Assembly (NCBI RefSeq): GCF_001467945.1 | Contig: NZ_LNYQ01000006.1 | Location: forward strand, 1-64,000 | Direction of reading: 5' to 3' | DNA from: Legionella parisiensis | GTDB lineage: Bacteria > Pseudomonadota > Gammaproteobacteria > Legionellales > Legionellaceae | DNA length: 64,000 bases | The notes under the pieces: model-generated | Seen by the model: the letters and a program-made list of their open reading frames with translations, nothing else | Database searches by the model: none | What the model was told of the DNA's origin: nothing | Shown here: positions 1-64,000 of the stretch, piece after piece | How the letters are laid out: the number at the start of each line of letters is the position of its first letter | Position numbering within the stretch: position 1 is the first letter of the stretch | Program-made: the position numbers and the translations under genes

Positions 1-1
1 T

Positions 2-325
2 CCCTATTGGCTTTCCCGGGAAAATAAATGGAGGGCTATTCGTTATGGCCTGGATGCTGAGTTAGTAATGAATACAGAGGGAAAAATCAAATTAATGCGT
101 GACGATTTGCAGGAGTGGTTTGAGAAATTAAAACCATACATCGATCAGCTTAATTATCAAACCTATTTTGCAACGCTTCAGGCTATTTTGGATTCAGGAA
201 CAAGTTCCGAACGTCAACGAAAAGTATTCGCCTATAATAATTGTTTTAAAGAGGTAGTGAAACATAATGTAAGCGAGTTTTTACTGCAAGTACCACTCTA
301 TAGACGTGAACTTGCGATCTCTTAA
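2..325 (+). CDS. Carboxylate-amine ligase (YbdK/GCS2 family), C-terminal part
   Basis: The frame is open from the first bases of the window to the stop at 323-325, so this is the last 107 codons of a gene that begins outside. The first residues include ENKWRAIRYGLDAE, which resembles the segment of YbdK-type glutamate-cysteine ligase 2 proteins where the ligase core passes into its C-terminal helices. The rest is helical and charged, as expected for that tail. Family members form an amide bond between a carboxylate and an amine using ATP; the physiological substrate is usually unknown. An ATG at 68 lies inside the frame and is unlikely to be the real start. The assignment rests on a short segment, so it is moderate. 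Confidence 0.6.
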   Translation, partial: PYWLSRENKWRAIRYGLDAELVMNTEGKIKLMRDDLQEWFEKLKPYIDQLNYQTYFATLQAILDSGTSSERQRKVFAYNNCFKEVVKHNVSEFLLQVPLYRRELAIS

Positions 326-417
326 AGGAAAAAATTAAAGCGAGCAAAGCAGTTCTACTCCGTAACCTGCAAAACCCGCTGTATTTTTAAATTTTGCGTA
401 CCGCAGAGATGATATAC

Positions 418-447
418 TGCGGTCATAAAAAAATTTAAAAGACCGCA
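418..447. terminator. AT-looped inverted repeat after the ligase gene
   Basis: TGCGGTC (418-424) can pair with GACCGCA (441-447) across a 16-nt loop made almost only of A and T. It lies in the 239-nt gap between the ligase stop and the tRNA gene. There is no T-run after the right arm, so termination is only a guess. Confidence 0.25.
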
Positions 448-504
448 TATTCATTGCCATCAAGTGCCCGCTACGTATTCAATTGCTTTTTCTAGGTTAA
501 ATGA

Positions 505-534
505 TTGCTTTGTAATACCACCTTATTATATACT
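505..534 (+). promoter_or_regulatory. Possible sigma-70 promoter for tRNA-Val
   Basis: TTGCTT (505-510) and TATACT (529-534) are separated by 18 nt and lie about 30 nt upstream of the mature tRNA 5' end. Spacing and position suit a housekeeping promoter for the tRNA. Matched by eye only. Confidence 0.35.
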
Positions 535-564
535 TCATTCCAATGTATATGCAGGTCGTTTTAT

Positions 565-639
565 AGGCACGTAGCTCAGTGGTAGAGCACCACCTTGACA
601 TGGTGGTGGTCGGTGGTTCGATCCCACTCGTGCCTACCA
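565..639 (+). tRNA. tRNA-Val (anticodon GAC)
   Basis: The sequence folds as a full cloverleaf. The acceptor stem is AGGCACG with CGTGCCT, the D-stem GCTC/GAGC, and the anticodon stem CCACC/GGTGG with loop TTGACAT. The T-arm carries TTCGATC. The discriminator A is followed by an encoded CCA. The loop gives anticodon GAC, which reads GUC and GUU valine codons. The gene stands alone and is followed by a Rho-independent terminator just before thrS. Confidence 0.95.
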
Positions 640-715
640 TGCAAATAAATCGTATTCCAGGAGCGCCCGCTTTCATTTGGGATGATGATTGACTCCTCTT
701 AAATTAAGTTTTAAG

Positions 716-739
716 CCCTGCCATGCAGGGTTTTTTTTT
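716..739 (+). terminator. Rho-independent terminator after tRNA-Val
   Basis: CCCTGC (716-721), loop CAT, GCAGGG (725-730), then nine T residues. The hairpin ends 26 nt before the thrS start codon, so it either ends the tRNA transcript or acts as a leader terminator for thrS. Confidence 0.8.
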
Positions 740-765
740 GAAAAGCAGTGCTTACGGGTAAAATT

Positions 766-2679
766 ATGCCGAACATTAAATTGCCAGATGGAAGTATAAA
801 ACATTTTGAAGCGCCTTTAACTGTTTATGATGTCGCCCATAGTATAAGTCCAGGATTGGCTAAAGCTGCCTTGGCAGGTCGTGTCAATGAGCGTTTGGTG
901 GATACTTCTTTTCTTATCGAAAATGATTGTGCGTTAGTTATCCTTACTGAAAAGCAAGAAGAAGCTCTTGAGGTTATTCGTCATTCCACTGCGCACTTAC
1001 TCGCGCAGGCAGTTAAGAGTCTTTTTCCAACAGCTCAAGTGACCATAGGTCCTGTAATTGAAGATGGCTTTTATTATGATTTCGCATTCCAAAGGCCATT
1101 TACTCCCGAAGATCTCGAGTTAATCGAAGCAAAAATGGCGGACTTGGCCAAGGCAAATTATCCTGTAATGCGAAGAGAATTGGCTCGCGATGAGGCAATC
1201 AAGTATTTCAAAAGTATCGGCGAAGAATATAAAGCGAAGATTATTGCTGATATTCCTGTAGATGAAGTATTGTCTTTATATAAGCAGGGCGATTTTGAAG
1301 ATCTTTGTCGTGGTCCTCATGTTCCTTCCACTGGATTTTTGAAAGCATTTAAGTTGACTAAATTAGCAGGGGCATACTGGCGCGGCGATTCTAATAATGA
1401 AATGTTGCAACGTGTGTATGGTACTGCCTGGGCGGATAAAAAATCTTTAGCTGATTATTTATTTCGTCTCGAAGAAGCCGAAAAACGTGATCATCGTAAA
1501 TTAGGCAAGAGTTTAGAGTTGTTCCACTTCCAGGATATTGCCCCTGGAATGGTGTTTTGGCACCCCAAGGGTTGGACAATTTATCAAGAACTAGAACGTT
1601 ATATGCGTAGCCGGCTGGCTGACTTTGGTTATCAAGAAATTAGAACTCCGCAATTAGTTGATCGGGTACTTTGGGAAAAATCCGGACATTGGGCTAATTT
1701 TAGAGATGAGATGTTTGTTACCGAGACAGAAAATCGTCACTATGCAGTGAAGCCAATGAACTGCCCGTGTCACGTGCAAGTATTCAATCAAGGTTTAAAA
1801 AGCTATAGAGATTTACCATTAAGATTTTCCGAGTTTGGTAATTGTCATCGCTGTGAACCTTCAGGCGCATTGCATGGTTTAATGCGTGTTCGTAATATGG
1901 TTCAGGATGATGCCCATATTTTTTGTACTGAAGATCAAATTCAATCAGAAGTGGCGATGATGCTTGAATTAGTTCAGTCTGTATATACCGATTTTGGTTT
2001 TAACGCGATTAAATATCGTCTGGCATTACGTCCTGAAAAGCGAGTTGGGAGTGATGAGGTTTGGGATAAAGCCGAGGCTGCGTTAAAACAAGCAATGAAA
2101 GATAGAAATATAGAATGGGTTGATGCTCCAGGTGAAGGTGCTTTTTATGGGCCTAAAATAGAATGCTCGTTAGCAGATTGTTTAGGTAGAATTTGGCAAT
2201 GTGGAACCATACAAGTTGATTTTTCGATGCCAGGCCGTTTGGAGGCTTCATATGTTGCAGAAGACGGTAGCAAACAAACTCCTGTAATGTTGCATCGTGC
2301 AATTTTAGGCTCTTTTGAACGCTTTATGGGGATTTTAATAGAGCACTACGCTGGAAAATTACCTTTATGGTTATCTCCAGTGCAAGCAATCGTCATGACA
2401 ATTAGTGAAAAGCAGAACGAGTATGCAAGTAAAATAACCCAAATTTTACAAAAAAAAGGTATTCGTGCCAACTATGACTTGAGAAATGAGAAAATTGGCT
2501 TTAAAATTCGCGAACATACTTTACAAAAAGTACCTTATCTTTTAGTAATAGGTGATAAAGAAGTTGAATCAAATCAGGTTGCTGTGCGCTCACGTGAAGG
2601 AGCAGACCTGGGTGTGATGACAATAGATACAATTTGTGATACCTTAGCGCAAGAAATTGCCGGAAAGGGTCATTTTTAA
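766..2679 (+). CDS. thrS: Threonyl-tRNA synthetase
   Basis: Charges tRNA-Thr in the cytosol; a class II synthetase of 637 residues, the usual bacterial length. The N-terminal TGS domain begins [10 protein letters not shown]. The editing domain follows, with the HSTAH metal/catalytic motif at about residues 73-77 and CRGPH further on. The class II core contains the MNCPCH zinc-binding segment, and an anticodon-binding domain closes the protein. I chose the ATG at 766 because family members start at MP-I-LPDGS; a GTG at 748 in the same frame would only add MLTGKI. It heads the translation cluster thrS-infC-rpmI-rplT-pheST-ihfA, the order found in many Gammaproteobacteria. Confidence 0.97.
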
Positions 2680-2703
2680 TTAACAAGCAGGGGGGATTAA
2701 ACC

Positions 2704-3240
2704 ATTAGTGCACCAACTAAGCGTGAAAATGATCGCGCACGAATTAATGAACAGATCAATGTACCTGAGGTACGCTTAATTGATGTCGATGGTAATCAGG
2801 CAGGAATTGTCTCAACACGCGAAGCCCTGCGTGCAGCGGAAGAAGGTGGATTGGATTTGGTAGAAATATCTCCAACAGCCAAACCTCCTGTATGCCGTAT
2901 TATGGATTATGGTAAATTTCTCTTTGAACTGAGTAAAAAACAAGCGGAAGCGAAGAAAAAGCAGAAGCAAATTCAGGTTAAAGAATTAAAATTCCGTCCT
3001 ACGACGGAAGATGGAGATTATCAGGTCAAGCTACGCAACCTGATCCGTTTCCTAAATCATGGTGATAAAGTCAAAATTACGCTACGTTTCCGTGGCCGTG
3101 AAATGGCTCACCAAGAACTCGGTATGAAGATTCTTGAGCGTTTGCAGCAGGATACAGCTGAATTTGCTGTTGTAGAACAGCATGCGAAACGCGAAGGAAG
3201 ACAATTACTGATGGTGTTATCGCCCAAAAAAACTAAGTAG
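2704..3240 (+). CDS. infC: Translation initiation factor IF-3, ATT start codon
   Basis: IF-3 binds the 30S subunit, blocks 50S joining and proofreads start-codon choice. The frame runs from an ATT codon at 2704 and gives 178 residues. The N-terminal domain reads [17 protein letters not shown] and the C-terminal domain contains [18 protein letters not shown]. No ATG lies early enough in frame; the first common start codon (TTG at 2851) would remove most of the N-terminal domain. A strong GGGGGGA ribosome site stands 6-12 nt upstream of ATT. In E. coli the rare infC start codon (ATT or ATC class) lets IF-3 repress its own synthesis, and the same control is inferred here. The gene follows thrS by 24 nt. 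Confidence 0.93.
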
Positions 3241-3266
3241 CTGAAACAAATGCGGAGTATATTGTT

Positions 3267-3467
3267 ATGCCGAAGTTAAAGTCACATCGCGGAGCATCTA
3301 AACGCTTCCGTAAGACAGCAAGTGGCGCGATTAAACGTCGCGGTGCTTATAGAAATCATATCCTCACCAAAAAGTCTACCAAAGCAAAACGACATTTGCG
3401 TGTAGAGGCAGGTACTTTGAAGCCATGCGATGCTCGTTTGGCAGAACGTATGTTGCACGGTAGTTAA
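3267..3467 (+). CDS. rpmI: 50S ribosomal protein L35
   Basis: A small basic protein of the large ribosomal subunit, 66 residues. It opens [20 protein letters not shown], matching L35, and is rich in Lys and Arg throughout. It lies 26 nt after infC and 14 nt before rplT, the conserved infC-rpmI-rplT order. In E. coli L20 represses rpmI-rplT translation through an mRNA structure; I did not identify such a structure here. Confidence 0.97.
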
Positions 3468-3481
3468 GGGGAGAATGAAGA

Positions 3482-3841
3482 ATGCCAAGAGTTAAACGTG
3501 GTGTGACAGCGAAAGCACGTCACAAGAAAATTTTAGACCAAGCAAAAGGTTATTACGGAGCCCGTAGCCGAACCTACCGCATGGCTAAACAAGCAGTAAT
3601 TAAAGCAGGTCAATATGCCTATCGAGATCGACGCCAGAAAAAACGTCAGTTTCGTGCATTGTGGATTACGCGTATTAACGCACAAGCTCGTGAGTGCGGG
3701 TTATCATACAGCCGTTTAATTGATGGATTGAAAAAAGCATCAATTGAATTGGATAGAAAAATATTGGCTGATCTGGCTGTTCATGACAAAGTAGCTTTTG
3801 CTGCAATTGCTGAACAAGCTAAAGCTGCATTAGCAAAATAA
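3482..3841 (+). CDS. rplT: 50S ribosomal protein L20
   Basis: L20 is an early assembly protein of the large subunit that binds 23S rRNA. The 119 residues open [18 protein letters not shown] and include [17 protein letters not shown], both typical of L20. The long basic N-terminal helix and compact C-terminal domain are present at normal length. The start at 3482 follows the GGGGAGAATGAAG ribosome site after rpmI. A terminator-like hairpin lies between this gene and pheS. Confidence 0.97.
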
Positions 3842-3938
3842 TCTTTATCAAAGGTAGCGCTGGATGACGCGTAGTAGAACTTGGGATCGGGTTCACCATG
3901 CTCCATACAGTCTACAGATTGGTTAATAACCTAGATAA

Positions 3939-5006
<1,068 letters not shown>

Positions 5007-5115
5007 GAAATGTCGCTGGTTGCGATACTGGATTGTTTTCAGTATTGAAGTTCCATAGATGTGCGTGGTCTGCAGAAACTTAATAAACAGTTTAATAAGG
5101 TGGTAAGGACTATAA

Positions 5116-7497
5116 ATGAAATTAAGTAAATTATGGTTACGTGAATGGGTAAATTTTTCATTAACTGAACAAGAATTAGCAAGTCAACTGACTATGGCTG
5201 GCTTAGAAGTGGATGCGGTGAGCCCAGTAGCAGGTGAGTTTACTCATGTAATCGTTGCTGAAGTTCTTAACACCCAACCTCATCCTAATGCGGATAAATT
5301 AACTTTATGCGAAGTGAACGCAAACTCTGATAAGCCGTTGCAAATTGTTTGTGGTGCTTCTAATGTAAGACCAGGGTTAAAGGTGGCCTTAGCAAAGATT
5401 GGAGCGCGCTTGCCAGGGGGGGTTAATATTAAAGAGTCTAAATTACGCGGTGAGCTATCCCAAGGAATGCTTTGCTCTGTTAGTGAATTAGGGATGGCCG
5501 AGCAATCTGAAGGCATTATGGAATTAGAAAGTGATGCGCCTGTAGGAATGGATCTACGCGAGTATTTGACTCTTGATGACCATATTTTTGATATTGATTT
5601 AACTCCCAACCGAGCCGATTGTTTTAGTGTTTTAGGCATTGCCCGTGAAGTAGCAGTTTTAAACAAATTACCCTTAGCGGCAAAAAGTATTGCCGAGGTG
5701 ACTCCTAGCATTGATGATGTAGTGACCATCGAGTTAAAAAACACTGAAGCGTGCCCACGTTATTGCGGCCGAGTAATTCGTAATATAAATCCTAAGGCAA
5801 ATACACCTTTGTGGATGAGTGAGCGTTTGCGTCGAAGTGGTATTCGCGCATTGCATCCAGTTGTGGATGTTATGAATTATGTAATGCTCGAATTAGGGCA
5901 ACCTATGCATGCTTTTGATTTAGCAACAATAAAAGGTGAAATTCAAGTGCGTTTTAGCAACAACCAAGAACAGTTGAAATTGCTCGATAGCCAGGAATTA
6001 ACTTTAAATGAAAAAGTATTGGTGATTGCTGATAAAGAAAAACCCTTGGCGATGGCTGGTATTATGGGGGGAGAAGCAAGTTCCGTACAAGCGCATACAG
6101 AAGACGTATTTTTGGAAAGTGCTTATTTTAATCCAATTGTCATAGCAGGTGTTGCCAGGAAGTTTGGTTTATTCAGCGACTCATCGCAACGCTTTGAACG
6201 AGGAGTCGATCCTTGCTTGCAGATAAAAGCATTGGAACGAGCTACCGCGTTAATTTTAGAAATAGCAGGTGGAAAACCTGGACCCGTTATTGAGGCTGAA
6301 GATAAAAAAGATTTACCAGGAACAGTGAGTTTTTCTTTCGATACAGATAAAGTCAAAAAATTAACCGGACTTAGTATTTCCCTCCAAGAAATGAAGAGTT
6401 TATTGGAAGGATTAGGTATCGTTATTGGAAAAGAACGAAATAATTTTCTTGATGTTACTATTCCTTCCCATCGTTTTGATATCCATCAGGATGTTGATTT
6501 AGTCGAAGAAATTATCCGCCTCTATGGTTATGATAATTTACAGGCTCAACCTACGTATACATTTGTGCGGGCCGGAAAAGCGTGTGGGAATGAAGAAATA
6601 GCGACAAAGCTTTCACATTGGTTCAGTAATCGAGGCTACCACGAAACAATCAGCTACAGTTTTGTCGATCCAGATCTACAAAATGAACTTTATCCTCATA
6701 AAGAGTTTATGCACTTGCTAAACCCCATTTCATCAGAATTATCACAAATGCGTGCGGGGATGTGGCCAGGATTGATCGCTTCAATGATTTATAATGTGCA
6801 TCGTCAGCAAAATGCAATTAAATTCTTTGAAATTGGTGTGGTGTTTGATGTAACTAATGGACAACTTATTGAACGCTCTTGTGTTGCGGGCATACTGATG
6901 GGAGAGGAAGGAAGTGCTAATTGGAGTGAACCTACCCGGGGTTTTGATTTTTTTGATCTGAAAGGTGATCTGCAATCTTTATTCACTTCACTCAAATTAA
7001 AGCAAGTTGAATTCACTAAAGCGGAACATGATGCGTTACATCCTGGACAATCAGCCCAAATAAAGATAAATGGAGTGGCCGCTGGGTGGTTAGGTATGCT
7101 CCATCCACGTTTGGTGGACGCATTGGATTTGCAAGAGGATGTTTTGTTATTTGAAATCAATTTAGCGGCATTAATGGGATACGAAGCGCCACGCTATAAA
7201 CCAATTTCAAAGTACCCACAAATACGTCGCGATTTATCTTTCTTAGTTAATGCTGAAATCAGTGTGATGCAAATTGAATCCGTTGTTCGATCGGCTATAA
7301 AAGAAAATTGGTTAAAATCTTTTGATGTGTTTGATGTGTATACCGGAGAAAGCGTTCCTCAAGGCAAGAAAAGCCTCGCGGTTGCCATGATTTTGCAAGA
7401 TGAAAGCCGGACTTTGGTGGACGCAGAGATTAATTCTCTAATTAGTGCTATAATCAATACGTTAGAAAACAAATTTTCAATCATATTGAGGGAATAA
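5116..7497 (+). CDS. pheT: Phenylalanyl-tRNA synthetase beta subunit
   Basis: The large structural and editing subunit of PheRS, 793 residues, full length. The order is visible: an N-terminal EMAP-like tRNA-binding domain ([13 protein letters not shown]), the B3/B4 editing domain ([19 protein letters not shown] and the MGG loop), a B5 domain ([24 protein letters not shown] is an extended match at about residues 450-475), and a C-terminal anticodon-binding FDX-ACB domain ([12 protein letters not shown]). The start follows the AAGGTGGTAAGGA site. The stop lies 2 nt before the ihfA GTG, so the two genes are translationally close. Confidence 0.96.
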
Positions 7498-7499
7498 TC

Positions 7500-7793
7500 G
7501 TGAATGCACTGAGCAAAGCAATAATGGCAGAAACCTTGTGTGATGAATTAAAATTGTCTAAACCCGCATCAAAAGAAATGGTCGAGAATTTTTTTGAAGA
7601 ATTGCGGTATGCTCTTGAGCATGGACATCATGTAAAATTATCAGGTTTTGGCAATTTTACATTAAGGGACAAGCCACAAAGGCCGGGTAGAAATCCAAAG
7701 ACAGGGGAAGAAATTCCTGTGGTTGCCAGGAGGGTTGTAACGTTTAAACCTGGTTTGAAGTTAAAAACAAAAATTGAAGCGATTGAATCTTAG
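7500..7793 (+). CDS. ihfA: Integration host factor alpha subunit
   Basis: IHF is a sequence-specific DNA-bending heterodimer. The 97 residues include the core [20 protein letters not shown] and the DNA-intercalating beta arm with [14 protein letters not shown]. The start is GTG at 7500, preceded by GAGGGA. It sits immediately after pheT, as himA does in E. coli. A preceding MAE-type start used by other IHF-alpha proteins is not needed because [11 protein letters not shown] is continuous. Confidence 0.95.
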
Positions 7794-7804
7794 GAAAGTA
7801 ACCA

Positions 7805-8122
7805 TTGGCCTACTACAATAAACATGTTCTTATATGCACCAATCAAAAGGCTGCAGGAAAGCAATGCTGCGCCGATTCTGGCGGTGAAACGTATTTTGAC
7901 TATATGAAGTCGCGACTCCTGGAGCTGGAAATCCATGGACCAGGTAAAGTTCGTGTGAGCAAATCAGGTTGCCTTGGGCGTTGCAGTTCCGGTCCATGTA
8001 TCGTGATTTACCCTGAGGGTGTGTGGTACTCATATTCATCTTTTGCTGATATTGATAAAATTATAGAAAGACATTTGGTTTCTGGCAGTGTTGTCGAACA
8101 GCTGCTTATTGATCAAGAGTGA
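7805..8122 (+). CDS. (2Fe-2S) thioredoxin-like ferredoxin
   Basis: A 105-residue protein of the thioredoxin-fold 2Fe-2S ferredoxin family. It opens KHVLICTNQ and has cysteines at 11, 21, 22, 56 and 60, with the cluster-type motif SGCLGRCSSGPC. It ends in a helical tail. The likely start is TTG at 7805 after AGGAAAG, because no ATG lies upstream of the first conserved strand. Function is probably electron transfer, with an unknown partner. It follows ihfA by 11 nt and may be co-transcribed. Confidence 0.8.
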   Translation: MAYYNKHVLICTNQKAAGKQCCADSGGETYFDYMKSRLLELEIHGPGKVRVSKSGCLGRCSSGPCIVIYPEGVWYSYSSFADIDKIIERHLVSGSVVEQLLIDQE

Positions 8123-8343
8123 TCAATAAGGCGAAGCCGAAATCCGGGCTTTGCTTCACGGCGGCCACGTCAAAATAGAGCAAAAATTATTATGATTTTT
8201 GTTTGAAATTTGTTATATTTACGCGGATTTAATTAATTGTTTATAATTTTTTATCCTTTTTACTTGTAGGATGTTTCTGTTTTGGTTAAAATCGCCCGTC
8301 CATGATAGAAGATTACCAATTTAGGCGGTTCGGAGTTCATTTA

Positions 8344-8778
8344 ATGAAGACATTTAGTGCCAAAAGCCACGAAGTCAAACGTGACTGGTTAGTCGTTGAT
8401 GCCAGCGATAAAGTTTTGGGTCGCTTAGCAACTGAAATTGCTCGTCGTTTACGTGGCAAGCATAAAGCTGAGTATACCCCCCATGTTGATACTGGAGACT
8501 ACATTGTTGTTACAAATGCTGAAAAGGTCATTGTGACAGGTCGTAAGTTTACCAATAAGATGTACTATCGTCACACCGGATACCCTGGTGGAATAAAATC
8601 AGATAGTTTTCAAAAGTTACAGGCTAGAAATCCTGTTAGAATTATCGAACTTGCTGTTAAAGGCATGTTACCAAAAAATCCTTTAGGTAGAGAGATGTAT
8701 CGCAAGCTAAAAGTATATGCTGGCAACGAACATCCACATACTGCACAGCAACCCAAGCAACTTGATATTGAGGAATAA
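8344..8778 (+). CDS. rplM: 50S ribosomal protein L13
   Basis: A large-subunit assembly protein, 144 residues. It starts [20 protein letters not shown] and includes [20 protein letters not shown] and [20 protein letters not shown], nearly the enterobacterial sequence. The start at 8344 is set by this match; an in-frame ATG at 8302 would add 14 unrelated residues and belongs to the leader. It is 5 nt from rpsI. The 221-nt upstream leader is AT-rich and probably holds the promoter. Confidence 0.97.
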
Positions 8779-8783
8779 GTATT

Positions 8784-9215
8784 ATGGCTGAAGTGAAGCA
8801 ATACTACGGCACAGGTCGTAGAAAAAGTTCAACAGCTCGTGTGTTTTTACGTCCAGGTAAAGGCGAGATAAAGGTAAATGGTCGTACTTTACAGGAATAT
8901 TTTTGCCGTGAAACTTCTTGTATGGTTGTGATGCAACCATTAGAAACCGTTGACCTTGTTAATAAATTCGATATGTATATTACGGTTTCTGGCGGTGGAG
9001 TTTCTGGTCAAGCAGGTGCTGTACGCTTGGGCATCGCAAGAGCATTAGTTGCTTACGACGAAACAGGGTTGGCAGAAGATGCTGAACCTAATCCAAATTC
9101 TGTTCGTAGAAGACTTCGTGCACGTGGCTTATTAACCCGTGATTCACGTCGTGTTGAAAGAAAGAAAGTGGGCTTGCACAAAGCACGTCGTGCAACTCAA
9201 TACTCAAAACGTTAA
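8784..9215 (+). CDS. rpsI: 30S ribosomal protein S9
   Basis: S9 contacts the P-site tRNA through its C-terminal tail. The 143 residues include [38 protein letters not shown] and the final basic tail ending TQYSKR, whose last Lys-Arg is the conserved P-site contact. It is co-transcribed with rplM and ends at a strong terminator 20 nt downstream. Confidence 0.97.
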
Positions 9216-9234
9216 TTGTGTATTGGTTAATAAA

Positions 9235-9258
9235 CCCCGCCGATGCGGGGTTTTTTTT
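9235..9258 (+). terminator. Rho-independent terminator of rplM-rpsI
   Basis: CCCCGC (9235-9240), loop CGAT, GCGGGG (9245-9250), followed by eight T residues. A clear end of the ribosomal operon before petA. Confidence 0.92.
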
Positions 9259-9386
9259 GTTTTACATAACCTGGCTGGAGCAAAGCGGGTCCGGAGATTA
9301 CGAGATATGGACATTTCAACTTTCTGTGTATCGATTCGATTGGTTACTCAGGGTTATAACTGCAAAAGCATACATAAGTAGATATT

Positions 9387-9998
9387 ATGGTGAATCAAAT
9401 TACTGATCCTGATCAGGATAAAAATGATCTGCTAGATGAAGATCGTCGCCGGTTTTTGTTAACTACAACGTGTGTATTAGGAGGGATAGGGGCTCTGTGT
9501 GCCTTAACTCCCTTTGCTGTTTCTTGGTTACCAAGTGCCAAAGCACAAGCCGAAGGTGCACCAGTACAAGTTGATTTAAGCAAACTGGAGCCTGGTAATT
9601 TGGTGGTTGTTGAATGGCGTGGCAAACCTGTATGGATAATTAGACGAACTGAAGAAATGTTGCAACGCTTAACGACGTACTCCTCACGGTTACGTGATCC
9701 GAACTCGCTGACTAGACAGCAACCTTCTTATGCAAAAAATCAGCATCGTTCTATTAACCCAGAATATTTAGTACTCATTGGTATTTGCACTCACCTGGGC
9801 TGCTCGCCAAAATACAAACCACATCTTGGCGATCTAGGTCCTGATTGGCCTGGTGGGTTTTTCTGTCCTTGCCATGGATCTACTTTTGATCTTTCTGGCA
9901 GGGTTTTTAAAGATGTTCCTGCGCCGATCAATATGGAAGTGCCGCCATATTATTTTATCGATAAGCAAACTATTGTGATTGGCGAGGATAAAGCATAA
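9387..9998 (+). CDS. petA: Ubiquinol-cytochrome c reductase Rieske iron-sulfur subunit
   Basis: The Rieske subunit of the bc1 complex, taking one electron from ubiquinol at the periplasmic face. The 203 residues show a twin-arginine start (DRRRFLLTT, about 20-28), an N-terminal membrane anchor (about 29-46) and the cluster motifs CTHLGC (134-139) and CPCHGS (160-165), giving the two Cys and two His ligands. Start at 9387. It begins petABC; the gap to petB is 64 nt. A possible promoter lies upstream (TATAAC near 9355), not certain. Confidence 0.96.
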   Translation: MVNQITDPDQDKNDLLDEDRRRFLLTTTCVLGGIGALCALTPFAVSWLPSAKAQAEGAPVQVDLSKLEPGNLVVVEWRGKPVWIIRRTEEMLQRLTTYSSRLRDPNSLTRQQPSYAKNQHRSINPEYLVLIGICTHLGCSPKYKPHLGDLGPDWPGGFFCPCHGSTFDLSGRVFKDVPAPINMEVPPYYFIDKQTIVIGEDKA

Positions 9999-10062
9999 AT
10001 TTCATGTTGCGTAATATATCGTCCGGGTAATTTATGATTGCTAACAGAAGAAGGCTCGATAA

Positions 10063-11277
10063 ATGAATAGACTCCTCAAGTGGCTCGATGTGCGTTTTCC
10101 TTTGATGAGCACCTGGAAAAATTACTTCAGTGCCTATTATCTTCCAAAAAATTTAAATTTTTTTTATTTTTTTGGTTCATTAGCTCTTGTGGTTTTAGTT
10201 AATCAATTTATCACTGGTCTGTGGCTGACTATGTTTTATACCCCAAGCGCTGAAGAGGCTTTTTCGTCAATAGAATACATAATGCGCGATGTTAATTTTG
10301 GTTGGTTATTTCGGTATATGCATTCAACAGGCGCCTCCGCATTTTTTATTGTTATTTACTTACATATGTTTCGTGGTCTACTTTATGGCTCATATCAAAA
10401 GCCACGAGAGCTCGTTTGGCTTTTCGGAGTGTTTCTCTACATTTTGCTACTAGCTGGCGCTTTTTTTGGTTATTTATTGCCTTGGGGGCAAATGTCCTAT
10501 TGGGGAGCGGAAGTCATCACTTCATTGTTGAGTGCGATTCCTTATGTTGGTGAGCATCTTGTCGTTTGGTTAAGAGGCGATTACACTGTGGGTAATGCTA
10601 CGTTGCAACGTTTTTTTGCGTTGCATGTTATTGCCATTCCATTTGTACTCTTTTTTCTGGTTTTCTTGCATGTCGTTGCCTTGCACAAGGTAGGCTCTAA
10701 TAATCCGGATGGAATCGAAATCAAAAATAAGCTGGATGAAAAAGGAAAGCCTTTGGATGGAATTCCTTTTCATCCTTACTACATAGTTAAAGACTTAGTC
10801 ATGGTGGTTGCATTTCTCACCCTATTTTTTGCAGTGGTGTTTTTTGCTCCTGAAATGGGGGGGTACTTTCTAGAGCATAATAATTTTACCCCTGCGAACC
10901 CTTTAATTACCCCAGATCATATTGCCCCAATGTGGTATATGGCCCCATATTACGCCATATTGCGAGCGATCCCCGATAAATTATTGGGGGTAGTGTGCAT
11001 GGGGTTTGCACTATTAGCTCTTTTCTTTTTACCTTGGCTTGATCGTAGTCCTGTCCGCTCAATGCGCTACAAAGGAAATTATTCACGAATGATGCTATTT
11101 CTAGTGGTGACTGCTTTTATGCTATTAGGCTATTTGGGAACAATTCCAGTAACTCCTGTGCGTTTGTATTCAGCTCGTGCCTGTACTATATTGTACTTTG
11201 CCTATTTTTTGTTGATGCCTTTTTATACTCGGTTTGAAAAAACGCATCCATTACCCTCTCGCTTAGGAAGGAAATAA
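10063..11277 (+). CDS. petB: Cytochrome b of the bc1 complex
   Basis: The membrane core of the bc1 complex, carrying both b hemes and the quinol and quinone sites. The 404 residues include MHSTGASAFFIVIYLHMFRG and HVIAIPFVLFFLVFLHVVALH, which hold the paired heme histidines, the PWGQMSYWGAEV Qo-site segment and a PEMGGYFLEHNNF loop in place of the common PEWY context. About eight hydrophobic helices are visible. The stop overlaps the petC ATG by one base, so translation is coupled. Confidence 0.96.
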   Translation: MNRLLKWLDVRFPLMSTWKNYFSAYYLPKNLNFFYFFGSLALVVLVNQFITGLWLTMFYTPSAEEAFSSIEYIMRDVNFGWLFRYMHSTGASAFFIVIYLHMFRGLLYGSYQKPRELVWLFGVFLYILLLAGAFFGYLLPWGQMSYWGAEVITSLLSAIPYVGEHLVVWLRGDYTVGNATLQRFFALHVIAIPFVLFFLVFLHVVALHKVGSNNPDGIEIKNKLDEKGKPLDGIPFHPYYIVKDLVMVVAFLTLFFAVVFFAPEMGGYFLEHNNFTPANPLITPDHIAPMWYMAPYYAILRAIPDKLLGVVCMGFALLALFFLPWLDRSPVRSMRYKGNYSRMMLFLVVTAFMLLGYLGTIPVTPVRLYSARACTILYFAYFLLMPFYTRFEKTHPLPSRLGRK

Positions 11278-11954
11278 TGCGTGCAGAAGGGGTGGTTTTT
11301 TACTTGTCTGTATGGTTTATTAGCTTACTTCTTAATTCAGTTGTACTGGCGCATTCAGCACAATTTGATATACAAAACAAGGCCACCCTGCAAAAGGGTG
11401 CCAGATTATTTATGAATTATTGTTCTGGTTGCCACTCTTTGAGCTATTTGCGCTATAATCAGATGGCTAAAGGATTAGGCATAACAGGATTTGATGGTCG
11501 CATAAATGAAGATTTATTAAAAAATAATCTGATTTTTACACAAGCAACAGTTAATGCTCCAATCCATATTGCTTTGCCACCCGAAGATGCAAAACAGTGG
11601 TTTGGGATAGTACCTCCGGATTTATCCTTAGTTGCTCGAGAAAAAGGAACAAAATGGCTCTATAGTTATTTAAATGGTTTTTATCGAGATGATTCTCGGC
11701 CTTTTGGAACGAATAACCGTGTTGCCCCTGATGTTGCTATGCCCAATATTTTAGAAACGTTGAATCATGAGCTATCCGAAGATGAGTTTAATAATAATTT
11801 ACAGGATTTGGTTGCTTTTCTTGCATATGTTGGCGAGCCAGTACAATCAATACGATATCGGATAGGACTCTATGTAGTTAGCTTTTTATTCGTTTTATTT
11901 CTTGTTGTTCTCAGTTTAAAACGAGTTTATTGGCGAAAAAACGGCATAAAGTAA
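11277..11954 (+). CDS. petC: Cytochrome c1 of the bc1 complex
   Basis: The periplasmic c-type heme subunit that passes electrons from the Rieske protein to soluble cytochrome c. The 225 residues start with a signal peptide (about 1-27), carry the heme motif CSGCH at 49-53, a VAMPN segment for the axial Met, and a C-terminal membrane anchor (about 200-217) followed by KRVYWRKNG. It is a single-c1 form of ordinary length and the last gene of petABC. Confidence 0.95.
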   Translation: MRAEGVVFYLSVWFISLLLNSVVLAHSAQFDIQNKATLQKGARLFMNYCSGCHSLSYLRYNQMAKGLGITGFDGRINEDLLKNNLIFTQATVNAPIHIALPPEDAKQWFGIVPPDLSLVAREKGTKWLYSYLNGFYRDDSRPFGTNNRVAPDVAMPNILETLNHELSEDEFNNNLQDLVAFLAYVGEPVQSIRYRIGLYVVSFLFVLFLVVLSLKRVYWRKNGIK

Positions 11955-12040
11955 CCCAAAAAGGTAAAAATGTGGTAAAGTGCAGGTTTTGTGTGTTGGT
12001 ACTTACTTTTGTTATAGGTTGAATTAAATAGGAGTTGCTC

Positions 12041-12661
12041 ATGGCAATTGTTGCGAAGCGCACTATAATGTCATTATTTTCCGATACAGATGATGTTTAT
12101 AGCCATCAGGTTCGGATTGTTTTGGCTGAAAAAGGGGTAAATGTAGAAATTCTTGCTGCGAAGCAGGCAGAGCCCAGCGCTGATCTTTTATCGGTTAATC
12201 CATACGGGACAGTTCCTACTTTAATTGATAGGGAACTTGTGCTTTATGAACCACGTATTATTATGGAATATTTAGATGAGCGATTTCCTCATCCTCCATT
12301 ATTGCCTGTCTACCCTGTTGCTCGTGCAGAGACACGAAAAATGATGCACAGGATTGAACACGACTGGTATTATTTGATGAATCGCATTTTAAAAGATGAT
12401 AATGCAGAACAGGCCAGAACAAATTTATTCGAAAGCTTAATCGCGCTTGATCCTGTTTTTGCAGATAAATCTTATTTTTTAAGTGATGAGTTTTCTTTGT
12501 TGGATTGTGCGTTAGCACCTTTGTTGTGGCGTTTGCCTCGATTGGGAATTGAAGTTGCACCGGAGTTTAAAGGAATAATTGCTTACATGCAGCGCTTGTT
12601 TAAACGGGAATCGTTTCAAGCAAGTTTGACTGATGCTGAGCGACAACTAAGAGCGGCATAA
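12041..12661 (+). CDS. sspA: Stringent starvation protein A
   Basis: A glutathione-S-transferase-fold protein that binds RNA polymerase and changes expression in starvation and stationary phase. The 206 residues begin MAIVAKRTIMSLFSD, where TIMSLFSD is the typical SspA first strand. The thioredoxin-like half and helical C-terminal half follow. The ATG at 12041 follows AGGAG with good spacing; a TTG six bases upstream is less likely. It is paired with sspB 3 nt downstream, as in other Gammaproteobacteria, and lies after petC as in many of them. Confidence 0.93.
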   Translation: MAIVAKRTIMSLFSDTDDVYSHQVRIVLAEKGVNVEILAAKQAEPSADLLSVNPYGTVPTLIDRELVLYEPRIIMEYLDERFPHPPLLPVYPVARAETRKMMHRIEHDWYYLMNRILKDDNAEQARTNLFESLIALDPVFADKSYFLSDEFSLLDCALAPLLWRLPRLGIEVAPEFKGIIAYMQRLFKRESFQASLTDAERQLRAA

Positions 12662-12664
12662 ATA

Positions 12665-13078
12665 ATGACAATGACATCAAACAAACCTTATTTAATTCGC
12701 GCTGCCTATGATTGGATAGTAGATAACGAGCTGACTCCTTATATCCTGGTTAATGCAGCATATTCGGGTGTGCAGGTGCCGAGTGAACATGTAAACCATG
12801 ATCGCATCGTGTTAAATATTTCTCCGGCAGCAACTCGCGGCCTTTTGCTGGAAAATGATCGAATTATCTTTACTGCGCGTTTTTCTGGGAAAACAGAACA
12901 GATTTTTGTTCCGCCAGGATCAGTATTAGAAATCTATGCTAAAGAAAATGGCAGAGGCATCGCTTTTGCTATCGAAGATGAAGAAGAGCCACCTCCAGCA
13001 TCTTCTGGTTCATCAGGTGCTGAATCTGATAGTGCAACTTCTTCTAAAAGTAAGCCTTCGTTAAAATTAGTCAAGTAA
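12665..13078 (+). CDS. sspB: ClpXP protease specificity-enhancing factor
   Basis: SspB tethers ssrA-tagged proteins to ClpXP. The 137 residues show the folded substrate-binding part (about 1-105; RAAYDWIVDNELTPYILVNA) with the GRGIAFAIEDE strand. A flexible acidic and Ser-rich linker follows, ending in the ClpX-binding tail KPSLKLVK. The start is one of two ATGs, 12665 or 12671. It is in one operon with sspA. Confidence 0.93.
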   Translation: MTMTSNKPYLIRAAYDWIVDNELTPYILVNAAYSGVQVPSEHVNHDRIVLNISPAATRGLLLENDRIIFTARFSGKTEQIFVPPGSVLEIYAKENGRGIAFAIEDEEEPPPASSGSSGAESDSATSSKSKPSLKLVK

Positions 13079-13084
13079 AGGGAA

Positions 13085-13157
13085 GTAGCCTGGTGAAAGC
13101 GAAGACGAAACCCGGGAATTCTGAAACTCGGGTTTGATTCACTCTATCCTGGACTAC
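13085..13157. repeat. Intergenic palindrome, GTAGCCTGG family
   Basis: A 73-bp element with ends GTAGCCTGG and CCTGGACTAC and an inner inverted pair AAACCCG / CGGGTTT. It lies between sspB and nnrD. It resembles the elements at 18255, 20560, 37736 and 50922 and may also end the sspAB transcript. Confidence 0.55.
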
Positions 13158-13198
13158 ATATAAGAAGCGTGTTCGAAATAGTAAATTTGGAGCACAAG

Positions 13199-14683
13199 GT
13201 GATCATACCGACAAACGCACTTTATCGTTGTGAACAAATTAGAGCTTGTGAGCAACAGGCTACTTCTTTATATCAATTAGACGAAAACGCACTTATGTCT
13301 CGTGCTGGAGCAGAGGCATTTTTTCTCATAACAAAGCTATATCCCCATGTTCGACATATTGCTGTGTATTGTGGCGCAGGAAATAATGCAGGTGATGGAT
13401 ATGTGGTGGCACGTCTGGCTCATGAGCATGGATTATTAGTGACAATTTACCAATGTAAGGCGGTAGCCGATCTTCCTATTGCAGCGCAACATGCAGCTTT
13501 AATGGCTATAAATGCAGGAGTTGAATGTCAATCTGCAGATGAACCATTAGACAGTGAAACAGAATTAGTTATTGATGCTCTGTTAGGGATTGGTCTGAAA
13601 GGACCTGTTCGCGGAGCTACTGTATCGGCGATTAATCAGATCAATACGAGTGGTCTCCCTGTCGTCGCGTTGGATATTCCCTCAGGACTTAACGCAGACA
13701 CCGGTAAGGTAGAAAATTTTTGTGTTAAAGCCAATACAACTATAACGTTTATCGCCCAGAAAGCGGGTATGCATACCGCAGATGGTCCTGATTATTGTGG
13801 AGATATACACTGTTGTTCTTTACAACTTGATTCCTGTGTGACTCAGTTGACTCCTGCTGCATGTCTTTTAAATTCAAAAACCTTAGCTTTGCCGCTTGCC
13901 GAGCGGAAAAAAAACTCACATAAGGGAAATTATGGCCATGTTTTAATAATTGGTGGCGGGCCAGGAATGCCTGGGGCGATTAGCCTTGCAGCTAAAGCTG
14001 CAATGCGAACAGGCGCAGGTTCAGTAACTGTTGCAACTTGGCCTGAACACGCAAAGAGTGCCTTATCATTAATTCCTGAAGCGATGGTAAGTGCTGTGGG
14101 AACCGCTAAAGATTTAATACCGCTTTTAGATCGATCTACTGTGTGTATTATTGGCCCCGGGCTAGGAGAAAGTGAATGGGCTATTAATTTGTTTTTAATG
14201 GCAATTACATCACAATTACCTATGGTTATTGATGCATCAGCCTTAAGATTGTTAGCCGAAAACTCACAGATGGATGATAATTGGATATTAACCCCCCATC
14301 CTGGTGAAGCAGCTTGTTTGCTTTCCTGTACTACGGATTTGATTCAAAAAGATAGATATCAGGCGGCAGCAAACATCCAGAAGCAATACGGTGGAGTTGT
14401 TGTTTTGAAGGGGGCTGGAACCATAATCCAAACAGCAGAGAAAGATGTATGTGTTTGTCCTCGGGGCAACCCCGCTATGGCTAGTGCAGGTATGGGGGAT
14501 GTGTTAAGCGGTATTATCGGAGGGCTTTGTGCCCAAGGATTTTCTTTGTCCGAAGCAGCACAATGTGGTGTATGGGCGCATGCAGTAGCTGGAGACCTGT
14601 TAGCAAAAAAAATTGGGGGAGCTGGTTTATTAGCCAGTGATTTGTTTGATGTTTTACCGCATGTTTTGAATTACCCTGAATGA
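13199..14683 (+). CDS. nnrD: Bifunctional NAD(P)H-hydrate epimerase / ADP-dependent dehydratase
   Basis: Repairs hydrated NAD(P)H. The N-terminal YjeF half (about residues 1-210) has YCGAGNNAGDGYVVARLA and LDIPSGLNADTG. The C-terminal kinase-like half (about 225-490) has HKGNYGHVLIIGGGPGMPGA and GNPAMASAGMGDVLSG. I chose GTG at 13199 because GGAG lies 6 nt before it; the same frame extends to a GTG at 13169 without a good ribosome site. The stop overlaps the tsaE ATG. The nnr-tsaE-ami-mutL-miaA order is ancient and well conserved. Confidence 0.93.
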   Translation: MIIPTNALYRCEQIRACEQQATSLYQLDENALMSRAGAEAFFLITKLYPHVRHIAVYCGAGNNAGDGYVVARLAHEHGLLVTIYQCKAVADLPIAAQHAALMAINAGVECQSADEPLDSETELVIDALLGIGLKGPVRGATVSAINQINTSGLPVVALDIPSGLNADTGKVENFCVKANTTITFIAQKAGMHTADGPDYCGDIHCCSLQLDSCVTQLTPAACLLNSKTLALPLAERKKNSHKGNYGHVLIIGGGPGMPGAISLAAKAAMRTGAGSVTVATWPEHAKSALSLIPEAMVSAVGTAKDLIPLLDRSTVCIIGPGLGESEWAINLFLMAITSQLPMVIDASALRLLAENSQMDDNWILTPHPGEAACLLSCTTDLIQKDRYQAAANIQKQYGGVVVLKGAGTIIQTAEKDVCVCPRGNPAMASAGMGDVLSGIIGGLCAQGFSLSEAAQCGVWAHAVAGDLLAKKIGGAGLLASDLFDVLPHVLNYPE

Positions 14684-15168
14684 TGATAAATAACGAATCC
14701 AATACGGTTATGTCACTGAATTTACCTGATGAAACGGCGAGCGAAAATTTTGCCGCTCTTCTGGTTTCTTGTCTCTGTCCTTCCTTGATTATGACCTTTA
14801 GTGGTGATTTGGGGGCGGGTAAAACAACTATCATTCGCGCTATGTTGAGACATCTAGGCATTCAATCGGCAATCAAAAGTCCTACCTTTTCATTGGTAGA
14901 AAGTTACACATGCAATCATTTAACCATACACCATTTCGATCTCTACCGAATACACCATGAGGAAGAGTTGGAATATATGGGATTCAGGGATTATTTTACC
15001 CAGGAGAGTATCTGTTGTATTGAATGGGCGGAACATGCCGGAGGAGCATTGCCGCATGTAGATATTCGTTTTAAGTTAGGTATTAAAGGGGCTGGACGTG
15101 AAATGCAAATTACGGCATTAAGTGCAGCGGGTAAAAGAATTTTAGCTCGCCTGGCAGGTGAAAGATGA
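14680..15168 (+). CDS. tsaE: tRNA threonylcarbamoyladenosine biosynthesis ATPase TsaE
   Basis: The ATPase that, with TsaB and TsaD, makes t6A37 in ANN-decoding tRNAs. The 162 residues carry the P-loop GDLGAGKTT, the SPTF switch motif (KSPTFSLVESY) and an EWAE segment near the C-terminus, all typical of TsaE. The ATG overlaps the nnrD stop by 4 nt and its own end overlaps the amidase start by 4 nt, so translation is coupled along the operon. Confidence 0.94.
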   Translation: MMINNESNTVMSLNLPDETASENFAALLVSCLCPSLIMTFSGDLGAGKTTIIRAMLRHLGIQSAIKSPTFSLVESYTCNHLTIHHFDLYRIHHEEELEYMGFRDYFTQESICCIEWAEHAGGALPHVDIRFKLGIKGAGREMQITALSAAGKRILARLAGER

Positions 15169-16595
15169 TATTTCGCTCATGGTGTTTTGTTGTCATGTTT
15201 TTTTGCTCTATTGCAACATTTAGTGCTCAACTACAGTCTGTTGTTGTAAAACAGCAGGGAAACTGGACTTCACTTTTTCTCACAATTAATGGTCCGTTTA
15301 CCCATAAATTATTTTTTTTGGAGCATCCTGAGCGTGTTGTATTGGACTTAAAGGGAACACAACTCGCTGTGAATTTAAATAAATTGGGGTTAATTAATGG
15401 ACTGGTAAAACAAGTCCGCAGTGGGCATTCTGAACCTAGAACCTTAAGATTAGTTTTCGAAGTGACTCAAAAAGTACAACTGAGATCATCTCCGTGGAAA
15501 CCTAGTGGTGCTTTTGGTGGTATACGTGTTGATTTAATACATAATGGCCGCCTAGTTGCACCAAGTATTCCTAAAACAGCACCTATCTTGCCGAAAACAT
15601 ACACTACACCGAAAATACAACAGGCTAAATTACCTGCAAAAATTGCACCCAAGCAACCAGTACACCCGATTTTAGCAAACCAGAATCCGATTAAAGTGAG
15701 CAGCAGACCGTCTAAATTGCGTGATGTTATTATTGTTTTGGATGCTGGACATGGGGGTAAGGATCCTGGAGCTCGTGGTCCACGTAATTCCCGAGAAAAA
15801 GATGTAGTTTTGGCAATTACTTTAAAACTAAAACAATTAATCGACCGGCAGCCTGGTATGCGCGCAGTATTGACACGTTCGGGAGATTATTACGTGGGTC
15901 TCCGACAAAGACTGGATATTGCTAGAAAATATAATGGTGATATTTTTGTTGCCATCCACGCAGATGCCTTTAATAACCCTCATTCGAATGGTGCTTCGGT
16001 CTTTGCTTTATCACAAAGAGGGGCAACAAGTGAGGCCGCACGCTGGCTTGCAGAAAAGGAAAACTATTCTGAATTAGGCGGGGTAAATTTAGGTGATTTG
16101 GATGATCAGAACGGTGTTGTCCGCTCGGTGCTTATTGATTTATCACAAACAGCCACGATTAATTCAGGTTTACAAATGGGGGGGCGTGTTTTAAGTCAAC
16201 TTGGTAATTTTACTAATTTACATAATAACAAAGTGGAACAAGCCGGATTTATGGTTTTGAAGTCTGCTGATATTCCTTCGATTTTAGTAGAAACAGGATT
16301 TATTTCAAATCCTATAGAGGAACGAAATCTAACTAACCCTGCTTATCAAGCTCGGTTGAGCCAAGCAATTTTTCAGGGAATTAAAGGATACTTCTGGGAA
16401 AATCCTCCTCACGGCTCGCGCATTGAAGCAATGACGACGAATAATATCCATCTGGTTCGTGCTGGAGAAACCTTACCTGCTATCGCTGCACGATATCATG
16501 TTTCGGTTGCGGCGCTACAATCCATGAATCATTTGCGCGGCATTACTCGACTTAAACCAGGACAAAAATTGGTGATACCTCAGGCATGGGCATAA
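15165..16595 (+). CDS. N-acetylmuramoyl-L-alanine amidase (AmiB/AmiC type)
   Basis: A periplasmic zinc amidase that cuts the peptide stem from muramic acid during daughter-cell separation. The 476 residues show a signal peptide (about 1-22), an AMIN septum-targeting domain (about 25-125), a proline-rich linker (about 125-180) and the Amidase_3 domain (about 187-410). That domain has the zinc motif LDAGHGGKDPGA, FVAIHADAF and the catalytic VETGFISN. A C-terminal LysM domain (about 425-474; HLVRAGETLPAIAARYHVS) binds peptidoglycan. Coupled to tsaE and mutL by overlaps. AmiB versus AmiC cannot be decided here. Confidence 0.93.
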   Translation: MIFRSWCFVVMFFCSIATFSAQLQSVVVKQQGNWTSLFLTINGPFTHKLFFLEHPERVVLDLKGTQLAVNLNKLGLINGLVKQVRSGHSEPRTLRLVFEVTQKVQLRSSPWKPSGAFGGIRVDLIHNGRLVAPSIPKTAPILPKTYTTPKIQQAKLPAKIAPKQPVHPILANQNPIKVSSRPSKLRDVIIVLDAGHGGKDPGARGPRNSREKDVVLAITLKLKQLIDRQPGMRAVLTRSGDYYVGLRQRLDIARKYNGDIFVAIHADAFNNPHSNGASVFALSQRGATSEAARWLAEKENYSELGGVNLGDLDDQNGVVRSVLIDLSQTATINSGLQMGGRVLSQLGNFTNLHNNKVEQAGFMVLKSADIPSILVETGFISNPIEERNLTNPAYQARLSQAIFQGIKGYFWENPPHGSRIEAMTTNNIHLVRAGETLPAIAARYHVSVAALQSMNHLRGITRLKPGQKLVIPQAWA

Positions 16596-18232
16596 GAATT
16601 CAGCAACTACCACCGTTCATAGCAAATCAAATTGCCGCGGGAGAAGTAATAGAGCGGCCTGCATCAGTAGTGAAGGAACTCCTGGAAAATTCTTTTGATG
16701 CAGGTGCGGATGCGATTAGTATAGAAATAGGTTATGGCGGCTTAAATCAAATAAAAATCAGTGATAATGGAATTGGCATCGTAGCAGAAGACTTGCCCTT
16801 GGCAATTGCTGCGCATGCGACCAGTAAAATCAGTACACTGAATGACTTATACGCAATTGATAGCATGGGTTTTCGTGGCGAGGCATTAGCCAGTATTGCT
16901 TCTGTAGCAAAAGTCACGATTAGCTCCAAGCCGGAACAGCAAGAAACGGCGATGATGCTGCGCGTACAGGGTACAGAAAGAACGATTGTCCCCTGCGCTC
17001 GCACCATGGGAACGACAATTGATGTTGTTGATTTATTTTTTAATGCACCTGTACGAAAACGATTTTTAAAAAGCGAAAAACTAGAATTTCAAGCAATCGA
17101 AACAGTAGTGAAACGTTTTGCTTTAAGTGCTCCTGGGATTGCATTAACATTGAAACATAATGGGAAACAGGTTTTATCTCTTCCTGCTGCAATCAATGAA
17201 CAAACTCGTTTAACACGTATGGCTCGAATAGTGGGCAGTGCTTTTGTAAAAGAGTCAATTTATCTTGATGTAGAGCATGGTGCAATGAAGCTCTGTGGAT
17301 GGATAAGTAGTTTCAATTTTCAGCGCAGCCAGAATGATCGATTATGGGTTTATATTAATCAGCGCATGGTAAAAGATAGATTAATCTACCAGGCGCTGAA
17401 ACAGGCTTATGATGGCTTATTATATCCTGGTCGTTTTCCTGCCTGTGTGTTGTATTTGACGATTGACCACGCAGAGGTAGATGTGAATGTGCATCCTACC
17501 AAGCATGAGGTGCGCTTTCAGCAGCCCCGTTTAGTTTTTGATTTTTTTAAGTCACAATTGACTGCCGCATTAAAGTCAAAAAATGAGCTCAATGAAGAGA
17601 CTTCATATTCGTCCTTCGAGCAAAAGAGTCATGTTCAAGTTCAAGAAATTTATGAGCCTTACCCTAAATTGGCCCCATCAAGCAAAAGTGTTTATAATTT
17701 AGAAACCGAATTACCCTGGATTATTTTAAATAGACGATACATTTTGGCGTTCATCCATCAACAACCGTATATTGTTGATGTGGTGACCTTGCATCAATAT
17801 AGATTGCAGGAGCAAATGTCCCAATTAGTTTTACCTTTGGCAAGTAGGCCTTTGTTGGTGGCGATGCGTTATTCCTTTCCTCAAAAATTTCAAGGTAGTT
17901 CTTTGGCGCTGGAGCAATATCTCAAGCAATTAGGAATGAATCTTGAATGGTTAGGAGCTAATGAAGCAGTCATTCGCAGTATACCGCTTTGTATGCCCCA
18001 TTTAGATTTGCGCTTATTCTTGGATTCTGTTGCTGCTTGTGATGTAGTGAATCAGAATACCTTGTTTGAATTAATGAATCGATCGCAAATATTTGATCCC
18101 AGGCTTTTAAGTCTTGAGGAAAAAAGGGAATTAAATGAGTTATTCCTTAGACTATATAATGAGGCAAATAAAAAGCCGGGGCTATTTAAAATGTTGACGA
18201 GCGAAGATTGTAAAAAATTATTGCTTGTATGA
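16586..18232 (+). CDS. mutL: DNA mismatch repair protein MutL
   Basis: A GHKL ATPase that links MutS to downstream mismatch-repair enzymes. The 548 residues include ANQIAAGEVIERPASVVKEL, the NGIGI and TSKI motifs and VDLFFNAPVRKRFL. A short linker follows (about 335-380), then a dimerization domain. The endonuclease motif DQHAxxE is absent (the region reads IVDVVTLHQYRLQEQM), as in the E. coli-type MutL that relies on MutH. It overlaps the amidase end by 10 nt. It is shorter than E. coli MutL because the linker is short. Confidence 0.94.
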   Translation: MGIRIQQLPPFIANQIAAGEVIERPASVVKELLENSFDAGADAISIEIGYGGLNQIKISDNGIGIVAEDLPLAIAAHATSKISTLNDLYAIDSMGFRGEALASIASVAKVTISSKPEQQETAMMLRVQGTERTIVPCARTMGTTIDVVDLFFNAPVRKRFLKSEKLEFQAIETVVKRFALSAPGIALTLKHNGKQVLSLPAAINEQTRLTRMARIVGSAFVKESIYLDVEHGAMKLCGWISSFNFQRSQNDRLWVYINQRMVKDRLIYQALKQAYDGLLYPGRFPACVLYLTIDHAEVDVNVHPTKHEVRFQQPRLVFDFFKSQLTAALKSKNELNEETSYSSFEQKSHVQVQEIYEPYPKLAPSSKSVYNLETELPWIILNRRYILAFIHQQPYIVDVVTLHQYRLQEQMSQLVLPLASRPLLVAMRYSFPQKFQGSSLALEQYLKQLGMNLEWLGANEAVIRSIPLCMPHLDLRLFLDSVAACDVVNQNTLFELMNRSQIFDPRLLSLEEKRELNELFLRLYNEANKKPGLFKMLTSEDCKKLLLV

Positions 18233-18254
18233 ATGTTACATTTTGATCTTTATT

Positions 18255-18335
18255 GTATCCTGGCTGCCGTTAAGCGAACCAAGGAGTCAATACTCCAACA
18301 AGCACGGGATTCGCTGCCATCACACCCAGGCTATA
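18255..18335. repeat. Intergenic palindrome between mutL and miaA
   Basis: An element of about 80 bp opening GTATCCTGGCTG and closing CACCCAGGCTATA, with inner pairing ACTCC/GGAGT. It has the same ends as the other CCTGG...CCAGGCTA elements of the window. It may terminate mutL transcripts. Confidence 0.5.
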
Positions 18336-18369
18336 TGAAAGGAAAATTTGTTTTTAATTGAGATAATGA

Positions 18370-19308
18370 ATGGTTAAATTAATTTTTTGTTTGATGGGAC
18401 CAACTGCCTCAGGAAAAACGGCTTTAGCCTGTGAATTAGTAACACGATATCCTTTTGAAATTATTAGTGTTGATTCGGCAATGATTTATCGTGATATGAA
18501 TATAGGAACTGCCAAACCAACTCCCCAGGAGTTGCACATAACACCGCATCACTTAATAGATATAAAAGATCCCAGAGAGTCCTATTCTGCTGCTCAATTT
18601 TGTACCGATGCTTTATCTTTGTGTGATGCGATCATCAAAAAAGGTAAAATCCCTTTGCTTGTCGGGGGAACGATGATGTATTTTAATGCATTACAAAAAG
18701 GTTTATCTGCTTTGCCTGAGGCGAATCCGGTGATACGTCAGCAATTGGAAGAGGAGGCAGCATTATTGGGTTGGCCTATTCTGCACCAAAAACTGGTACA
18801 GATTGATCCCGAATCTGCTGCACGAATTCATGCTCATGATGCACAACGAATTCAACGTGCATTAGAAGTATATTATGTAACTGGTAAAACCCTGTCTGCA
18901 TTACTTAAAAAGCATAAGGAAAAGCCAGATTATCATTTTGTGAATTTTATTCTTTTTCCGGAACAAAGAGCTTGGCTGCACGAACGCATTGCACAACGTT
19001 TTGATCATATGTTAACTGAAGGTTTTATTGAAGAGGTAAAACAGTTACAACAAAAATGGCATTTAACCATAAACTTACCTTCCATGCGTTGTGTGGGATA
19101 TAGGCAAGCTCTTGAATATCTTCAAGGTGATTATGAATATCCTATAATGCGCGACAAAGGGATTGCTGCTACCCGGCAATTGGCGAAACGTCAATTAACT
19201 TGGCTCAGGCATTGGGGAGATGCTTTATATTATGATCCACAAAGTGGGGCTTTTCGCGATGAGCTTCTAGCGAAAATTGAGGAAATATTAGATAATCCTA
19301 TTAAATAA
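18370..19308 (+). CDS. miaA: tRNA dimethylallyltransferase
   Basis: Adds a dimethylallyl group to A37 of tRNAs reading UNN codons. The 312 residues carry the P-loop GPTASGKTALA, the SVDSAMIYRDMNIGTAKP substrate loop, LVGGTMMYFNAL and, near the C-terminus, MRCVGYRQ. Normal length for the family. It is 137 nt from mutL, with a palindromic element between, and 16 nt before the zinc-finger gene. No hfq lies downstream, unlike in enterobacteria. Confidence 0.95.
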   Translation: MVKLIFCLMGPTASGKTALACELVTRYPFEIISVDSAMIYRDMNIGTAKPTPQELHITPHHLIDIKDPRESYSAAQFCTDALSLCDAIIKKGKIPLLVGGTMMYFNALQKGLSALPEANPVIRQQLEEEAALLGWPILHQKLVQIDPESAARIHAHDAQRIQRALEVYYVTGKTLSALLKKHKEKPDYHFVNFILFPEQRAWLHERIAQRFDHMLTEGFIEEVKQLQQKWHLTINLPSMRCVGYRQALEYLQGDYEYPIMRDKGIAATRQLAKRQLTWLRHWGDALYYDPQSGAFRDELLAKIEEILDNPIK

Positions 19309-19324
19309 GATCTAAAGGAACAAC

Positions 19325-19522
19325 ATGTTAAAAGCCAAAAAAAAAGAACCTGCGAGTACAAAAAAAAATTATGTAGTTCACCCTAATGAATTACCTCTGA
19401 GCTGTCCGACAAAAGATATGGTTTTGTGGAATGCTCATCCTAAGGTTTATTTACCTATTGAAAAAACCGGTGTAGAAGTCTGTCCTTATTGTGGTTCACG
19501 GTTTGTTTTACAGAATGATTAA
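19325..19522 (+). CDS. CHCC zinc-finger domain protein
   Basis: A 65-residue protein with a Lys-rich start and one predicted zinc site: Cys27, His38, Cys53 and Cys56 (ending CPYCGSRFVLQ). The pattern matches the small CHCC zinc-finger family related to the mitochondrial complex I subunit NDUFS6. Role unknown. Its last 8 nt overlap the next gene, so the two are translated together. Confidence 0.8.
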   Translation: MLKAKKKEPASTKKNYVVHPNELPLSCPTKDMVLWNAHPKVYLPIEKTGVEVCPYCGSRFVLQND

Positions 19523-20555
19523 ATCCATTTGTATTGTACGTTTATCTGCATTAGGTGATGTTCTAATGGCGGTTCCGCTCATTAGAACTTTACAAGCCAA
19601 TCTACCGCAAGCCAAGTTGACTTGGATTATTTCCAGGCCTGCTTTTGATTTGGTAGAGGGGATGGATGGAGTAGAATTCATTTTAATTGATAAACCGAAC
19701 AGTATTTTGGACTATTGGCGTTTTAAAAAACAAATGAAGGGACGTATCTTTGATGTATTATTGGCGCCGCAAGCAAGTCTCAGAACAAATTTACTTTATC
19801 CCCTGATCAAAGCAAAAAGAAAAATAGGTTACGATGAGCATCGAGCAAATGATGCACATGGCTTATTTGTTAATGAACGAATTACTCCAGGCTTAGAACA
19901 TACCTTGGATGGTTTTTTGAAATTTGCACAAGCATTAGGAATAAAGGAGCGTGTTATTCGCTGGGATTTACCTATTTCTTCTGCAGATTATGAATGGGCA
20001 AAGCAACAGTTACCAACACAAGGACCAATTTTGGTAGTTAATCCGGCGGCAAGTAAACCTGAACGCAGTTGGCCTGTTGCCCGTTATATTGATGTCTTGC
20101 AAAAAGCACAAGAACAATGGAATGTGCAGATAGTCATTACAGGAGGACCGATTGATTTTGATAAACATTTGGCAGAGCAGATTTCGCAAGTGATTCCTGC
20201 TGCAATTAATCTCGTTGGTAAAACCAAACCCAAACAATTATTAGCCCTTATCAGCAAAGCAACAGTAGTTCTTTGCCCGGATACGGGGCCCTCGCATATG
20301 TCTACTGCGGTAAATACTCCGGTTGTTGCCTTACACGCGGTGACTAACCCGCTTATTTCTGGGCCTTATCTTTTTCAACATTTGGTTGTAAATCATTATC
20401 CTGAAGCTGCAGAAAAAATTCTTGGCAGTAAGTGTATTGAAGATGTTTGGGGACAGCATGTACATGGCGAGGAGCCTATGCAACTGATTTCAGTCGCAGA
20501 GGTCATGGAGAAGTTAGCAACCGTTTTAGATGGATATAATCAGCAGCCTAATTGA
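19515..20555 (+). CDS. Glycosyltransferase family 9 (heptosyltransferase-like)
   Basis: A 346-residue GT-B fold transferase of the ADP-heptose:LPS heptosyltransferase family. The N-terminal domain opens with CIVRLSALGDVLMAVPLIRT. The nucleotide-sugar domain has NPAASKPERSWPVARY and the signature CPDTGPSHMSTAVNTPVVAL. It probably acts at the inner membrane in LPS core assembly; the exact acceptor cannot be read from sequence. The ATG at 19515 overlaps the zinc-finger gene, and the longer frame to 19491 is not needed. Confidence 0.88.
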   Translation: MIKSICIVRLSALGDVLMAVPLIRTLQANLPQAKLTWIISRPAFDLVEGMDGVEFILIDKPNSILDYWRFKKQMKGRIFDVLLAPQASLRTNLLYPLIKAKRKIGYDEHRANDAHGLFVNERITPGLEHTLDGFLKFAQALGIKERVIRWDLPISSADYEWAKQQLPTQGPILVVNPAASKPERSWPVARYIDVLQKAQEQWNVQIVITGGPIDFDKHLAEQISQVIPAAINLVGKTKPKQLLALISKATVVLCPDTGPSHMSTAVNTPVVALHAVTNPLISGPYLFQHLVVNHYPEAAEKILGSKCIEDVWGQHVHGEEPMQLISVAEVMEKLATVLDGYNQQPN

Positions 20556-20559
20556 TTTT

Positions 20560-20586
20560 TGTAGCCTGGCGCAGTGCGAGGCTACA
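20560..20586. terminator. Short palindrome between convergent genes
   Basis: TGTAGCCT (20560-20567) and AGGCTACA (20579-20586) form a perfect 8-bp stem around an 11-nt GC-rich loop. It lies between the glycosyltransferase and the oppositely facing P-type ATPase, so it can act on both transcripts. It is the smallest member of the GTAGCCTGG palindrome family. Confidence 0.6.
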
Positions 20587-20611
20587 TTATTGTCTAACCT
20601 GCTTTGCTGCG

Positions 20612-23509
20612 TTAATGAGAGTTTGAAAAACTCGCCTCATCCAAAACTGATTCGCTTTGCTGTCGAGGTATTTCCTGACTTTTATAGGATCTGCTGAGGA
20701 AAAAATCATTCGTCTTCTCCCAGACTGTTGTATCAACTGGCTCCGATAAACCAGGATCATCTCTTGAGGCGCTGCTTGGACGGTATTCACTTGTATCTTG
20801 GATACATGATCCAGGCAGTAAAGCGGTGGATAGGATACCAATGAACACACCAATCAGGCTGAGTGCGGATAAAGTACATGCACTACTAAATCCTATAGCT
20901 GCTCCAGCTGTAAATGCTAAAAGCGGTAAGGTCAATCCTCCTGTTGCAATGGTTGCTACTAAAACGCTACTGATGAGCAGGGTGCTTGCTGCCAACAATA
21001 AGCCAATTGATAGATTGGAGCTTAATAGTTTTTTAGGCCATGAAGTCTCTTTATCTAGAGCCGAGTCGATGTTGAGCTGAGTTCGATAAGAGTTAAATAA
21101 GACAAAAAGTGTTGTTGACAGCATAATAGCCATTGGGATTAATGGAGGAACAGCGACACCTGCTATAGAAAAACTAATAATAAAAGCAAGAAAAGCAATG
21201 GTGCTATAAATGAGTATTCCTTTGTTTTGGGTCATATTTTGTTGTAGGGCGCGATTTAATTTATTGTGTTTAAATATATAATCCAATGAACCATTCAAAG
21301 TAATGTCAGTAAAAAATGCTGATTTATCATTAGAGTCCATTGCGCAACTAACGCCTCCTTTTTCAGAAACTATCCGACAACAAGGCGCATCATTTAAGCC
21401 ATCTCCTACAAACCACACCCCTTTAGGATTACTTCCTTCTGCACTCATTATTTTTCTTAAAAATGCCTCTTTATTTTTTGGTGTTTGCCCTGCATGAATA
21501 TCCTCTTCATTAAAAATAGAGCCCATTTGTTTATTAAAGCCTTGGGCTGATAAAAGGTTATCTCCGGTTAACATAATAATTTTTTTACCTTCCCTTTTTA
21601 ACCGGGTGAGTACCTCAATGGCTCCTTTTCTTACTTCGTGTTTCACATAGATAACCCCTTTATAGATGCCATCTTCTGCTACGCAGACTGCTGAAAAGCC
21701 TCGTTCGATTTTTGATTTATTTAGTTCAGGAGGAATAATCCCTCTGTCTCTTAAGTATTCAACGCTTCCAATTCGGATTACTCTTCCTTGCACTCGCGCT
21801 GAGAGTCCTCGATTTTGGTGGTCTATAGTGCATTCGCTTATTTCATCAAAAAGAAGTTGATTATTGATAGTAGCTTCATAATATTTTTGAATTGCTTTAG
21901 CAAGAGGATGCTCTCTGCCATATGCTTTTTCCAATAAATAGATTCTTTGCCATAATGACCGATTTTTTATAGAAATGTTGGACGATTCAACAACGGAGTT
22001 TCCTGTCGTTAATGTTCCTGTTTTATCAAAAACTACAGTATGTATTTCATCAGATTGTGGTGTAATTAAACTGTCATCACGCAATTGGATTCCTTTATTA
22101 TTACGATGATGGATGCTGATGAGCTGCGGTAATTGATGAGCAATCGCAATAGTACAAGGACAGACAGAGAACAAAATGCCAATGATGTTTTGTATTACTA
22201 GAGGAATAGTCGCTATTCCTAATCCGATTGGAGTAAAAATAGCCGCCAAAAGACCAATGATAACAAGCCCTGTATAAAGATAAGCAAATTTGGGAGTTTC
22301 ATTTTTTGGGGGGGGCGGCGATTCTTTAGCCCGGTTTGAGCTAAAGAGCAGGGTATTAACAGTACTGTTATAGGAGTTTTTCTCAGCGTACACAGTAACC
22401 TTTTCTCCAAGGTTAATAGCACCTGAAGGAATATGCTGCCATAGTCGTTTTGTTTGATGCGGTTCGCCAGTCAGCAGCGATGCATCAATTACTGTGTTGC
22501 CTTGAATTAAAATACAATCCACTGGAAAACACTCACCAGCGTTAACTTCGATGAGCATTCCTTTTCTTAGAAGATTTCTTCTTTCTTCTCTTGTTTCTTT
22601 ATTTTTTAATAATTTTTGAATAAATAGGCAGTCCTGTTCTTCTGTATTTAGTTGTGAAGAAGTTTCTAAGTGGTGGGGAACCTTAGATGAGAGCGCGTGG
22701 TTAATTTTTTCTGATAAGGGCTCGAGTTCAAGTTGAGTGAGCGGATAACAACGGTACGACTCTGCCATTTGAGGAAATAATGTTTTAATTCCTTTCAATT
22801 GAATTTTTTTTGATTTTTCAACAACAAGACGTTTAATCTCGTCCATACTATTGATGCAAGCAATCAACATTGCTGGCATCATAAAGTTCATAAAAATCAT
22901 AGAAAAACTGCTTGCCAAAGGCATGCTTATGGCATGAAAAAGTGTGTGAGCCATAGATAAAAACCAGCCTAGGCTAATTGTTGTTGCCATATTGGCAAAA
23001 TTTTTAGTACGTAAGTTATGCCAAAAAGCAACTAAGTACTCTCGAGCGGTAAATGCAGTTGAAAAAAAAGTAAGAGCGGTCAAACCAATAGTTAGAATTA
23101 TTGATGGAGGAAATATAAGTGTTGAAGCAAGTACGACGCCCATGCACAGTAGGTTGATAAGGATATTAATCCAATTCTTTTTGACGTTTGGTTTATTCCC
23201 TTCCTCTTGTTGTTCATCAATGATGTCAAAATAAACATCTTTCTTAATCTTTTCAAAGATAACAGAATCAAAATCTGCTATACGAATAAAATTATTTTCC
23301 TCACTTTCAATGGAAATAGTGAATCGATGAATCCCTAAACCAGCAGGTTCCGCATCTATGATAAGTCGTGCATCTGTAGGAAGAATCTTTTTTTCAATAC
23401 AATCATTGATGCACGTATGAAGAAGGCTTTGTATTGAATTACCACAACCATCAAAGCACATGATGCCAGAGACTAAGAACGATTTTTGAAAGATAATAGT
23501 TTTTGACAT
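20612..23509 (-). CDS. Divergent heavy-metal-type (P1B) P-type ATPase with extra C-terminal membrane tail
   Basis: The 965 residues carry every catalytic P-type motif: TGEP (347-350), phosphorylation site DKTGT (495-499), HP (534-535), LTGD and GDGLNDAP (702-709). The intramembrane metal motif is SVCPC (450-452 CPC), as in Cu/Zn/Cd pumps. The N-terminal part has only a CFDGCGNS loop, not a clear CxxC domain. The usual last helices (QNMTQNKG ... LFNSYRT) are followed by about 150 residues with two or three more hydrophobic stretches and a polar tail. The metal is not assignable. I chose ATG 23509; TTG 23536 is possible. The gene stands between a glycosyltransferase and icmX. Confidence 0.85.
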   Translation of the reverse strand: MSKTIIFQKSFLVSGIMCFDGCGNSIQSLLHTCINDCIEKKILPTDARLIIDAEPAGLGIHRFTISIESEENNFIRIADFDSVIFEKIKKDVYFDIIDEQQEEGNKPNVKKNWINILINLLCMGVVLASTLIFPPSIILTIGLTALTFFSTAFTAREYLVAFWHNLRTKNFANMATTISLGWFLSMAHTLFHAISMPLASSFSMIFMNFMMPAMLIACINSMDEIKRLVVEKSKKIQLKGIKTLFPQMAESYRCYPLTQLELEPLSEKINHALSSKVPHHLETSSQLNTEEQDCLFIQKLLKNKETREERRNLLRKGMLIEVNAGECFPVDCILIQGNTVIDASLLTGEPHQTKRLWQHIPSGAINLGEKVTVYAEKNSYNSTVNTLLFSSNRAKESPPPPKNETPKFAYLYTGLVIIGLLAAIFTPIGLGIATIPLVIQNIIGILFSVCPCTIAIAHQLPQLISIHHRNNKGIQLRDDSLITPQSDEIHTVVFDKTGTLTTGNSVVESSNISIKNRSLWQRIYLLEKAYGREHPLAKAIQKYYEATINNQLLFDEISECTIDHQNRGLSARVQGRVIRIGSVEYLRDRGIIPPELNKSKIERGFSAVCVAEDGIYKGVIYVKHEVRKGAIEVLTRLKREGKKIIMLTGDNLLSAQGFNKQMGSIFNEEDIHAGQTPKNKEAFLRKIMSAEGSNPKGVWFVGDGLNDAPCCRIVSEKGGVSCAMDSNDKSAFFTDITLNGSLDYIFKHNKLNRALQQNMTQNKGILIYSTIAFLAFIISFSIAGVAVPPLIPMAIMLSTTLFVLFNSYRTQLNIDSALDKETSWPKKLLSSNLSIGLLLAASTLLISSVLVATIATGGLTLPLLAFTAGAAIGFSSACTLSALSLIGVFIGILSTALLPGSCIQDTSEYRPSSASRDDPGLSEPVDTTVWEKTNDFFLSRSYKSQEIPRQQSESVLDEASFSNSH

Positions 23510-23760
23510 AGGAAAATGAGCAAGCAAATGCGTCAATTTAAATTACTTTGACCCAAATGTCATCAATATTTAGCTGTTATTTTAACTAAATTACCTAAGA
23601 CGCTCTATCCGTTATCAGTCGGTCTTTTATGCATGAATCATAAACCCTGTTTTTAAAATTTGTTAGGATTGTGTTATAAAACTGTAGTTTGGTTTAAGGT
23701 GCACCCTGATAGAACCTATTAACGATGAAGTAATGTATTTAAAACCTTAATTTTATAGAG

Positions 23761-23785
23761 GGGGTGAAAGTGTTTCTTTCACCCC
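23761..23785 (-). terminator. Strong hairpin after icmX
   Basis: On the plus strand GGGGTGAAAG (23761-23770), a 5-nt loop, and CTTTCACCCC (23776-23785): a perfect 10-bp stem, 18 nt past the icmX stop. On the minus strand it is followed by CTCTATAAAATT, without a long T-run, so the terminator is probable rather than textbook. Confidence 0.65.
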
Positions 23786-23803
23786 GTATCTTACCAAAGG
23801 CTA

Positions 23804-25273
23804 TTACTGCTGTGGTTGTGCACCGGGGGATAGATCATCTGCATTAGGGGCGCTTGTACGGACACTTTGTAATAACAAGAGGCTATTCGTCATGAGAAGA
23901 CGTTCATGGACTTGACGATCTAAATACAGTTGGTAATTAATCTCGGCAAGCAATATAGCAATTTCCTTTTCTACAGTGGCGGGCGGTGCATTATTAAGGC
24001 TGTTAATCCATGGGGTGTTCCCAGGCTGGCCAGTACCCCCTGTGCCGCTAGACGCAGCGGCAGTAGCACTTGTACCGCCAGAACTCGTAGTATTATACAA
24101 TCTCCAGGTTGCCATATTAAATTCCGTTAAGGCCTGACTTGTTGGCCCCGAAGAAGCGCTCCCCCCAGTCTGTCCTGCCGATGCATTAGGATCAGTCTGG
24201 GGCATTCTTTTTGACATGATAAAATAAAGGTTGCTGATTCCTACAGAGTTCTGCGCTGCATAGGTACGTAAGCTTGCAAGATATTTAGCAAGAGTTTGCT
24301 GCGCTTGCATTTGTTTCGTTGAAGGTGTGCCGGACGATTGATTGCTACCAAGGGTTTGCTTAAACCAATAATCATAATCGTTCCATTGCGGTAACCTTAT
24401 AGGAAGTACACTACCACTCACGTAGCGAATGAAATTCGCTGCAAGTTGTTCTTGATTTTGTGCGTTTAGTCCATTTTTTGCTACGCCTTGTTGTTGCTGA
24501 TTAGTTCCAAGGTCTTGCGTTGAATACATTAAGGGACCAGTTAATGCGTTGCTATTAAGATGATTTAAAAATTGTTCCAGGTATTTAGGGTCAAAAAAAG
24601 TGGTCGCAGTGGGAATTTCCCCAACAACATTCAAGGGTATCAAGGTATTATAAATCAAGGAGCAATTAGAAACGAAGGTTGGTGTACTATTCGTTGGATC
24701 CATGCAGTACGTATAATCAGGGGTTCCTAAAATATTTAATACCGCTTGGCTTACAGGGTCCTGTTGAAAAGTTTGTTGGTCTATCAACGGAGTCACACTC
24801 ACCCCGGTAGATGAGGTTGAAGCGTAATTGGGAAAAGCAAGATTAGCCAGGGGATTAACGACTGTTGCACTGGGATTATATGGTGATGTATTCGCACTAT
24901 CAGTCGGCAGGAACTGAGCAAAAGGATTCCCGGTATTTGTTGATTGTTGACCCTGACCACTAAAAGTATTCACTGGAATCGAGCCTAATAAAGTATAAAA
25001 CTGATAAGCTTGTGCTAGTTGAGATGTTGTTAAATTAATAAGTTTATAACTTACGGTAAAGTCTTGATTATCTTCTGTTGGTGCTTTCTGTACTTGAAAG
25101 CCTAAGTATTGGCCAAAATTTTGAAAGTACTGTAATAGCTTTTTCGTATTTTCTGACTGTTGGTTTTGATAATATTGACTTTGATCAGTAGATGTTGTTG
25201 AATCCTGTGCTGTAGCAGAAAACGCAGCAAAATAAAGCACATTCAGCAACATAAGTTTAGACGCTAATTTCAT
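23804..25273 (-). CDS. icmX: Dot/Icm type IVB secretion protein IcmX
   Basis: IcmX is a periplasmic and partly secreted Dot/Icm component needed for intracellular growth in L. pneumophila. The 489 residues begin with a signal peptide (MKLASKLMLLNVLYFAAFSA). The mature part is rich in Gln, Ser, Thr and Asn, with a Gly/Ser/Thr-rich low-complexity stretch near residues 365-420 and a helical end. The length is slightly above the roughly 466 residues I remember for L. pneumophila. Its ATG directly follows the icmW stop, and the icmV-dotA pair lies divergently beyond, the fixed region I order. Annotation rests on synteny as well as similarity. Confidence 0.93.
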   Translation of the reverse strand: MKLASKLMLLNVLYFAAFSATAQDSTTSTDQSQYYQNQQSENTKKLLQYFQNFGQYLGFQVQKAPTEDNQDFTVSYKLINLTTSQLAQAYQFYTLLGSIPVNTFSGQGQQSTNTGNPFAQFLPTDSANTSPYNPSATVVNPLANLAFPNYASTSSTGVSVTPLIDQQTFQQDPVSQAVLNILGTPDYTYCMDPTNSTPTFVSNCSLIYNTLIPLNVVGEIPTATTFFDPKYLEQFLNHLNSNALTGPLMYSTQDLGTNQQQQGVAKNGLNAQNQEQLAANFIRYVSGSVLPIRLPQWNDYDYWFKQTLGSNQSSGTPSTKQMQAQQTLAKYLASLRTYAAQNSVGISNLYFIMSKRMPQTDPNASAGQTGGSASSGPTSQALTEFNMATWRLYNTTSSGGTSATAAASSGTGGTGQPGNTPWINSLNNAPPATVEKEIAILLAEINYQLYLDRQVHERLLMTNSLLLLQSVRTSAPNADDLSPGAQPQQ

Positions 25274-25729
25274 TTATTCTTCCCCTTCAAGTGCACGTAA
25301 AACAAGTTTTAGACGATACTGGCAAAAAACTCGTGACAACAATCTTAAACGTTCAAATACAATGTTTCGTTTTAGAAAAACTCCTGCAGGATCATGGCTT
25401 CCAGTGCTTGTTTCCTCGGCATGGATTAAAACTCGTGAGGCACTGCCTGGGTGAACTGTATCGATTGCTTGCAGCAATCGAAGTCCTCGGCCAGATTTAA
25501 TATTTCCTACAATGCGGATAAACTTTTCTTCCTCAGCTAAAAGGCTCATGTCTATTTTTTCTATGTCATCAAGTTCTTTACCTAACTGCTCCATGGCTTG
25601 CTCAAACTCAGGATTTCCATCCAGAGTCCAATCTTCTACACTTTCCATAAAAGTAATTACTCTATAGATCATAGGATCAATATATTCAAACCAGTATTGG
25701 GCGGATGCTTCATGGCTTAGATCAGGCAT
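25274..25729 (-). CDS. icmW: Dot/Icm secretion chaperone IcmW
   Basis: A small acidic cytoplasmic protein of 151 residues, the exact length of IcmW. With IcmS it forms the adaptor that presents effectors to the coupling complex DotL/DotM/DotN. The sequence begins MPDLSHEASAQYWFEYIDPM, includes VEDWTLDGNPEFEQAMEQLG and ends RALEGEE, closely matching the conserved IcmW. It is divergent from icmV; the 95-nt spacer holds promoters for both sides. It is co-transcribed with icmX. Confidence 0.97.
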   Translation of the reverse strand: MPDLSHEASAQYWFEYIDPMIYRVITFMESVEDWTLDGNPEFEQAMEQLGKELDDIEKIDMSLLAEEEKFIRIVGNIKSGRGLRLLQAIDTVHPGSASRVLIHAEETSTGSHDPAGVFLKRNIVFERLRLLSRVFCQYRLKLVLRALEGEE

Positions 25730-25731
25730 AT

Positions 25732-25747
25732 TTTACTCTTTCTTTAC
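25732..25747 (-). promoter_or_regulatory. CpxR-like direct repeat upstream of icmW
   Basis: On the minus strand GTAAA-N6-GTAAA lies just upstream of the icmW start (plus strand TTTAC 25732-25736 and 25743-25747). E. coli CpxR boxes are GTAAA repeats with similar spacing, and CpxR is known to regulate icmV and icmW in L. pneumophila. The site is very close to the start codon, so it could also be only an A-rich ribosome region. Confidence 0.35.
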
Positions 25748-25824
25748 TGTATTTCAGCGGATGGACGAAATCATTACTTACTACTATAGTATATTATGAA
25801 AGATAAAAGAAAGAAGTAAAAAAT

Positions 25825-26274
25825 ATGAAAAAGCAGTCGCGAATAGTTAGATTAGTTTCGAGAATTATTAATGTTCGTAGGTGGTTTGATTGGGAACGGA
25901 TGAAAGCATTTACTATGTATTTAGGAAATGGTTTTAAACGGTTATTTGTACCCAAGAAAAAAGTTGAAGGTGAATCATTCAACGAAGCAGTTCAGTTATT
26001 AAATCTTAGCGACGAAAGTATACTTATAAAACAAAAGTCTTTATTTCGATTGAGTATTATTATGGTGTTAGCTGCTCTTTTGATTTTGGGATATGCCGGA
26101 TATCAGCTTTTTTTTGGTTCAATAAAAGCGTTTCTTGTGAGCCTGATTGTCACGCTGATTGCGCTGGTTTTAGCCTTCCGCTACCACTTTTGGTACTATC
26201 AAATAAAAAATCGTAAGCTCGGGTGTACCTTTAATGAATGGTATAGGCAGGGGTTGTTTGGAGAAAAGAAATGA
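25825..26274 (+). CDS. icmV: Dot/Icm inner-membrane protein IcmV
   Basis: The 149 residues have a basic cytoplasmic start (KKQSRIVRLVSRIINVRRWF), a central region (KKKVEGESFNEAVQLLNLSD) and two hydrophobic helices at about 74-95 and 98-120. The tail is aromatic and basic, ending RQGLFGEKK. This matches IcmV, an inner-membrane part of the Dot/Icm machine needed for effector translocation in L. pneumophila. It overlaps dotA by 4 nt (ATGA), the usual coupling. Confidence 0.95.
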   Translation: MKKQSRIVRLVSRIINVRRWFDWERMKAFTMYLGNGFKRLFVPKKKVEGESFNEAVQLLNLSDESILIKQKSLFRLSIIMVLAALLILGYAGYQLFFGSIKAFLVSLIVTLIALVLAFRYHFWYYQIKNRKLGCTFNEWYRQGLFGEKK

Positions 26275-29200
26275 ATAAGTTGATAGTAACTCTACTTCTC
26301 CTTGTGTGTCCTGGTTTAGTTTTAGCAGATAATTCCAGTTCTTTAAGTTTTGCTCCTCCTGCTAGTGATTATTCTGTAGTATTTCTTGGCAATTTATTCG
26401 GGGTTGTAGATGGTGTTTTAAGTGGTACAGGCAGCCAAATTATGGGCAGTATGTTTGCCGTATTTAATGCTGCAGTTTTGGCGCTGGGGGGTATTATTAT
26501 CATGTATACCCTCTTGGTATCTACTATGAATACTGCCCACGAAGGGCAAATGCTTGGACAAAAGTGGTCCTCTATTTGGATTCCAATTCGATCTACAGTA
26601 GGTTTGGCTTTATTGATTCCCAAGGCCTCTGGCTATTGCCTGATGCAAATTTTTGTCATGTGGGTTGTTGTTCAAGGGGTTGGGGCAGCAGATAAGGTAT
26701 GGGATGCCGCGTTAAGTTATTTGAACCGTGGCGGGGTCATCATTCAAGCACAACAGATAAATCCAGCCCAAGCACTTATAACTGGCGATGATAAATCGGG
26801 AATAGGAGGTATTACAAAGGGTGCGATAAATATACTTTCTGGCCAAGTATGTATGTTGGGCTTACAGACACAATTGACCAATCTTCGTCAAAGTCTTCTT
26901 GATGCTCAGCAAAAAGAATCAGGAGATTGTTATAAAGCCTCTAAAGCTGGGGATACCAGCTCTGCAATAGCTAAGTTTTGCCAAAACACGGTTCCTGATT
27001 TTATTAGTACTGTAAACACAATTTCTGTTCAGAGTAAAGCTCCGGGGAACAGTGAGTGGACTGTTGAGATGCCTCATTTTGAGGATTCATCTTCACCTTA
27101 TTATTTTTTGAACGGGATATGTGGTTCTATTCATTGGAAGAGCATTACCAGTTCACAGGGATCAGCTTTTACGGATTCATCGGGAAAAAGTCTGATACCT
27201 ACGGATCCTACCGCGGGAAATAATGTTACACTCGGAAATAATACGCTAACTCCCGCAGAGATTGCTGCAACCCAGATGTCGCGAGCGATTGCCATCCAGC
27301 AAATGTATATGGATTTGTCTACAGTAGCTCGGACTATAGTGGGAAATGATCCACAAATGTCAACAACGAGTAATCCCTCTACAAAACCTTATACTCCTGT
27401 TGCGACACAACAATTCGGTGTGCCTTATAAACAAGATGGAACGATTTGTAGTGTTTATAATAAATCTATTGCTGATAGTAAAAATAATGAGGGAAGTTTA
27501 TGTATGACTTGGGGGCCTGTGCCGGGCTCTGCAGTTGGGGGGACGTTGTTTAACGGTAACGAGTTAACGAATGCAATTAATGATTATAACGGCATTATGA
27601 TGCCAACAGTTAATCTGGCGCGTCTAATCAAGAATTCTAAAGATGCGGAGAAAACCACTGACTTTATCAATAAAGCTAAGACTCAGGGATGGATTATGGC
27701 TGGTGCTTACTTCTTTAACTTGGTAGCGATTCAGGGCTCGTCTGGCACAATTGAAAATGCAAGCCAAACGGATTCGGACACCGGATTGGATAAAAGTAAG
27801 TTTGATCCTGCTGCAATAACTAGTCCATTTGTCCCTAGCAGTGATGGTAAAACTATGACCTGCGATAAAGGGAATATGACCGATCAAAATAAGGACTTTA
27901 CCCAATTATGTAAATGGTTTGGGCAAGATAATACCCAAGTACAGCAAATACAGGCATTAATTACATCAGATACTAAGAACCCACCGAAGCAGGCGCAAGA
28001 GATAAAGGTGCAAAGCGATGCAGCTTCATCTACAGTGTGGGGTTTTCTTAACAATTCACTCATGATATCAACCCCCGGCCAACCAGGAATTAAGCCACTG
28101 ACTTTTGCTAACTCAATTAATTTTAGTGTGAGTACCTCGTTATATCGATTAGAAAGACAAAACTTCTCCTGCGGCGAGGTCAAACCTTTCTTCTCTATTT
28201 GTCTGGGACAAATACTCGGAAACATATTTTATAATATTATCTTAGTGACCATATATAACCTGTTTCTTGATATATTTGGCCAGATTATCAATAGTGTGGT
28301 TTTAGCATTCCTGATGATTCCTTTGCAAGGAATGGCGACAATCTTTCAACAGGGTCTGCAAATTATCGCGCAGCCTGGGGTAAATCCTGTGGTTGCTTTG
28401 GCCAATATGGGTAATGAGTACATCAATTTTGCCGGTAACTTATGGATGCTCTTGTTGAATATGGCAGTATCGAGCGCATTAATCCCCGTATTTGGTATCT
28501 TCATTTTTGCCATGATGTCTTTGGCTATGCCGCTGGTGATAGCATGGGTAGGAGTCATGGTGAGCGTAGGTTTTACCACAGCCTATTACATTCCAATCTT
28601 ACCCTATATGATTTTCACCTTTGGCGCATTGGGTTGGTTAATTTCGGTAATTGAGGCAATGGTCGCTGCGCCTATTGTTGCCTTGGGTGTAACCCATCCG
28701 GAAGGGCATGAGGCTTTTGGTAAAGGTGAAGCTGCGATCATGATCTTGGTGAATGTATTCCTTAGACCTTCCATGATGATTATTGGCTATATTACTGCCA
28801 TAGCATTATCCTATGTGGGGGTGTGGGTTTTAAATGCTGGATATGATCAGGCTATAGCATTTATCCAACAGGAAAATCAAGATAGCGCTAAACTCGCGGG
28901 TGGAGTTTGGGCATATGGAGGTTCGGATTCACCTTCTGGTACTGGCGGATATACGGATTGGGCGGGAATATATGCATTCTTCTTCTCAATATTAACTTAT
29001 ACCACTTTGTATTTAGTAATCATACAAAAATCATTTACATTGATTTCTTATTTACCGGACAAAGTCTTGCGATGGATAGGTGGTACTCCTGAAAGCATAG
29101 GCCAAGAAACGGCGCAATGGGGTGAGGAAGTAAAAGGTAAAACTCAAGAAGCTGGCAAGGAAACCCAGACTGCGCAAGGCCAAATTGATAAGACTCTTGG

Positions 29201-29381
29201 CGGATATGGTGCTAAAGGTGTTGGCATGATTAAAGGTGCTTTGGGCAAAGGTGGTGGCGGTGGTGAGGTTTCTGCTCAAGGTAATGCTACGCCAAGCAGT
29301 GATAAGGAGGATGATAAGGGTAAATCCGGCGGTAAGGGTAAGAAAAAAGGTGGGGGAAATCTAGGTTCTGTAGGGAAGTAA
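26271..29381 (+). CDS. dotA: Dot/Icm polytopic inner-membrane protein DotA
   Basis: DotA is a polytopic inner-membrane protein, essential for secretion, which is itself released by the machine in L. pneumophila. The 1,036 residues begin with a cleavable signal peptide (about 1-19). Membrane segments follow near 60-85 and 110-135, then a large periplasmic domain (about 140-640), and a cluster of membrane segments between about 650 and 940. The tail (about 945-1036) is rich in Gly, Lys and Gln. The ordered pattern and position after icmV identify it. The long periplasmic loop looks fast-evolving. A good terminator follows. Confidence 0.97.
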   Translation: MNKLIVTLLLLVCPGLVLADNSSSLSFAPPASDYSVVFLGNLFGVVDGVLSGTGSQIMGSMFAVFNAAVLALGGIIIMYTLLVSTMNTAHEGQMLGQKWSSIWIPIRSTVGLALLIPKASGYCLMQIFVMWVVVQGVGAADKVWDAALSYLNRGGVIIQAQQINPAQALITGDDKSGIGGITKGAINILSGQVCMLGLQTQLTNLRQSLLDAQQKESGDCYKASKAGDTSSAIAKFCQNTVPDFISTVNTISVQSKAPGNSEWTVEMPHFEDSSSPYYFLNGICGSIHWKSITSSQGSAFTDSSGKSLIPTDPTAGNNVTLGNNTLTPAEIAATQMSRAIAIQQMYMDLSTVARTIVGNDPQMSTTSNPSTKPYTPVATQQFGVPYKQDGTICSVYNKSIADSKNNEGSLCMTWGPVPGSAVGGTLFNGNELTNAINDYNGIMMPTVNLARLIKNSKDAEKTTDFINKAKTQGWIMAGAYFFNLVAIQGSSGTIENASQTDSDTGLDKSKFDPAAITSPFVPSSDGKTMTCDKGNMTDQNKDFTQLCKWFGQDNTQVQQIQALITSDTKNPPKQAQEIKVQSDAASSTVWGFLNNSLMISTPGQPGIKPLTFANSINFSVSTSLYRLERQNFSCGEVKPFFSICLGQILGNIFYNIILVTIYNLFLDIFGQIINSVVLAFLMIPLQGMATIFQQGLQIIAQPGVNPVVALANMGNEYINFAGNLWMLLLNMAVSSALIPVFGIFIFAMMSLAMPLVIAWVGVMVSVGFTTAYYIPILPYMIFTFGALGWLISVIEAMVAAPIVALGVTHPEGHEAFGKGEAAIMILVNVFLRPSMMIIGYITAIALSYVGVWVLNAGYDQAIAFIQQENQDSAKLAGGVWAYGGSDSPSGTGGYTDWAGIYAFFFSILTYTTLYLVIIQKSFTLISYLPDKVLRWIGGTPESIGQETAQWGEEVKGKTQEAGKETQTAQGQIDKTLGGYGAKGVGMIKGALGKGGGGGEVSAQGNATPSSDKEDDKGKSGGKGKKKGGGNLGSVGK

Positions 29382-29391
29382 TCTATGAAGA

Positions 29392-29434
29392 GAGCATCAT
29401 TGTCTGCAAAGTATTTTGATGCTCAATTTTTTTT
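29392..29434 (+). terminator. Terminator of icmV-dotA
   Basis: GAGCATCA (29392-29399) pairs with TGATGCTC (29417-29424) across a 17-nt loop, followed by AA and eight T residues. It lies 10 nt after the dotA stop. Confidence 0.8.
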
Positions 29435-29499
29435 ATAGGAAAATTATACTAAATTGTTGTATAATTGTATTTAAATTAAACACTTAATCGATTCATAAT

Positions 29500-30858
29500 A
29501 TGCCTGAACTATCTGCGCCTAAAAGCACAATAACAAACCAATCTCAAGAAGCTGAAGACAAACTTAAAGCTTTGCAAAAAGCAAAAATGGATGAAGAGCG
29601 ATTTATACAAGAATTGTTTCTTTACTTGCAAAATATGCGCGATTCCATTTTAAAGTCACAAGTTGACCCACAAGCCCAATTAACTGACCTTGCTAGGGAT
29701 TGCGGTTATCCAGATTTACCTACTGCTTTAAACAGTGCAAAAAACACACGTGGGCAGACACCATTAGTTCAAGCCCTGCAAGAGCAAGATTTCTCTCTGG
29801 CAAGGGCTTTGCTCGATTCTGGAGCAGAGTATGACGCTCTGGCTCGAGAAGAATATGATATCGCAATACATAGTAAGCAGGGGCAACAGGCACTGCAGCA
29901 GCAAATAATTTCTCCTCCTGAAGGTTATAGTCCATCATCCCCCGAGAAATTGCATACAGTCAAAGAATTTGGACTCGTGCTAGGCTTAGTGATAACCAGT
30001 GTAGATGGGACGCCTTCTCAACGCGCTCATGTAGGACCTACATACCAATTGATGACTGATACAGTAAAGGATTACAGTCAGGGTCGTAGTAAGGAGCCAG
30101 AGAAGGGGGATTTCAAACAAATTTCAGATGCCTTCGTTTTTGCAAATAAAGCTGCAAAGTATGACTATAGTACTCCTGAAGGTAGTCCTGAAGCAGGAAG
30201 TGATCTGAGTAAACGAATAAAAGCGGGAGAGGTAACCAGTGTTCCTATTAATTGCAACGGACACGCCATGGGCTTATCTTTTGTGCCCGTTGAAGGAAAC
30301 CCGGATAAGACTTACTTAGTATTTACTAACCGCGGGATAGGATCTGGAGGAAAGCATGGAACTCAAATCTATGAGGTAGACAAGAAGGATATTACTCCCG
30401 ATTTTTTAAACAATGTAATGAGCGGTCATGATGAGGGGCGTTCACATGCGCAAATTATGGAGCAAATGAATCAGGTTACTAAAGGAAAAGATCCAGTATA
30501 TCACCTTGAGCAAAAACGACAAAAATATGATAATTGTACTATAGCAAATACGCGTGCGAATATTCATGGTGTTCTTCTATGCCAGGAAGCGAATCGTAAG
30601 GGTGGCTTTGAGAATGTGAATCAAGAAACAAGAGATGTGGTAAAACAACGCTATAAAGATTTTACTGATGATATGAGAAGTAAAAAAGTTCAACAACTGG
30701 AAAAAGCTTTAGAGAAAAACCCGAACGATGCAGACCTAATAGCTTTAGCTAAAGCATTCGTAGATAAACCTAACAGTAAATTTTCTGATACCTTGAAATC
30801 AAAAGTTGCTGAACAATCGGAACAATCTGAAGACTTGATCAGTATGAGGGCGCCTTAA
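29500..30858 (+). CDS. Candidate Dot/Icm effector: ankyrin repeat plus possible cysteine-protease-like domain
   Basis: A 452-residue soluble protein with no signal peptide. Residues 18-50 form a charged helix. Residues 82-115 fit one ankyrin repeat (RGQTPLVQALQEQ ... ARALLDSGAE). Residues 245-360 hold GHAMGLSF (His255), LVFTNRG (Asn277) and QKYDNCTIAN (Cys346), the order His-Asn/Asp-Gln-Cys seen in CE-clan cysteine proteases and acetyltransferases. That match is inferred by eye. The C-terminus (EQSEQSEDLISM) is glutamate-rich, as in many Dot/Icm substrates. TATAAT at 29460-29465 could be its -10. It lies between dotA and decayed DNA. No recognised name. Confidence 0.6.
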   Translation: MPELSAPKSTITNQSQEAEDKLKALQKAKMDEERFIQELFLYLQNMRDSILKSQVDPQAQLTDLARDCGYPDLPTALNSAKNTRGQTPLVQALQEQDFSLARALLDSGAEYDALAREEYDIAIHSKQGQQALQQQIISPPEGYSPSSPEKLHTVKEFGLVLGLVITSVDGTPSQRAHVGPTYQLMTDTVKDYSQGRSKEPEKGDFKQISDAFVFANKAAKYDYSTPEGSPEAGSDLSKRIKAGEVTSVPINCNGHAMGLSFVPVEGNPDKTYLVFTNRGIGSGGKHGTQIYEVDKKDITPDFLNNVMSGHDEGRSHAQIMEQMNQVTKGKDPVYHLEQKRQKYDNCTIANTRANIHGVLLCQEANRKGGFENVNQETRDVVKQRYKDFTDDMRSKKVQQLEKALEKNPNDADLIALAKAFVDKPNSKFSDTLKSKVAEQSEQSEDLISMRAP

Positions 30859-30986
30859 GTGCATAAGAAGCTTTCAAAAACCTCTTTTTGGTGTTTTCTT
30901 TTCTATTGATAAAATAACAAAGTAGTAGTGGGCATGTTCGGGGTAAGTCAGAATTCGTGTGCAAATGAGGCACTTCATTTTTATAG

Positions 30987-31025
30987 CGACCCATAACCCC
31001 TGCCGTGTATGGGTCGTAGCTTTTT
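30987..31025 (+). terminator. Hairpin with T-run downstream of the ankyrin gene
   Basis: CGACCCATA (30987-30995) pairs with TATGGGTCG (31008-31016), followed by TAGC and TTTTT. It is 128 nt beyond the effector candidate stop. The 215 nt from that stop to 31073 otherwise show nothing coding. Confidence 0.45.
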
Positions 31026-31073
31026 ACCATAGAAATGGTTTAGTAAAACCTTAAGAAAATTTAGAGTAAACTA

Positions 31074-31690
31074 TTACTGTTCCCATGGTGGATTTGGTGT
31101 GATTGTCAATGGTGTGGAACTCTCATCTTTTTTCATTTCCTCCTGATCTGCAATAAGATCAAAGAATGTATTTTTATTTAACTTGTCTTGTATGTCATGC
31201 TTAATACCCTCATGACCAATAACAGTAATACCATACGGAATAATTACATCAGCTGGTATTCTTTTCAAATACCCTTATTTCCCCATTACGGTCAAGTTTT
31301 TGTTCATTTAAATCGTTACAATCCAGATCTACTTTTAACTCGTCTTTAGAACGTATAAAAATGTTACTGTGTAATTCCCGGATTGATTTTCTTCAATAAT
31401 TGGTGTGCCAGTTCTCTTTTCAATCCTCCCAGAAATCTTTGAGCAGTTTTTCTCTTTTGTCTGCATCCAGCGGAGCCATCTTTTTTTGCAGATCAGAAAG
31501 TACCCCGTTAATCTCAGAGAGAGCGGATGGAGGCTTTATACTGTCGGATTCTTTTATGGAGAACATGTTTTCTATTGCAGATGTTGTTTTTCTCAACATA
31601 TGGTGTAGCTCAATTCCTGATAAGTTAACTTGTACTAACACGAATCAACTGCCGAGGCAGTTCCTTTATCGCTTTTAAACAAAAGCCTGC
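31074..31690 (-). pseudogene. Frameshifted hypothetical protein
   Basis: Three overlapping minus-strand frames continue one another. 31690-31620 begins ERAGFCLKAIKELPRQLIR. 31641-31420 has NLSGIELHHMLRKTTSAIEN and ends KDFWED at a stop. 31400-31270 reads SKDELKVDLDCNDLNEQKL, then the frame shifts again. 31268-31074 reads PADVIIPYGITVIGHEG and ends NPPWEQ at a stop. Joined, they give a protein of about 190 residues broken by at least three shifts or stops. The product is not recognised. Its charged helical character and location beside Dot/Icm genes would fit a dead effector, but this is a guess. Confidence 0.6.
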
Positions 31691-31754
31691 TCGTTCATGA
31701 ATGTCATTACATCGATGATTCTAGTTTGCCTATGCGTGTCAAAAAATATGTATC

Positions 31755-32140
31755 CGATAAACCAGCACCTCGTGTATAGCTCTTTAACTATATTCGATTA
31801 CCTCCGCTGGTAAAAAATTTTTAAGCGAATGGCTTAAAAAAAGTCCAAAAGCTACCATCGTAAGAATGAATTATTATTAAAATTATTCTATGGATATAAT
31901 GTTGATAAAAAAGACAACATTCATCACATTACTCATCGAAAAAAAGAAATTGAATTAATCCTTGAGCGTTATAAGAATGTGCACAATGAATTGGTAAACC
32001 AACATAAAGATTCACCTCACTTAAAATATTGGCTTCTTACATTAAGCCATGGGATAGTCATGGCGGAAGCAGAACTGGCTTGGTGCGAGAAAAGCCTAAA
32101 ACTGCTTGAGTTAGATCAACCGACCGCTATTAAAGAATGA
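31755..32140 (+). pseudogene. PadR-family regulator remnant
   Basis: The frame from about 31830 to the TGA at 32138 has no start codon and encodes ELLLKLFYGYNVDKKD, ELILERYKNVHNEL and YWLLTLSHGIVMAEAE, the C-terminal dimerization domain of PadR-type regulators. Upstream, in shifted frames, DKPAPRV (from 31756) and SAGKKFLSEWLKKSPK (to about 31852) look like the end of the winged-helix domain and the linker. The DNA-binding start is missing. At least two frameshifts are needed, so it is a remnant. It ends 13 nt before the DUF2269-like gene, a common partner of PadR regulators. Confidence 0.65.
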
Positions 32141-32153
32141 AGAGGTATAAATA

Positions 32154-32621
32154 ATGCAATATTACTTGATGTTAAAAATGCTTCATATTTTTGGTGTAGT
32201 CTTGTTTTTAGGAAATATTATTGTGACTGCCTTTTGGAAAACACTGGCAGATTTCTCCAAAGATTGGCGAATTATTGCTTTTTCTCAAAAGTTAGTAACG
32301 TATACGGACATTTTTTTTACAACTATTGGGGTGTTAATAATAGCTATTTCTGGAATTTTAATGGCAAAACACTACACTAATTACTTACACATAAAATGGA
32401 TAGTATGGGGGATCAGTTTATTTATTGCCTCCGGCGTTATTTGGTTATCATTACTCATACCCTTACAAATTAAATTGCATCAAATTGCCAAACAATTTAA
32501 AAATCATCAAAAAGTTCCTGATGATTATTGGAGACTAGAAAAATCTTGGATGATATTTGGCATCATTGCAACTATCTTGCCATTAATGAACTTATATTGG
32601 ATGGTATTCAAGCCAAATTAA
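32154..32621 (+). CDS. DUF2269-type integral membrane protein
   Basis: A 155-residue protein with four hydrophobic helices (about 5-25, 45-68, 78-105, 132-152) and the conserved-looking openings LKMLHIFGVVLFLGN and WIVWGISLFIASGVIW. This layout fits the DUF2269 family of small membrane proteins of unknown role. The ATG at 32154 follows AGAGG. It is preceded by the broken PadR regulator, so it may be unregulated or on the way to being lost. Confidence 0.7.
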   Translation: MQYYLMLKMLHIFGVVLFLGNIIVTAFWKTLADFSKDWRIIAFSQKLVTYTDIFFTTIGVLIIAISGILMAKHYTNYLHIKWIVWGISLFIASGVIWLSLLIPLQIKLHQIAKQFKNHQKVPDDYWRLEKSWMIFGIIATILPLMNLYWMVFKPN

Positions 32622-32725
32622 GTTTAATTTTTCCGCATATATTTCTTATTTCCAGTTTGGGCTACATATGCGGTAAAACACAAAGAAGGAATTCTGGCTT
32701 CTCACGTGAATCATATAATCGGTGA

Positions 32726-32860
32726 GAAACTGACCACGGTAAGCTCAAGCGACTCATTAATCCTGTGCGAGGATTCCAGTCTATGAAAAGTGCTTATGTA
32801 ACGATTAAATGATTTGAAATCATGCGTATGTTTAAAAAAGGACAGTTAAATATTTGGATA
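32726..32860 (+). pseudogene. IS6-family transposase C-terminal remnant
   Basis: One frame reads ETDHGKLKRLINPVRGFQS, then MKSAYVTIK, a TGA stop where family members have Gly, then FEIMRMFKKGQ. This is the end of an IS6-type DDE transposase (DHG..K, GF, KGQ). The N-terminal and central parts are missing and no terminal repeats were found. The 32622-32725 stretch before it holds an inverted pair CCGCATAT / ATATGCGG and nothing coding. Confidence 0.75.
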
Positions 32861-32946
32861 TATGGGGGCTTGTGGAAGAACCCCCAAAAGTGGTCGTTCC
32901 GAGGTAGATTAATTTCGGAGTTACTTCTATGAATCCATAAAGAAGC

Positions 32947-33720
32947 TTATTTCTCATTTTTTAATGAAGCAATAACTAGCAACGGTGGTCTTATTTTATG
33001 AACAGCAAACTCAGGCCTAGTCTCAATTAAATTATTATCAGGCATAGGTTCCAATATCTTCTTTATATTAAATCCAGTATCTATTAATGTGTTGATATAC
33101 GTAGAAACGGTTCTATGATATTTAACTACATCATCTACAAACCATTTTTGTTTGAATTCTTTTTGATCCCTATAATTATAAATAGGATGGAATGCTCCTT
33201 CTTCATCTTCGCCATTTCTAACATGTGGATTTGCCGTGCAAATCGGGTGTTCGACTGAAAACACCAATTCACTATTTGGCTTAAGCCATGAGTATATTTT
33301 ATTTACAATAGCGGGAAAATCTTTTACATAGTGAAAAGCCACAGAAGAAACGATGATGTCATATTGATTTTCCTGTGCGCAATAATGTTCTACAGGAATA
33401 CATTCATACTCAATATTTTTTTCCAATGTATTTTTTTTAGCTTCATCTATCATATTTACTGAGGGGTCAATTCCTTTTACTTTTGAAGCACCTTGTGCCG
33501 CAGCATATCGACAGAAATCCCCAAAACCACATCCAATATCCATAACGATTTTACCATTTAAGGCGGGTAGCAATGATCGGATAATCGGCTGTTCAATAAG
33601 ATTATTAAACCCTAGATCATTTTTTCTCAATTTTTTATAAGATTCAAAAAATGTCGGGTTATCATAGATATTCTGAATTACTTTTATTTCTTCCGTTTTC
33701 TTCATCTCAGTTTTTTTCAT
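32947..33720 (-). CDS. Class I SAM-dependent methyltransferase
   Basis: A 257-residue enzyme with the Rossmann motif I VMDIGCGFGDF (59-69), an acidic motif II (GIDPSVNMIDEAKK) and a motif IV region (YDIIVSSVAFHYV). A C-terminal part contains VEHPICTANPH. The substrate is unknown; the form resembles small-molecule methyltransferases of the UbiE/biotin-type families. Two start codons (33720 and 33705) are possible. The gene lies between an insertion-sequence remnant and an aldolase gene on the same strand. AT-rich composition and the setting suggest a laterally acquired cassette. Confidence 0.75.
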   Translation of the reverse strand: MKKTEMKKTEEIKVIQNIYDNPTFFESYKKLRKNDLGFNNLIEQPIIRSLLPALNGKIVMDIGCGFGDFCRYAAAQGASKVKGIDPSVNMIDEAKKNTLEKNIEYECIPVEHYCAQENQYDIIVSSVAFHYVKDFPAIVNKIYSWLKPNSELVFSVEHPICTANPHVRNGEDEEGAFHPIYNYRDQKEFKQKWFVDDVVKYHRTVSTYINTLIDTGFNIKKILEPMPDNNLIETRPEFAVHKIRPPLLVIASLKNEK

Positions 33721-33820
33721 AAAGCACCGATTAAGATTTGTAGGTGAATTTCAATCAAATTATCTATTCACAATTTTGATTTACTATGCAAACATTTCTA
33801 GAGCGCAGGTATAAGTATAG

Positions 33821-34003
33821 ACTCAATCAGCTCATGCTGTTAATGCCCCAGATGCAACAAAAACAGCTATCTGCATTGATCGAGAAGATGGGATAACCGA
33901 GTTCAACATCATACGTGCTGATCAAAAAAATTTCACATACACCGCAATCATTGACGAAGTGGAAAACGCTGAGTGTCCCTGTATGTTAAGCTTATTGTAC
34001 TAA
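33821..34003 (+). pseudogene. Short coding-like fragment without a start
   Basis: A 60-codon open frame reads HAVNAPDATKTAICIDRED and later EFNIIRADQKNFTYTAIIDE before a TAA at 34001. It has no start codon and is preceded by TAG. The codon pattern looks protein-like. It may be the stump of a lost gene; family unknown. The end touches the convergent aldolase stop. Confidence 0.3.
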
Positions 34004-34875
34004 TCTTTAGATTTATAACTTACACTGGAAAGATCAGAAATTCCACGGATGAACTCCGACATTTCAATCGGTTCTTGACCTATCTTTAATGAGCTACGTA
34101 CGAAATTTGCTGCATCTAGAACGCGATCCAAACTGTATTTTTTTAGCTGAATTGAATGTAAATAAGCAACAAAAAACTCTGTTTTTAAATTTCCAGTACC
34201 TTTGCCCATCCCGGCAAGAGATGCATCAATAAAGCGAACACCTGAGTTCATCGCTGCCAAGGCATTCGCTTGCGCCAGGCCAAGGTTATCATGAGCATGA
34301 AACCCAAAGGGAAACGGATAATCATTAATGTATCTCTCATAAATTTTTTGAATGCGAGAAGGGAGTAAACTGCCATTTGAATCAGCGAAATATATGATAT
34401 CTGGTTCATACTCGCTAATCGCTTTGATCGATTCATCAAGTTCATTTTCTTTGTAGTAAGAGATATTCATAAGATTAGCTGAAACTTCTACGTTTGCATT
34501 TTTTGCCATTTTTATTTTAGGCAAGGCAGACGCAAGTTCGTTTTTAGCAACACAGATTCTTAATAAATCAACGCCACACTCTTTTAATTCAATAAGATCT
34601 TGTTGCGTGAGATTGCCTGGAAAAATCATGACTGCCATTTTAGCTTTTTGAATAAAAGAACGGCAAAAAAGTAAATAATCCTTCGCGCACCATCCCGCTC
34701 TACCTATTTTAGTAGGTGCTAAAGTTCCATTACGATAGCCAATTTCAATATATTCAATGCCTGAGTTATCAAGAGGTACAAGAATTTTTTCTAACTGAGT
34801 ATCATCAAAATTAAAATTAGTCCTGTGGCCTCCATCTCTTAATGAGGCATCTAAAAGTACTATAGAATCGTTCAT
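34000..34875 (-). CDS. DRE-TIM aldolase (HMGL/4-hydroxy-2-oxovalerate aldolase-like)
   Basis: A 291-residue TIM-barrel enzyme. It opens LLDASLRDGGHR, the DxxLRDG metal/catalytic start of the HMG-CoA lyase-like superfamily. It has FHAHDNLGLAQANALAA for the His-x-His metal site and IDASLAGMGKGTGNLKTE, all close to MhpE/DmpG aldolases. The C-terminal communication domain of DmpG (about 50 residues that channel acetaldehyde) is absent or very short, and no acylating aldehyde dehydrogenase lies nearby. A pyruvate- or ketoacid-aldol role is inferred; the substrate is open. Confidence 0.75.
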   Translation of the reverse strand: MNDSIVLLDASLRDGGHRTNFNFDDTQLEKILVPLDNSGIEYIEIGYRNGTLAPTKIGRAGWCAKDYLLFCRSFIQKAKMAVMIFPGNLTQQDLIELKECGVDLLRICVAKNELASALPKIKMAKNANVEVSANLMNISYYKENELDESIKAISEYEPDIIYFADSNGSLLPSRIQKIYERYINDYPFPFGFHAHDNLGLAQANALAAMNSGVRFIDASLAGMGKGTGNLKTEFFVAYLHSIQLKKYSLDRVLDAANFVRSSLKIGQEPIEMSEFIRGISDLSSVSYKSKD

Positions 34876-35058
34876 ATAATTCCTAAGAGCAGGTAATAAA
34901 AAACAGCCTCTCTCTTAAAATTATAGCTAAAATAAAGCTTGATTGATAAAAACGAGTATGTAAATCTAAAAGGAAGCATTCTTCATGCATCAAAAAGGGT
35001 AGTAGCTGATGGATATTATGCGAAACAGGCTCTAATATAAAGAGTATTCAGCAAGCGA

Positions 35059-36195
35059 CTATTGTTGGTATTCTTTTGCTCCAGCAATAATTAATTTGTA
35101 TACCCGCTCACTGATAATACCCTGTTCAAACTTTGCTTTTGCATCCCAAGTCATCAGTTGGCCTTTTTGCCGCACTAATTTACGGGTGGCGGAGGTTACA
35201 TCATTAGGATCGCTTTCGAGTAAAATATCTCGGACTTCCTCATCAAAGACCAAATACTCTCTCAATGCAACCCTTTTTTCGTCTACAGTAGGTACAAGCT
35301 TTTGCCAAATACACAGTCGAATTGTTTCTAAAATATCGATAGTTCTTCCTAAACGCTCTTCACCAGAGAATGAGGTTACAAGACGACGCATGGTTTCTGC
35401 GACACCGGAAGTATGCAAGGTTGTATACACTGGGTGTCCAGTAAGTGCAGCTTCCAATGCAGCACTAATTGTTTCTGCGTCCCTACACTCACCGACCATG
35501 ATTAAGCGAGGTTTACGACGCAAAGCATTTCTTACTCCATCAGCAAAACTCGGTAAGTGGCGAGGAATTTCTGATTGGCTAACTACAGCCGATATGGTTT
35601 CAATTTCATCATAAACAAATTCGATCGGAGATTCATAGGTTAATACTTTACGGTTTGAGTCTTCTGTTTCGATTAAGTCGCGAATAATCGAGGCCAACAA
35701 AGTTGATTTACCTGAACCTGTTGCGCCTGTAATAAAGACAATTCCTTCCTGGGGTGCAACTGCTTCAAGCACATTATCAGGTAGATTCATGGTTTCAAGC
35801 CTGGGAGGGGTCGTTGGAATCGTTCTGAGAGTAATCTGAATGGCATCATGGCCTTCTACAAGGCATGCTGTCCCATTGACCCGATATCGATATCTTACAC
35901 CGCGATTAGGGCGGAATTCATAGTGAGTATCGATGTCTTTACCTGAAAGAAGCTGGGTTGTAGCGTTAGGTCCGTATATTGCATTAATTAAATCACCGAG
36001 TTCCGTATTAGACAAGCGACGGTTGGTAATCCGCAGTAGTTTGCCATAGACCTCTGCGTAAATAGGCTCGCCTGTTTGGATGGTAATGTCTGAAGCATTT
36101 AAACGTTCAGTATGCTCCAACATTTTATCCATAAAAAGCGGGGTAAACCGTGTTGGTTCATCGGCCATTAAATGTAAATTGGTATTATTGTTCAT
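35059..36195 (-). CDS. dotB: Dot/Icm secretion ATPase DotB
   Basis: A hexameric PilT/VirB11-type ATPase that docks on the cytoplasmic face of the Dot/Icm machine through DotO. The 378 residues show the Walker A GATGSGKST (157-165), Asp box (YESPIEFVYDEIE), Walker B-like RLIMVGECRD and His box (GHPVYTTLHT). The sequence tracks the L. pneumophila protein almost residue by residue. It is the last gene of dotD-dotC-dotB, 5 nt after dotC. The start is slightly longer than the L. pneumophila one, beginning MNNNTNLHLM. Confidence 0.98.
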   Translation of the reverse strand: MNNNTNLHLMADEPTRFTPLFMDKMLEHTERLNASDITIQTGEPIYAEVYGKLLRITNRRLSNTELGDLINAIYGPNATTQLLSGKDIDTHYEFRPNRGVRYRYRVNGTACLVEGHDAIQITLRTIPTTPPRLETMNLPDNVLEAVAPQEGIVFITGATGSGKSTLLASIIRDLIETEDSNRKVLTYESPIEFVYDEIETISAVVSQSEIPRHLPSFADGVRNALRRKPRLIMVGECRDAETISAALEAALTGHPVYTTLHTSGVAETMRRLVTSFSGEERLGRTIDILETIRLCIWQKLVPTVDEKRVALREYLVFDEEVRDILLESDPNDVTSATRKLVRQKGQLMTWDAKAKFEQGIISERVYKLIIAGAKEYQQ

Positions 36196-36200
36196 ACTTT

Positions 36201-37133
36201 CTATTGGCGAATTCTGTTATTATCGTTAACTGGCGCAATCGTAGGCTGCCAGGATTTATCTGTTATTATAATTTTAGAACGATTTGCCAATTTTTCCATG
36301 TTTTTGAACCGTTCCAGGGCATTTTCATCCTTGGACACCGCTGCCCGCCATTGTTCACTATTCACATTCAGAGCGGGTAACGCAGTAATTCTTAATACCC
36401 TATCATCAATATGAATTTCTGAAGAGTCTCCTGTTACACCTAAGTCTGTATGAGAGACAAAAGGAGGAGAAATCATATTCATGGCTAATAATTTTCTATA
36501 AAGAACCATTCCGCCAAAATCTTCTTTAATTCGGGCTATGTTTTCTTCCAAAATGGTATTTGCTTGATCAATACCATTTTTCCAGCCTTTCGCTACATAA
36601 ATGCACCATATTTTTTTCTCTACCTTGGTTTTAGGCAACAGAGTATAGTGAGGATATTCTGGCTGTACATAATCCAACCATAAGTATTGCCGCCAAGTGG
36701 GAGGAGTTGTTACAAAATGAGCTTGTTTTGCAACTTTATAAGTTCGATCAGAAATACGAATGGTTTGTGCATCAGCAAGGTTGAGAGTATTCCTACCTTC
36801 TAAGAGTACTGGAGGCAAAATGTTATGCTCTAGAATCAAAGAGTTAAAATCATAAATGGCATCGAGTCTGCGCGATTGTCTTATAAGATGCTCATCAATA
36901 ATTTTTGCTCGATTCGCCAGGCCCGCTTGAGCGCCGAGACTTAGGGCAGTTTCTTTTAAAGCAATTTGACGAATTTTACCCCTTTGCCTTTTATTTCGGT
37001 CCTTTACATTCACATTGGCCATAGCCTGCAGTCCTGCCAATGAGTTCGTATCACCCAGATATTTTGATGAGTGACATGCAAGCAGTAAAGCAGACAATAC
37101 AACAACTATTAAGCTACGAATAAATTTTGGCAT
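36201..37133 (-). CDS. dotC: Dot/Icm outer-membrane lipoprotein DotC
   Basis: An outer-membrane core-complex lipoprotein that, with DotD, places DotH in the outer membrane. The 310 residues start MPKFIRSLIVVVLSALLLAC with the lipobox LLAC (Cys20). They include GSLAGLQAMA-like and ISDRTYKVAKQAHFVTTPP segments, matching L. pneumophila DotC. I chose ATG 37133 because it gives a proper lipoprotein signal; the frame runs open further upstream to 37208. It overlaps the end of dotD by 20 nt. Confidence 0.97.
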   Translation of the reverse strand: MPKFIRSLIVVVLSALLLACHSSKYLGDTNSLAGLQAMANVNVKDRNKRQRGKIRQIALKETALSLGAQAGLANRAKIIDEHLIRQSRRLDAIYDFNSLILEHNILPPVLLEGRNTLNLADAQTIRISDRTYKVAKQAHFVTTPPTWRQYLWLDYVQPEYPHYTLLPKTKVEKKIWCIYVAKGWKNGIDQANTILEENIARIKEDFGGMVLYRKLLAMNMISPPFVSHTDLGVTGDSSEIHIDDRVLRITALPALNVNSEQWRAAVSKDENALERFKNMEKLANRSKIIITDKSWQPTIAPVNDNNRIRQ

Positions 37134-37602
37134 AGCGTAATTCAACAACCTGACTGTTAGGGTAAACGTGAATATAGGCTTTTTTACCAGCTTGGTAATC
37201 AATATCACGCAGGATTTCAGCTAAACTTTCATCTTTAATATTAAGACTAATTAAAACTGGAATTGAAGGCGCTTTTCCTAAAATGCGAAGCCTGAAGTGG
37301 GCTGATTTGGCAATACGAGCAGTTAATTCTTCAATAGGACCAGACCAATCCACACTTGCCCTGGCTTGCAAGTTATATGAATTAGGTATTGTGAGTGTGT
37401 TGTCGACAGGCGGAGGTAGAATTACTTTTTCAACTCGTGCCATTTCATGCATGGAATCGCTTACAGATACTGCTGCTTCTGCTAGTTTAATTGTGGCATC
37501 ATCACTAGGATTGTTGACTGGTGACTTTTTAAAAAGTACTCCATGTTTACAACCCACAAGCAGGACTGAGGCAATAAATAGCATGAGAAGCTTGTTGTTC
37601 AT
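37114..37602 (-). CDS. dotD: Dot/Icm outer-membrane lipoprotein DotD
   Basis: A 162-residue lipoprotein with signal MNNKLLMLFIASVLLVGC (lipobox LVGC, Cys18), followed by a disordered linker and a C-terminal secretin-N0-like domain (about 70-160; ISLNIKDESLAEILRDIDYQ). That fold is known for DotD. It heads dotDCB, transcribed leftwards. The promoter lies in the 133 nt between it and the palindrome at 37736. Confidence 0.97.
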   Translation of the reverse strand: MNNKLLMLFIASVLLVGCKHGVLFKKSPVNNPSDDATIKLAEAAVSVSDSMHEMARVEKVILPPPVDNTLTIPNSYNLQARASVDWSGPIEELTARIAKSAHFRLRILGKAPSIPVLISLNIKDESLAEILRDIDYQAGKKAYIHVYPNSQVVELRYAKIYS

Positions 37603-37735
37603 TCAATGTTCTTTCATGTCTGAGAATATTCGTTTGATTGAAACAGGAGCTAGGCTGCTTGTCAAGCCTATAGAAGAGGAATTGTATGAATTTAAACAGA
37701 AATGATCTTAGAGAGCGTGTGCTTTAATTAAATGG

Positions 37736-37761
37736 TAGTCTGGTTGCAAGCAACCGGACTA
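37736..37761. repeat. 26-bp palindrome between dotD and rsmD
   Basis: TAGTCTGGTTGC (37736-37747) and GCAACCGGACTA (37750-37761) form a 12-bp stem with one G-T pair. It sits after rsmD on the minus strand and may terminate that transcript. It resembles the CTGG/CCAG palindromes elsewhere in the window. Confidence 0.6.
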
Positions 37762-37794
37762 CACGAAATTTCTTTGGAAACCCAACTATAAAAA

Positions 37795-38343
37795 TTAATT
37801 TAATTTTTCAAATAATGAATAGACAACTTGCCCTGCTTGTTTCCGTTTTATTTGTCGCCAATGTTTTTCATCCAACTGAATTGCAAGGGGTGATTCTAAA
37901 TAAACAAGACCTCCAGGTTTGAGAATAGTGCTTTGAGTTATATTCGAAATACATTGAGGAAGGTAATCGAGTGCAAAAGGGGGGTCCAGAAAAATAATAT
38001 CAAACTCTTCCTGTTTGCTCTGAAGATACTGTACTGCGTCTGTTTGTAGTAGTTTAAGTTTTGGGCTGTTAAATGAGGTGATTATTTTGTGTAAATGGGC
38101 ATAAGCTTTAGATGATTGCTCAAGAAAAACAACGTGCGCAGCCCCTCTTGAAAATGCTTCCAGACCTAAAGCGCCGCTGCCTGCAAAAGCATCTAGGCAG
38201 CGTGCTTCTCTGATGTCATGCATGAGCCAGTTAAATAAAGTCTCGCGCACACGATCCGGGGTGGGGCGTAAACCCTCTACATCTGGAAAATGCAATTTTT
38301 TTCCACGATATAAACCTCCTATGATGCGGACGATTTGTTTCAC
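37795..38343 (-). CDS. rsmD: 16S rRNA (guanine966-N2)-methyltransferase
   Basis: Methylates G966 of 16S rRNA. The 182 residues show IIGGLYRGKKLHFPD, RPTPDRVRETLFNWL, the SAM motif LDAFAGSGALGLEA and the catalytic FLDPPF. Normal RsmD length. It begins 4 nt inside the end of the upstream M16 gene. In many Gammaproteobacteria rsmD is next to ftsYEX, as here. Confidence 0.95.
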   Translation of the reverse strand: MKQIVRIIGGLYRGKKLHFPDVEGLRPTPDRVRETLFNWLMHDIREARCLDAFAGSGALGLEAFSRGAAHVVFLEQSSKAYAHLHKIITSFNSPKLKLLQTDAVQYLQSKQEEFDIIFLDPPFALDYLPQCISNITQSTILKPGGLVYLESPLAIQLDEKHWRQIKRKQAGQVVYSLFEKLN

Positions 38344-39641
38344 GAGTTACCTACAGTGACTAGTAATAATTTATCGAGATTTACTTGTTGTTTGAATGCT
38401 TGCTTCACTTGTTCGCGGCTTACTGCATTGATACGAGCAAGATAGGTGTCAAGAAAATCTTCAGGCAGATGATAAAACGTCATTCGCAATAAGGTACTTG
38501 CAATACTGCGATTACCTGATAAAGAAAGTGGGAAACTTCCTGTAAGGTATTGTTTCGCCGCATTCATCTCCTCATCAGTTGGACCATTATCAATGTAAGT
38601 TTGCAACTCATTTTGAATAATATCTAACGCATTTTTTGTTTGTTTATTTTTCGTTGACAAGCTGATGAGAAAAGGCCCTTTCCCTGACATGGGTGCAATC
38701 TGGCTGTCTACACCATAAGTCAAACCTTGTTTTTCTCTAACCTCTATAGCGAGTCGAGAAACCAAAGCTCCTCCTCCTAAAATATAATTCCCTACAATCA
38801 GTGGAAAGTAATTTGAGTCATGATGATCAATACCGAGTTGACCGAGCCGGATTACAGTTTGTGAGGATGGAAACGGAATATTTATTGTTTCTGCTTGAGT
38901 TAATTGGGCTTTGGGAATAGGAGGGGCAGGCTGTCCCGGTGGAAGTTCATGGGTGAGTTGATCGGCAAGTTGATGTGCTGTCTCACTATTAATCGCACCT
39001 ACCATAACTAAAATCGCGTTTTTGGCAACATAGTAGCGTTTATTAAATTCGATCACATGGCTCATATTAATTGCTTTGACCGTTTCGCTTGTTCCATTAA
39101 CAGGATGTGCATAGGGGTGTTGCTTATATAAGGCTTGAAAAAAGTGGAGATTGGCGACGTCTTCAGGCGATTCTTGACGTTGTTCAATGGCCATCAGCTG
39201 CTGTTTTTTCTCTTGTGAAAACTCATAATCAAGAAAGTCTGGATGGTTAATGATTTGCGCAAAAGTAAAACTGGCTTTTGCTAAGGCATCTTTGGTAGTT
39301 AACGTCCTTAGGTTAAATATAACCATATCGCGGTTGATCTCTGCTTTATATTGAGCACCAACATCCGCGAGTGATTCGGCTATTGCTGTTGCGTCTCGCC
39401 CCGCATTTCCTTGGTTCATCAAACGACTTGTCAATGCACCTAGGCCATACTGATCTCCATCATATGCTGAGCCCGCTGCATAAGCCAAGCTGACATCGAG
39501 CATAGGCACTTCCATAGCAGGGTAAAAAACGACCTGAACGCCATTTTTGGTGAGCCATTTTTCTGTTTTGAAGGTGCTTGCTGTTGTGGTATGAGCCAGT
39601 CCAAGCAGTAATGTTAGAATGCATGCGCTAAAAATTCTCAT
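38340..39641 (-). CDS. M16 peptidase-family protein, inactive partner
   Basis: A 433-residue exported M16 homologue with a signal peptide (about 1-22). The HxxEH zinc motif is replaced (LGALTSRLMNQG), so it cannot bind zinc in the usual way. The C-terminal half keeps the substrate-binding GGALVSRLAIEVREKQGLTY region typical of non-catalytic M16 subunits. It overlaps the active M16 gene by 4 nt and rsmD by 4 nt. It probably forms a heterodimer with its neighbour in the periplasm. Confidence 0.88.
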   Translation of the reverse strand: MRIFSACILTLLLGLAHTTTASTFKTEKWLTKNGVQVVFYPAMEVPMLDVSLAYAAGSAYDGDQYGLGALTSRLMNQGNAGRDATAIAESLADVGAQYKAEINRDMVIFNLRTLTTKDALAKASFTFAQIINHPDFLDYEFSQEKKQQLMAIEQRQESPEDVANLHFFQALYKQHPYAHPVNGTSETVKAINMSHVIEFNKRYYVAKNAILVMVGAINSETAHQLADQLTHELPPGQPAPPIPKAQLTQAETINIPFPSSQTVIRLGQLGIDHHDSNYFPLIVGNYILGGGALVSRLAIEVREKQGLTYGVDSQIAPMSGKGPFLISLSTKNKQTKNALDIIQNELQTYIDNGPTDEEMNAAKQYLTGSFPLSLSGNRSIASTLLRMTFYHLPEDFLDTYLARINAVSREQVKQAFKQQVNLDKLLLVTVGNS

Positions 39642-40960
39642 GGTGCAGCCCTTTGTGGTTGAGGTTCCAATATTGCTGTCGTCATATTATTTTCCTGAAA
39701 ATAGCGTTGGGCAGTTTGCAGAACTTGTTGTGGCGTAATGGCATTGATTGCTGCAGTATACTTATCCGCTTTTTGCCAACCAATCCCAATTGTTTCTAAT
39801 AAACCTAATTCTGAGGCCTGTCCGAAAATTGAATCTTTCTCAAAGGTTTTTTGAGCAATGATTTGATGTTTAATACGCTGCAGTTCTTGCTCAGTAACCT
39901 GATTTTTCTTTAAATCATCGATTTCCTTAAGAAGCCCATTTTGTAAATCGCTTATTGTATGGTTTTTGCTCGGAGATCCATAAACGATAAATTGGGTTTG
40001 AAATCTTGTATACGGGTTATAATAGGTATTTGCATCCGTAGCAATATTTTTGCTGCGAATCAGGTTTTTGGAAAAACGAGCGCTTTCACCTGCATCTAAA
40101 ATTCCGGAGATGAGTTCCAAGGCATAAGGTTCATACTCTTTTTTGCTAGTGTTTGCACTAGGGACTGTATAACCCATCATCAATAAAGGTAATTTTGCTG
40201 AAGCTTGAATATGAACAATCTTTTGACCTAATGCTGGCGGCTCTTTTTGCAATCGTCTCGCAGGAATAGGGTGTTTTGGCAAAGCACCGAAATAATTTTC
40301 TGCCAAAGTGCGAACCTGTTCTGGGTTAACATCTCCGACGACAACCAAGGTTGCATTATTAGGCGCATAATATTTTTTATACCATTCCCTTAAGTCTGCA
40401 ACGGACATGTGTTTCAGATCACTCATCCAGCCAATAACGGGATGATGATAAGGAGCGCTTAGATGTGCTGTTGCCAGAAAACGTTCAAAGGCGAGCGCCT
40501 GTGGATTATCTTCAGTTCGAAGACGTCGTTCTTCCTGGATTACTTTAATTTCTTTGGCAAACTCATTGGCATCGAGAAGCAAATGACTCATGCGATCCGC
40601 TTCCAGTTCAAAGCTGGTGGCAAGTTTTGATGCAGCTGTTTTTTCAAAAAAAGCGGTATAATCATTATTGGTAAATGCATTAGCCTGGCCGCCAATTGCC
40701 GCTATGGTTTTGGAAAAGACCCCTAAAGGGAATTTTTCAGTACCTTTAAACATCATATGTTCCATCGCATGAGATACGCCGGTAATCCCTCCTGGCTCAT
40801 CTGCCGAACCTACGTTATACCAAATCATGGATACAGCAATAGGTGCCCGGTGATCTTCTTTAACTAATATTTTTAATCCATTATTCAGCGTAAACTCTTG
40901 CACTTGGCCAAAGGTCTGGCAAGATAGTACTATGAGTAAAGTAAAGAGTATTTTGCGCAC
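39638..40960 (-). CDS. M16 zinc metallopeptidase, active partner
   Basis: A 440-residue exported peptidase with a signal peptide (about 1-19) and the inverted zinc motif HAMEH (64-68), which supplies two His ligands and the catalytic Glu. The downstream acidic ligand lies near EEFAK / IQEERR. Pairing of active and inactive M16 subunits is common in bacteria and mitochondria. Substrates are unknown. It is divergent from ftsY, with 61 nt between start codons. Confidence 0.92.
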   Translation of the reverse strand: MRKILFTLLIVLSCQTFGQVQEFTLNNGLKILVKEDHRAPIAVSMIWYNVGSADEPGGITGVSHAMEHMMFKGTEKFPLGVFSKTIAAIGGQANAFTNNDYTAFFEKTAASKLATSFELEADRMSHLLLDANEFAKEIKVIQEERRLRTEDNPQALAFERFLATAHLSAPYHHPVIGWMSDLKHMSVADLREWYKKYYAPNNATLVVVGDVNPEQVRTLAENYFGALPKHPIPARRLQKEPPALGQKIVHIQASAKLPLLMMGYTVPSANTSKKEYEPYALELISGILDAGESARFSKNLIRSKNIATDANTYYNPYTRFQTQFIVYGSPSKNHTISDLQNGLLKEIDDLKKNQVTEQELQRIKHQIIAQKTFEKDSIFGQASELGLLETIGIGWQKADKYTAAINAITPQQVLQTAQRYFQENNMTTAILEPQPQRAAP

Positions 40961-41021
40961 AACTTAACCTCAAAGTAAAAAAGATGATAGAATTTCATAT
41001 TTTTCAGGATTTGTACACTAT

Positions 41022-42074
41022 ATGATTAAATGGTTTAAGCGAAGTCATGATTCCACCTCTGTAGAGGACAATCATTCACAAAGTACTACTGACTCGTTGC
41101 CTCAAGCTCCTGCAGAAGAAAGCAAACAGGAACAAGAGCGGGCAAAAGAAGGAATTTTTGCGCGTTTCAGGAAAGGGCTAAGTAAAACCCGTCATCAGCT
41201 TGGTGATGGAATTGGCCGATTATTATTAGGTAAAAAAGAAATCAGCCAGGATTTGTTAGATGAGTTAGAGACGCTTTTAGTCAGTGCTGATTTGGGGATG
41301 GAGACAACACAATCTGTACTGAACCAGTTGGCTGAAAGCTTGGCCCGTAAACAGTTATCCGATGGTAATGCTGTTTATGAGGCTTTGAAATCTCATTTGC
41401 ATGCGATTTTAAGCCAGAATAACCAACCTTTAACTTTAGAAACTACGGATCATTCTCCGTTTGTGATCTTAATGGTTGGGGTGAACGGTGCAGGTAAAAC
41501 AACTACTATAGGGAAACTGGCGAAACAATTTCACCAACAAGGCAAGAAAGTCATGTTGGCTGCGGGAGATACTTTTAGAGCAGCAGCCGTGGAGCAATTG
41601 CATGTATGGGGAGAGCGAAATGATATCCCCGTAATTGCCCAACATACAGGAGCAGATAGTGCCTCAGTGATTTTTGATGCACTACAAGCTGCAAAAGCGC
41701 GCAAAATGGATGTCTTAATCGCGGATACTGCAGGCCGGTTGCATACACAAGGCAATTTGATGGACGAATTGAAGAAAGTAAAGCGTGTATTGCAGAAACT
41801 TTGTCCTGATGCTCCTCATGAAACGATGTTGATATTGGATGCAAGCATAGGGCAAAATGCTTTAGTCCAAGCAAGACAATTTCATGAGGCGATTGGTTTA
41901 ACTGGAATTACCATGACTAAATTGGATGGTACGGCTAAAGGTGGAATTTTGTTTGCCATTGCGAATGAATTAGGGATGCCCTTTCGTTATATAGGGATTG
42001 GTGAAGGGATAGAGGATTTACGACCCTTTGATGCTGCGCAATTTGTTGGTGCACTATTCAATGATCACATTTGA
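41022..42074 (+). CDS. ftsY: Signal recognition particle receptor FtsY
   Basis: The SRP receptor GTPase that delivers nascent membrane proteins to the translocon. The 350 residues have an acidic, low-complexity A region (about 1-45), an N domain (50-140) and a G domain with GVNGAGKTTTIGKLA (P-loop), DTAGR, TKLDGTAKGG and a final GEGIEDLRPFD. The A region is shorter than in E. coli. Its end overlaps ftsE by 14 nt. Confidence 0.96.
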   Translation: MIKWFKRSHDSTSVEDNHSQSTTDSLPQAPAEESKQEQERAKEGIFARFRKGLSKTRHQLGDGIGRLLLGKKEISQDLLDELETLLVSADLGMETTQSVLNQLAESLARKQLSDGNAVYEALKSHLHAILSQNNQPLTLETTDHSPFVILMVGVNGAGKTTTIGKLAKQFHQQGKKVMLAAGDTFRAAAVEQLHVWGERNDIPVIAQHTGADSASVIFDALQAAKARKMDVLIADTAGRLHTQGNLMDELKKVKRVLQKLCPDAPHETMLILDASIGQNALVQARQFHEAIGLTGITMTKLDGTAKGGILFAIANELGMPFRYIGIGEGIEDLRPFDAAQFVGALFNDHI

Positions 42075-42711
42075 CCAAGTGACTAAACGTTATCCGGGTG
42101 GTTTTGAAGCGTTAAGCCAGGTAAATTTTTCTTTACAAAAAGGGGAAATGGTTTTTCTTACTGGGCATTCAGGTGCAGGAAAAAGTACCTTACTTAAATT
42201 GATCGCTCTTTTAGAATGGCCTACTTCGGGGCAATTAATTGTCAATGGTTTGCGTCTGAATCAGTTAAAAAAGCGTGATGTGGCCGCTCACCGCAGCCAA
42301 CTGGGTATTACTTTTCAATCACCTTATTTACTTAATGATCGAACAGTATTTGATAATGTAGCTCTACCCTTGCAAATTCAGGGTATGGCTTATCCCATGA
42401 TTGCCAAAAGAGTTCATGCAGCCTTGGATATGGTAGGTCTATTAAGCAAGGAAAAAATGCTCCCCGTCCATTTATCAGGTGGAGAGCAGCAACGCGTGGG
42501 AATTGCGCGTGCTGTGGTGCATAAGCCTGCATTGTTAATGGCTGATGAACCTACTGGAAATCTCGACCCCAAACTTTCTACAGAAATCATGGCTATTTTT
42601 GAGCAGTTTAATCAAGTAGGGGTAAGTATATTGATTGCTACGCATGATTTGGCGTTGATCGCAGGAATGAAACATCGTATTGTCATGCTTAAAGGAGGAA
42701 GGATGTGTTAA
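42061..42711 (+). CDS. ftsE: Cell division ATP-binding protein FtsE
   Basis: The ATPase of the FtsEX complex that activates septal amidases at the divisome. The 216 residues hold [11 protein letters not shown] (Walker A), [14 protein letters not shown] (signature), [12 protein letters not shown] (Walker B) and a final ATHD His loop. The ATG at 42061 gives the canonical [14 protein letters not shown] start; the longer frame from 42028 is not needed. It overlaps ftsX by 7 nt. Confidence 0.96.
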
Positions 42712-43634
42712 AAAAAGCACAAGCAATCCTTGCTTATCATGTGCAAGCAGCAATACAAAGTTTAAATTTGTTATGCCGCAGACCTTTAGCAACCATGATG
42801 ACCTCCATAGTGATCGCCATTGCTTTGGCCTTACCTGCTCTTTTCTGGGTATTTTCCGATAACATCGCTAAACTGACTGCAAGTTGGCAGAAGGGTGGGC
42901 ATATTTCTCTTTATTTAAAACCCGGCTTATCTGAAGCGGAACAACAGCTGGTATTACAAAAAGTGCGTGGAACAGATGGCGTGGCCCAAGTTTCCTTAAA
43001 ATCTTCCAGTGAAGGTTTATCGGAATTAACTCAGCAAGAGGGGATGCAGGATATTATGCGTTATCTTCCCGAAAATCCTCTGCCTTCAGTAGTGGATGTT
43101 GTCCCCGCTTTGATCATTGACTCACCAGCAAAATTAGATTTATTGGCACGGAAATTACAGACCATAGCACAAGTGGAAAATGCAAAAGTTGATATGGAAT
43201 GGATTAGCCGCTTGCATGCGCTTTTAGGTTTTGCAGCCAAGTTTGCAAATGCATTACTCGCCTTATTAGCCATGGCAGTGATTATGATCGTTGGCACTAC
43301 ATTACGTTTGGCTCTTCATAGTCGACAAGAAGAAATTCAGGTGTTAAAGTTAATTGGAGCAAAAGATCCTTTTATCCTCAGACCTTTTTTATATTCTGGG
43401 GTTTGGTATGGTGCTTTAGGGGCTGTTTTTGCTGTCTTTATGGTGAATATTTTTATCTTCAGTTTGGAAGCTGCTGTGGAGCAGTTGGCAACTGCTTATC
43501 AAATGCACTATCCATTAAAAAGTTTATCAATGCGACAGTTCTTGCTACTTTTTTTATTTGCAGTTATACTTGGATGGATGGGGGCACGTTTATCGGTAAA
43601 ACGTCAATTGGCTTCCATTGAGCCCCAGTTATAA
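42705..43634 (+). CDS. ftsX: Cell division membrane protein FtsX
   Basis: The membrane subunit of FtsEX, 309 residues. It has a first helix near 35-55, a periplasmic domain (about 60-165) and three further helices (about 170-200, 225-260, 275-300). Segments ARKLQTIAQVENAKVDMEW and LRLALHSRQEEIQVLKLIGA match FtsX; the latter is the conserved coupling helix. The GTG at 42705 follows AAGGAGG. Confidence 0.94.
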   Translation: MLKKAQAILAYHVQAAIQSLNLLCRRPLATMMTSIVIAIALALPALFWVFSDNIAKLTASWQKGGHISLYLKPGLSEAEQQLVLQKVRGTDGVAQVSLKSSSEGLSELTQQEGMQDIMRYLPENPLPSVVDVVPALIIDSPAKLDLLARKLQTIAQVENAKVDMEWISRLHALLGFAAKFANALLALLAMAVIMIVGTTLRLALHSRQEEIQVLKLIGAKDPFILRPFLYSGVWYGALGAVFAVFMVNIFIFSLEAAVEQLATAYQMHYPLKSLSMRQFLLLFLFAVILGWMGARLSVKRQLASIEPQL

Positions 43635-43688
43635 GCCCCTCTTATTTTTTTTACCTTATTTTACAGAGAAGTTTTAGAGGAAAGAAGC

Positions 43689-44546
43689 ATGAGTCAATAT
43701 TTGCAGCTTGCCGAAATGAATTTACCTGTGGGAAGCCTTGATGCTTACATTCACAGGGTTAATCAAATTCCTATGTTGTCTTTAGAGGAAGAAATTGCCT
43801 GTGCCGAGCGTTTTCATGCTGAAGGAGACCTTGAGGCTGCGCGACGCTTGGTTCTTGCCCATTTGCGTTATGTTGTTCGTGTAGCTCGTGGCTATTTGGG
43901 ATATGGCTTGCCTCTGAATGATTTGATTCAGGAAGGTAATATCGGTTTGATGAAGGCAGTAAAACGTTTCGACCCCAAGATGGGCGTGCGTCTTGTTTCC
44001 TTTGCAGTACATTGGATAAAAGCAGAAATTCATGAATTTGTTTTACGCAACTGGCGTATCGTTAAAATTGCAACAACCAAAGCACAGCGTAAGTTATTTT
44101 TTAATCTTCGCCAAATGAAAAATCGGTTGGGCTGGATGAGTCATGAGGAGGTAACTGCTGTAGCAAATGATTTGGGTGTAAGTCGCGAAGACGTGTTAGT
44201 AATGGAGCAACGTTTGAACGCTATGGACACGCCTTATGATGCTCCTGATGCGGATGAGCACGATGAATTTTACACAGCACCTGAGCGTTATTTATTTAAT
44301 GCTAATGATGACCCTTCTGTTTTATTGGAAAAGGAAAGTACAGGAGATCGCGGGCGCGAGAAGCTGATGTTTGCTTTAGAGCAGCTCGATGAGCGCAGCC
44401 AAGATATTTTACAACAACGTTGGTTAGCCGAAGAAAAGTTAACACTGCATGATTTGGCTAAAAAATACGGAGTGTCCGCAGAGCGGGTTAGGCAGCTTGA
44501 AAAAAATGCCATGAAAAAACTGCGGCAATATATAGAAAGCGACTAA
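43689..44546 (+). CDS. rpoH: Heat-shock sigma factor RpoH (sigma-32)
   Basis: The sigma factor for heat-shock and protein-folding genes. The 285 residues show region 1.2 ([17 protein letters not shown]), region 2 with [18 protein letters not shown] and the RpoH box [12 protein letters not shown], and region 4 ending [17 protein letters not shown]. The position after ftsYEX is conserved in Gammaproteobacteria. RpoH is usually controlled by mRNA structure and by FtsH/DnaK; I could not judge the mRNA thermosensor by eye. Confidence 0.96.
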
Positions 44547-44561
44547 TTCCTTCAATTATGC

Positions 44562-44600
44562 GTGAAGTGTAATCCAGGTTTCCTGGGTTATCCACTTCAC
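44562..44600. terminator. Long hairpin between rpoH and convergent hydrolase
   Basis: GTGAAGTG-TAATCCAGG (44562-44578) pairs with CCTGGGTTA and CACTTCAC (ending 44600), a near-continuous 17-bp stem with a tiny TTT loop. It is placed 16 nt after the rpoH stop and 12 nt from the convergent hydrolase stop, so it can serve both directions. Confidence 0.65.
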
Positions 44601-44612
44601 TCAAGCCCGTTT

Positions 44613-45476
44613 TTATGCCAGAAAATCACACACTAAATGTTCTACTCGCTCATCCATTAAGACGCTCACATGATTTGCATCAGGAAGTAGACACAGTCTG
44701 GAATCCGGGTATTTCTCACAGAATTCAATCGATTCTTTAGTACTAATCGTTTTATCTAACTCCCCGTGTATGCATAAAAAAGAAATGTTGGGTGATTGGG
44801 AAATGAAATGGTGTAAACGGACTAGGTTAATGTCAAAGTGCGCTTGTTGCTTCAGGACATGACGCAGCTGCAGATAACCATGGCCACTCAGTTTAAATTT
44901 TTTTGCAATCCGGTTAACGGGGCTTCGCATTTGTGTAGGCGATGCAATTAAAATCGCACGCTCTGGTTTATGTTTTAATTGCCATTCAGGAAGTTGACCT
45001 GCGACATTCAGTGTGTTGAGAAGCATTGAGCCGCCAAATGAATGTCCAATCACTGCATAGAAAGGTCCATGCTGATTGATTGTATTTTTCAAAATAGCGA
45101 CTGCATCAGTCCAGGGTAATTGCAAACCTTTTGCTTCACCATGTGCAGGGAAATCAAGAGCATATACCTCATATCCTTGTTGGTGAAGGGCCTGGATTAT
45201 GCGAGCCATATATGCTGCACGTGATATCCATCCATGGGTAATAAGTACTTTTTTTCCGCGAGCATTTTTCTGTGGCGCAAAACGGTGTAGTACATGATGT
45301 CGTGGAAATTCCTCATGAATGACCTCAGTACGTCTTGCCTCAATAAACTCACAAGCCAGTTTGGCAAAATGTCTATATTCTTTTTCCAAGGGAAAAAAGA
45401 TAGGAGTAATAAAAGCCTGATAACACAATTGTGCATGTAAAACATCTCTTACATGGATTAATGATGAAGTTATCAT
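44613..45476 (-). CDS. Alpha/beta hydrolase (lysophospholipase-like)
   Basis: A 287-residue serine hydrolase with LITHGWISRAAYMARII as the oxyanion strand region, nucleophile elbow GHSFGGS (Ser146), acid at about Asp239 (HGELDKT) and His near 268 (DANHVSVLM). An amphipathic N-terminal region (about 1-45) precedes the core. There is no signal peptide. The substrate is not predictable. It is convergent with rpoH. Confidence 0.82.
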   Translation of the reverse strand: MITSSLIHVRDVLHAQLCYQAFITPIFFPLEKEYRHFAKLACEFIEARRTEVIHEEFPRHHVLHRFAPQKNARGKKVLITHGWISRAAYMARIIQALHQQGYEVYALDFPAHGEAKGLQLPWTDAVAILKNTINQHGPFYAVIGHSFGGSMLLNTLNVAGQLPEWQLKHKPERAILIASPTQMRSPVNRIAKKFKLSGHGYLQLRHVLKQQAHFDINLVRLHHFISQSPNISFLCIHGELDKTISTKESIEFCEKYPDSRLCLLPDANHVSVLMDERVEHLVCDFLA

Positions 45477-45776
45477 GATTAGATCCCCATTAGAGTTTAC
45501 TGTAAGTGTAGACTAAAAAAGAACATTCTTTCGTTTTTTTGTCTTACAAAATAATTGCCCAATGGTCATGTCCATCAAGATTATTTACGGCATCTTGCTA
45601 ATTGGAAAAAGCAAGATGAAGTAAAGTAGTTGAAACTCAAGAATACTGAGTCAACCTCATAGAAAATATTCTAGGGTCTGTTGACCCTAATGTAATTCAT
45701 AACTTTATCTCTGTCCCCCAATTTTATAAACTAGGTTCCTAAAAGTTAATTCTAGTTTTATTTCAGGGAGCTTGAG
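45477..45776. other. 300-nt intergenic region with a small palindrome
   Basis: No coding frame is convincing. The clearest element is TAGGGTC-TGTT-GACCCTA (45672-45689), a 7-bp hairpin 87 nt before the next start. Promoters for the divergent hydrolase genes on either side must lie here. I see no clear -35/-10 pair. Confidence 0.4.
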
Positions 45777-46493
45777 ATGCATACATCAAATTATATTTAT
45801 CATGATAATGAGCAAGAATTCCATGGCTTTGTCGCATATGACGCGTCTCGTGCTGAGCCGCGTCCTGCAGTATTGGTCGCTCATGATTGGTCTGGTCGCA
45901 ATGAATTTGCGTGCAACAAAGCAAAATTGCTTGCCGAAATGGGTTATGTAGGCTTTGCAGTAGATCTGTACGGCGATGGCCAGCTGGGCTCTACTACTGA
46001 AGAAAAACAAGCGTTAATGAACCCTTTGATTTCTGATCAAGCTTTGTTGCGCCGTCGCCTTCAGGCAGGGTTGGCTGCCGTATCCTCCTTGCCTGAAGTT
46101 GACAATAAGCGGGTTGCAATTATTGGATTTTGTTTTGGGGGGTTGTGTGCTCTTGAGTTGGCACGCTCTGGGGCAGAACTTAAAGGGGTAGTAAGTTTTC
46201 ATGGCCTGCTGCACAAGCCTGGCAATTTAAAATCTGAACCAATAAAAGCCAAGATTTTGGCGTTACATGGTTATGATGACCCAATGGTTCAACCTGATAA
46301 GGTGCATGAATTTTGCAAAGAAATGACTGAAGCAAATGTAGATTGGCAAATGCATATGTATGGACATGTACAGCATGCATTTACTAATCCGCTAGCATAT
46401 GATATGCAATTGGGAACTATTTATAACGCTGTGGCTGCACAACGTTCATGGGAATCTATGATAAGTTTTTTGCAAGAAATTTTGATTCAGTAA
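45777..46493 (+). CDS. Dienelactone hydrolase family protein
   Basis: A 238-residue alpha/beta hydrolase with the DLH pattern: LVAHDWSGRNEF, the Cys nucleophile elbow GFCFGG (Cys119), Asp near 172 (GYDDPMV) and His near 206 (HVQHAFT). The Cys in place of Ser is the mark of carboxymethylenebutenolidase-like enzymes. No aromatic catabolism genes are nearby, so the natural substrate is unknown. Start ATG at 45777 after GGGAGC. Confidence 0.88.
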   Translation: MHTSNYIYHDNEQEFHGFVAYDASRAEPRPAVLVAHDWSGRNEFACNKAKLLAEMGYVGFAVDLYGDGQLGSTTEEKQALMNPLISDQALLRRRLQAGLAAVSSLPEVDNKRVAIIGFCFGGLCALELARSGAELKGVVSFHGLLHKPGNLKSEPIKAKILALHGYDDPMVQPDKVHEFCKEMTEANVDWQMHMYGHVQHAFTNPLAYDMQLGTIYNAVAAQRSWESMISFLQEILIQ

Positions 46494-46910
46494 CCTCAAC
46501 TTAGTGTAAGAATCGAGACTGGTCGTCGATAAAGGGTATTCTGCTTTGTTAAAAGCAGGAAAAAATGCTCGACAAGGTTGTCATCCCTGCGTATGCAGGG
46601 ATCCATCTTTCAAAAAATAGCCCATAGTTTCAAATTAATCTGCTGCGATTTTAATACTCATATACTGTGCGTGCGCTGCGCTTCCGTGCTCGAAAATCAG
46701 GTCATTTTGGCTCAAACTAGAGAAAGTAAACAGAGCCTATAATTCTTAAAATATTCCTGCTGCGTTTTTTCATAAGCCTTTTACTATTGTTGCTAAATAT
46801 AATATCATTGCATTAACAAAGTTCTTACTCGCCTCTTTTTGTTAAAAATAACAATAAAAAATCAATTAAAATTGTCGAAAAATGGCGCAATTAGTAGGAG
46901 CAATTCAAAC
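46494..46910. other. 417-nt gap before the NRPS-like gene
   Basis: Holds the ATCCCTGC / GCAGGGAT hairpin at 46583-46602, AT-rich DNA and the long leader of the NRPS-like gene. In the leader the coding frame is open from a TTG at 46839 but lacks a ribosome site there. No other gene is visible. Confidence 0.5.
46583..46602. repeat. 20-bp ATCCCTGC palindrome
   Basis: ATCCCTGC (46583-46590), loop GTAT, GCAGGGAT (46595-46602): a perfect 8-bp stem. It resembles common bacterial intergenic palindromes; no T-run follows. Confidence 0.6.
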
Positions 46911-49900
46911 TTGAGTTTCTCACCCGAATATAACACTATGACATTGCATCAATTCTTTGAACAATCCGTTGACAATTATCCAGGCAATATTGCTTTGATT
47001 TGTGATAATGCATTTATTTCCTACCAGGAATTAGAAAATCGTGCGAATCAATTAGCTCATTATCTCTGTGAGAATAAAATATCCAAGGGAAGCATTGTAG
47101 GTATTCTACTAGAGCGCTCTGTCGAGTGCTATGTTGCTATACTCGCCACTTTAAAAACAGGTGCAGCTTATGTACCTATTGAAGTGGATTATCCAGACGA
47201 ACGTATTAACTATATTTTTTCTGATCTGCACTTTGATGCAGTTTTAACTTCCTCTACTCAATTGGCCCAAAAAGATCTGACATGGCCAACTTTTTATGCA
47301 GTTGATAAGCTTGCCAAAGAAATTTCCAACTATTCCACGCATAGACTAACTACCCAGGGCGATTTAAGCGCCGATGATTTGTGTTATATCATTTACACTT
47401 CGGGATCAACAGGAAGGCCTAAAGGAGTAGAAATTACGCAACGCAGTATTTGCCATTATGTTGAAGTTGCGAGCAAACTTTATGATATAAAGAGTAATGA
47501 TAAGGTATATCAAGGCTTTTCATTGGCATTCGATGCCTCTTTAGAAGAGTTTTGGATGGCCTTTGCCAATGGTGCTAGCCTTGTTGCATGTACTGCCAAA
47601 GAGGTACGATCTGGTTTAGGCCTAATTTCTTTTTTGCAACAACACCGGGTCAGTGTTTTTTCTACCGTCCCTACTTTATTGTCTTCCTTAGAGGGACAAT
47701 TACCTGATCTGCGTCTTTTAATCTTAGGGGGAGAGACTTGCCCACCCAGTCTGGTTAAGCGCTGGAGTAGAGCAGGTCTGCGCATTATCAATACTTATGG
47801 TCCCACGGAAGCAACGATTATTGCTACTTATGCAGAGTGTTATCCTCAGCAAGAGATAACTATCGGTAAACCTTTACCTGGTTATGAAGTACTTATAGTG
47901 GATGAACATGTGCAGGAAGTAGCAGAGGGTGAGGAAGGTGAACTTTGTATTGCTGGAGTTGCCTTGGCTCGTGGTTATATCAATCGGCCTGAGGCTACAG
48001 CAGAAAAATTCGTTTTAAATCCTGTAAATAAAAATCAACGTTTATACCGAACAGGTGATATAGTTTCAAGAGATTCTAACGGTAACCTGCATTTTGCAGG
48101 ACGTGTGGATGAGCAAGTCAAATTGCGTGGATTTCGCATTGAATTAAATGAAATTGAAACCGTTATAATGCAATATGCCGGAATTAAACAGGCAGTGGTT
48201 TCTTTGCAAATATTCGAGCAACCTATTCTAGTTGCTTATTTGATTCTTGACACACACCACGTGTTTGATGCAAATGCATTGAAAGCTTTTTTAAGATCAC
48301 ACTTACCAGATTACATGCTTCCGTCGTTAATTGAAATTTTGGAAACTTTTCCAGTTTTAGCTAGTGGTAAGGTCAATCGCAAAGAACTTCCTAAACCGCT
48401 ACAACAAAAAGAAGATAGTCTTTATAAGGCACCTGAGTCTGAATTGGCTAAGGAAATTGCAGGTGTTTGGGAAAAAATTTTCGATTGTAAGAATATTTCT
48501 GTAAATGCAGACTTCTTCTATGATCTAGGTGGACACTCATTACATGCTGCAAAAGTGATTTCTAATTTGCGCAAAATATCTGCCTTAAAAAACATCTCAA
48601 TTTTGGATTTATATAAAAATCCAACGGTTGCTCAGCTGGAGCAGAAGTTTAGTAACCCTTATCTCAATCCGCACTTTGATGAAAATCAGTCTGCTCCCCA
48701 AAAGTATAGTGTGCCACAATGGAAATACTATTTATGTGGTATTGGCCAGTTTTTTGGTTGTTTACTGCAATATGCGGTAGGCACGTTACAACTGCTTGCG
48801 GTTATTTTGTGTTACAGCTGGGTTAGTTCTGAGTATTCTATTATTTCCAGGGAATCACAGCTTGCGTTTTTAGCATTATTTTTATCAATGCCAATTATTT
48901 CGTTATTTATTACGATCTGTTTGAAATGGATTTTGCTGGGGCGAGTGAAACCTGGACAATATCCTCTTTGGGGGTGGTTCTATTATCGCTGGTGGTTAGT
49001 GCAAAGACTGCAAAAGAATTTGTTTTTAGCTAAATTTTTAGTTGGCTCGCCATTGGCTGCTATTTATTATCGCCTATTAGGAGCCAAAATAGGTAAAAAT
49101 TGTTATTTGGGATCCATGCAGATTTCAGCCCATGACTCACTAACTATAGGAGATAATACTTCAATTGGCGCTGATTGCAGACTTAATGGTTATATTGTTG
49201 AGGATGGATGGTTAAAAATAGGAACTATCAGTATCGGTACTAATTGTTATGTAGGCTCCCGTGCAGTGGTTGGGTTAAATACCCAGATTGAAGACAATGC
49301 GGTTCTGGATGAAATGTCCATGCTGCCCGATCACAGTTTAATTCCTCAAGGAACCTATTTTTCAGGTTCTCCCGCGGTACCTGGTATAACTCCGGTTGAC
49401 CATATTACCCGGAAAAAAGTTACCATTAAAGAATCGAGCGTGTTGGAAAATACTCTTTTCGGTATTTTACATTACTTAGGCATCGTTTTTGTCATGGGGA
49501 TATATTACTTATGCTTAATCCCCTCAATCTCTTTGATTAGCTATTACTATGATCAAGGCCATTATTTTACGACTATGTTTTTTGCCATACCTTTGGGGGC
49601 AATTCTCTTTTTAGGCTTATATTATTCATCCATTGTGCTCTGTAAAAAGATAATTATAGACAAGGTCAAACCCGGTAATTATCCCTTAAAAAGCTTGTAT
49701 TATTTCCGTCATTGGATCATGGTGAAATTATTGGACGTCGATGAAATCTCAGTTATGGCAGATACTTTGTATATGCCAGCTTTTTTAAGATTATTGGGAG
49801 CAAAGCTGGGTAAAGGGGTAGAAATGGGAGAAACACCTCATATTATTCCCGACTTAGTAACTATTGACGAAGGTGGTTTTACTGCCAGTTCAGTCGCTTT

Positions 49901-50918
49901 AGCCTGGCCGCATGTATACAATGGCTTCATTTCTTTTGCTCCAGTAGCGATCGGACGCAGGGCTTTTGTTGGGAATGTAAGCTTATTGCCAGCAGGTAAA
50001 TCTATTGGTGAAGGTACTTTATTAGGATGCTTATCAGTGACTCCACCAGATGCCAAAGCAATGGAACCTTATTCTGCATGGCTAGGTTCTCCAGCTGTTT
50101 TTCTACCAAAACGAGAGTTATTTGCGGGCTATTCTGATAAAGATACATTTTATCCATCCAAAAAACTCTATTGCATGCGTTTATTCATTGAGTTTATGCG
50201 AATTATTTTGCCATCAACATTTTCATTGATTGGGCTATTTAATATGCTTTATGTATTGGATTATATGTTGAGCGAATATTCCTGGTTTGTTACCGCCCTG
50301 GTTCTTCCGCCAACAGAAATGTTTATTACTGTCTGTCTGGTTGGAATATTGGTAGCTCTGAAATGGGGAATTTTAGGTAAACTAAAACCTTTAACTAAGC
50401 CTATTTGGGACTCTTTCATTTGGAAAAATGATGTGATTGAATACTCATATAACTACTATACGAACCCACATTGGACCAACAAAGTTTTAGGAACCCCTTT
50501 TGCGCTTTGGGTACATCGTTGTCTGGGAACTAAAGCGGGGAAAAGGGTTTACACAGATAGTGCGGAATTTTCTGAGTTTGATTTAATTACCATTGGTGAT
50601 GATGTGTGCATTAATGCTGAGACAATAATCCAAACTCATCTCTATGAAGATAGAATATTTAAAGTATCTCATGTCACTATTGGAGCTGGCTGTAATGTTG
50701 GTGTAGGTTCAATTGTTCTTTACAACACGTTAATGGAGAACAATTCTTCTTTAGGCAGTCTTTCTTTACTCATGAAAGGGGAATGTTTACCCCAAAATAC
50801 CCATTGGGCTGGTATTCCTGCACAATCTACAGCTCTTGGACTGCCACATCAGCATGTTGTTTCACAACCCGCTACAACGAGAGAGGTTCCAGAGGAAGCA
50901 CTTCCTGAATTATTGTAG
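46911..50918 (+). CDS. Membrane-bound NRPS-like synthetase (epsilon-poly-L-lysine synthetase architecture)
   Basis: A 1,335-residue protein. The A domain (about 10-500) has A3 YTSGSTGRPKG (162-172), A5 NTYGPTEATI (294-303), A7 YRTGD and A10 NRKELP. A thiolation domain follows, with phosphopantetheine Ser543 (LGGHSL). Three tandem blocks come next, each a pair of membrane helices plus a soluble module with hexapeptide-like repeats (IGDNTSIGADC, IGRRAFVGNVS, IGDDVCINAET). There is no condensation or thioesterase domain. This is the Pls architecture (terminal module TIGR02353 type), in which one amino acid is activated and polymerised at the membrane. TTG 46911 follows AGGAG at 10 nt; ATG 46938 is the alternative. 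Product unproven. Confidence 0.85.
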   Translation: MSFSPEYNTMTLHQFFEQSVDNYPGNIALICDNAFISYQELENRANQLAHYLCENKISKGSIVGILLERSVECYVAILATLKTGAAYVPIEVDYPDERINYIFSDLHFDAVLTSSTQLAQKDLTWPTFYAVDKLAKEISNYSTHRLTTQGDLSADDLCYIIYTSGSTGRPKGVEITQRSICHYVEVASKLYDIKSNDKVYQGFSLAFDASLEEFWMAFANGASLVACTAKEVRSGLGLISFLQQHRVSVFSTVPTLLSSLEGQLPDLRLLILGGETCPPSLVKRWSRAGLRIINTYGPTEATIIATYAECYPQQEITIGKPLPGYEVLIVDEHVQEVAEGEEGELCIAGVALARGYINRPEATAEKFVLNPVNKNQRLYRTGDIVSRDSNGNLHFAGRVDEQVKLRGFRIELNEIETVIMQYAGIKQAVVSLQIFEQPILVAYLILDTHHVFDANALKAFLRSHLPDYMLPSLIEILETFPVLASGKVNRKELPKPLQQKEDSLYKAPESELAKEIAGVWEKIFDCKNISVNADFFYDLGGHSLHAAKVISNLRKISALKNISILDLYKNPTVAQLEQKFSNPYLNPHFDENQSAPQKYSVPQWKYYLCGIGQFFGCLLQYAVGTLQLLAVILCYSWVSSEYSIISRESQLAFLALFLSMPIISLFITICLKWILLGRVKPGQYPLWGWFYYRWWLVQRLQKNLFLAKFLVGSPLAAIYYRLLGAKIGKNCYLGSMQISAHDSLTIGDNTSIGADCRLNGYIVEDGWLKIGTISIGTNCYVGSRAVVGLNTQIEDNAVLDEMSMLPDHSLIPQGTYFSGSPAVPGITPVDHITRKKVTIKESSVLENTLFGILHYLGIVFVMGIYYLCLIPSISLISYYYDQGHYFTTMFFAIPLGAILFLGLYYSSIVLCKKIIIDKVKPGNYPLKSLYYFRHWIMVKLLDVDEISVMADTLYMPAFLRLLGAKLGKGVEMGETPHIIPDLVTIDEGGFTASSVALAWPHVYNGFISFAPVAIGRRAFVGNVSLLPAGKSIGEGTLLGCLSVTPPDAKAMEPYSAWLGSPAVFLPKRELFAGYSDKDTFYPSKKLYCMRLFIEFMRIILPSTFSLIGLFNMLYVLDYMLSEYSWFVTALVLPPTEMFITVCLVGILVALKWGILGKLKPLTKPIWDSFIWKNDVIEYSYNYYTNPHWTNKVLGTPFALWVHRCLGTKAGKRVYTDSAEFSEFDLITIGDDVCINAETIIQTHLYEDRIFKVSHVTIGAGCNVGVGSIVLYNTLMENNSSLGSLSLLMKGECLPQNTHWAGIPAQSTALGLPHQHVVSQPATTREVPEEALPELL

Positions 50919-50921
50919 GTT

Positions 50922-50999
50922 TTGTAACCTGGGCCAGGAGACATACAAAAAAAGCCTTCAAAACCTTTAGTTATGGCTTCGTCTCCACCCAGGCTACAA
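50922..50999. repeat. Intergenic palindrome between the NRPS-like gene and panC
   Basis: Outer arms TTGTAACCTGGG (50922-50933) and CCCAGGCTACAA (50988-50999), with inner pairs GGAGAC / GTCTCC and AGCC / GGCT. It lies between two convergent genes, ends 1 nt before the panC stop, and likely terminates both. Confidence 0.65.
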
Positions 51000-51000
51000 T

Positions 51001-51765
51001 TTATCCTAATAAATAATTATCAATTAAGCGGATATCACCAATACGTACTGCAGCAAAGCGACGATTCTGATGTTCTTCGACGTATTCTACGGCAATTCCT
51101 TTTTCGGTTAATTTTTTAATGATTTGATCACATGTTAACTCTTTTTGCTGGAATAATGCTGCAAACTCCTCAGCTAAAGCTTTTTGCTCTGTATTAAGTC
51201 GGTTATTGCGGGAACTGTAAGCCAAACCACTTGCCTCACGAATTGTGGGGCACGCTTTGATTTCAGTATCCATAAAAAATGCTTTAGCCATTCCATGTAT
51301 CAATGAGTATTGTTGATAATCTTTTTCACCAAAATAAGCACGATGCGGCTTAACTAAATTCAATAATTTCATGACAACAGTTAATACACCGTTAAAATGT
51401 CCGGGCCTATGAGCCCCTTCCATGAGTTGACAAAGCTGGTGCTCATGCACCTGATAATTGTATCCATCAGCATAGATTGATTTTTCATCGGGAAGAATAC
51501 AAAAATCAACACCGGAATCTTCCATAATTTTGAGATCTGCATCTAATGTTCTAGGGTAATGTTTAAAGTCTTCAGCCTGATTAAATTGCGTAGGATTTAT
51601 GAATAAACTGGAAGCAGTGTGATCATTTTCTTTTTTACTGGTTAAAAATAAAGACGCATGTCCGGCATGTAAATTACCCATTGTTGGTGCAAAGCCCAGA
51701 GTTAATCCCTTAGATAAAGAGTTACGAAAGTGTAACCATTCGTCGAGAGTGTGAAAAACCTGCAT
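51001..51765 (-). CDS. panC: Pantoate--beta-alanine ligase
   Basis: Joins pantoate and beta-alanine to pantothenate with ATP. The 254 residues show [15 protein letters not shown] (HIGH-like nucleotide motif), [33 protein letters not shown] and [10 protein letters not shown]. It is slightly shorter than the E. coli protein because the C-terminal region is compact. It follows panB with a 65-nt gap. The aspartate decarboxylase gene panD is not in the window. Confidence 0.95.
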
Positions 51766-51830
51766 GAGTTACTCCTTAGTGAGCAGAATAACTCTCATTA
51801 TTTTATTTTGAGAGTTATCCTGCTCTCCAA

Positions 51831-52619
51831 TTAAAATGAATGCTCAGTTGTTGGAAAACTAACTTGCTGAACCTGTTGAACATAGGTATTTAATGCATTC
51901 AACAGAATTTCTTTGCCTTGGATGTATCTTTTAACAAATTTAGGATTAAAATCAGTTTGTAAGCCCAACATGTCATGCCAAACAAGCACTTGTCCATCGG
52001 TATGAGAACCCGCTCCGATACCTATAGTTGGTATATTTAATGATTGAGTTATTGTTAAAGCCAGCTGTTGAGGTATGCATTCGAGCACCAGCGCAAAACA
52101 GCCTGCTGCTTCTAACTGATAAGCTTGCCGGATAAGTTTTTCTGCTTGTTCCTCGTTTTTTCCCTGTACTTTATAGCCCCCTAATTGATGAATGGATTGA
52201 GGGGTTAAACCGATATGACCTATCACTGGAACGCCCGCATTGACTAGATAAGAAATAGTTTGGCATGTATCTGTATCAGCCCCTTCAATTTTCACAGCGT
52301 GGGCTCCTGCTTGAAGTAAGCGTTTAACATTTTCTACAGATTGAGTCAGTGAGTTTTTATGACTTAAAAAAGGAAGGTCGCTAATTATAAATTGTTGTTT
52401 TAGGCCACGAGCTACTGCTTGGGTATGAAGTATCATCATCTCCATGGTAGCCATAATGGTTGTATCATGGCCATGTACTGCCATGGCTACAGAATCTCCC
52501 ACTAGAACACAATCAATATTTGATTCAGCTACAATGCAAGCAGATGGATAATCATAGCAGGTAATCATGGAAATTTTTTGTTGTTCTTCTTTTTTACGTT
52601 TAAAATCATGAATTTTCAT
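51831..52619 (-). CDS. panB: 3-methyl-2-oxobutanoate hydroxymethyltransferase
   Basis: Makes ketopantoate, the first committed pantothenate step. The 262 residues open MKIHDFKRKKEEQQKISMIT and include CVLVGDSVAMAVHGHDTT (metal/substrate loop), GAHAVKIEG and GHIGLTPQS. I chose ATG 52619, preceded by AAGGAG; the same frame is open 39 codons further upstream but that part is not PanB-like. The panB-panC order is usual. Pantothenate feeds CoA and the phosphopantetheine arm that the neighbouring NRPS-like protein needs. Confidence 0.95.
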   Translation of the reverse strand: MKIHDFKRKKEEQQKISMITCYDYPSACIVAESNIDCVLVGDSVAMAVHGHDTTIMATMEMMILHTQAVARGLKQQFIISDLPFLSHKNSLTQSVENVKRLLQAGAHAVKIEGADTDTCQTISYLVNAGVPVIGHIGLTPQSIHQLGGYKVQGKNEEQAEKLIRQAYQLEAAGCFALVLECIPQQLALTITQSLNIPTIGIGAGSHTDGQVLVWHDMLGLQTDFNPKFVKRYIQGKEILLNALNTYVQQVQQVSFPTTEHSF

Positions 52620-52690
52620 GCTGCGATACTCCTTAATGAAATGAAGTAAGCAGGATGATGAAAAGTGGGACACACTACAGGTACCTGTCG

Positions 52691-52951
52691 CATGGATCAA
52701 GTCCTCCAAAAAAATTAAAATGAAAGTCGCCGCCAATTCGGGTCAGCGCATGATGTGCGGCTATTTGCTAGCGCACAATGGCTATCATATTGTAAATTCA
52801 GCTAGTTGAGAAGTAGTTCATTTCTTAGGATGCTGTGGGGTAAGCAATCATATAACTCCAGTCTATACTATGCTCTTCTGCGCTCGCAAGAAGGCATCTG
52901 TTGAAGCATTTTCAAGAGTTAATCCAAATTCTTTCAAAATCTGATGTTCTT
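52691..52951. repeat. Copy 1 of a duplicated leader segment
   Basis: CATGGATCAAGTCCTCCAAA and the following ~100 bp (to 52790) match 53388-53482 with scattered changes; ATTCTTTCAAAATCTGATG (52928) matches 53668. Both copies precede an acyltransferase reading frame at similar distance, so the unit was probably duplicated with its gene. The rest of 52620-52984 shows nothing coding. Confidence 0.7.
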
Positions 52952-52988
52952 AGATTTATTTATGCCAAGTGTTTTTAAATAAAGTTAA

Positions 52989-53263
52989 AGTGCTTGCCCG
53001 CTTCGCTCGAATCTATCCGCTGCATTTTGTGACCCTGGTGCTTTATGCTGGGTTGATGTCGGTTGGAATAAGGTTTTCTTTTTATAATGCCAATATAAAT
53101 TGGGCACTTGCGCATCAATTTCTGAATCCAGGGCAGTAATTTGCTCATGGAAAGTCTTTAGTAAATTTTTTGTGTAACCTGCGCGCGAGTTTTTAAGGAA
53201 AAAATGGATTATTCTTTGAATAATGAGGGAGGTACTCCAAGTACCTTGGCATTTCAAAATTAA
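52989..53263 (+). pseudogene. Shredded duplicate of the acyltransferase gene
   Basis: The DNA aligns in blocks to the intact acyltransferase at 53813. GCCCGCTTCGCTCGAATCTA equals the segment at about 54078. GGGCACTTGCGCATCAATTT equals about 54402. CCTGCGCGCGAGTTTTTAAGG equals the C-terminal region near 54850, and the block ends at a stop near the equivalent of NNEKSATS. Large internal deletions and frame changes leave no usable protein. It is the remnant of a tandem copy. Confidence 0.8.
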
Positions 53264-53812
53264 GAGATAATAGATTCGGTCAGTAATAATATATGGCTTT
53301 AAAAAGGGGCAGATCGAAAATAGTTGCTTACTACAGGCTTAATCATTATCTGCATTAGAGTAAAATGAGCACAGGGGGCTGACGTGTGCATCAAGTCTTT
53401 CAAAAAATAAAAATGAAAGTCCCTGCCAACGCGGGCTTGCGCATGATGTACAGCTATTAGCTAGCGCCACATGATTATCATATCGGTGGTTGAGAACAAG
53501 CTGATATATGGTCCACTTAAAGGGCAAAGATCTGAGCTATGAAGTTTTTTTTTTTTGTAGTAAGCTCTGTCGCCGGCAAAGCTACAATTTAAGGAGAGGC
53601 CCTCTGTTAAGCCGTTATTGTTTTTGAAAATGCTTTTCAGGAACCTCTCGTGGAAGTCTTAAGCCGGATTCTTTCAAAATCTAATGCTCTTGCTTATCGT
53701 CCTTTTAAAAGCCCATGTGCCATGATTCAATATCTATGACAATGGATGGTGTTTAAAAGACTAGGATTAGCACTAATTAACATAATCTTCATAGTTAAAA
53801 TGAGACATTATT
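53264..53812. repeat. 549-nt non-coding gap with duplicated leader copy 2
   Basis: Contains copy 2 of the repeated segment (53388-53482 and 53668-53691), a T-run (53547-53559) and a small palindromic piece ending GCTACAATTTA near 53581-53591. The acyltransferase promoter should be in its last 200 nt. No reading frame here looks real. Confidence 0.6.
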
Positions 53813-55030
53813 ATGGAACTATTAAATAGGAAATTCTTTGCTAATTCTGATGTGACAGAAATAAAAGCTTTAACCGGTCTTCGTGGATATGCTGCACTTT
53901 GGGTTTTTTTCTTACATATCACGTGGGGAGGGGGGCAAGGTGATACTTATGCAATGAAACTTGCCAGTTATGGTGCCTCGGGTGTTACAGTATTTTTTGT
54001 GCTGTCCGGTTTTATCCTTTCCTATGTATATTCTTCTAAATTCGCAAAAAAAACAGTCGGATACCGTAGCTTTATGTTTGCTCGCTTTGCGCGAGTATAT
54101 CCCCTTCATTTAGTGACATTGATACTTTATGGTGCTTTTGTATGGGTTGGAATTGATCTGCAGCCGAGTAATACATGGAAAACATTCATATTAAACCTTA
54201 GTCTACTCCACGCATGGGGGTTCACAGAGCTCCTTTCCTGGAATCAACCCTCATGGTCAGTAAGTACCGAGTTTTTCAGCTATCTGCTTTTTCCGCTATT
54301 CATCCGCAAACTTGCTAAAGCTCCTCTGTGGGTATTGTGTATCATTATGGCAATTATCTACTCTCAGATAAGGTATTCTTTTTATGATGCTCTTATCAAT
54401 TGGGGAATAGCACATCAATTTCTAAGTGCAGGCCGTCAATTGACATTTTCTCATGGAATTTCTCTAGTGCTATTTTTCTGGGCATTCCTCTGGGGGTGTG
54501 TCGTGTATTTTCTGGTAGAAAAGCTCAAAAAATGGGCGAGCAATAGCGTCGTTTATGATATTGTGACTCTCGTTGGTGTGTCTCTTATTCTGAATTTTTA
54601 CTGTGCTACATTATGGCAAACCATAGTTCCTGCCACATTGATTATCATGGGCCTTTCCAATAACTCCGGACTTTCTAAATTGCTTTTTGGGAATAAGTTA
54701 GCATTTTTCATGGGCAAAATTTCGTATGCTTTTTATTTATCTGCACTCATGGTCCAAGTGATTTTACATCCATTCCACTTGCCCTTTGTACTTGATTTAG
54801 CGGCAGCTATTGTCGTCGCTACGCTGCTTCATTATTTCGTTGAGCAACCTGCTCGCGAGCTATTAAGAAAGAAAATGAATTATTCGTTGAATAATGAGAA
54901 AAGCGCGACCAGTGCCCTTGCACTGCAAAACGAATTGGATAGTCCATCACTTACACGCCAAGGGTGGCTAGCACCTCTAGTTCATTATGTTTTTTTTAAG
55001 CAGAAGAAAAATGTAACGCACTCCCTATAA
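53813..55030 (+). CDS. Membrane acyltransferase 3 family protein (OafA/YrhL type)
   Basis: A 405-residue polytopic protein with about ten hydrophobic helices. It opens IKALTGLRGYAALWVFFLHI, holding the family R-x10-H motif (Arg24, His35). FFVLSGFILSY and a FARFARVYPLHLVTL segment follow; these are hallmark features of acyltransferase 3 proteins that O-acetylate LPS, capsule or peptidoglycan. The C-terminal cytoplasmic tail is polar (about 355-405). Partner and substrate are unknown. It is preceded by a broken duplicate of itself. Confidence 0.9.
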   Translation: MELLNRKFFANSDVTEIKALTGLRGYAALWVFFLHITWGGGQGDTYAMKLASYGASGVTVFFVLSGFILSYVYSSKFAKKTVGYRSFMFARFARVYPLHLVTLILYGAFVWVGIDLQPSNTWKTFILNLSLLHAWGFTELLSWNQPSWSVSTEFFSYLLFPLFIRKLAKAPLWVLCIIMAIIYSQIRYSFYDALINWGIAHQFLSAGRQLTFSHGISLVLFFWAFLWGCVVYFLVEKLKKWASNSVVYDIVTLVGVSLILNFYCATLWQTIVPATLIIMGLSNNSGLSKLLFGNKLAFFMGKISYAFYLSALMVQVILHPFHLPFVLDLAAAIVVATLLHYFVEQPARELLRKKMNYSLNNEKSATSALALQNELDSPSLTRQGWLAPLVHYVFFKQKKNVTHSL

Positions 55031-55185
55031 AACTAAGTGCCTAAAAGAAAGTGGTTTTGCATTGACTCTTTTTGTTCTTTTGTTTGTCTATAATTGTGAG
55101 TTATCATTCAAGCTTTGCGTTGCTCTATTCTGTGCAAGCTCAGAGTGGTCACGTAAAAATGTATATTAGGAAAACAGGGTTTTTT

Positions 55186-55845
55186 ATGCAAATCACTGAA
55201 AAATTAGCTATTCCAGGGGAACATGCTTTGTTTTTGCAAGGAGCAATTGGGAAACTGGAAGTAGTTTTAACTGTTCCAGAACAAAATCATTCAGACTTTA
55301 TAGCCTTTTTGGGCCACCCACATTCCTTACAAGGGGGGACAATGAGCAATAAAGTAGTGACTACCTTAGCACGTGCCTTTAGAGAATTGGGTATTCCTTC
55401 GTTACGCTTTAATTTTCGTGGTGTAGGCCAATCGGAAGGAGCTTATGACTCTGGGATTGGTGAAAGCGAAGACATGCTGATTTTGGTGCGTGAATGGCAG
55501 AAAGAGCAACCCGAGAAGAAACTCATTTTTGCTGGTTTTTCTTTTGGTTCTTATGTGGCTTATCGTGCAGCAGCTCAATTGGACTCACAATGTTTAATTA
55601 TGATAGCCCCTCCAGTACATCATTATGATTATCGTGAATTTAATCCCGCACCTTATCCCTTGCTTATAATACAAGGTGATGAAGATGAGGTAGTTCCTTC
55701 AGCTTTGGTTTTTGATTTTGCTGCCCAGAGCGCTCCTGAAATACCGGTCATTCGTTTTGCCAATACTGGTCATTTCTTTCATGGAAAATTAATCGAGCTG
55801 AAAACAAAACTCATGGAGTATATTCGTTCTCAGGTTGCTTTATGA
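55186..55845 (+). CDS. Alpha/beta hydrolase, COG2945 type
   Basis: A 219-residue serine hydrolase with FLGHPHSLQGGTMSNKVV (oxyanion region), LRFNFRGVGQSEG, nucleophile elbow GFSFGS (Ser119), acid near DEDEVVP and a final His in NTGHFFHG. The short form without lid domain fits the COG2945 family. I chose ATG 55186; the frame is open to 55072 but the upstream part looks non-homologous. It overlaps zapE by 4 nt. Confidence 0.85.
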   Translation: MQITEKLAIPGEHALFLQGAIGKLEVVLTVPEQNHSDFIAFLGHPHSLQGGTMSNKVVTTLARAFRELGIPSLRFNFRGVGQSEGAYDSGIGESEDMLILVREWQKEQPEKKLIFAGFSFGSYVAYRAAAQLDSQCLIMIAPPVHHYDYREFNPAPYPLLIIQGDEDEVVPSALVFDFAAQSAPEIPVIRFANTGHFFHGKLIELKTKLMEYIRSQVAL

Positions 55846-56939
55846 TGAATTTGATTACTCAATATGAAGCTGCGACTCATCGCGGTGAAATTGATGATGA
55901 TCCTTTACAACGTGAAATATTGATGCGTTTGCAGCATCTTGCCGATAGCGTCAGAAAATCGAATTCATCCTGGCTTTATCCATTCTTTAAATCGCAGGTC
56001 AAAGGCGTATATCTTTACGGGCCTGTTGGCGTAGGGAAAACATATTTAATTGATTTATTTTATGATTGCCTTGAAGAAAAAAAGAAGGCACGTTTTCATT
56101 TCCATCAGTTCATGCAACAAGTTGATACCAGGTTAAGACGATTGCAAGGGCAAAAAAATCCCCTTCGTAAAATTGCTAAAGAGTTAGCAAAAACGATACG
56201 GGTGCTTTGTTTTGATGAGTTTATGGTGCATGACGTTGCTTACGCCATGATTTTAGCTGAATTATTGCAAGCTTTGACTGCGCATGGTGTTATTTTGGTA
56301 ATTTCTTCGAATATTCCCCCAGATGACTTGTATCGAGATGGAGTTCATCGAAAACGATTTTTACCTGCGATCGCGGCAATTAAAGCTCATTGTGACGTGC
56401 TGCATTTAAATGAGCAAAGAGATTATCGTGTTGGGCGAACCCCTTTATTAGATGCATATTTATTTCCTTCAAATGAGCAAACTGCTCAAACTATGGAAAA
56501 ACAATTCGCACTTTTAGCGGGTGAATTTAAAGAAAATGGGATTATTACCATACAAAATCGTGAGATTCCTTATCTTAAACGTGCTGAAAAGGTAATTTGG
56601 TTTTCTTTTGATGTTCTATGTAATTTACCGCGCAGCCAATTGGATTACCTCGAGCTTGCGGACAGGTTTGATGCTATTTTTCTAAGCAACATACCTGCAT
56701 TAACAGTAAATCATACGTTACAAGCCATTATGTTCATTCATTTTATTGATGTGATGTACGATCGTGGAATTAATATTATCATTTCCGCAGAAGTTGCAGT
56801 TGATGAGCTGTATACCGAGGGTGAAATGAAAGAAACCTTTAAACGTACCTTAAGCCGCTTATTAGAAATGCAATCAGTGGATTATTTAGCACGCCATCCC
56901 AAAAGAGAGCTTCAGGTATTCATTGCAGATAATACTTAG
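55842..56939 (+). CDS. zapE: Cell division ATPase ZapE (AFG1 family)
   Basis: An AFG1-like AAA ATPase that in E. coli acts at the Z-ring during division. The 365 residues show GPVGVGKTYLID (Walker A, about 60-71), HFHQFM, LCFDEFMVHDVAYA (Walker B) and VISSNIPPDDLYRDG (sensor 1 region), then an IFLSNIPAL stretch. Normal length. The ATG pair at 55842 overlaps the hydrolase gene. Confidence 0.92.
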   Translation: MMNLITQYEAATHRGEIDDDPLQREILMRLQHLADSVRKSNSSWLYPFFKSQVKGVYLYGPVGVGKTYLIDLFYDCLEEKKKARFHFHQFMQQVDTRLRRLQGQKNPLRKIAKELAKTIRVLCFDEFMVHDVAYAMILAELLQALTAHGVILVISSNIPPDDLYRDGVHRKRFLPAIAAIKAHCDVLHLNEQRDYRVGRTPLLDAYLFPSNEQTAQTMEKQFALLAGEFKENGIITIQNREIPYLKRAEKVIWFSFDVLCNLPRSQLDYLELADRFDAIFLSNIPALTVNHTLQAIMFIHFIDVMYDRGINIIISAEVAVDELYTEGEMKETFKRTLSRLLEMQSVDYLARHPKRELQVFIADNT

Positions 56940-57034
56940 TGGGAAATAAATGATGTGTTTGAATTTTTGCCTCATTTTTACTCACACTACGGATGAATCA
57001 AATAAAAATAAATGTATATTTTTTTTCTTATTTG

Positions 57035-57053
57035 AGAATGATTCTCGATTTCA
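57035..57053 (+). promoter_or_regulatory. Fur box upstream of feoA
   Basis: The perfect palindrome GAGAATGATTCTC (57035-57047), extended by GATTTC, matches the Fur core GAATGATTnTC arrangement. It lies about 50-60 nt before the feoA start, where iron-bound Fur would block transcription. Iron-repressed expression of the feo operon is inferred. Confidence 0.7.
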
Positions 57054-57095
57054 TTTATGCTAAAATTAGTTTATTTCACGCATTGCTGTTAGGAC

Positions 57096-57326
57096 ATGAT
57101 AAAAATTACAGAGCTAGTACAAGGTGATAAAGTACGATTAACCAGTTTTGGCACAACCGAGATGCAGTACAGGCGTAGACTTTTATCTTTAGGTGTGACT
57201 TGTGGTACAGAGCTTTTAGTTGTCCGAATCGCTCCTTTAGGATGCCCTATACAAATTGAAGTCAGAGGAACTGCTTTAACGTTGCGCAAGGAAGAGGCGA
57301 GTCAATTGATTTTGGAGCGTATATGA
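57096..57326 (+). CDS. feoA: Ferrous iron transport protein FeoA
   Basis: A 76-residue SH3-like cytoplasmic protein that binds and assists FeoB. It contains LVQGDKVRLTSFG, RRRLLSLGVTCGTEL and RGTALTLRKEEASQL, the FeoA fold pattern. It overlaps feoB by 4 nt and follows the Fur box. Confidence 0.93.
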   Translation: MIKITELVQGDKVRLTSFGTTEMQYRRRLLSLGVTCGTELLVVRIAPLGCPIQIEVRGTALTLRKEEASQLILERI

Positions 57327-59575
57327 CTCATGTGCTGTTAATAGGTAATCCTAATTGCGGTAAAACTACTTTATTTAATGCATTGACTGGCGACAATCAA
57401 CGTATAGGAAACTGGTCGGGTGTTACGGTTGAAAAGAAAACAGGTGCGTTTCTCGTTGGCCAGCAACGATTCGAATTGACTGATTTGCCAGGAGTTTATT
57501 CTCTAGTAGCTAATGCGGATGGCATCAGTCAGGATGAGCAAATCGCTGCTCAGTCTATTGCCACTATGGAGGCAGATTGCATCATTAATGTGATCGATGC
57601 CTGTCATCTCGAACGGCATTTGTATTTAACCACCCAAATCCTGGAATTAGGTAAACCGGTAGTACTGGCACTCAATATGATGGACATTGCCCAGCAAAGG
57701 GGTATATCCATAGATCCAAATGCTTTATCACAACAATTAGGTTGCCCTGTTATTGCTATCCAGGCTCATAAAAAGATAGGTATTTTCCAGCTGACACAAG
57801 AACTGACTCGAATGCCACAGACGATTATTCCGTGGGCATTGCCTGTATCTAAATCCATACAAAAGACATTAATGACCCTGGAAGAAACATTAATTCGTGA
57901 AGGTTATAGCCAATCGCTTGCTTATTATTATGCACGCAGACTTGCAGAGGGAGATGGATTGTTATTCGGCAAAGAGATTATTAAGGATTTGACTTTATTG
58001 AACGAAACGGAATCCAGTCTCGATATCGTGTTAGCCGATGCCCGATATCAGGAAATACACAGCCTGGTTATGAATGTACAGAAAAAGAGCAGTGATGCCA
58101 GTGAGCATTTTACTGCGAAACTCGATAAGATTATGTTGCATCGCTTTTTCGCCCTTCCTATATTTTTTGCCATGATGTATTTGATGTTTTTATTTGCAAT
58201 TAATGTAGGTGGTGCGTTTCAAGATTTCTTTGATATCAGTACTGATACATTATTTGTACAAGGCACTGCCTGGTTATTACAACAGATTGATGCGCCCAAT
58301 TGGGTGATTGCTTTATTGGCAAATGGAGTGGGGAAAGGAATTAATACCACGTTAACGTTTATCCCCGTTATTGCTGCGATGTTCTTTTTCTTATCTTTGC
58401 TGGAAACTTCAGGGTATATGGCAAGAGCGGCTTTTGTGGTGGATAAAGCAATGAGGGCAATGGGTTTACCTGGCAAGTCTTTTGTGCCGATGATTGTTGG
58501 TTTTGGTTGCAACGTTCCTGCGATTATGGCAGCTCGTACCTTAGATTCAGAGCGGGATCGGTTATTGACAGTAATGATGAGTCCTTTTATGTCATGTAGC
58601 GCACGTCTAGCCATTTACGCTGTATTCGTCGCTGCATTTTTCCCTTCCGGTGGACAAAACATCGTGTTTTCTTTGTATCTTATAGGAATTTTAATGGCTG
58701 TATTAACAGGATTTATCTTGCGAAAATCCATGTTAAAAGGAAATGCCTCCCCATTAATTTTGGAGCTTCCTGCTTACCATAAACCTGCACTCAAGCGATT
58801 ATTTAAAGAAACTTTTATGCGACTGCGTTTTTTTATAGTACGGGCAGGTAAGTTAATTGTGCCAATTTGTGTTATTTTAGGAGGCTTAAATGCCATTACT
58901 TTGAATGGTGGAATTAATTCGGGTGAAGCCAGTACTCAATCATTATTGTCTTTAATGGGGCAATGGATTACTCCTTTATTTGCACCTATGGGGATTCATC
59001 AAGATAATTGGCCTGCGACAGTAGGTCTGCTAACAGGTATGTTAGCCAAAGAGGTAGTGGTTGGTACGTTAAATTCACTGTATGCACAGATAGGCCATGT
59101 GGGTCAAATTGCCTCTGCGCACTTTGATTTTTTAGAAGGCATGAAGGAAGCCTTTTGGTCTATTCCGCAGAATTTAGTTCAACTCGGTTCTGCTTTGTTA
59201 AATCCTGTATTAGCTAGTGCAGCAGATAATCCAGTATCTCAGTCAGTATATGGAATAATGGTACAGCGCTTTGATGGAAAGATAGGGGCGTATGCGTATC
59301 TTTTATTTGTTCTACTTTATATTCCCTGTGTCTCTACCATGGCGGTAATTCGCCAAGAAGCAAATAGGAAATATATGTGGATTTCTGTAGTTTGGTCTTT
59401 TGTTATTGCTTATATCGCAGCTGTTTCATTTTATCAAGTGGCTAAATGGATTCAGAGTTCGGAACACAATATTCTCGGAATTATAATATTTTTATTCGTT
59501 TTATTTTTTGCTATCGGGCTGCGCCAATACACCAAACGCGGCACAAGGAGGAACCATGTTGTTGCAAATACGTAA
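57323..59575 (+). CDS. feoB: Ferrous iron transporter FeoB
   Basis: The inner-membrane Fe2+ importer of 750 residues. The N-terminal G-protein domain has GNPNCGKTTLFN (G1), WSGVTVEKK (G2), DLPGVYS (G3) and NMMD (G4). A helical GDI region follows, then about eight to ten membrane helices. The Gate motifs include SGYMARAAFVVDKAMRAMGL, GFGCNVPAIMAARTL and SPFMSCSARLAIY, with the conserved Cys of the pore. FeoB is needed for intracellular growth in L. pneumophila under iron limitation. In operon with feoA and feoC. Confidence 0.97.
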   Translation: MTHVLLIGNPNCGKTTLFNALTGDNQRIGNWSGVTVEKKTGAFLVGQQRFELTDLPGVYSLVANADGISQDEQIAAQSIATMEADCIINVIDACHLERHLYLTTQILELGKPVVLALNMMDIAQQRGISIDPNALSQQLGCPVIAIQAHKKIGIFQLTQELTRMPQTIIPWALPVSKSIQKTLMTLEETLIREGYSQSLAYYYARRLAEGDGLLFGKEIIKDLTLLNETESSLDIVLADARYQEIHSLVMNVQKKSSDASEHFTAKLDKIMLHRFFALPIFFAMMYLMFLFAINVGGAFQDFFDISTDTLFVQGTAWLLQQIDAPNWVIALLANGVGKGINTTLTFIPVIAAMFFFLSLLETSGYMARAAFVVDKAMRAMGLPGKSFVPMIVGFGCNVPAIMAARTLDSERDRLLTVMMSPFMSCSARLAIYAVFVAAFFPSGGQNIVFSLYLIGILMAVLTGFILRKSMLKGNASPLILELPAYHKPALKRLFKETFMRLRFFIVRAGKLIVPICVILGGLNAITLNGGINSGEASTQSLLSLMGQWITPLFAPMGIHQDNWPATVGLLTGMLAKEVVVGTLNSLYAQIGHVGQIASAHFDFLEGMKEAFWSIPQNLVQLGSALLNPVLASAADNPVSQSVYGIMVQRFDGKIGAYAYLLFVLLYIPCVSTMAVIRQEANRKYMWISVVWSFVIAYIAAVSFYQVAKWIQSSEHNILGIIIFLFVLFFAIGLRQYTKRGTRRNHVVANT

Positions 59576-59774
59576 TTACATCTGTCGTGAAGGTTTAGTA
59601 AGCACCCAACAATTGACTCGAGAGTTTCGCTTGGATCTCCCTGCATTACAACCTATGCTTGATCTATGGATAGGAAAGGGCGTAATCCGTAAGTGCCAGG
59701 AAAAAGCGAATTGTCAAAGCACATGCTTTAAGTGTCGCTCTAACTCCCCTGAATACTATCAATATCTTTTGTAA
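59556..59774 (+). CDS. feoC: FeoC-like winged-helix protein
   Basis: A 72-residue protein with a winged-helix core (MLLQIRNYICREGLVSTQQL) and four cysteines at 47, 53, 57 and 60 (C-x5-C-x3-C-x2-C), as in the iron-sulfur or metal-binding loop of FeoC. Start ATG 59556 with AAGGAGG just upstream, inside the feoB end. FeoC stabilises FeoB in enterobacteria. Confidence 0.85.
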   Translation: MLLQIRNYICREGLVSTQQLTREFRLDLPALQPMLDLWIGKGVIRKCQEKANCQSTCFKCRSNSPEYYQYLL

Positions 59775-59899
59775 TTTGTTGGGCGCTCTGGTTACATTTT
59801 TTTACGGGTTTTTTACGTAAGTTATTTTAACTTTCGTGCTCATTCACCAAATTTGGGCTAATATAATAATCATATAGTCTTGATAAATGCGGTATACAC

Positions 59900-60571
59900 A
59901 TGGCTGATGAATCAGATACTCCTATCACTGAAGAAAACACAGATTCTTCTGATAGTGAACAAAACTTCGAATTTTTAGATAACGAGAACAGCATCGATTT
60001 TCGTAAGTTGCAAATGGAAGAGGATTTAAATGATCCTGTAACTTTAGTAGAACGGGTTTATCAAATCTGGTGGCATTGGGCCGATTTTGAGCTTTATATT
60101 GTATCTCCGGTTATTGATATTGTTTCTCCTCCCATATTTCTCAAACCGGAACTTATTCCAGGAACAAATGAGTATGAATTTGTATATCCTATTCTTGATG
60201 CTGGCTCAAAATTGTCTACTTCTAAAAGTGAAGAGATGCTCTCTGCTGGCATGTCCATGTACAAGCTCTATATGACCATAGAAAAAATGATCTATATACT
60301 CGTGGAGCGTTTAAAAGAAGGAGGCATTGATAAAGAAACTGAAGTGCAAGTAGCGTTCGGCGGACATTTGCTTCCCCAAAGAAAAGCTTTTGAATCAATT
60401 ATCAATTTGCCTTATAACGTTGTGGTAACTAACTTTGATCCAGGCGCATGGGGTGAGCGTTATTTACAAATTGTCAAGCAAAATGCAGATAAGTATGGGT
60501 ATCCTGCTGAATCCCCGCGCGATACATTCAGACAGCCTCATAAAGGTCCTAGCTCAGGTCCTAAAAGATAG
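59900..60571 (+). CDS. Hypothetical protein, unrecognised
   Basis: A 223-residue protein I do not recognise. The first ~45 residues are acidic and Ser-rich (likely disordered). Then comes an aromatic stretch (VYQIWWHWADFELYI), a Pro-rich turn, a helical middle (MSMYKLYMTIEKMIYILVERL) and a globular C-terminal half (VQVAFGGHLLPQRKAFESII, FDPGAWGERYLQ). The end is basic and Pro-rich. There are no membrane helices or signal peptide. It follows feoC by 125 nt with its own start ATG. A hairpin-plus-T element overlaps its end. Confidence 0.6.
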   Translation: MADESDTPITEENTDSSDSEQNFEFLDNENSIDFRKLQMEEDLNDPVTLVERVYQIWWHWADFELYIVSPVIDIVSPPIFLKPELIPGTNEYEFVYPILDAGSKLSTSKSEEMLSAGMSMYKLYMTIEKMIYILVERLKEGGIDKETEVQVAFGGHLLPQRKAFESIINLPYNVVVTNFDPGAWGERYLQIVKQNADKYGYPAESPRDTFRQPHKGPSSGPKR

Positions 60572-60611
60572 AACTTTTATCTGAAGATCCCTGACCTGAG
60601 CTGAGGTTTTT
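60551..60611 (+). terminator. Inverted repeat across the end of the 59900 gene
   Basis: AGCTCAGGTC (60551-60560, inside the last codons) pairs with GACCTGAGCT (60593-60602). A nested AGATA/TATCT hairpin lies in the loop and GAGGTTTTT follows. It is placed between convergent genes and probably ends the plus-strand transcript. Confidence 0.5.
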
Positions 60612-60632
60612 CAATTTTCAAATGAAATTGGA

Positions 60633-62096
60633 TTAAAGCTCTGCTTTAATGGAAGTGGTTTCATTTTTACGGCAATGCTCATCAATGTAATCAATGCAAA
60701 CCTTTAATCCCTTGTCAACTCCGTTCATAGCTTTTAATTGATTCACCGCTTCACTTGCTGTTTTATTCCTGACATCTTCTGCTGTTTCTTTGTCTGCTTG
60801 TTTTACTCTGGCAAGTATTGTTTTTACCTGCTTTAAATGGGTATTAAATAAATGACTCATAGTGGTGTGATGATCACAGTAGTCTGTAAGTATTGTTTTT
60901 GTCAGGGCTAATGGATCGCGTTCTAAGTGATGCTGATGCATTAGTTCATAGGAGAGATAACTGGTAATTTCATGATTCTCTGCGTGCTGTGCAATTTGAA
61001 ACGCATTTTTAATGAAAGAAAGAGATGGTTTATTCTGCTCATCTAAATTGCACAGCAGCTGGACAACATCAATGCGCCCTATTCGGGCAGCAACGAGCAG
61101 CAAACTACCAGCAGTTCTTTTGTCGGGCGGCATAAAACTGCAAAGTGCCTTAAAAACGTCCTTTGGAGGATTTCCCCCTACTGTCGTTAATGCATAGGTT
61201 AATGCACAATTCATTGCGTTTTGAGAGGGTTTACCCCATTGGTCTTGAATGAAATAATTCAAAAGCTGTTCCCACTCTCCATATTGGGCTGATAGGATGA
61301 AGTGTTTATTGGTCCGTCTCTGTAGAATATATAATGCTTTATCCACTAGCTCTTTATCAGGTACATTTGCCGGTGGATGTATGTTTATAATGGCTTTAAT
61401 TGCCTCACATATCTTAGAAGAGGACTCTATATCACCATGACGTTCATATCGTATCATCCTTAATAGAGCGAGTTCTAAGCTTGAATTGATTGCTCTTTTA
61501 GTAGGGTGGGGTGCTGGAGGAGCTAAGCGTGCAAGAGCGATGACAGATTCCCAATTCTTGGTTTGAAGTGCTGTTACTGTTGCAAGCTCGAATACTCTGT
61601 CCACGGCGATATGACTTGGTTGACGAGTTAGGATAGTCTTGTTTAAAAGAGCGAACACAAAATCCCAATTACTTGTTTTAGTTGCTGTTAATCCTGCATT
61701 CGCTAATATCTTGTCTATAACTTCCTGACTTGGTTTACGTGCTGGAGCAGTTAAGTTTGCGATGGCGATAAAAAATTCCCAATTATTGATTTTAGCCGCA
61801 ACCATTGCCGCTTGTTCTAACGCGTAATCTGTAATTTTTTGACTTGGTTGAGGAGTTGTTGATTTTAAGCTGCATAACATGATGACAATGTTCCATCGTT
61901 TCTTAGCCTCTTCCGTTGAAACTCGAGATGCTGCAGCTATTGCTGCTTCTACTGCTTTGTCAATCACTTCGGGCCGAATTTTGGCCATGGCTAAAGCTGA
62001 TTTTATATACTGACGGCTGTTTATGGTCCGAAAAAGTCCTCTGGAGGCGAGGTCTACTAGTCTTACTTCTTGTGAATTAAATTCAATTTCTGGCAT
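60633..62096 (-). CDS. Helical-repeat protein with 38-residue units, candidate effector
   Basis: A 487-residue soluble protein. Between residues 84 and 197 three units of exactly 38 residues follow one another, each starting PSQ/PSH and carrying an NWE/NWD core (KINNWEFF, KTSNWDFV, QTKNWESV). A less perfect unit precedes and another follows. About residues 325-390 look ankyrin-like (LLLVAARIGRIDVVQLLCNL). A charged coiled region ends in KNETTSIKAEL. Such repeat proteins are common Dot/Icm substrates in Legionella, but no homologue is named here. It is divergent from the 62272 gene. Confidence 0.6.
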   Translation of the reverse strand: MPEIEFNSQEVRLVDLASRGLFRTINSRQYIKSALAMAKIRPEVIDKAVEAAIAAASRVSTEEAKKRWNIVIMLCSLKSTTPQPSQKITDYALEQAAMVAAKINNWEFFIAIANLTAPARKPSQEVIDKILANAGLTATKTSNWDFVFALLNKTILTRQPSHIAVDRVFELATVTALQTKNWESVIALARLAPPAPHPTKRAINSSLELALLRMIRYERHGDIESSSKICEAIKAIINIHPPANVPDKELVDKALYILQRRTNKHFILSAQYGEWEQLLNYFIQDQWGKPSQNAMNCALTYALTTVGGNPPKDVFKALCSFMPPDKRTAGSLLLVAARIGRIDVVQLLCNLDEQNKPSLSFIKNAFQIAQHAENHEITSYLSYELMHQHHLERDPLALTKTILTDYCDHHTTMSHLFNTHLKQVKTILARVKQADKETAEDVRNKTASEAVNQLKAMNGVDKGLKVCIDYIDEHCRKNETTSIKAEL

Positions 62097-62271
62097 GGAG
62101 TACTAACCTATAAAAATTAAAGCGCATTTATTATACAATAAGTTCTTCTTAAGTAGCTAGGCAAGCCAGTAATTCATATTGACATCTGCTGTAAGTTGTT
62201 TTCCATGAAATCGAAGTAGAGCCTCACCTGAACTATAATTAAATTTAGGAATTTCCCTCTAGAGTAAATTT

Positions 62272-63618
62272 GTGCGTGATTTAGCTAAATATGAAGCGAT
62301 ACGTGATTTTATAAGAACTTTAAATGAGCAAGAAATAATTGACCTCATCATTAACTTAATGCCCAATGAAATACAAAAAAGAACTCGGGACTTATTTAAC
62401 TCCGGATTATCCTTTGAATCAAGTGATATACAAAATGCCCTTAAATTACTTTTATATTTAAAAGAAGTAAAAAAAATTGATATTCTCGATGATAGATGGC
62501 TGGATATAGCAATAAAATTTCCTCTTTATCAGGAAAAAATAAAAAAATTAACTGACATAGAGCATCATATTTTAGTTAGCGACCCGATAGTATCTTGGTT
62601 ACTTAGTAGTGAGGTTTTTCAACTTTTAACCTCCAGTTCTTCAAAAACCACGCTCCATAAAGCAGCTGAAAGAGCACAAGAAACCGATGCAGTTTCTCGC
62701 GTCGGCACAAATAGGGCAAAACAAATTATTGGCAAAACAGTGGCAGTAGCACCAGAAGTTTATCATTGCAACGTTGCATTGATTAAAATAACGAATTCAG
62801 AAGGAAGAAATGAGACCTTTATGGTGCATTTAAATCCTAAACGAATAACCTGCCCAGGCGAATACCAAGACGAGAATGGTTATGTACTGTGGCTCGATCA
62901 GTATAGTGGAACCCCTGAATCATCTGATAAAGCTTATTATGATGCAATAAAGTCATTAAAGCCGGGGGATAAAGTAGATATTAAAATGTTTAGAGGCAGC
63001 ATTTCTTTTGATGACTCAAATGAAATAGAGCGATTAAAAGATAAATTAACTCAAATGAAAGTTCAGCATGATATAAATATTATTCATGTACCTTCGAGTA
63101 CAACACGTTATAATCTTGCGTATAGTCCGGCTGAAGATAAAGTTCTAATTTGGCGAGGGCATCACAGAATAAAGGATAGTTTTTTGGAAATTAGTCATAT
63201 TTTCTCTAAAAATCCGTCACTCCATGAAAAAGGAATAACTTCTTTTAAAAATCGTTTCATTGATTATTATCAAACGCTACATGCAGCAGGTTTTACTCAG
63301 GAAGAAGCAGCTAAAAAAGCAATTGAAAAATATATTTCTGTGAGAGAGTCTTGGCTAGAGTATAAATTGCCTTTTCGAGGAGGATTGAAACTCTTTTTTA
63401 CCAGAGAGCAGACACAAATAAATTTAGGTATTGCCCGACAGTTAATTCAAGGTGTTTCCAACATAGAAAGTTTAGATACTGATAAATTGAGCAATGGGCA
63501 TCTGAGAGAGTTAATTACGGTCATTAATAATGATAAGAAGGATTATTTAGAATTAAAAGAGAGGCTTTCTTCGGAGTACAATGAGAAGGACCGCTCACTA
63601 AACCCAGACCTTATATAA
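62272..63618 (+). CDS. Hypothetical protein, candidate effector
   Basis: A 448-residue soluble protein with no family I recognise and no signal peptide. The first ~120 residues are helical with a mixed charge pattern. Residues about 150-280 look like a mixed alpha-beta domain (TVAVAPEVYHCNVALIKI, MVHLNPKRITCPGEY). The last ~100 are helical and acidic (YLELKERLSSEYNEKD), similar in feel to the glutamate-rich ends of Dot/Icm substrates. Start GTG 62272. It shares its 175-nt promoter region with the divergent repeat protein. Confidence 0.55.
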   Translation: MRDLAKYEAIRDFIRTLNEQEIIDLIINLMPNEIQKRTRDLFNSGLSFESSDIQNALKLLLYLKEVKKIDILDDRWLDIAIKFPLYQEKIKKLTDIEHHILVSDPIVSWLLSSEVFQLLTSSSSKTTLHKAAERAQETDAVSRVGTNRAKQIIGKTVAVAPEVYHCNVALIKITNSEGRNETFMVHLNPKRITCPGEYQDENGYVLWLDQYSGTPESSDKAYYDAIKSLKPGDKVDIKMFRGSISFDDSNEIERLKDKLTQMKVQHDINIIHVPSSTTRYNLAYSPAEDKVLIWRGHHRIKDSFLEISHIFSKNPSLHEKGITSFKNRFIDYYQTLHAAGFTQEEAAKKAIEKYISVRESWLEYKLPFRGGLKLFFTREQTQINLGIARQLIQGVSNIESLDTDKLSNGHLRELITVINNDKKDYLELKERLSSEYNEKDRSLNPDLI

Positions 63619-63787
63619 ATTAGTCTCCATACTTCTTAATACATATGTCTTGATTTTTGTAGGCATGCTATTCATAGTGCTGACGACTAAAGTCGTGGTG
63701 AAAATAACAACAAAAAAATAATGGATTCTTCACTCTATTACAGTGAATCAAAGTTTACTTTTGCTCGAATTCCATAGCGTCTTAATC

Positions 63788-63815
63788 TTGCGCGATAAAA
63801 ACAGAGTGCTATACT
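63788..63815 (+). promoter_or_regulatory. Possible promoter of sdhC
   Basis: TTGCGC (63788-63793) and TATACT (63810-63815), spacer 16 nt, 53 nt before the sdhC start. The sequence between 63619 and 63787 shows small palindromes (ACGAC/GTCGT; a GATTC...GAATC pair) but no gene. Confidence 0.45.
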
Positions 63816-63868
63816 TCGCATTTGTGCTTTATTTAATTAACCTTTTCTAATTAAGGAAGAAACTCACA

Positions 63869-64000
63869 GTGAACAAAAAAAGACCCGTTAATCTGGATTT
63901 GGGTAGCTTAAAATTTCCCCCTATGGCGATAGTGTCTATCTTACATAGGATTTCAGGGGTAGTTTTATTTTTACTGTTACCCATAATGTTGTATATTTTT
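63869..64000 (+). CDS. sdhC: Succinate dehydrogenase cytochrome b556 subunit, N-terminal part
   Basis: The membrane anchor of complex II that binds heme b and quinone. The 44 codons in the window read VNKKRPVNLDLGSLKFPPM, then ASILHR-like SILHRISG and the start of the first membrane helix. The RPVNLDL and SILHR segments are the family hallmark. The start is GTG 63869, after AAGGAAG. The gene runs off the window end, and sdhDAB would be expected next. Confidence 0.93.
   Translation, partial: MNKKRPVNLDLGSLKFPPMAIVSILHRISGVVLFLLLPIMLYIF

What the first reader, a model, noticed from the sequence alone, without database searches (positions are those of the whole stretch)
46911..50918. A Pls-type membrane NRPS in a Legionella chromosome
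Seen: one adenylation domain, one thiolation domain (Ser543), then three repeats of two membrane helices plus a hexapeptide-type soluble module, with no C or TE domain and 1,335 residues. Known: epsilon-poly-L-lysine synthetase (Pls) and relatives have this order and make homopolymers of a basic amino acid at the membrane. Inference: this gene may make a cationic polymer or a short peptide chain, which would be unexpected in an intracellular pathogen's core region. I know of no described product for it in Legionella.
Basis: partly seen in the sequence, partly recalled or inferred. Interest (0 to 1): 0.85.

Follow-up and report, generated by a model that had tools for sequence, protein, structure and literature searches.

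The report
Predicted poly-lysine synthetase in Legionella
This gene encodes a membrane enzyme of the family that strings single amino acids into positively charged polymers; its pocket looks like that of the enzyme that makes poly-lysine, and it sits at a conserved chromosomal place in most Legionella relatives examined, though no product has been shown.

Summary
Window 46911-50918 (+) encodes one adenylation domain, one carrier domain (Ser543) and a membrane part. TIGR02353 (Pls/PosA family) matches at 542.6 bits, cut-off 423.1. An AlphaFold2 model of residues 600-1335 (pLDDT 89.7, pTM 0.87) shows two long helices plus a beta-helix, three times.

The pocket code is DAESIGTIIK. A Kitasatospora Pls beside an M1 peptidase gene reads DAESIGTVVK, and S. 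albulus Pls (PDB 7wew) reads DAESIGTVV at the nine positions covered. The same alignment returned PosA's published code exactly. L-lysine is the likeliest substrate and epsilon-poly-L-lysine the likeliest product. Both are inferred.

The gene is single copy, over the cut-off in 32 of 45 genus genomes, and has dlh and/or panC in the flank in 31 of 33 fetched genus loci. dN/dS is low. Two genus copies are split. The Legionellaceae rows form one clade. It is a new member of a known family; searches found no paper giving it a product in Legionella.

The parts
46911..50918 (+). whole gene, Pls/PosA-family synthetase, 1,335 aa (start TTG 46911 or ATG 46938)
46956..48395 (+). adenylation domain (about res 16-495)
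   Evidence: Pfam AMP-binding 16-356 and AMP-binding_C 414-487; TIGR01733 over cut-off
47532..48371 (+). span of the ten substrate-pocket positions D208 A209 E212 S251 I271 G273 T295 I303 I304 K487 (code DAESIGTIIK)
   Evidence: PosA control returned DMEHNGTVSK
48456..48644 (+). thiolation (carrier) domain, Ser543 at 48537-48539
   Evidence: Pfam PP-binding 516-578
48717..48935 (+). first helix pair (res 603-675)
   Evidence: model helices 4-42 and 48-76; hydropathy
49068..49400 (+). beta-helix module C1 (about res 720-830)
   Evidence: Pfam Hexapep 773-799
49440..49655 (+). second helix pair (res 844-915)
   Evidence: model helices 245-282 and 286-316; hydropathy
49788..50105 (+). beta-helix module C2 (about res 960-1065)
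50160..50372 (+). third helix pair (res 1084-1154)
   Evidence: model helices 485-523 and 526-555; hydropathy
50517..50825 (+). beta-helix module C3 (about res 1203-1305) with the QTHLxEDR motif; His1243 at 50637-50639
   Evidence: His, Leu, Asp and Arg of the motif invariant in 24 of 24 rows of A1 and 49 of 49 of A2; of 78 rows printed all keep the His, one (L103, Paenarthrobacter) lacks the Leu and Arg. That the His is catalytic is inference

Best explanation
The gene encodes an epsilon-poly-L-lysine synthetase of the Pls/PosA family. The adenylation domain activates L-lysine with ATP (inferred from the pocket). Lysine passes to the phosphopantetheine arm on Ser543, put there by a 4'-phosphopantetheinyl transferase of the cell (one such gene found). 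The membrane part, three fused beta-helix modules, joins the carrier-bound lysines one by one through the side-chain amine; His1243 of module C3 is the likely catalytic residue (inferred). A short cationic lysine polymer is made at the inner membrane and probably released outward (inferred). Shown here: domains, predicted fold, family, pocket letters, conservation, low dN/dS. Inferred: substrate, linkage, product, release, role.
For: TIGR02353 over cut-off. Model pLDDT 89.7, pTM 0.87 with the family's architecture. Code DAESIGTIIK against DAESIGTVVK of a Kitasatospora Pls with an M1 metallopeptidase gene beside it and D,A,E,S,I,G,T,V,V at the nine positions covered of S. albulus Pls, PDB 7wew (read by eye from the alignment). 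Control: PosA read as DMEHNGTVSK, as printed in PMC10522769. A copy with diaminobutyrate transaminase and aspartate kinase beside it has F at position 2, DFECLSAVTK. 44 of 45 readable rows (47 given, 2 gapped there) keep DAES[IV]GT[VI][IV]K in the window and Legionellaceae. 0 of 9 other over-cut-off adenylation domains in the same genome carry that code. C3 motif kept. One PPTase gene found. dN/dS 0.06-0.115 in 8 of 10 comparisons, the other 2 saturated.
Against: No chemistry was seen. In PosA the change M218A raised lysine use nearly ten-fold but ornithine was still preferred (PMC10522769, passages), so Ala at position 2 alone does not prove lysine. By whole-protein identity the window is not nearer to the Kitasatospora Pls (31.4%) than to PosA (34.5%), and it does not group with the Kitasatospora Pls in the tree, whose long branch makes its place unsure. 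No M1 peptidase frame is seen beside the gene; two are elsewhere in the genome. The same kind of code is common in uncultured lineages whose products are unknown. Foldseek against solved structures gave no match at E <= 0.001.
Confidence: 0.72

Rival explanations
1. It is a cationic homopolymer synthetase of the same kind but with another monomer, such as ornithine, beta-lysine or a larger basic amino acid.
For: Pocket codes predict imperfectly: a Bdellovibrionales homologue showed modest activity with arginine and not with the diamino acids tested (PMC10522769); positions 8 and 9 are I here and V in the Pls copies compared.
Against: The codes known for ornithine, in a diaminobutyrate context and for beta-lysine differ at several positions (DMEHNGTVSK, DFECLSAVTK, DGESISVVNK); V to I is mild.
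Confidence: 0.13
2. It activates lysine but hands it to another acceptor, such as a lipid or an envelope glycan, or makes only capped dimers or trimers, so no free homopolymer forms.
For: The modules loosely resemble acyltransferases that modify small acceptors (no match at E <= 0.001); no immediate neighbour for export or degradation was seen in the genus loci or shared among the other Legionellaceae loci clustered.
Against: The characterised members named in the passages read make polymers of one diamino acid, one of them described as branched (PMC10522769, PMC8117764, PMC4668381); posA also stands alone (PMC10522769).
Confidence: 0.11
3. The gene is a decaying relic without function in this genome.
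For: Two genus genomes have the frame split (L. longbeachae NCTC11477 copy and G020) and 13 of 45 have no match over the cut-off.
Against: The window's own frame is open over 1,335 codons, with dN/dS 0.06-0.115 and the pocket, carrier and C3 motif letters kept.
Confidence: 0.04

Closest known systems
epsilon-poly-L-lysine synthetase (Pls) of Streptomyces albulus, PDB 7wew (adenylation domain)
   Same: A-T plus six-helix, three-module C-terminus (PMC8117764, PMC4668381, passages); same pocket letters at 7 of the 9 positions covered, V to I at the other two
   Different: 31.4% identity to the Kitasatospora Pls used as stand-in; no peptidase neighbour; Gram-negative host; not grouped with that Pls in the tree
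PosA, delta-poly-L-ornithine synthetase of Acinetobacter baumannii
   Same: Same family and architecture, Gram-negative host, stands alone without a gene cluster (PMC10522769, passages); 34.5% identity
   Different: Pocket DMEHNGTVSK instead of DAESIGTIIK
gamma-poly-diaminobutyrate and poly-diaminopropionate synthetases
   Same: Same family and architecture (PMC4668381, PMC8117764, passages)
   Different: Phe at pocket position 2 (PMC10522769; DFECLSAVTK for the copy with transaminase and aspartate kinase beside it); no such genes beside the window gene
hexapeptide (left-handed beta-helix) acyltransferases such as serine, maltose and galactoside acetyltransferases
   Same: Loose fold similarity (E 1.3e-3 and above)
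   Different: In the window three modules are fused in one chain with helix pairs

Membership tests
Pls/PosA family (TIGR02353, cationic homopoly-amino-acid synthetases) | TIGR02353 score over the curated cut-off | tested here: met
   542.6 against 423.1 bits
Pls/PosA family (TIGR02353, cationic homopoly-amino-acid synthetases) | One adenylation and one carrier domain, no condensation or thioesterase domain | tested here: met
   (Pfam, E <= 0.001); for Ser543
Pls/PosA family (TIGR02353, cationic homopoly-amino-acid synthetases) | Six membrane helices in three pairs with three related soluble modules | tested here: met
   (prediction, not experiment)
Pls/PosA family (TIGR02353, cationic homopoly-amino-acid synthetases) | Asp and Glu at pocket positions 1 and 3, which bind the two amines | tested here: met
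   D208 and E212; role from PMC10522769
Pls/PosA family (TIGR02353, cationic homopoly-amino-acid synthetases) | Makes a homopolymer of a diamino acid | not testable with these tools
   needs chemistry
epsilon-poly-L-lysine synthetase (Pls) | Lysine-type pocket (Ala at position 2; DAESIGTVV in 7wew) | tested here: met
   DAESIGTIIK; two V to I changes
epsilon-poly-L-lysine synthetase (Pls) | Groups with known Pls in a tree | tested here: inconclusive
   does not group with the one Pls-context row (Kitasatospora), but that row has an end branch of 1.83 and the program warns that its place is unsure
epsilon-poly-L-lysine synthetase (Pls) | Peptidase gene (pldII) in the operon (accompanies pls in PMC8117764; not strictly defining; that PldII is of the M1 type is recalled) | tested here: not met
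   neighbours are a dienelactone-hydrolase-like gene and panC (the name panC is recalled); M1 peptidases only elsewhere
epsilon-poly-L-lysine synthetase (Pls) | Polymer joined through the epsilon amine | not testable with these tools
   needs chemistry

The most novel reading that the evidence does not exclude
Epsilon-poly-L-lysine, known as an actinobacterial antimicrobial and food preservative, is an inherited product of the family Legionellaceae, kept by selection at a fixed chromosomal place in most of the genus and lost in some species, and used outside the cell against amoebae, fungi or rival bacteria, or at the surface of the bacterium inside its host cell.
Probability: 0.3. Interest if true: 0.7.

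Novelty: new member of a known kind. Interest (0 to 1): 0.42.

Why it matters
If it makes epsilon-poly-L-lysine, a genus of intracellular bacteria carries a conserved, single-gene route to a membrane-active cationic polymer. The paper on Legionella secondary metabolism (PMC5126622) does not name such a product: the term 'lysine' has 0 occurrences in its main text. It would give a concrete, testable product to a conserved Legionella synthetase, widen the set of Gram-negative polymer makers beyond PosA, and pose the question how a bacterium that lives in amoebae uses or tolerates a polycation.

Tried and rejected
Rejected: that the C-terminal half is chance hydrophobic sequence. Held unlikely: recent arrival in this genome by transfer; distances follow rpoH+dlh+ftsX with Mantel r 0.861, 0 of 2,000 permutations reaching it, in 23 of the 33 fetched genus loci, those with all markers and a usable frame, and the Legionellaceae rows of the tree form one clade. 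Older transfer into the family is not excluded. Considered: that the neighbours dlh (Pfam DLH) and panC are partners; both are present in all 45 genus genomes, 13 of which lack a match over the cut-off, so no link is claimed. Considered: Cluster F of PMC5126622 (single module with A, T and C domain, the most prevalent) could be this gene; the text does not allow a decision.

Led nowhere: promoter and terminator scan (13 found, 14.4 expected from shuffles; 3 found, 3.5 expected). Neighbour clustering (clusters of three or more loci printed) found no shared immediate neighbour among the Legionellaceae loci given (L073-L085, L117 and the window); three of them share a frame three or four genes away. 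Papers: searches listed no paper that assigns a poly-lysine or NAPAA synthetase to Legionella (NAPAA is antiSMASH's class name, recalled); the single paper holds the terms only in unrelated places. Two Legionella genome papers that ran antiSMASH have 0 occurrences of NAPAA in their main text (PMC13229132, PMC11828895; passages). Searches gave nothing that I used.

Rows dropped: Embleya (L098, longest frame only 897) and Streptantibioticus (L099, the longest-frame rule took a wrong frame); 11 of 80 genome-contig loci whose best frame is 1,150 aa or less; 7 of 60 ranges with stops, and of the 53 clean ones 48 entered A2 with the window; from the tree 22 of 32 fetched congeners, L086 and seven further Legionella loci (95 rows, quick method, no mixture model, long-branch warnings). 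A1, from which the patterns came, was given 24 of the rows then held.
Full report
What is there. The frame at 46911-50918 (+) encodes 1,335 residues. It matches TIGR02353, the Pls/PosA family model, over residues 620-1304 with 542.6 bits against a curated cut-off of 423.1. Pfam finds one AMP-binding domain with its C-terminal subdomain, one carrier domain and a hexapeptide repeat, and lists no condensation or thioesterase family at E <= 0.001. The carrier serine is Ser543. The start is TTG 46911 or ATG 46938; in some congeners the first start codon of the frame is the ATG.

The membrane part. Hydropathy gives three groups of hydrophobic stretches in the C-terminal half, and the three soluble modules are homologous by profile comparison with probabilities of 100, 100 and 99.8%. 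A model of residues 600-1335 built with 48 relatives has mean pLDDT 89.7 and pTM 0.87, with two long helices followed by beta-helix strands, three times; the last 26 residues are below 50. Foldseek lists many beta-helix acyltransferases among its best solved matches (the first row is a chain of respiratory complex I), but none reaches E 0.001 (best 1.3e-3), and no solved relative of the whole part appears in the 50 rows shown. The PosA authors had already modelled that enzyme's C-terminus as three packed left-handed beta-helices with approximate three-fold symmetry (PMC10522769, passages), so the architecture is not new here. I did not measure the packing of the three modules in my model.

Which amino acid. 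The ten pocket positions were read from an alignment; their places in the fold are recalled from the GrsA numbering. The window gives DAESIGTIIK. As a check, the alignment with added references returned DMEHNGTVSK for A. baumannii PosA (L097), exactly the code printed in PMC10522769; the L097 adenylation domain is identical over the 412 residues aligned to PDB 8g95, named there a dimodular nonribosomal peptide synthase. A Kitasatospora copy with an M1 metallopeptidase gene beside it gives DAESIGTVVK. PMC8117764 describes pls in an operon with a peptidase gene, pldII (passages); that PldII is an M1 peptidase is recalled. The Kitasatospora adenylation domain matches PDB 7wew, epsilon-poly-L-lysine synthase, and that chain's own letters in the alignment read D,A,E,S,I,G,T,V,V at the nine positions covered. 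A Streptomyces copy with diaminobutyrate transaminase and aspartate kinase beside it gives DFECLSAVTK. PMC10522769 proposes that position 2 sets chain length: Phe for the short monomers, Met for ornithine, Ala for lysine. The window has Ala. In the same genome, 0 of 9 other adenylation domains over the TIGR01733 cut-off have this code. Against this: Ala at position 2 in a PosA mutant raised lysine use nearly ten-fold without making lysine preferred, and many uncultured lineages with unknown products share this kind of code.

Conservation in the family. Of 47 rows (the window and 46 Legionellaceae loci), 45 were readable at the pocket; 44 of 45 keep DAES[IV]GT[VI][IV]K, and one (L085, genome G068) has Tyr in place of the first Asp. 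The C3 motif letters His, Leu, Asp and Arg are invariant in 24 of 24 rows and 49 of 49 rows. Of the 78 rows printed all 78 keep the His; one (L103, Paenarthrobacter) lacks the Leu and the Arg. By analogy with hexapeptide acyltransferases, His1243 is proposed as catalytic; that analogy is recalled, not tested.

Distribution. The window's genome has one copy over the cut-off (a second, weak match of 41.4 bits lies elsewhere). In the genus, 32 of 45 genomes have a match over the cut-off; 30 of these have an open frame over 1,300 residues, one lies at a contig end (G028, 708) and one has an open frame of 1,139 (G011). In the family, the genus included, 45 of 143 are over the cut-off. In a sample of the class drawn from a larger group, 8 of 369 are, three of them from the window's own family.

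Locus and history. Of 33 fetched genus loci (the window's included), 31 have dlh and/or panC in the flank; 23 have dlh within 1.5 kb, 24 have panC within 1.5 kb, 19 both. In the other two (G003, G017) the gene lies elsewhere, and the dlh-panC interval holds other frames. Matches to dlh and panC are present in all 45. In 12 of 45 genomes no piece of the gene passed E 1e-40. In 11 of these 12 both flanking genes lie on one contig, with about 50 bases to about 2.4 kb between them; the intervals of about 2 kb hold an AccC-like frame and mostly an ATPase-like one (names recalled from the sequence). One of them (G023) has a 36-residue match at 50% identity to the end of the protein there (E 7e-4), which could be a remnant or chance. 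Distances follow those of rpoH, dlh and ftsX (Mantel r 0.861, 23 loci, 0 of 2,000 permutations). In a 95-row tree the Legionellaceae rows form one clade (30 rows, support 100), nearest to a gammaproteobacterial metagenome sequence with code DAESIGTIIK. The tree is a quick one with long-branch warnings.

Selection and breakage. dN/dS is 0.06-0.115 in 8 of 10 comparisons; 2 were saturated. The L. longbeachae NCTC11477 copy and the G020 copy are split between frames; sequencing error cannot be excluded.

How it probably works. Lysine is adenylated, loaded on Ser543 and joined to further lysines by the three fused modules in the membrane. One phosphopantetheinyl transferase gene was found in the genome, in line with the single Sfp-type enzyme reported for Legionella (PMC5126622, abstract). 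In four distant relatives examined, of nine loci in that neighbour cluster, the gene directly downstream matches phosphopantetheinyl transferase families, one of the four below the gathering score; that fits a carrier that must be loaded. Substrate, linkage, product, export and role are inference.

What is known. The family is described: Pls, PosA and others. Of PMC10522769 I saw the first of eight parts and passages; of PMC8117764 and PMC4668381 passages; of PMC5126622 the outline with abstract, sections 13, 16, 17 and 20, and passages. In PMC10522769 the word Legionella has 0 occurrences in the main text; its supplement was not looked at. The 'Cluster F' of PMC5126622 may or may not be this gene. 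No paper that assigns a poly-lysine or NAPAA synthetase to Legionella was listed, in an open-licence library only.

Verdict. A real, uninterrupted, conserved member of a known enzyme family, with lysine as the most likely monomer. Moderately interesting: the family is known, the host and the conservation are the news, and the product is untested.

Noticed in passing
L111:5203-9208 (L. longbeachae NCTC11477) and L056:6211-10207 (G020): These copies are split between reading frames, while 30 of 45 genus genomes have an open frame over 1,300 residues. Could be decay or sequencing error.
   Followed up: partly
L187:2477-2575 (G023): A 36-residue stretch, 50% identical to the last residues of the synthetase, stands between dlh and panC in a genome without the gene; possible remnant or chance.
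   Followed up: no
L196 and L197 (G003, G017); L042, L053: In two congeners the synthetase lies away from dlh-panC, and that interval holds AccC-like and ATPase-like frames instead (names recalled).
   Followed up: partly
L085 (G068): One Legionellaceae copy has Tyr for the first pocket Asp and LGVHS in place of LGGHS at the carrier serine; perhaps altered or inactive.
   Followed up: no
L125:9127-9765, L141:7816-8511, L144:8980-9693, L165:3811-4527: A phosphopantetheinyl-transferase-like gene directly follows the synthetase in distant bacteria and archaea (L165 below the gathering score).
   Followed up: partly
window 46583-46602: A near-perfect palindrome around CCCTGCGTATGCAGGG between dlh and the synthetase; the pattern searched was found once in the whole genome, without mismatches allowed.
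   Followed up: partly
window 53813-55030: An Acyl_transf_3 family gene near panB, seen in 5 of 33 fetched genus loci; some flanks were too short to tell.
   Followed up: no
window 23804-29381 and 35059-37602: Frames that look like Dot/Icm secretion genes (DotA, IcmV, IcmX, DotB, DotC, DotD; names recalled from the sequence, no call), with a methyltransferase-like and an aldolase-like frame between them.
   Followed up: no
window 29500-30858, 60633-62096, 62272-63618: Three of five window frames given to Pfam, 448-487 aa, had no match at E <= 0.001.
   Followed up: no
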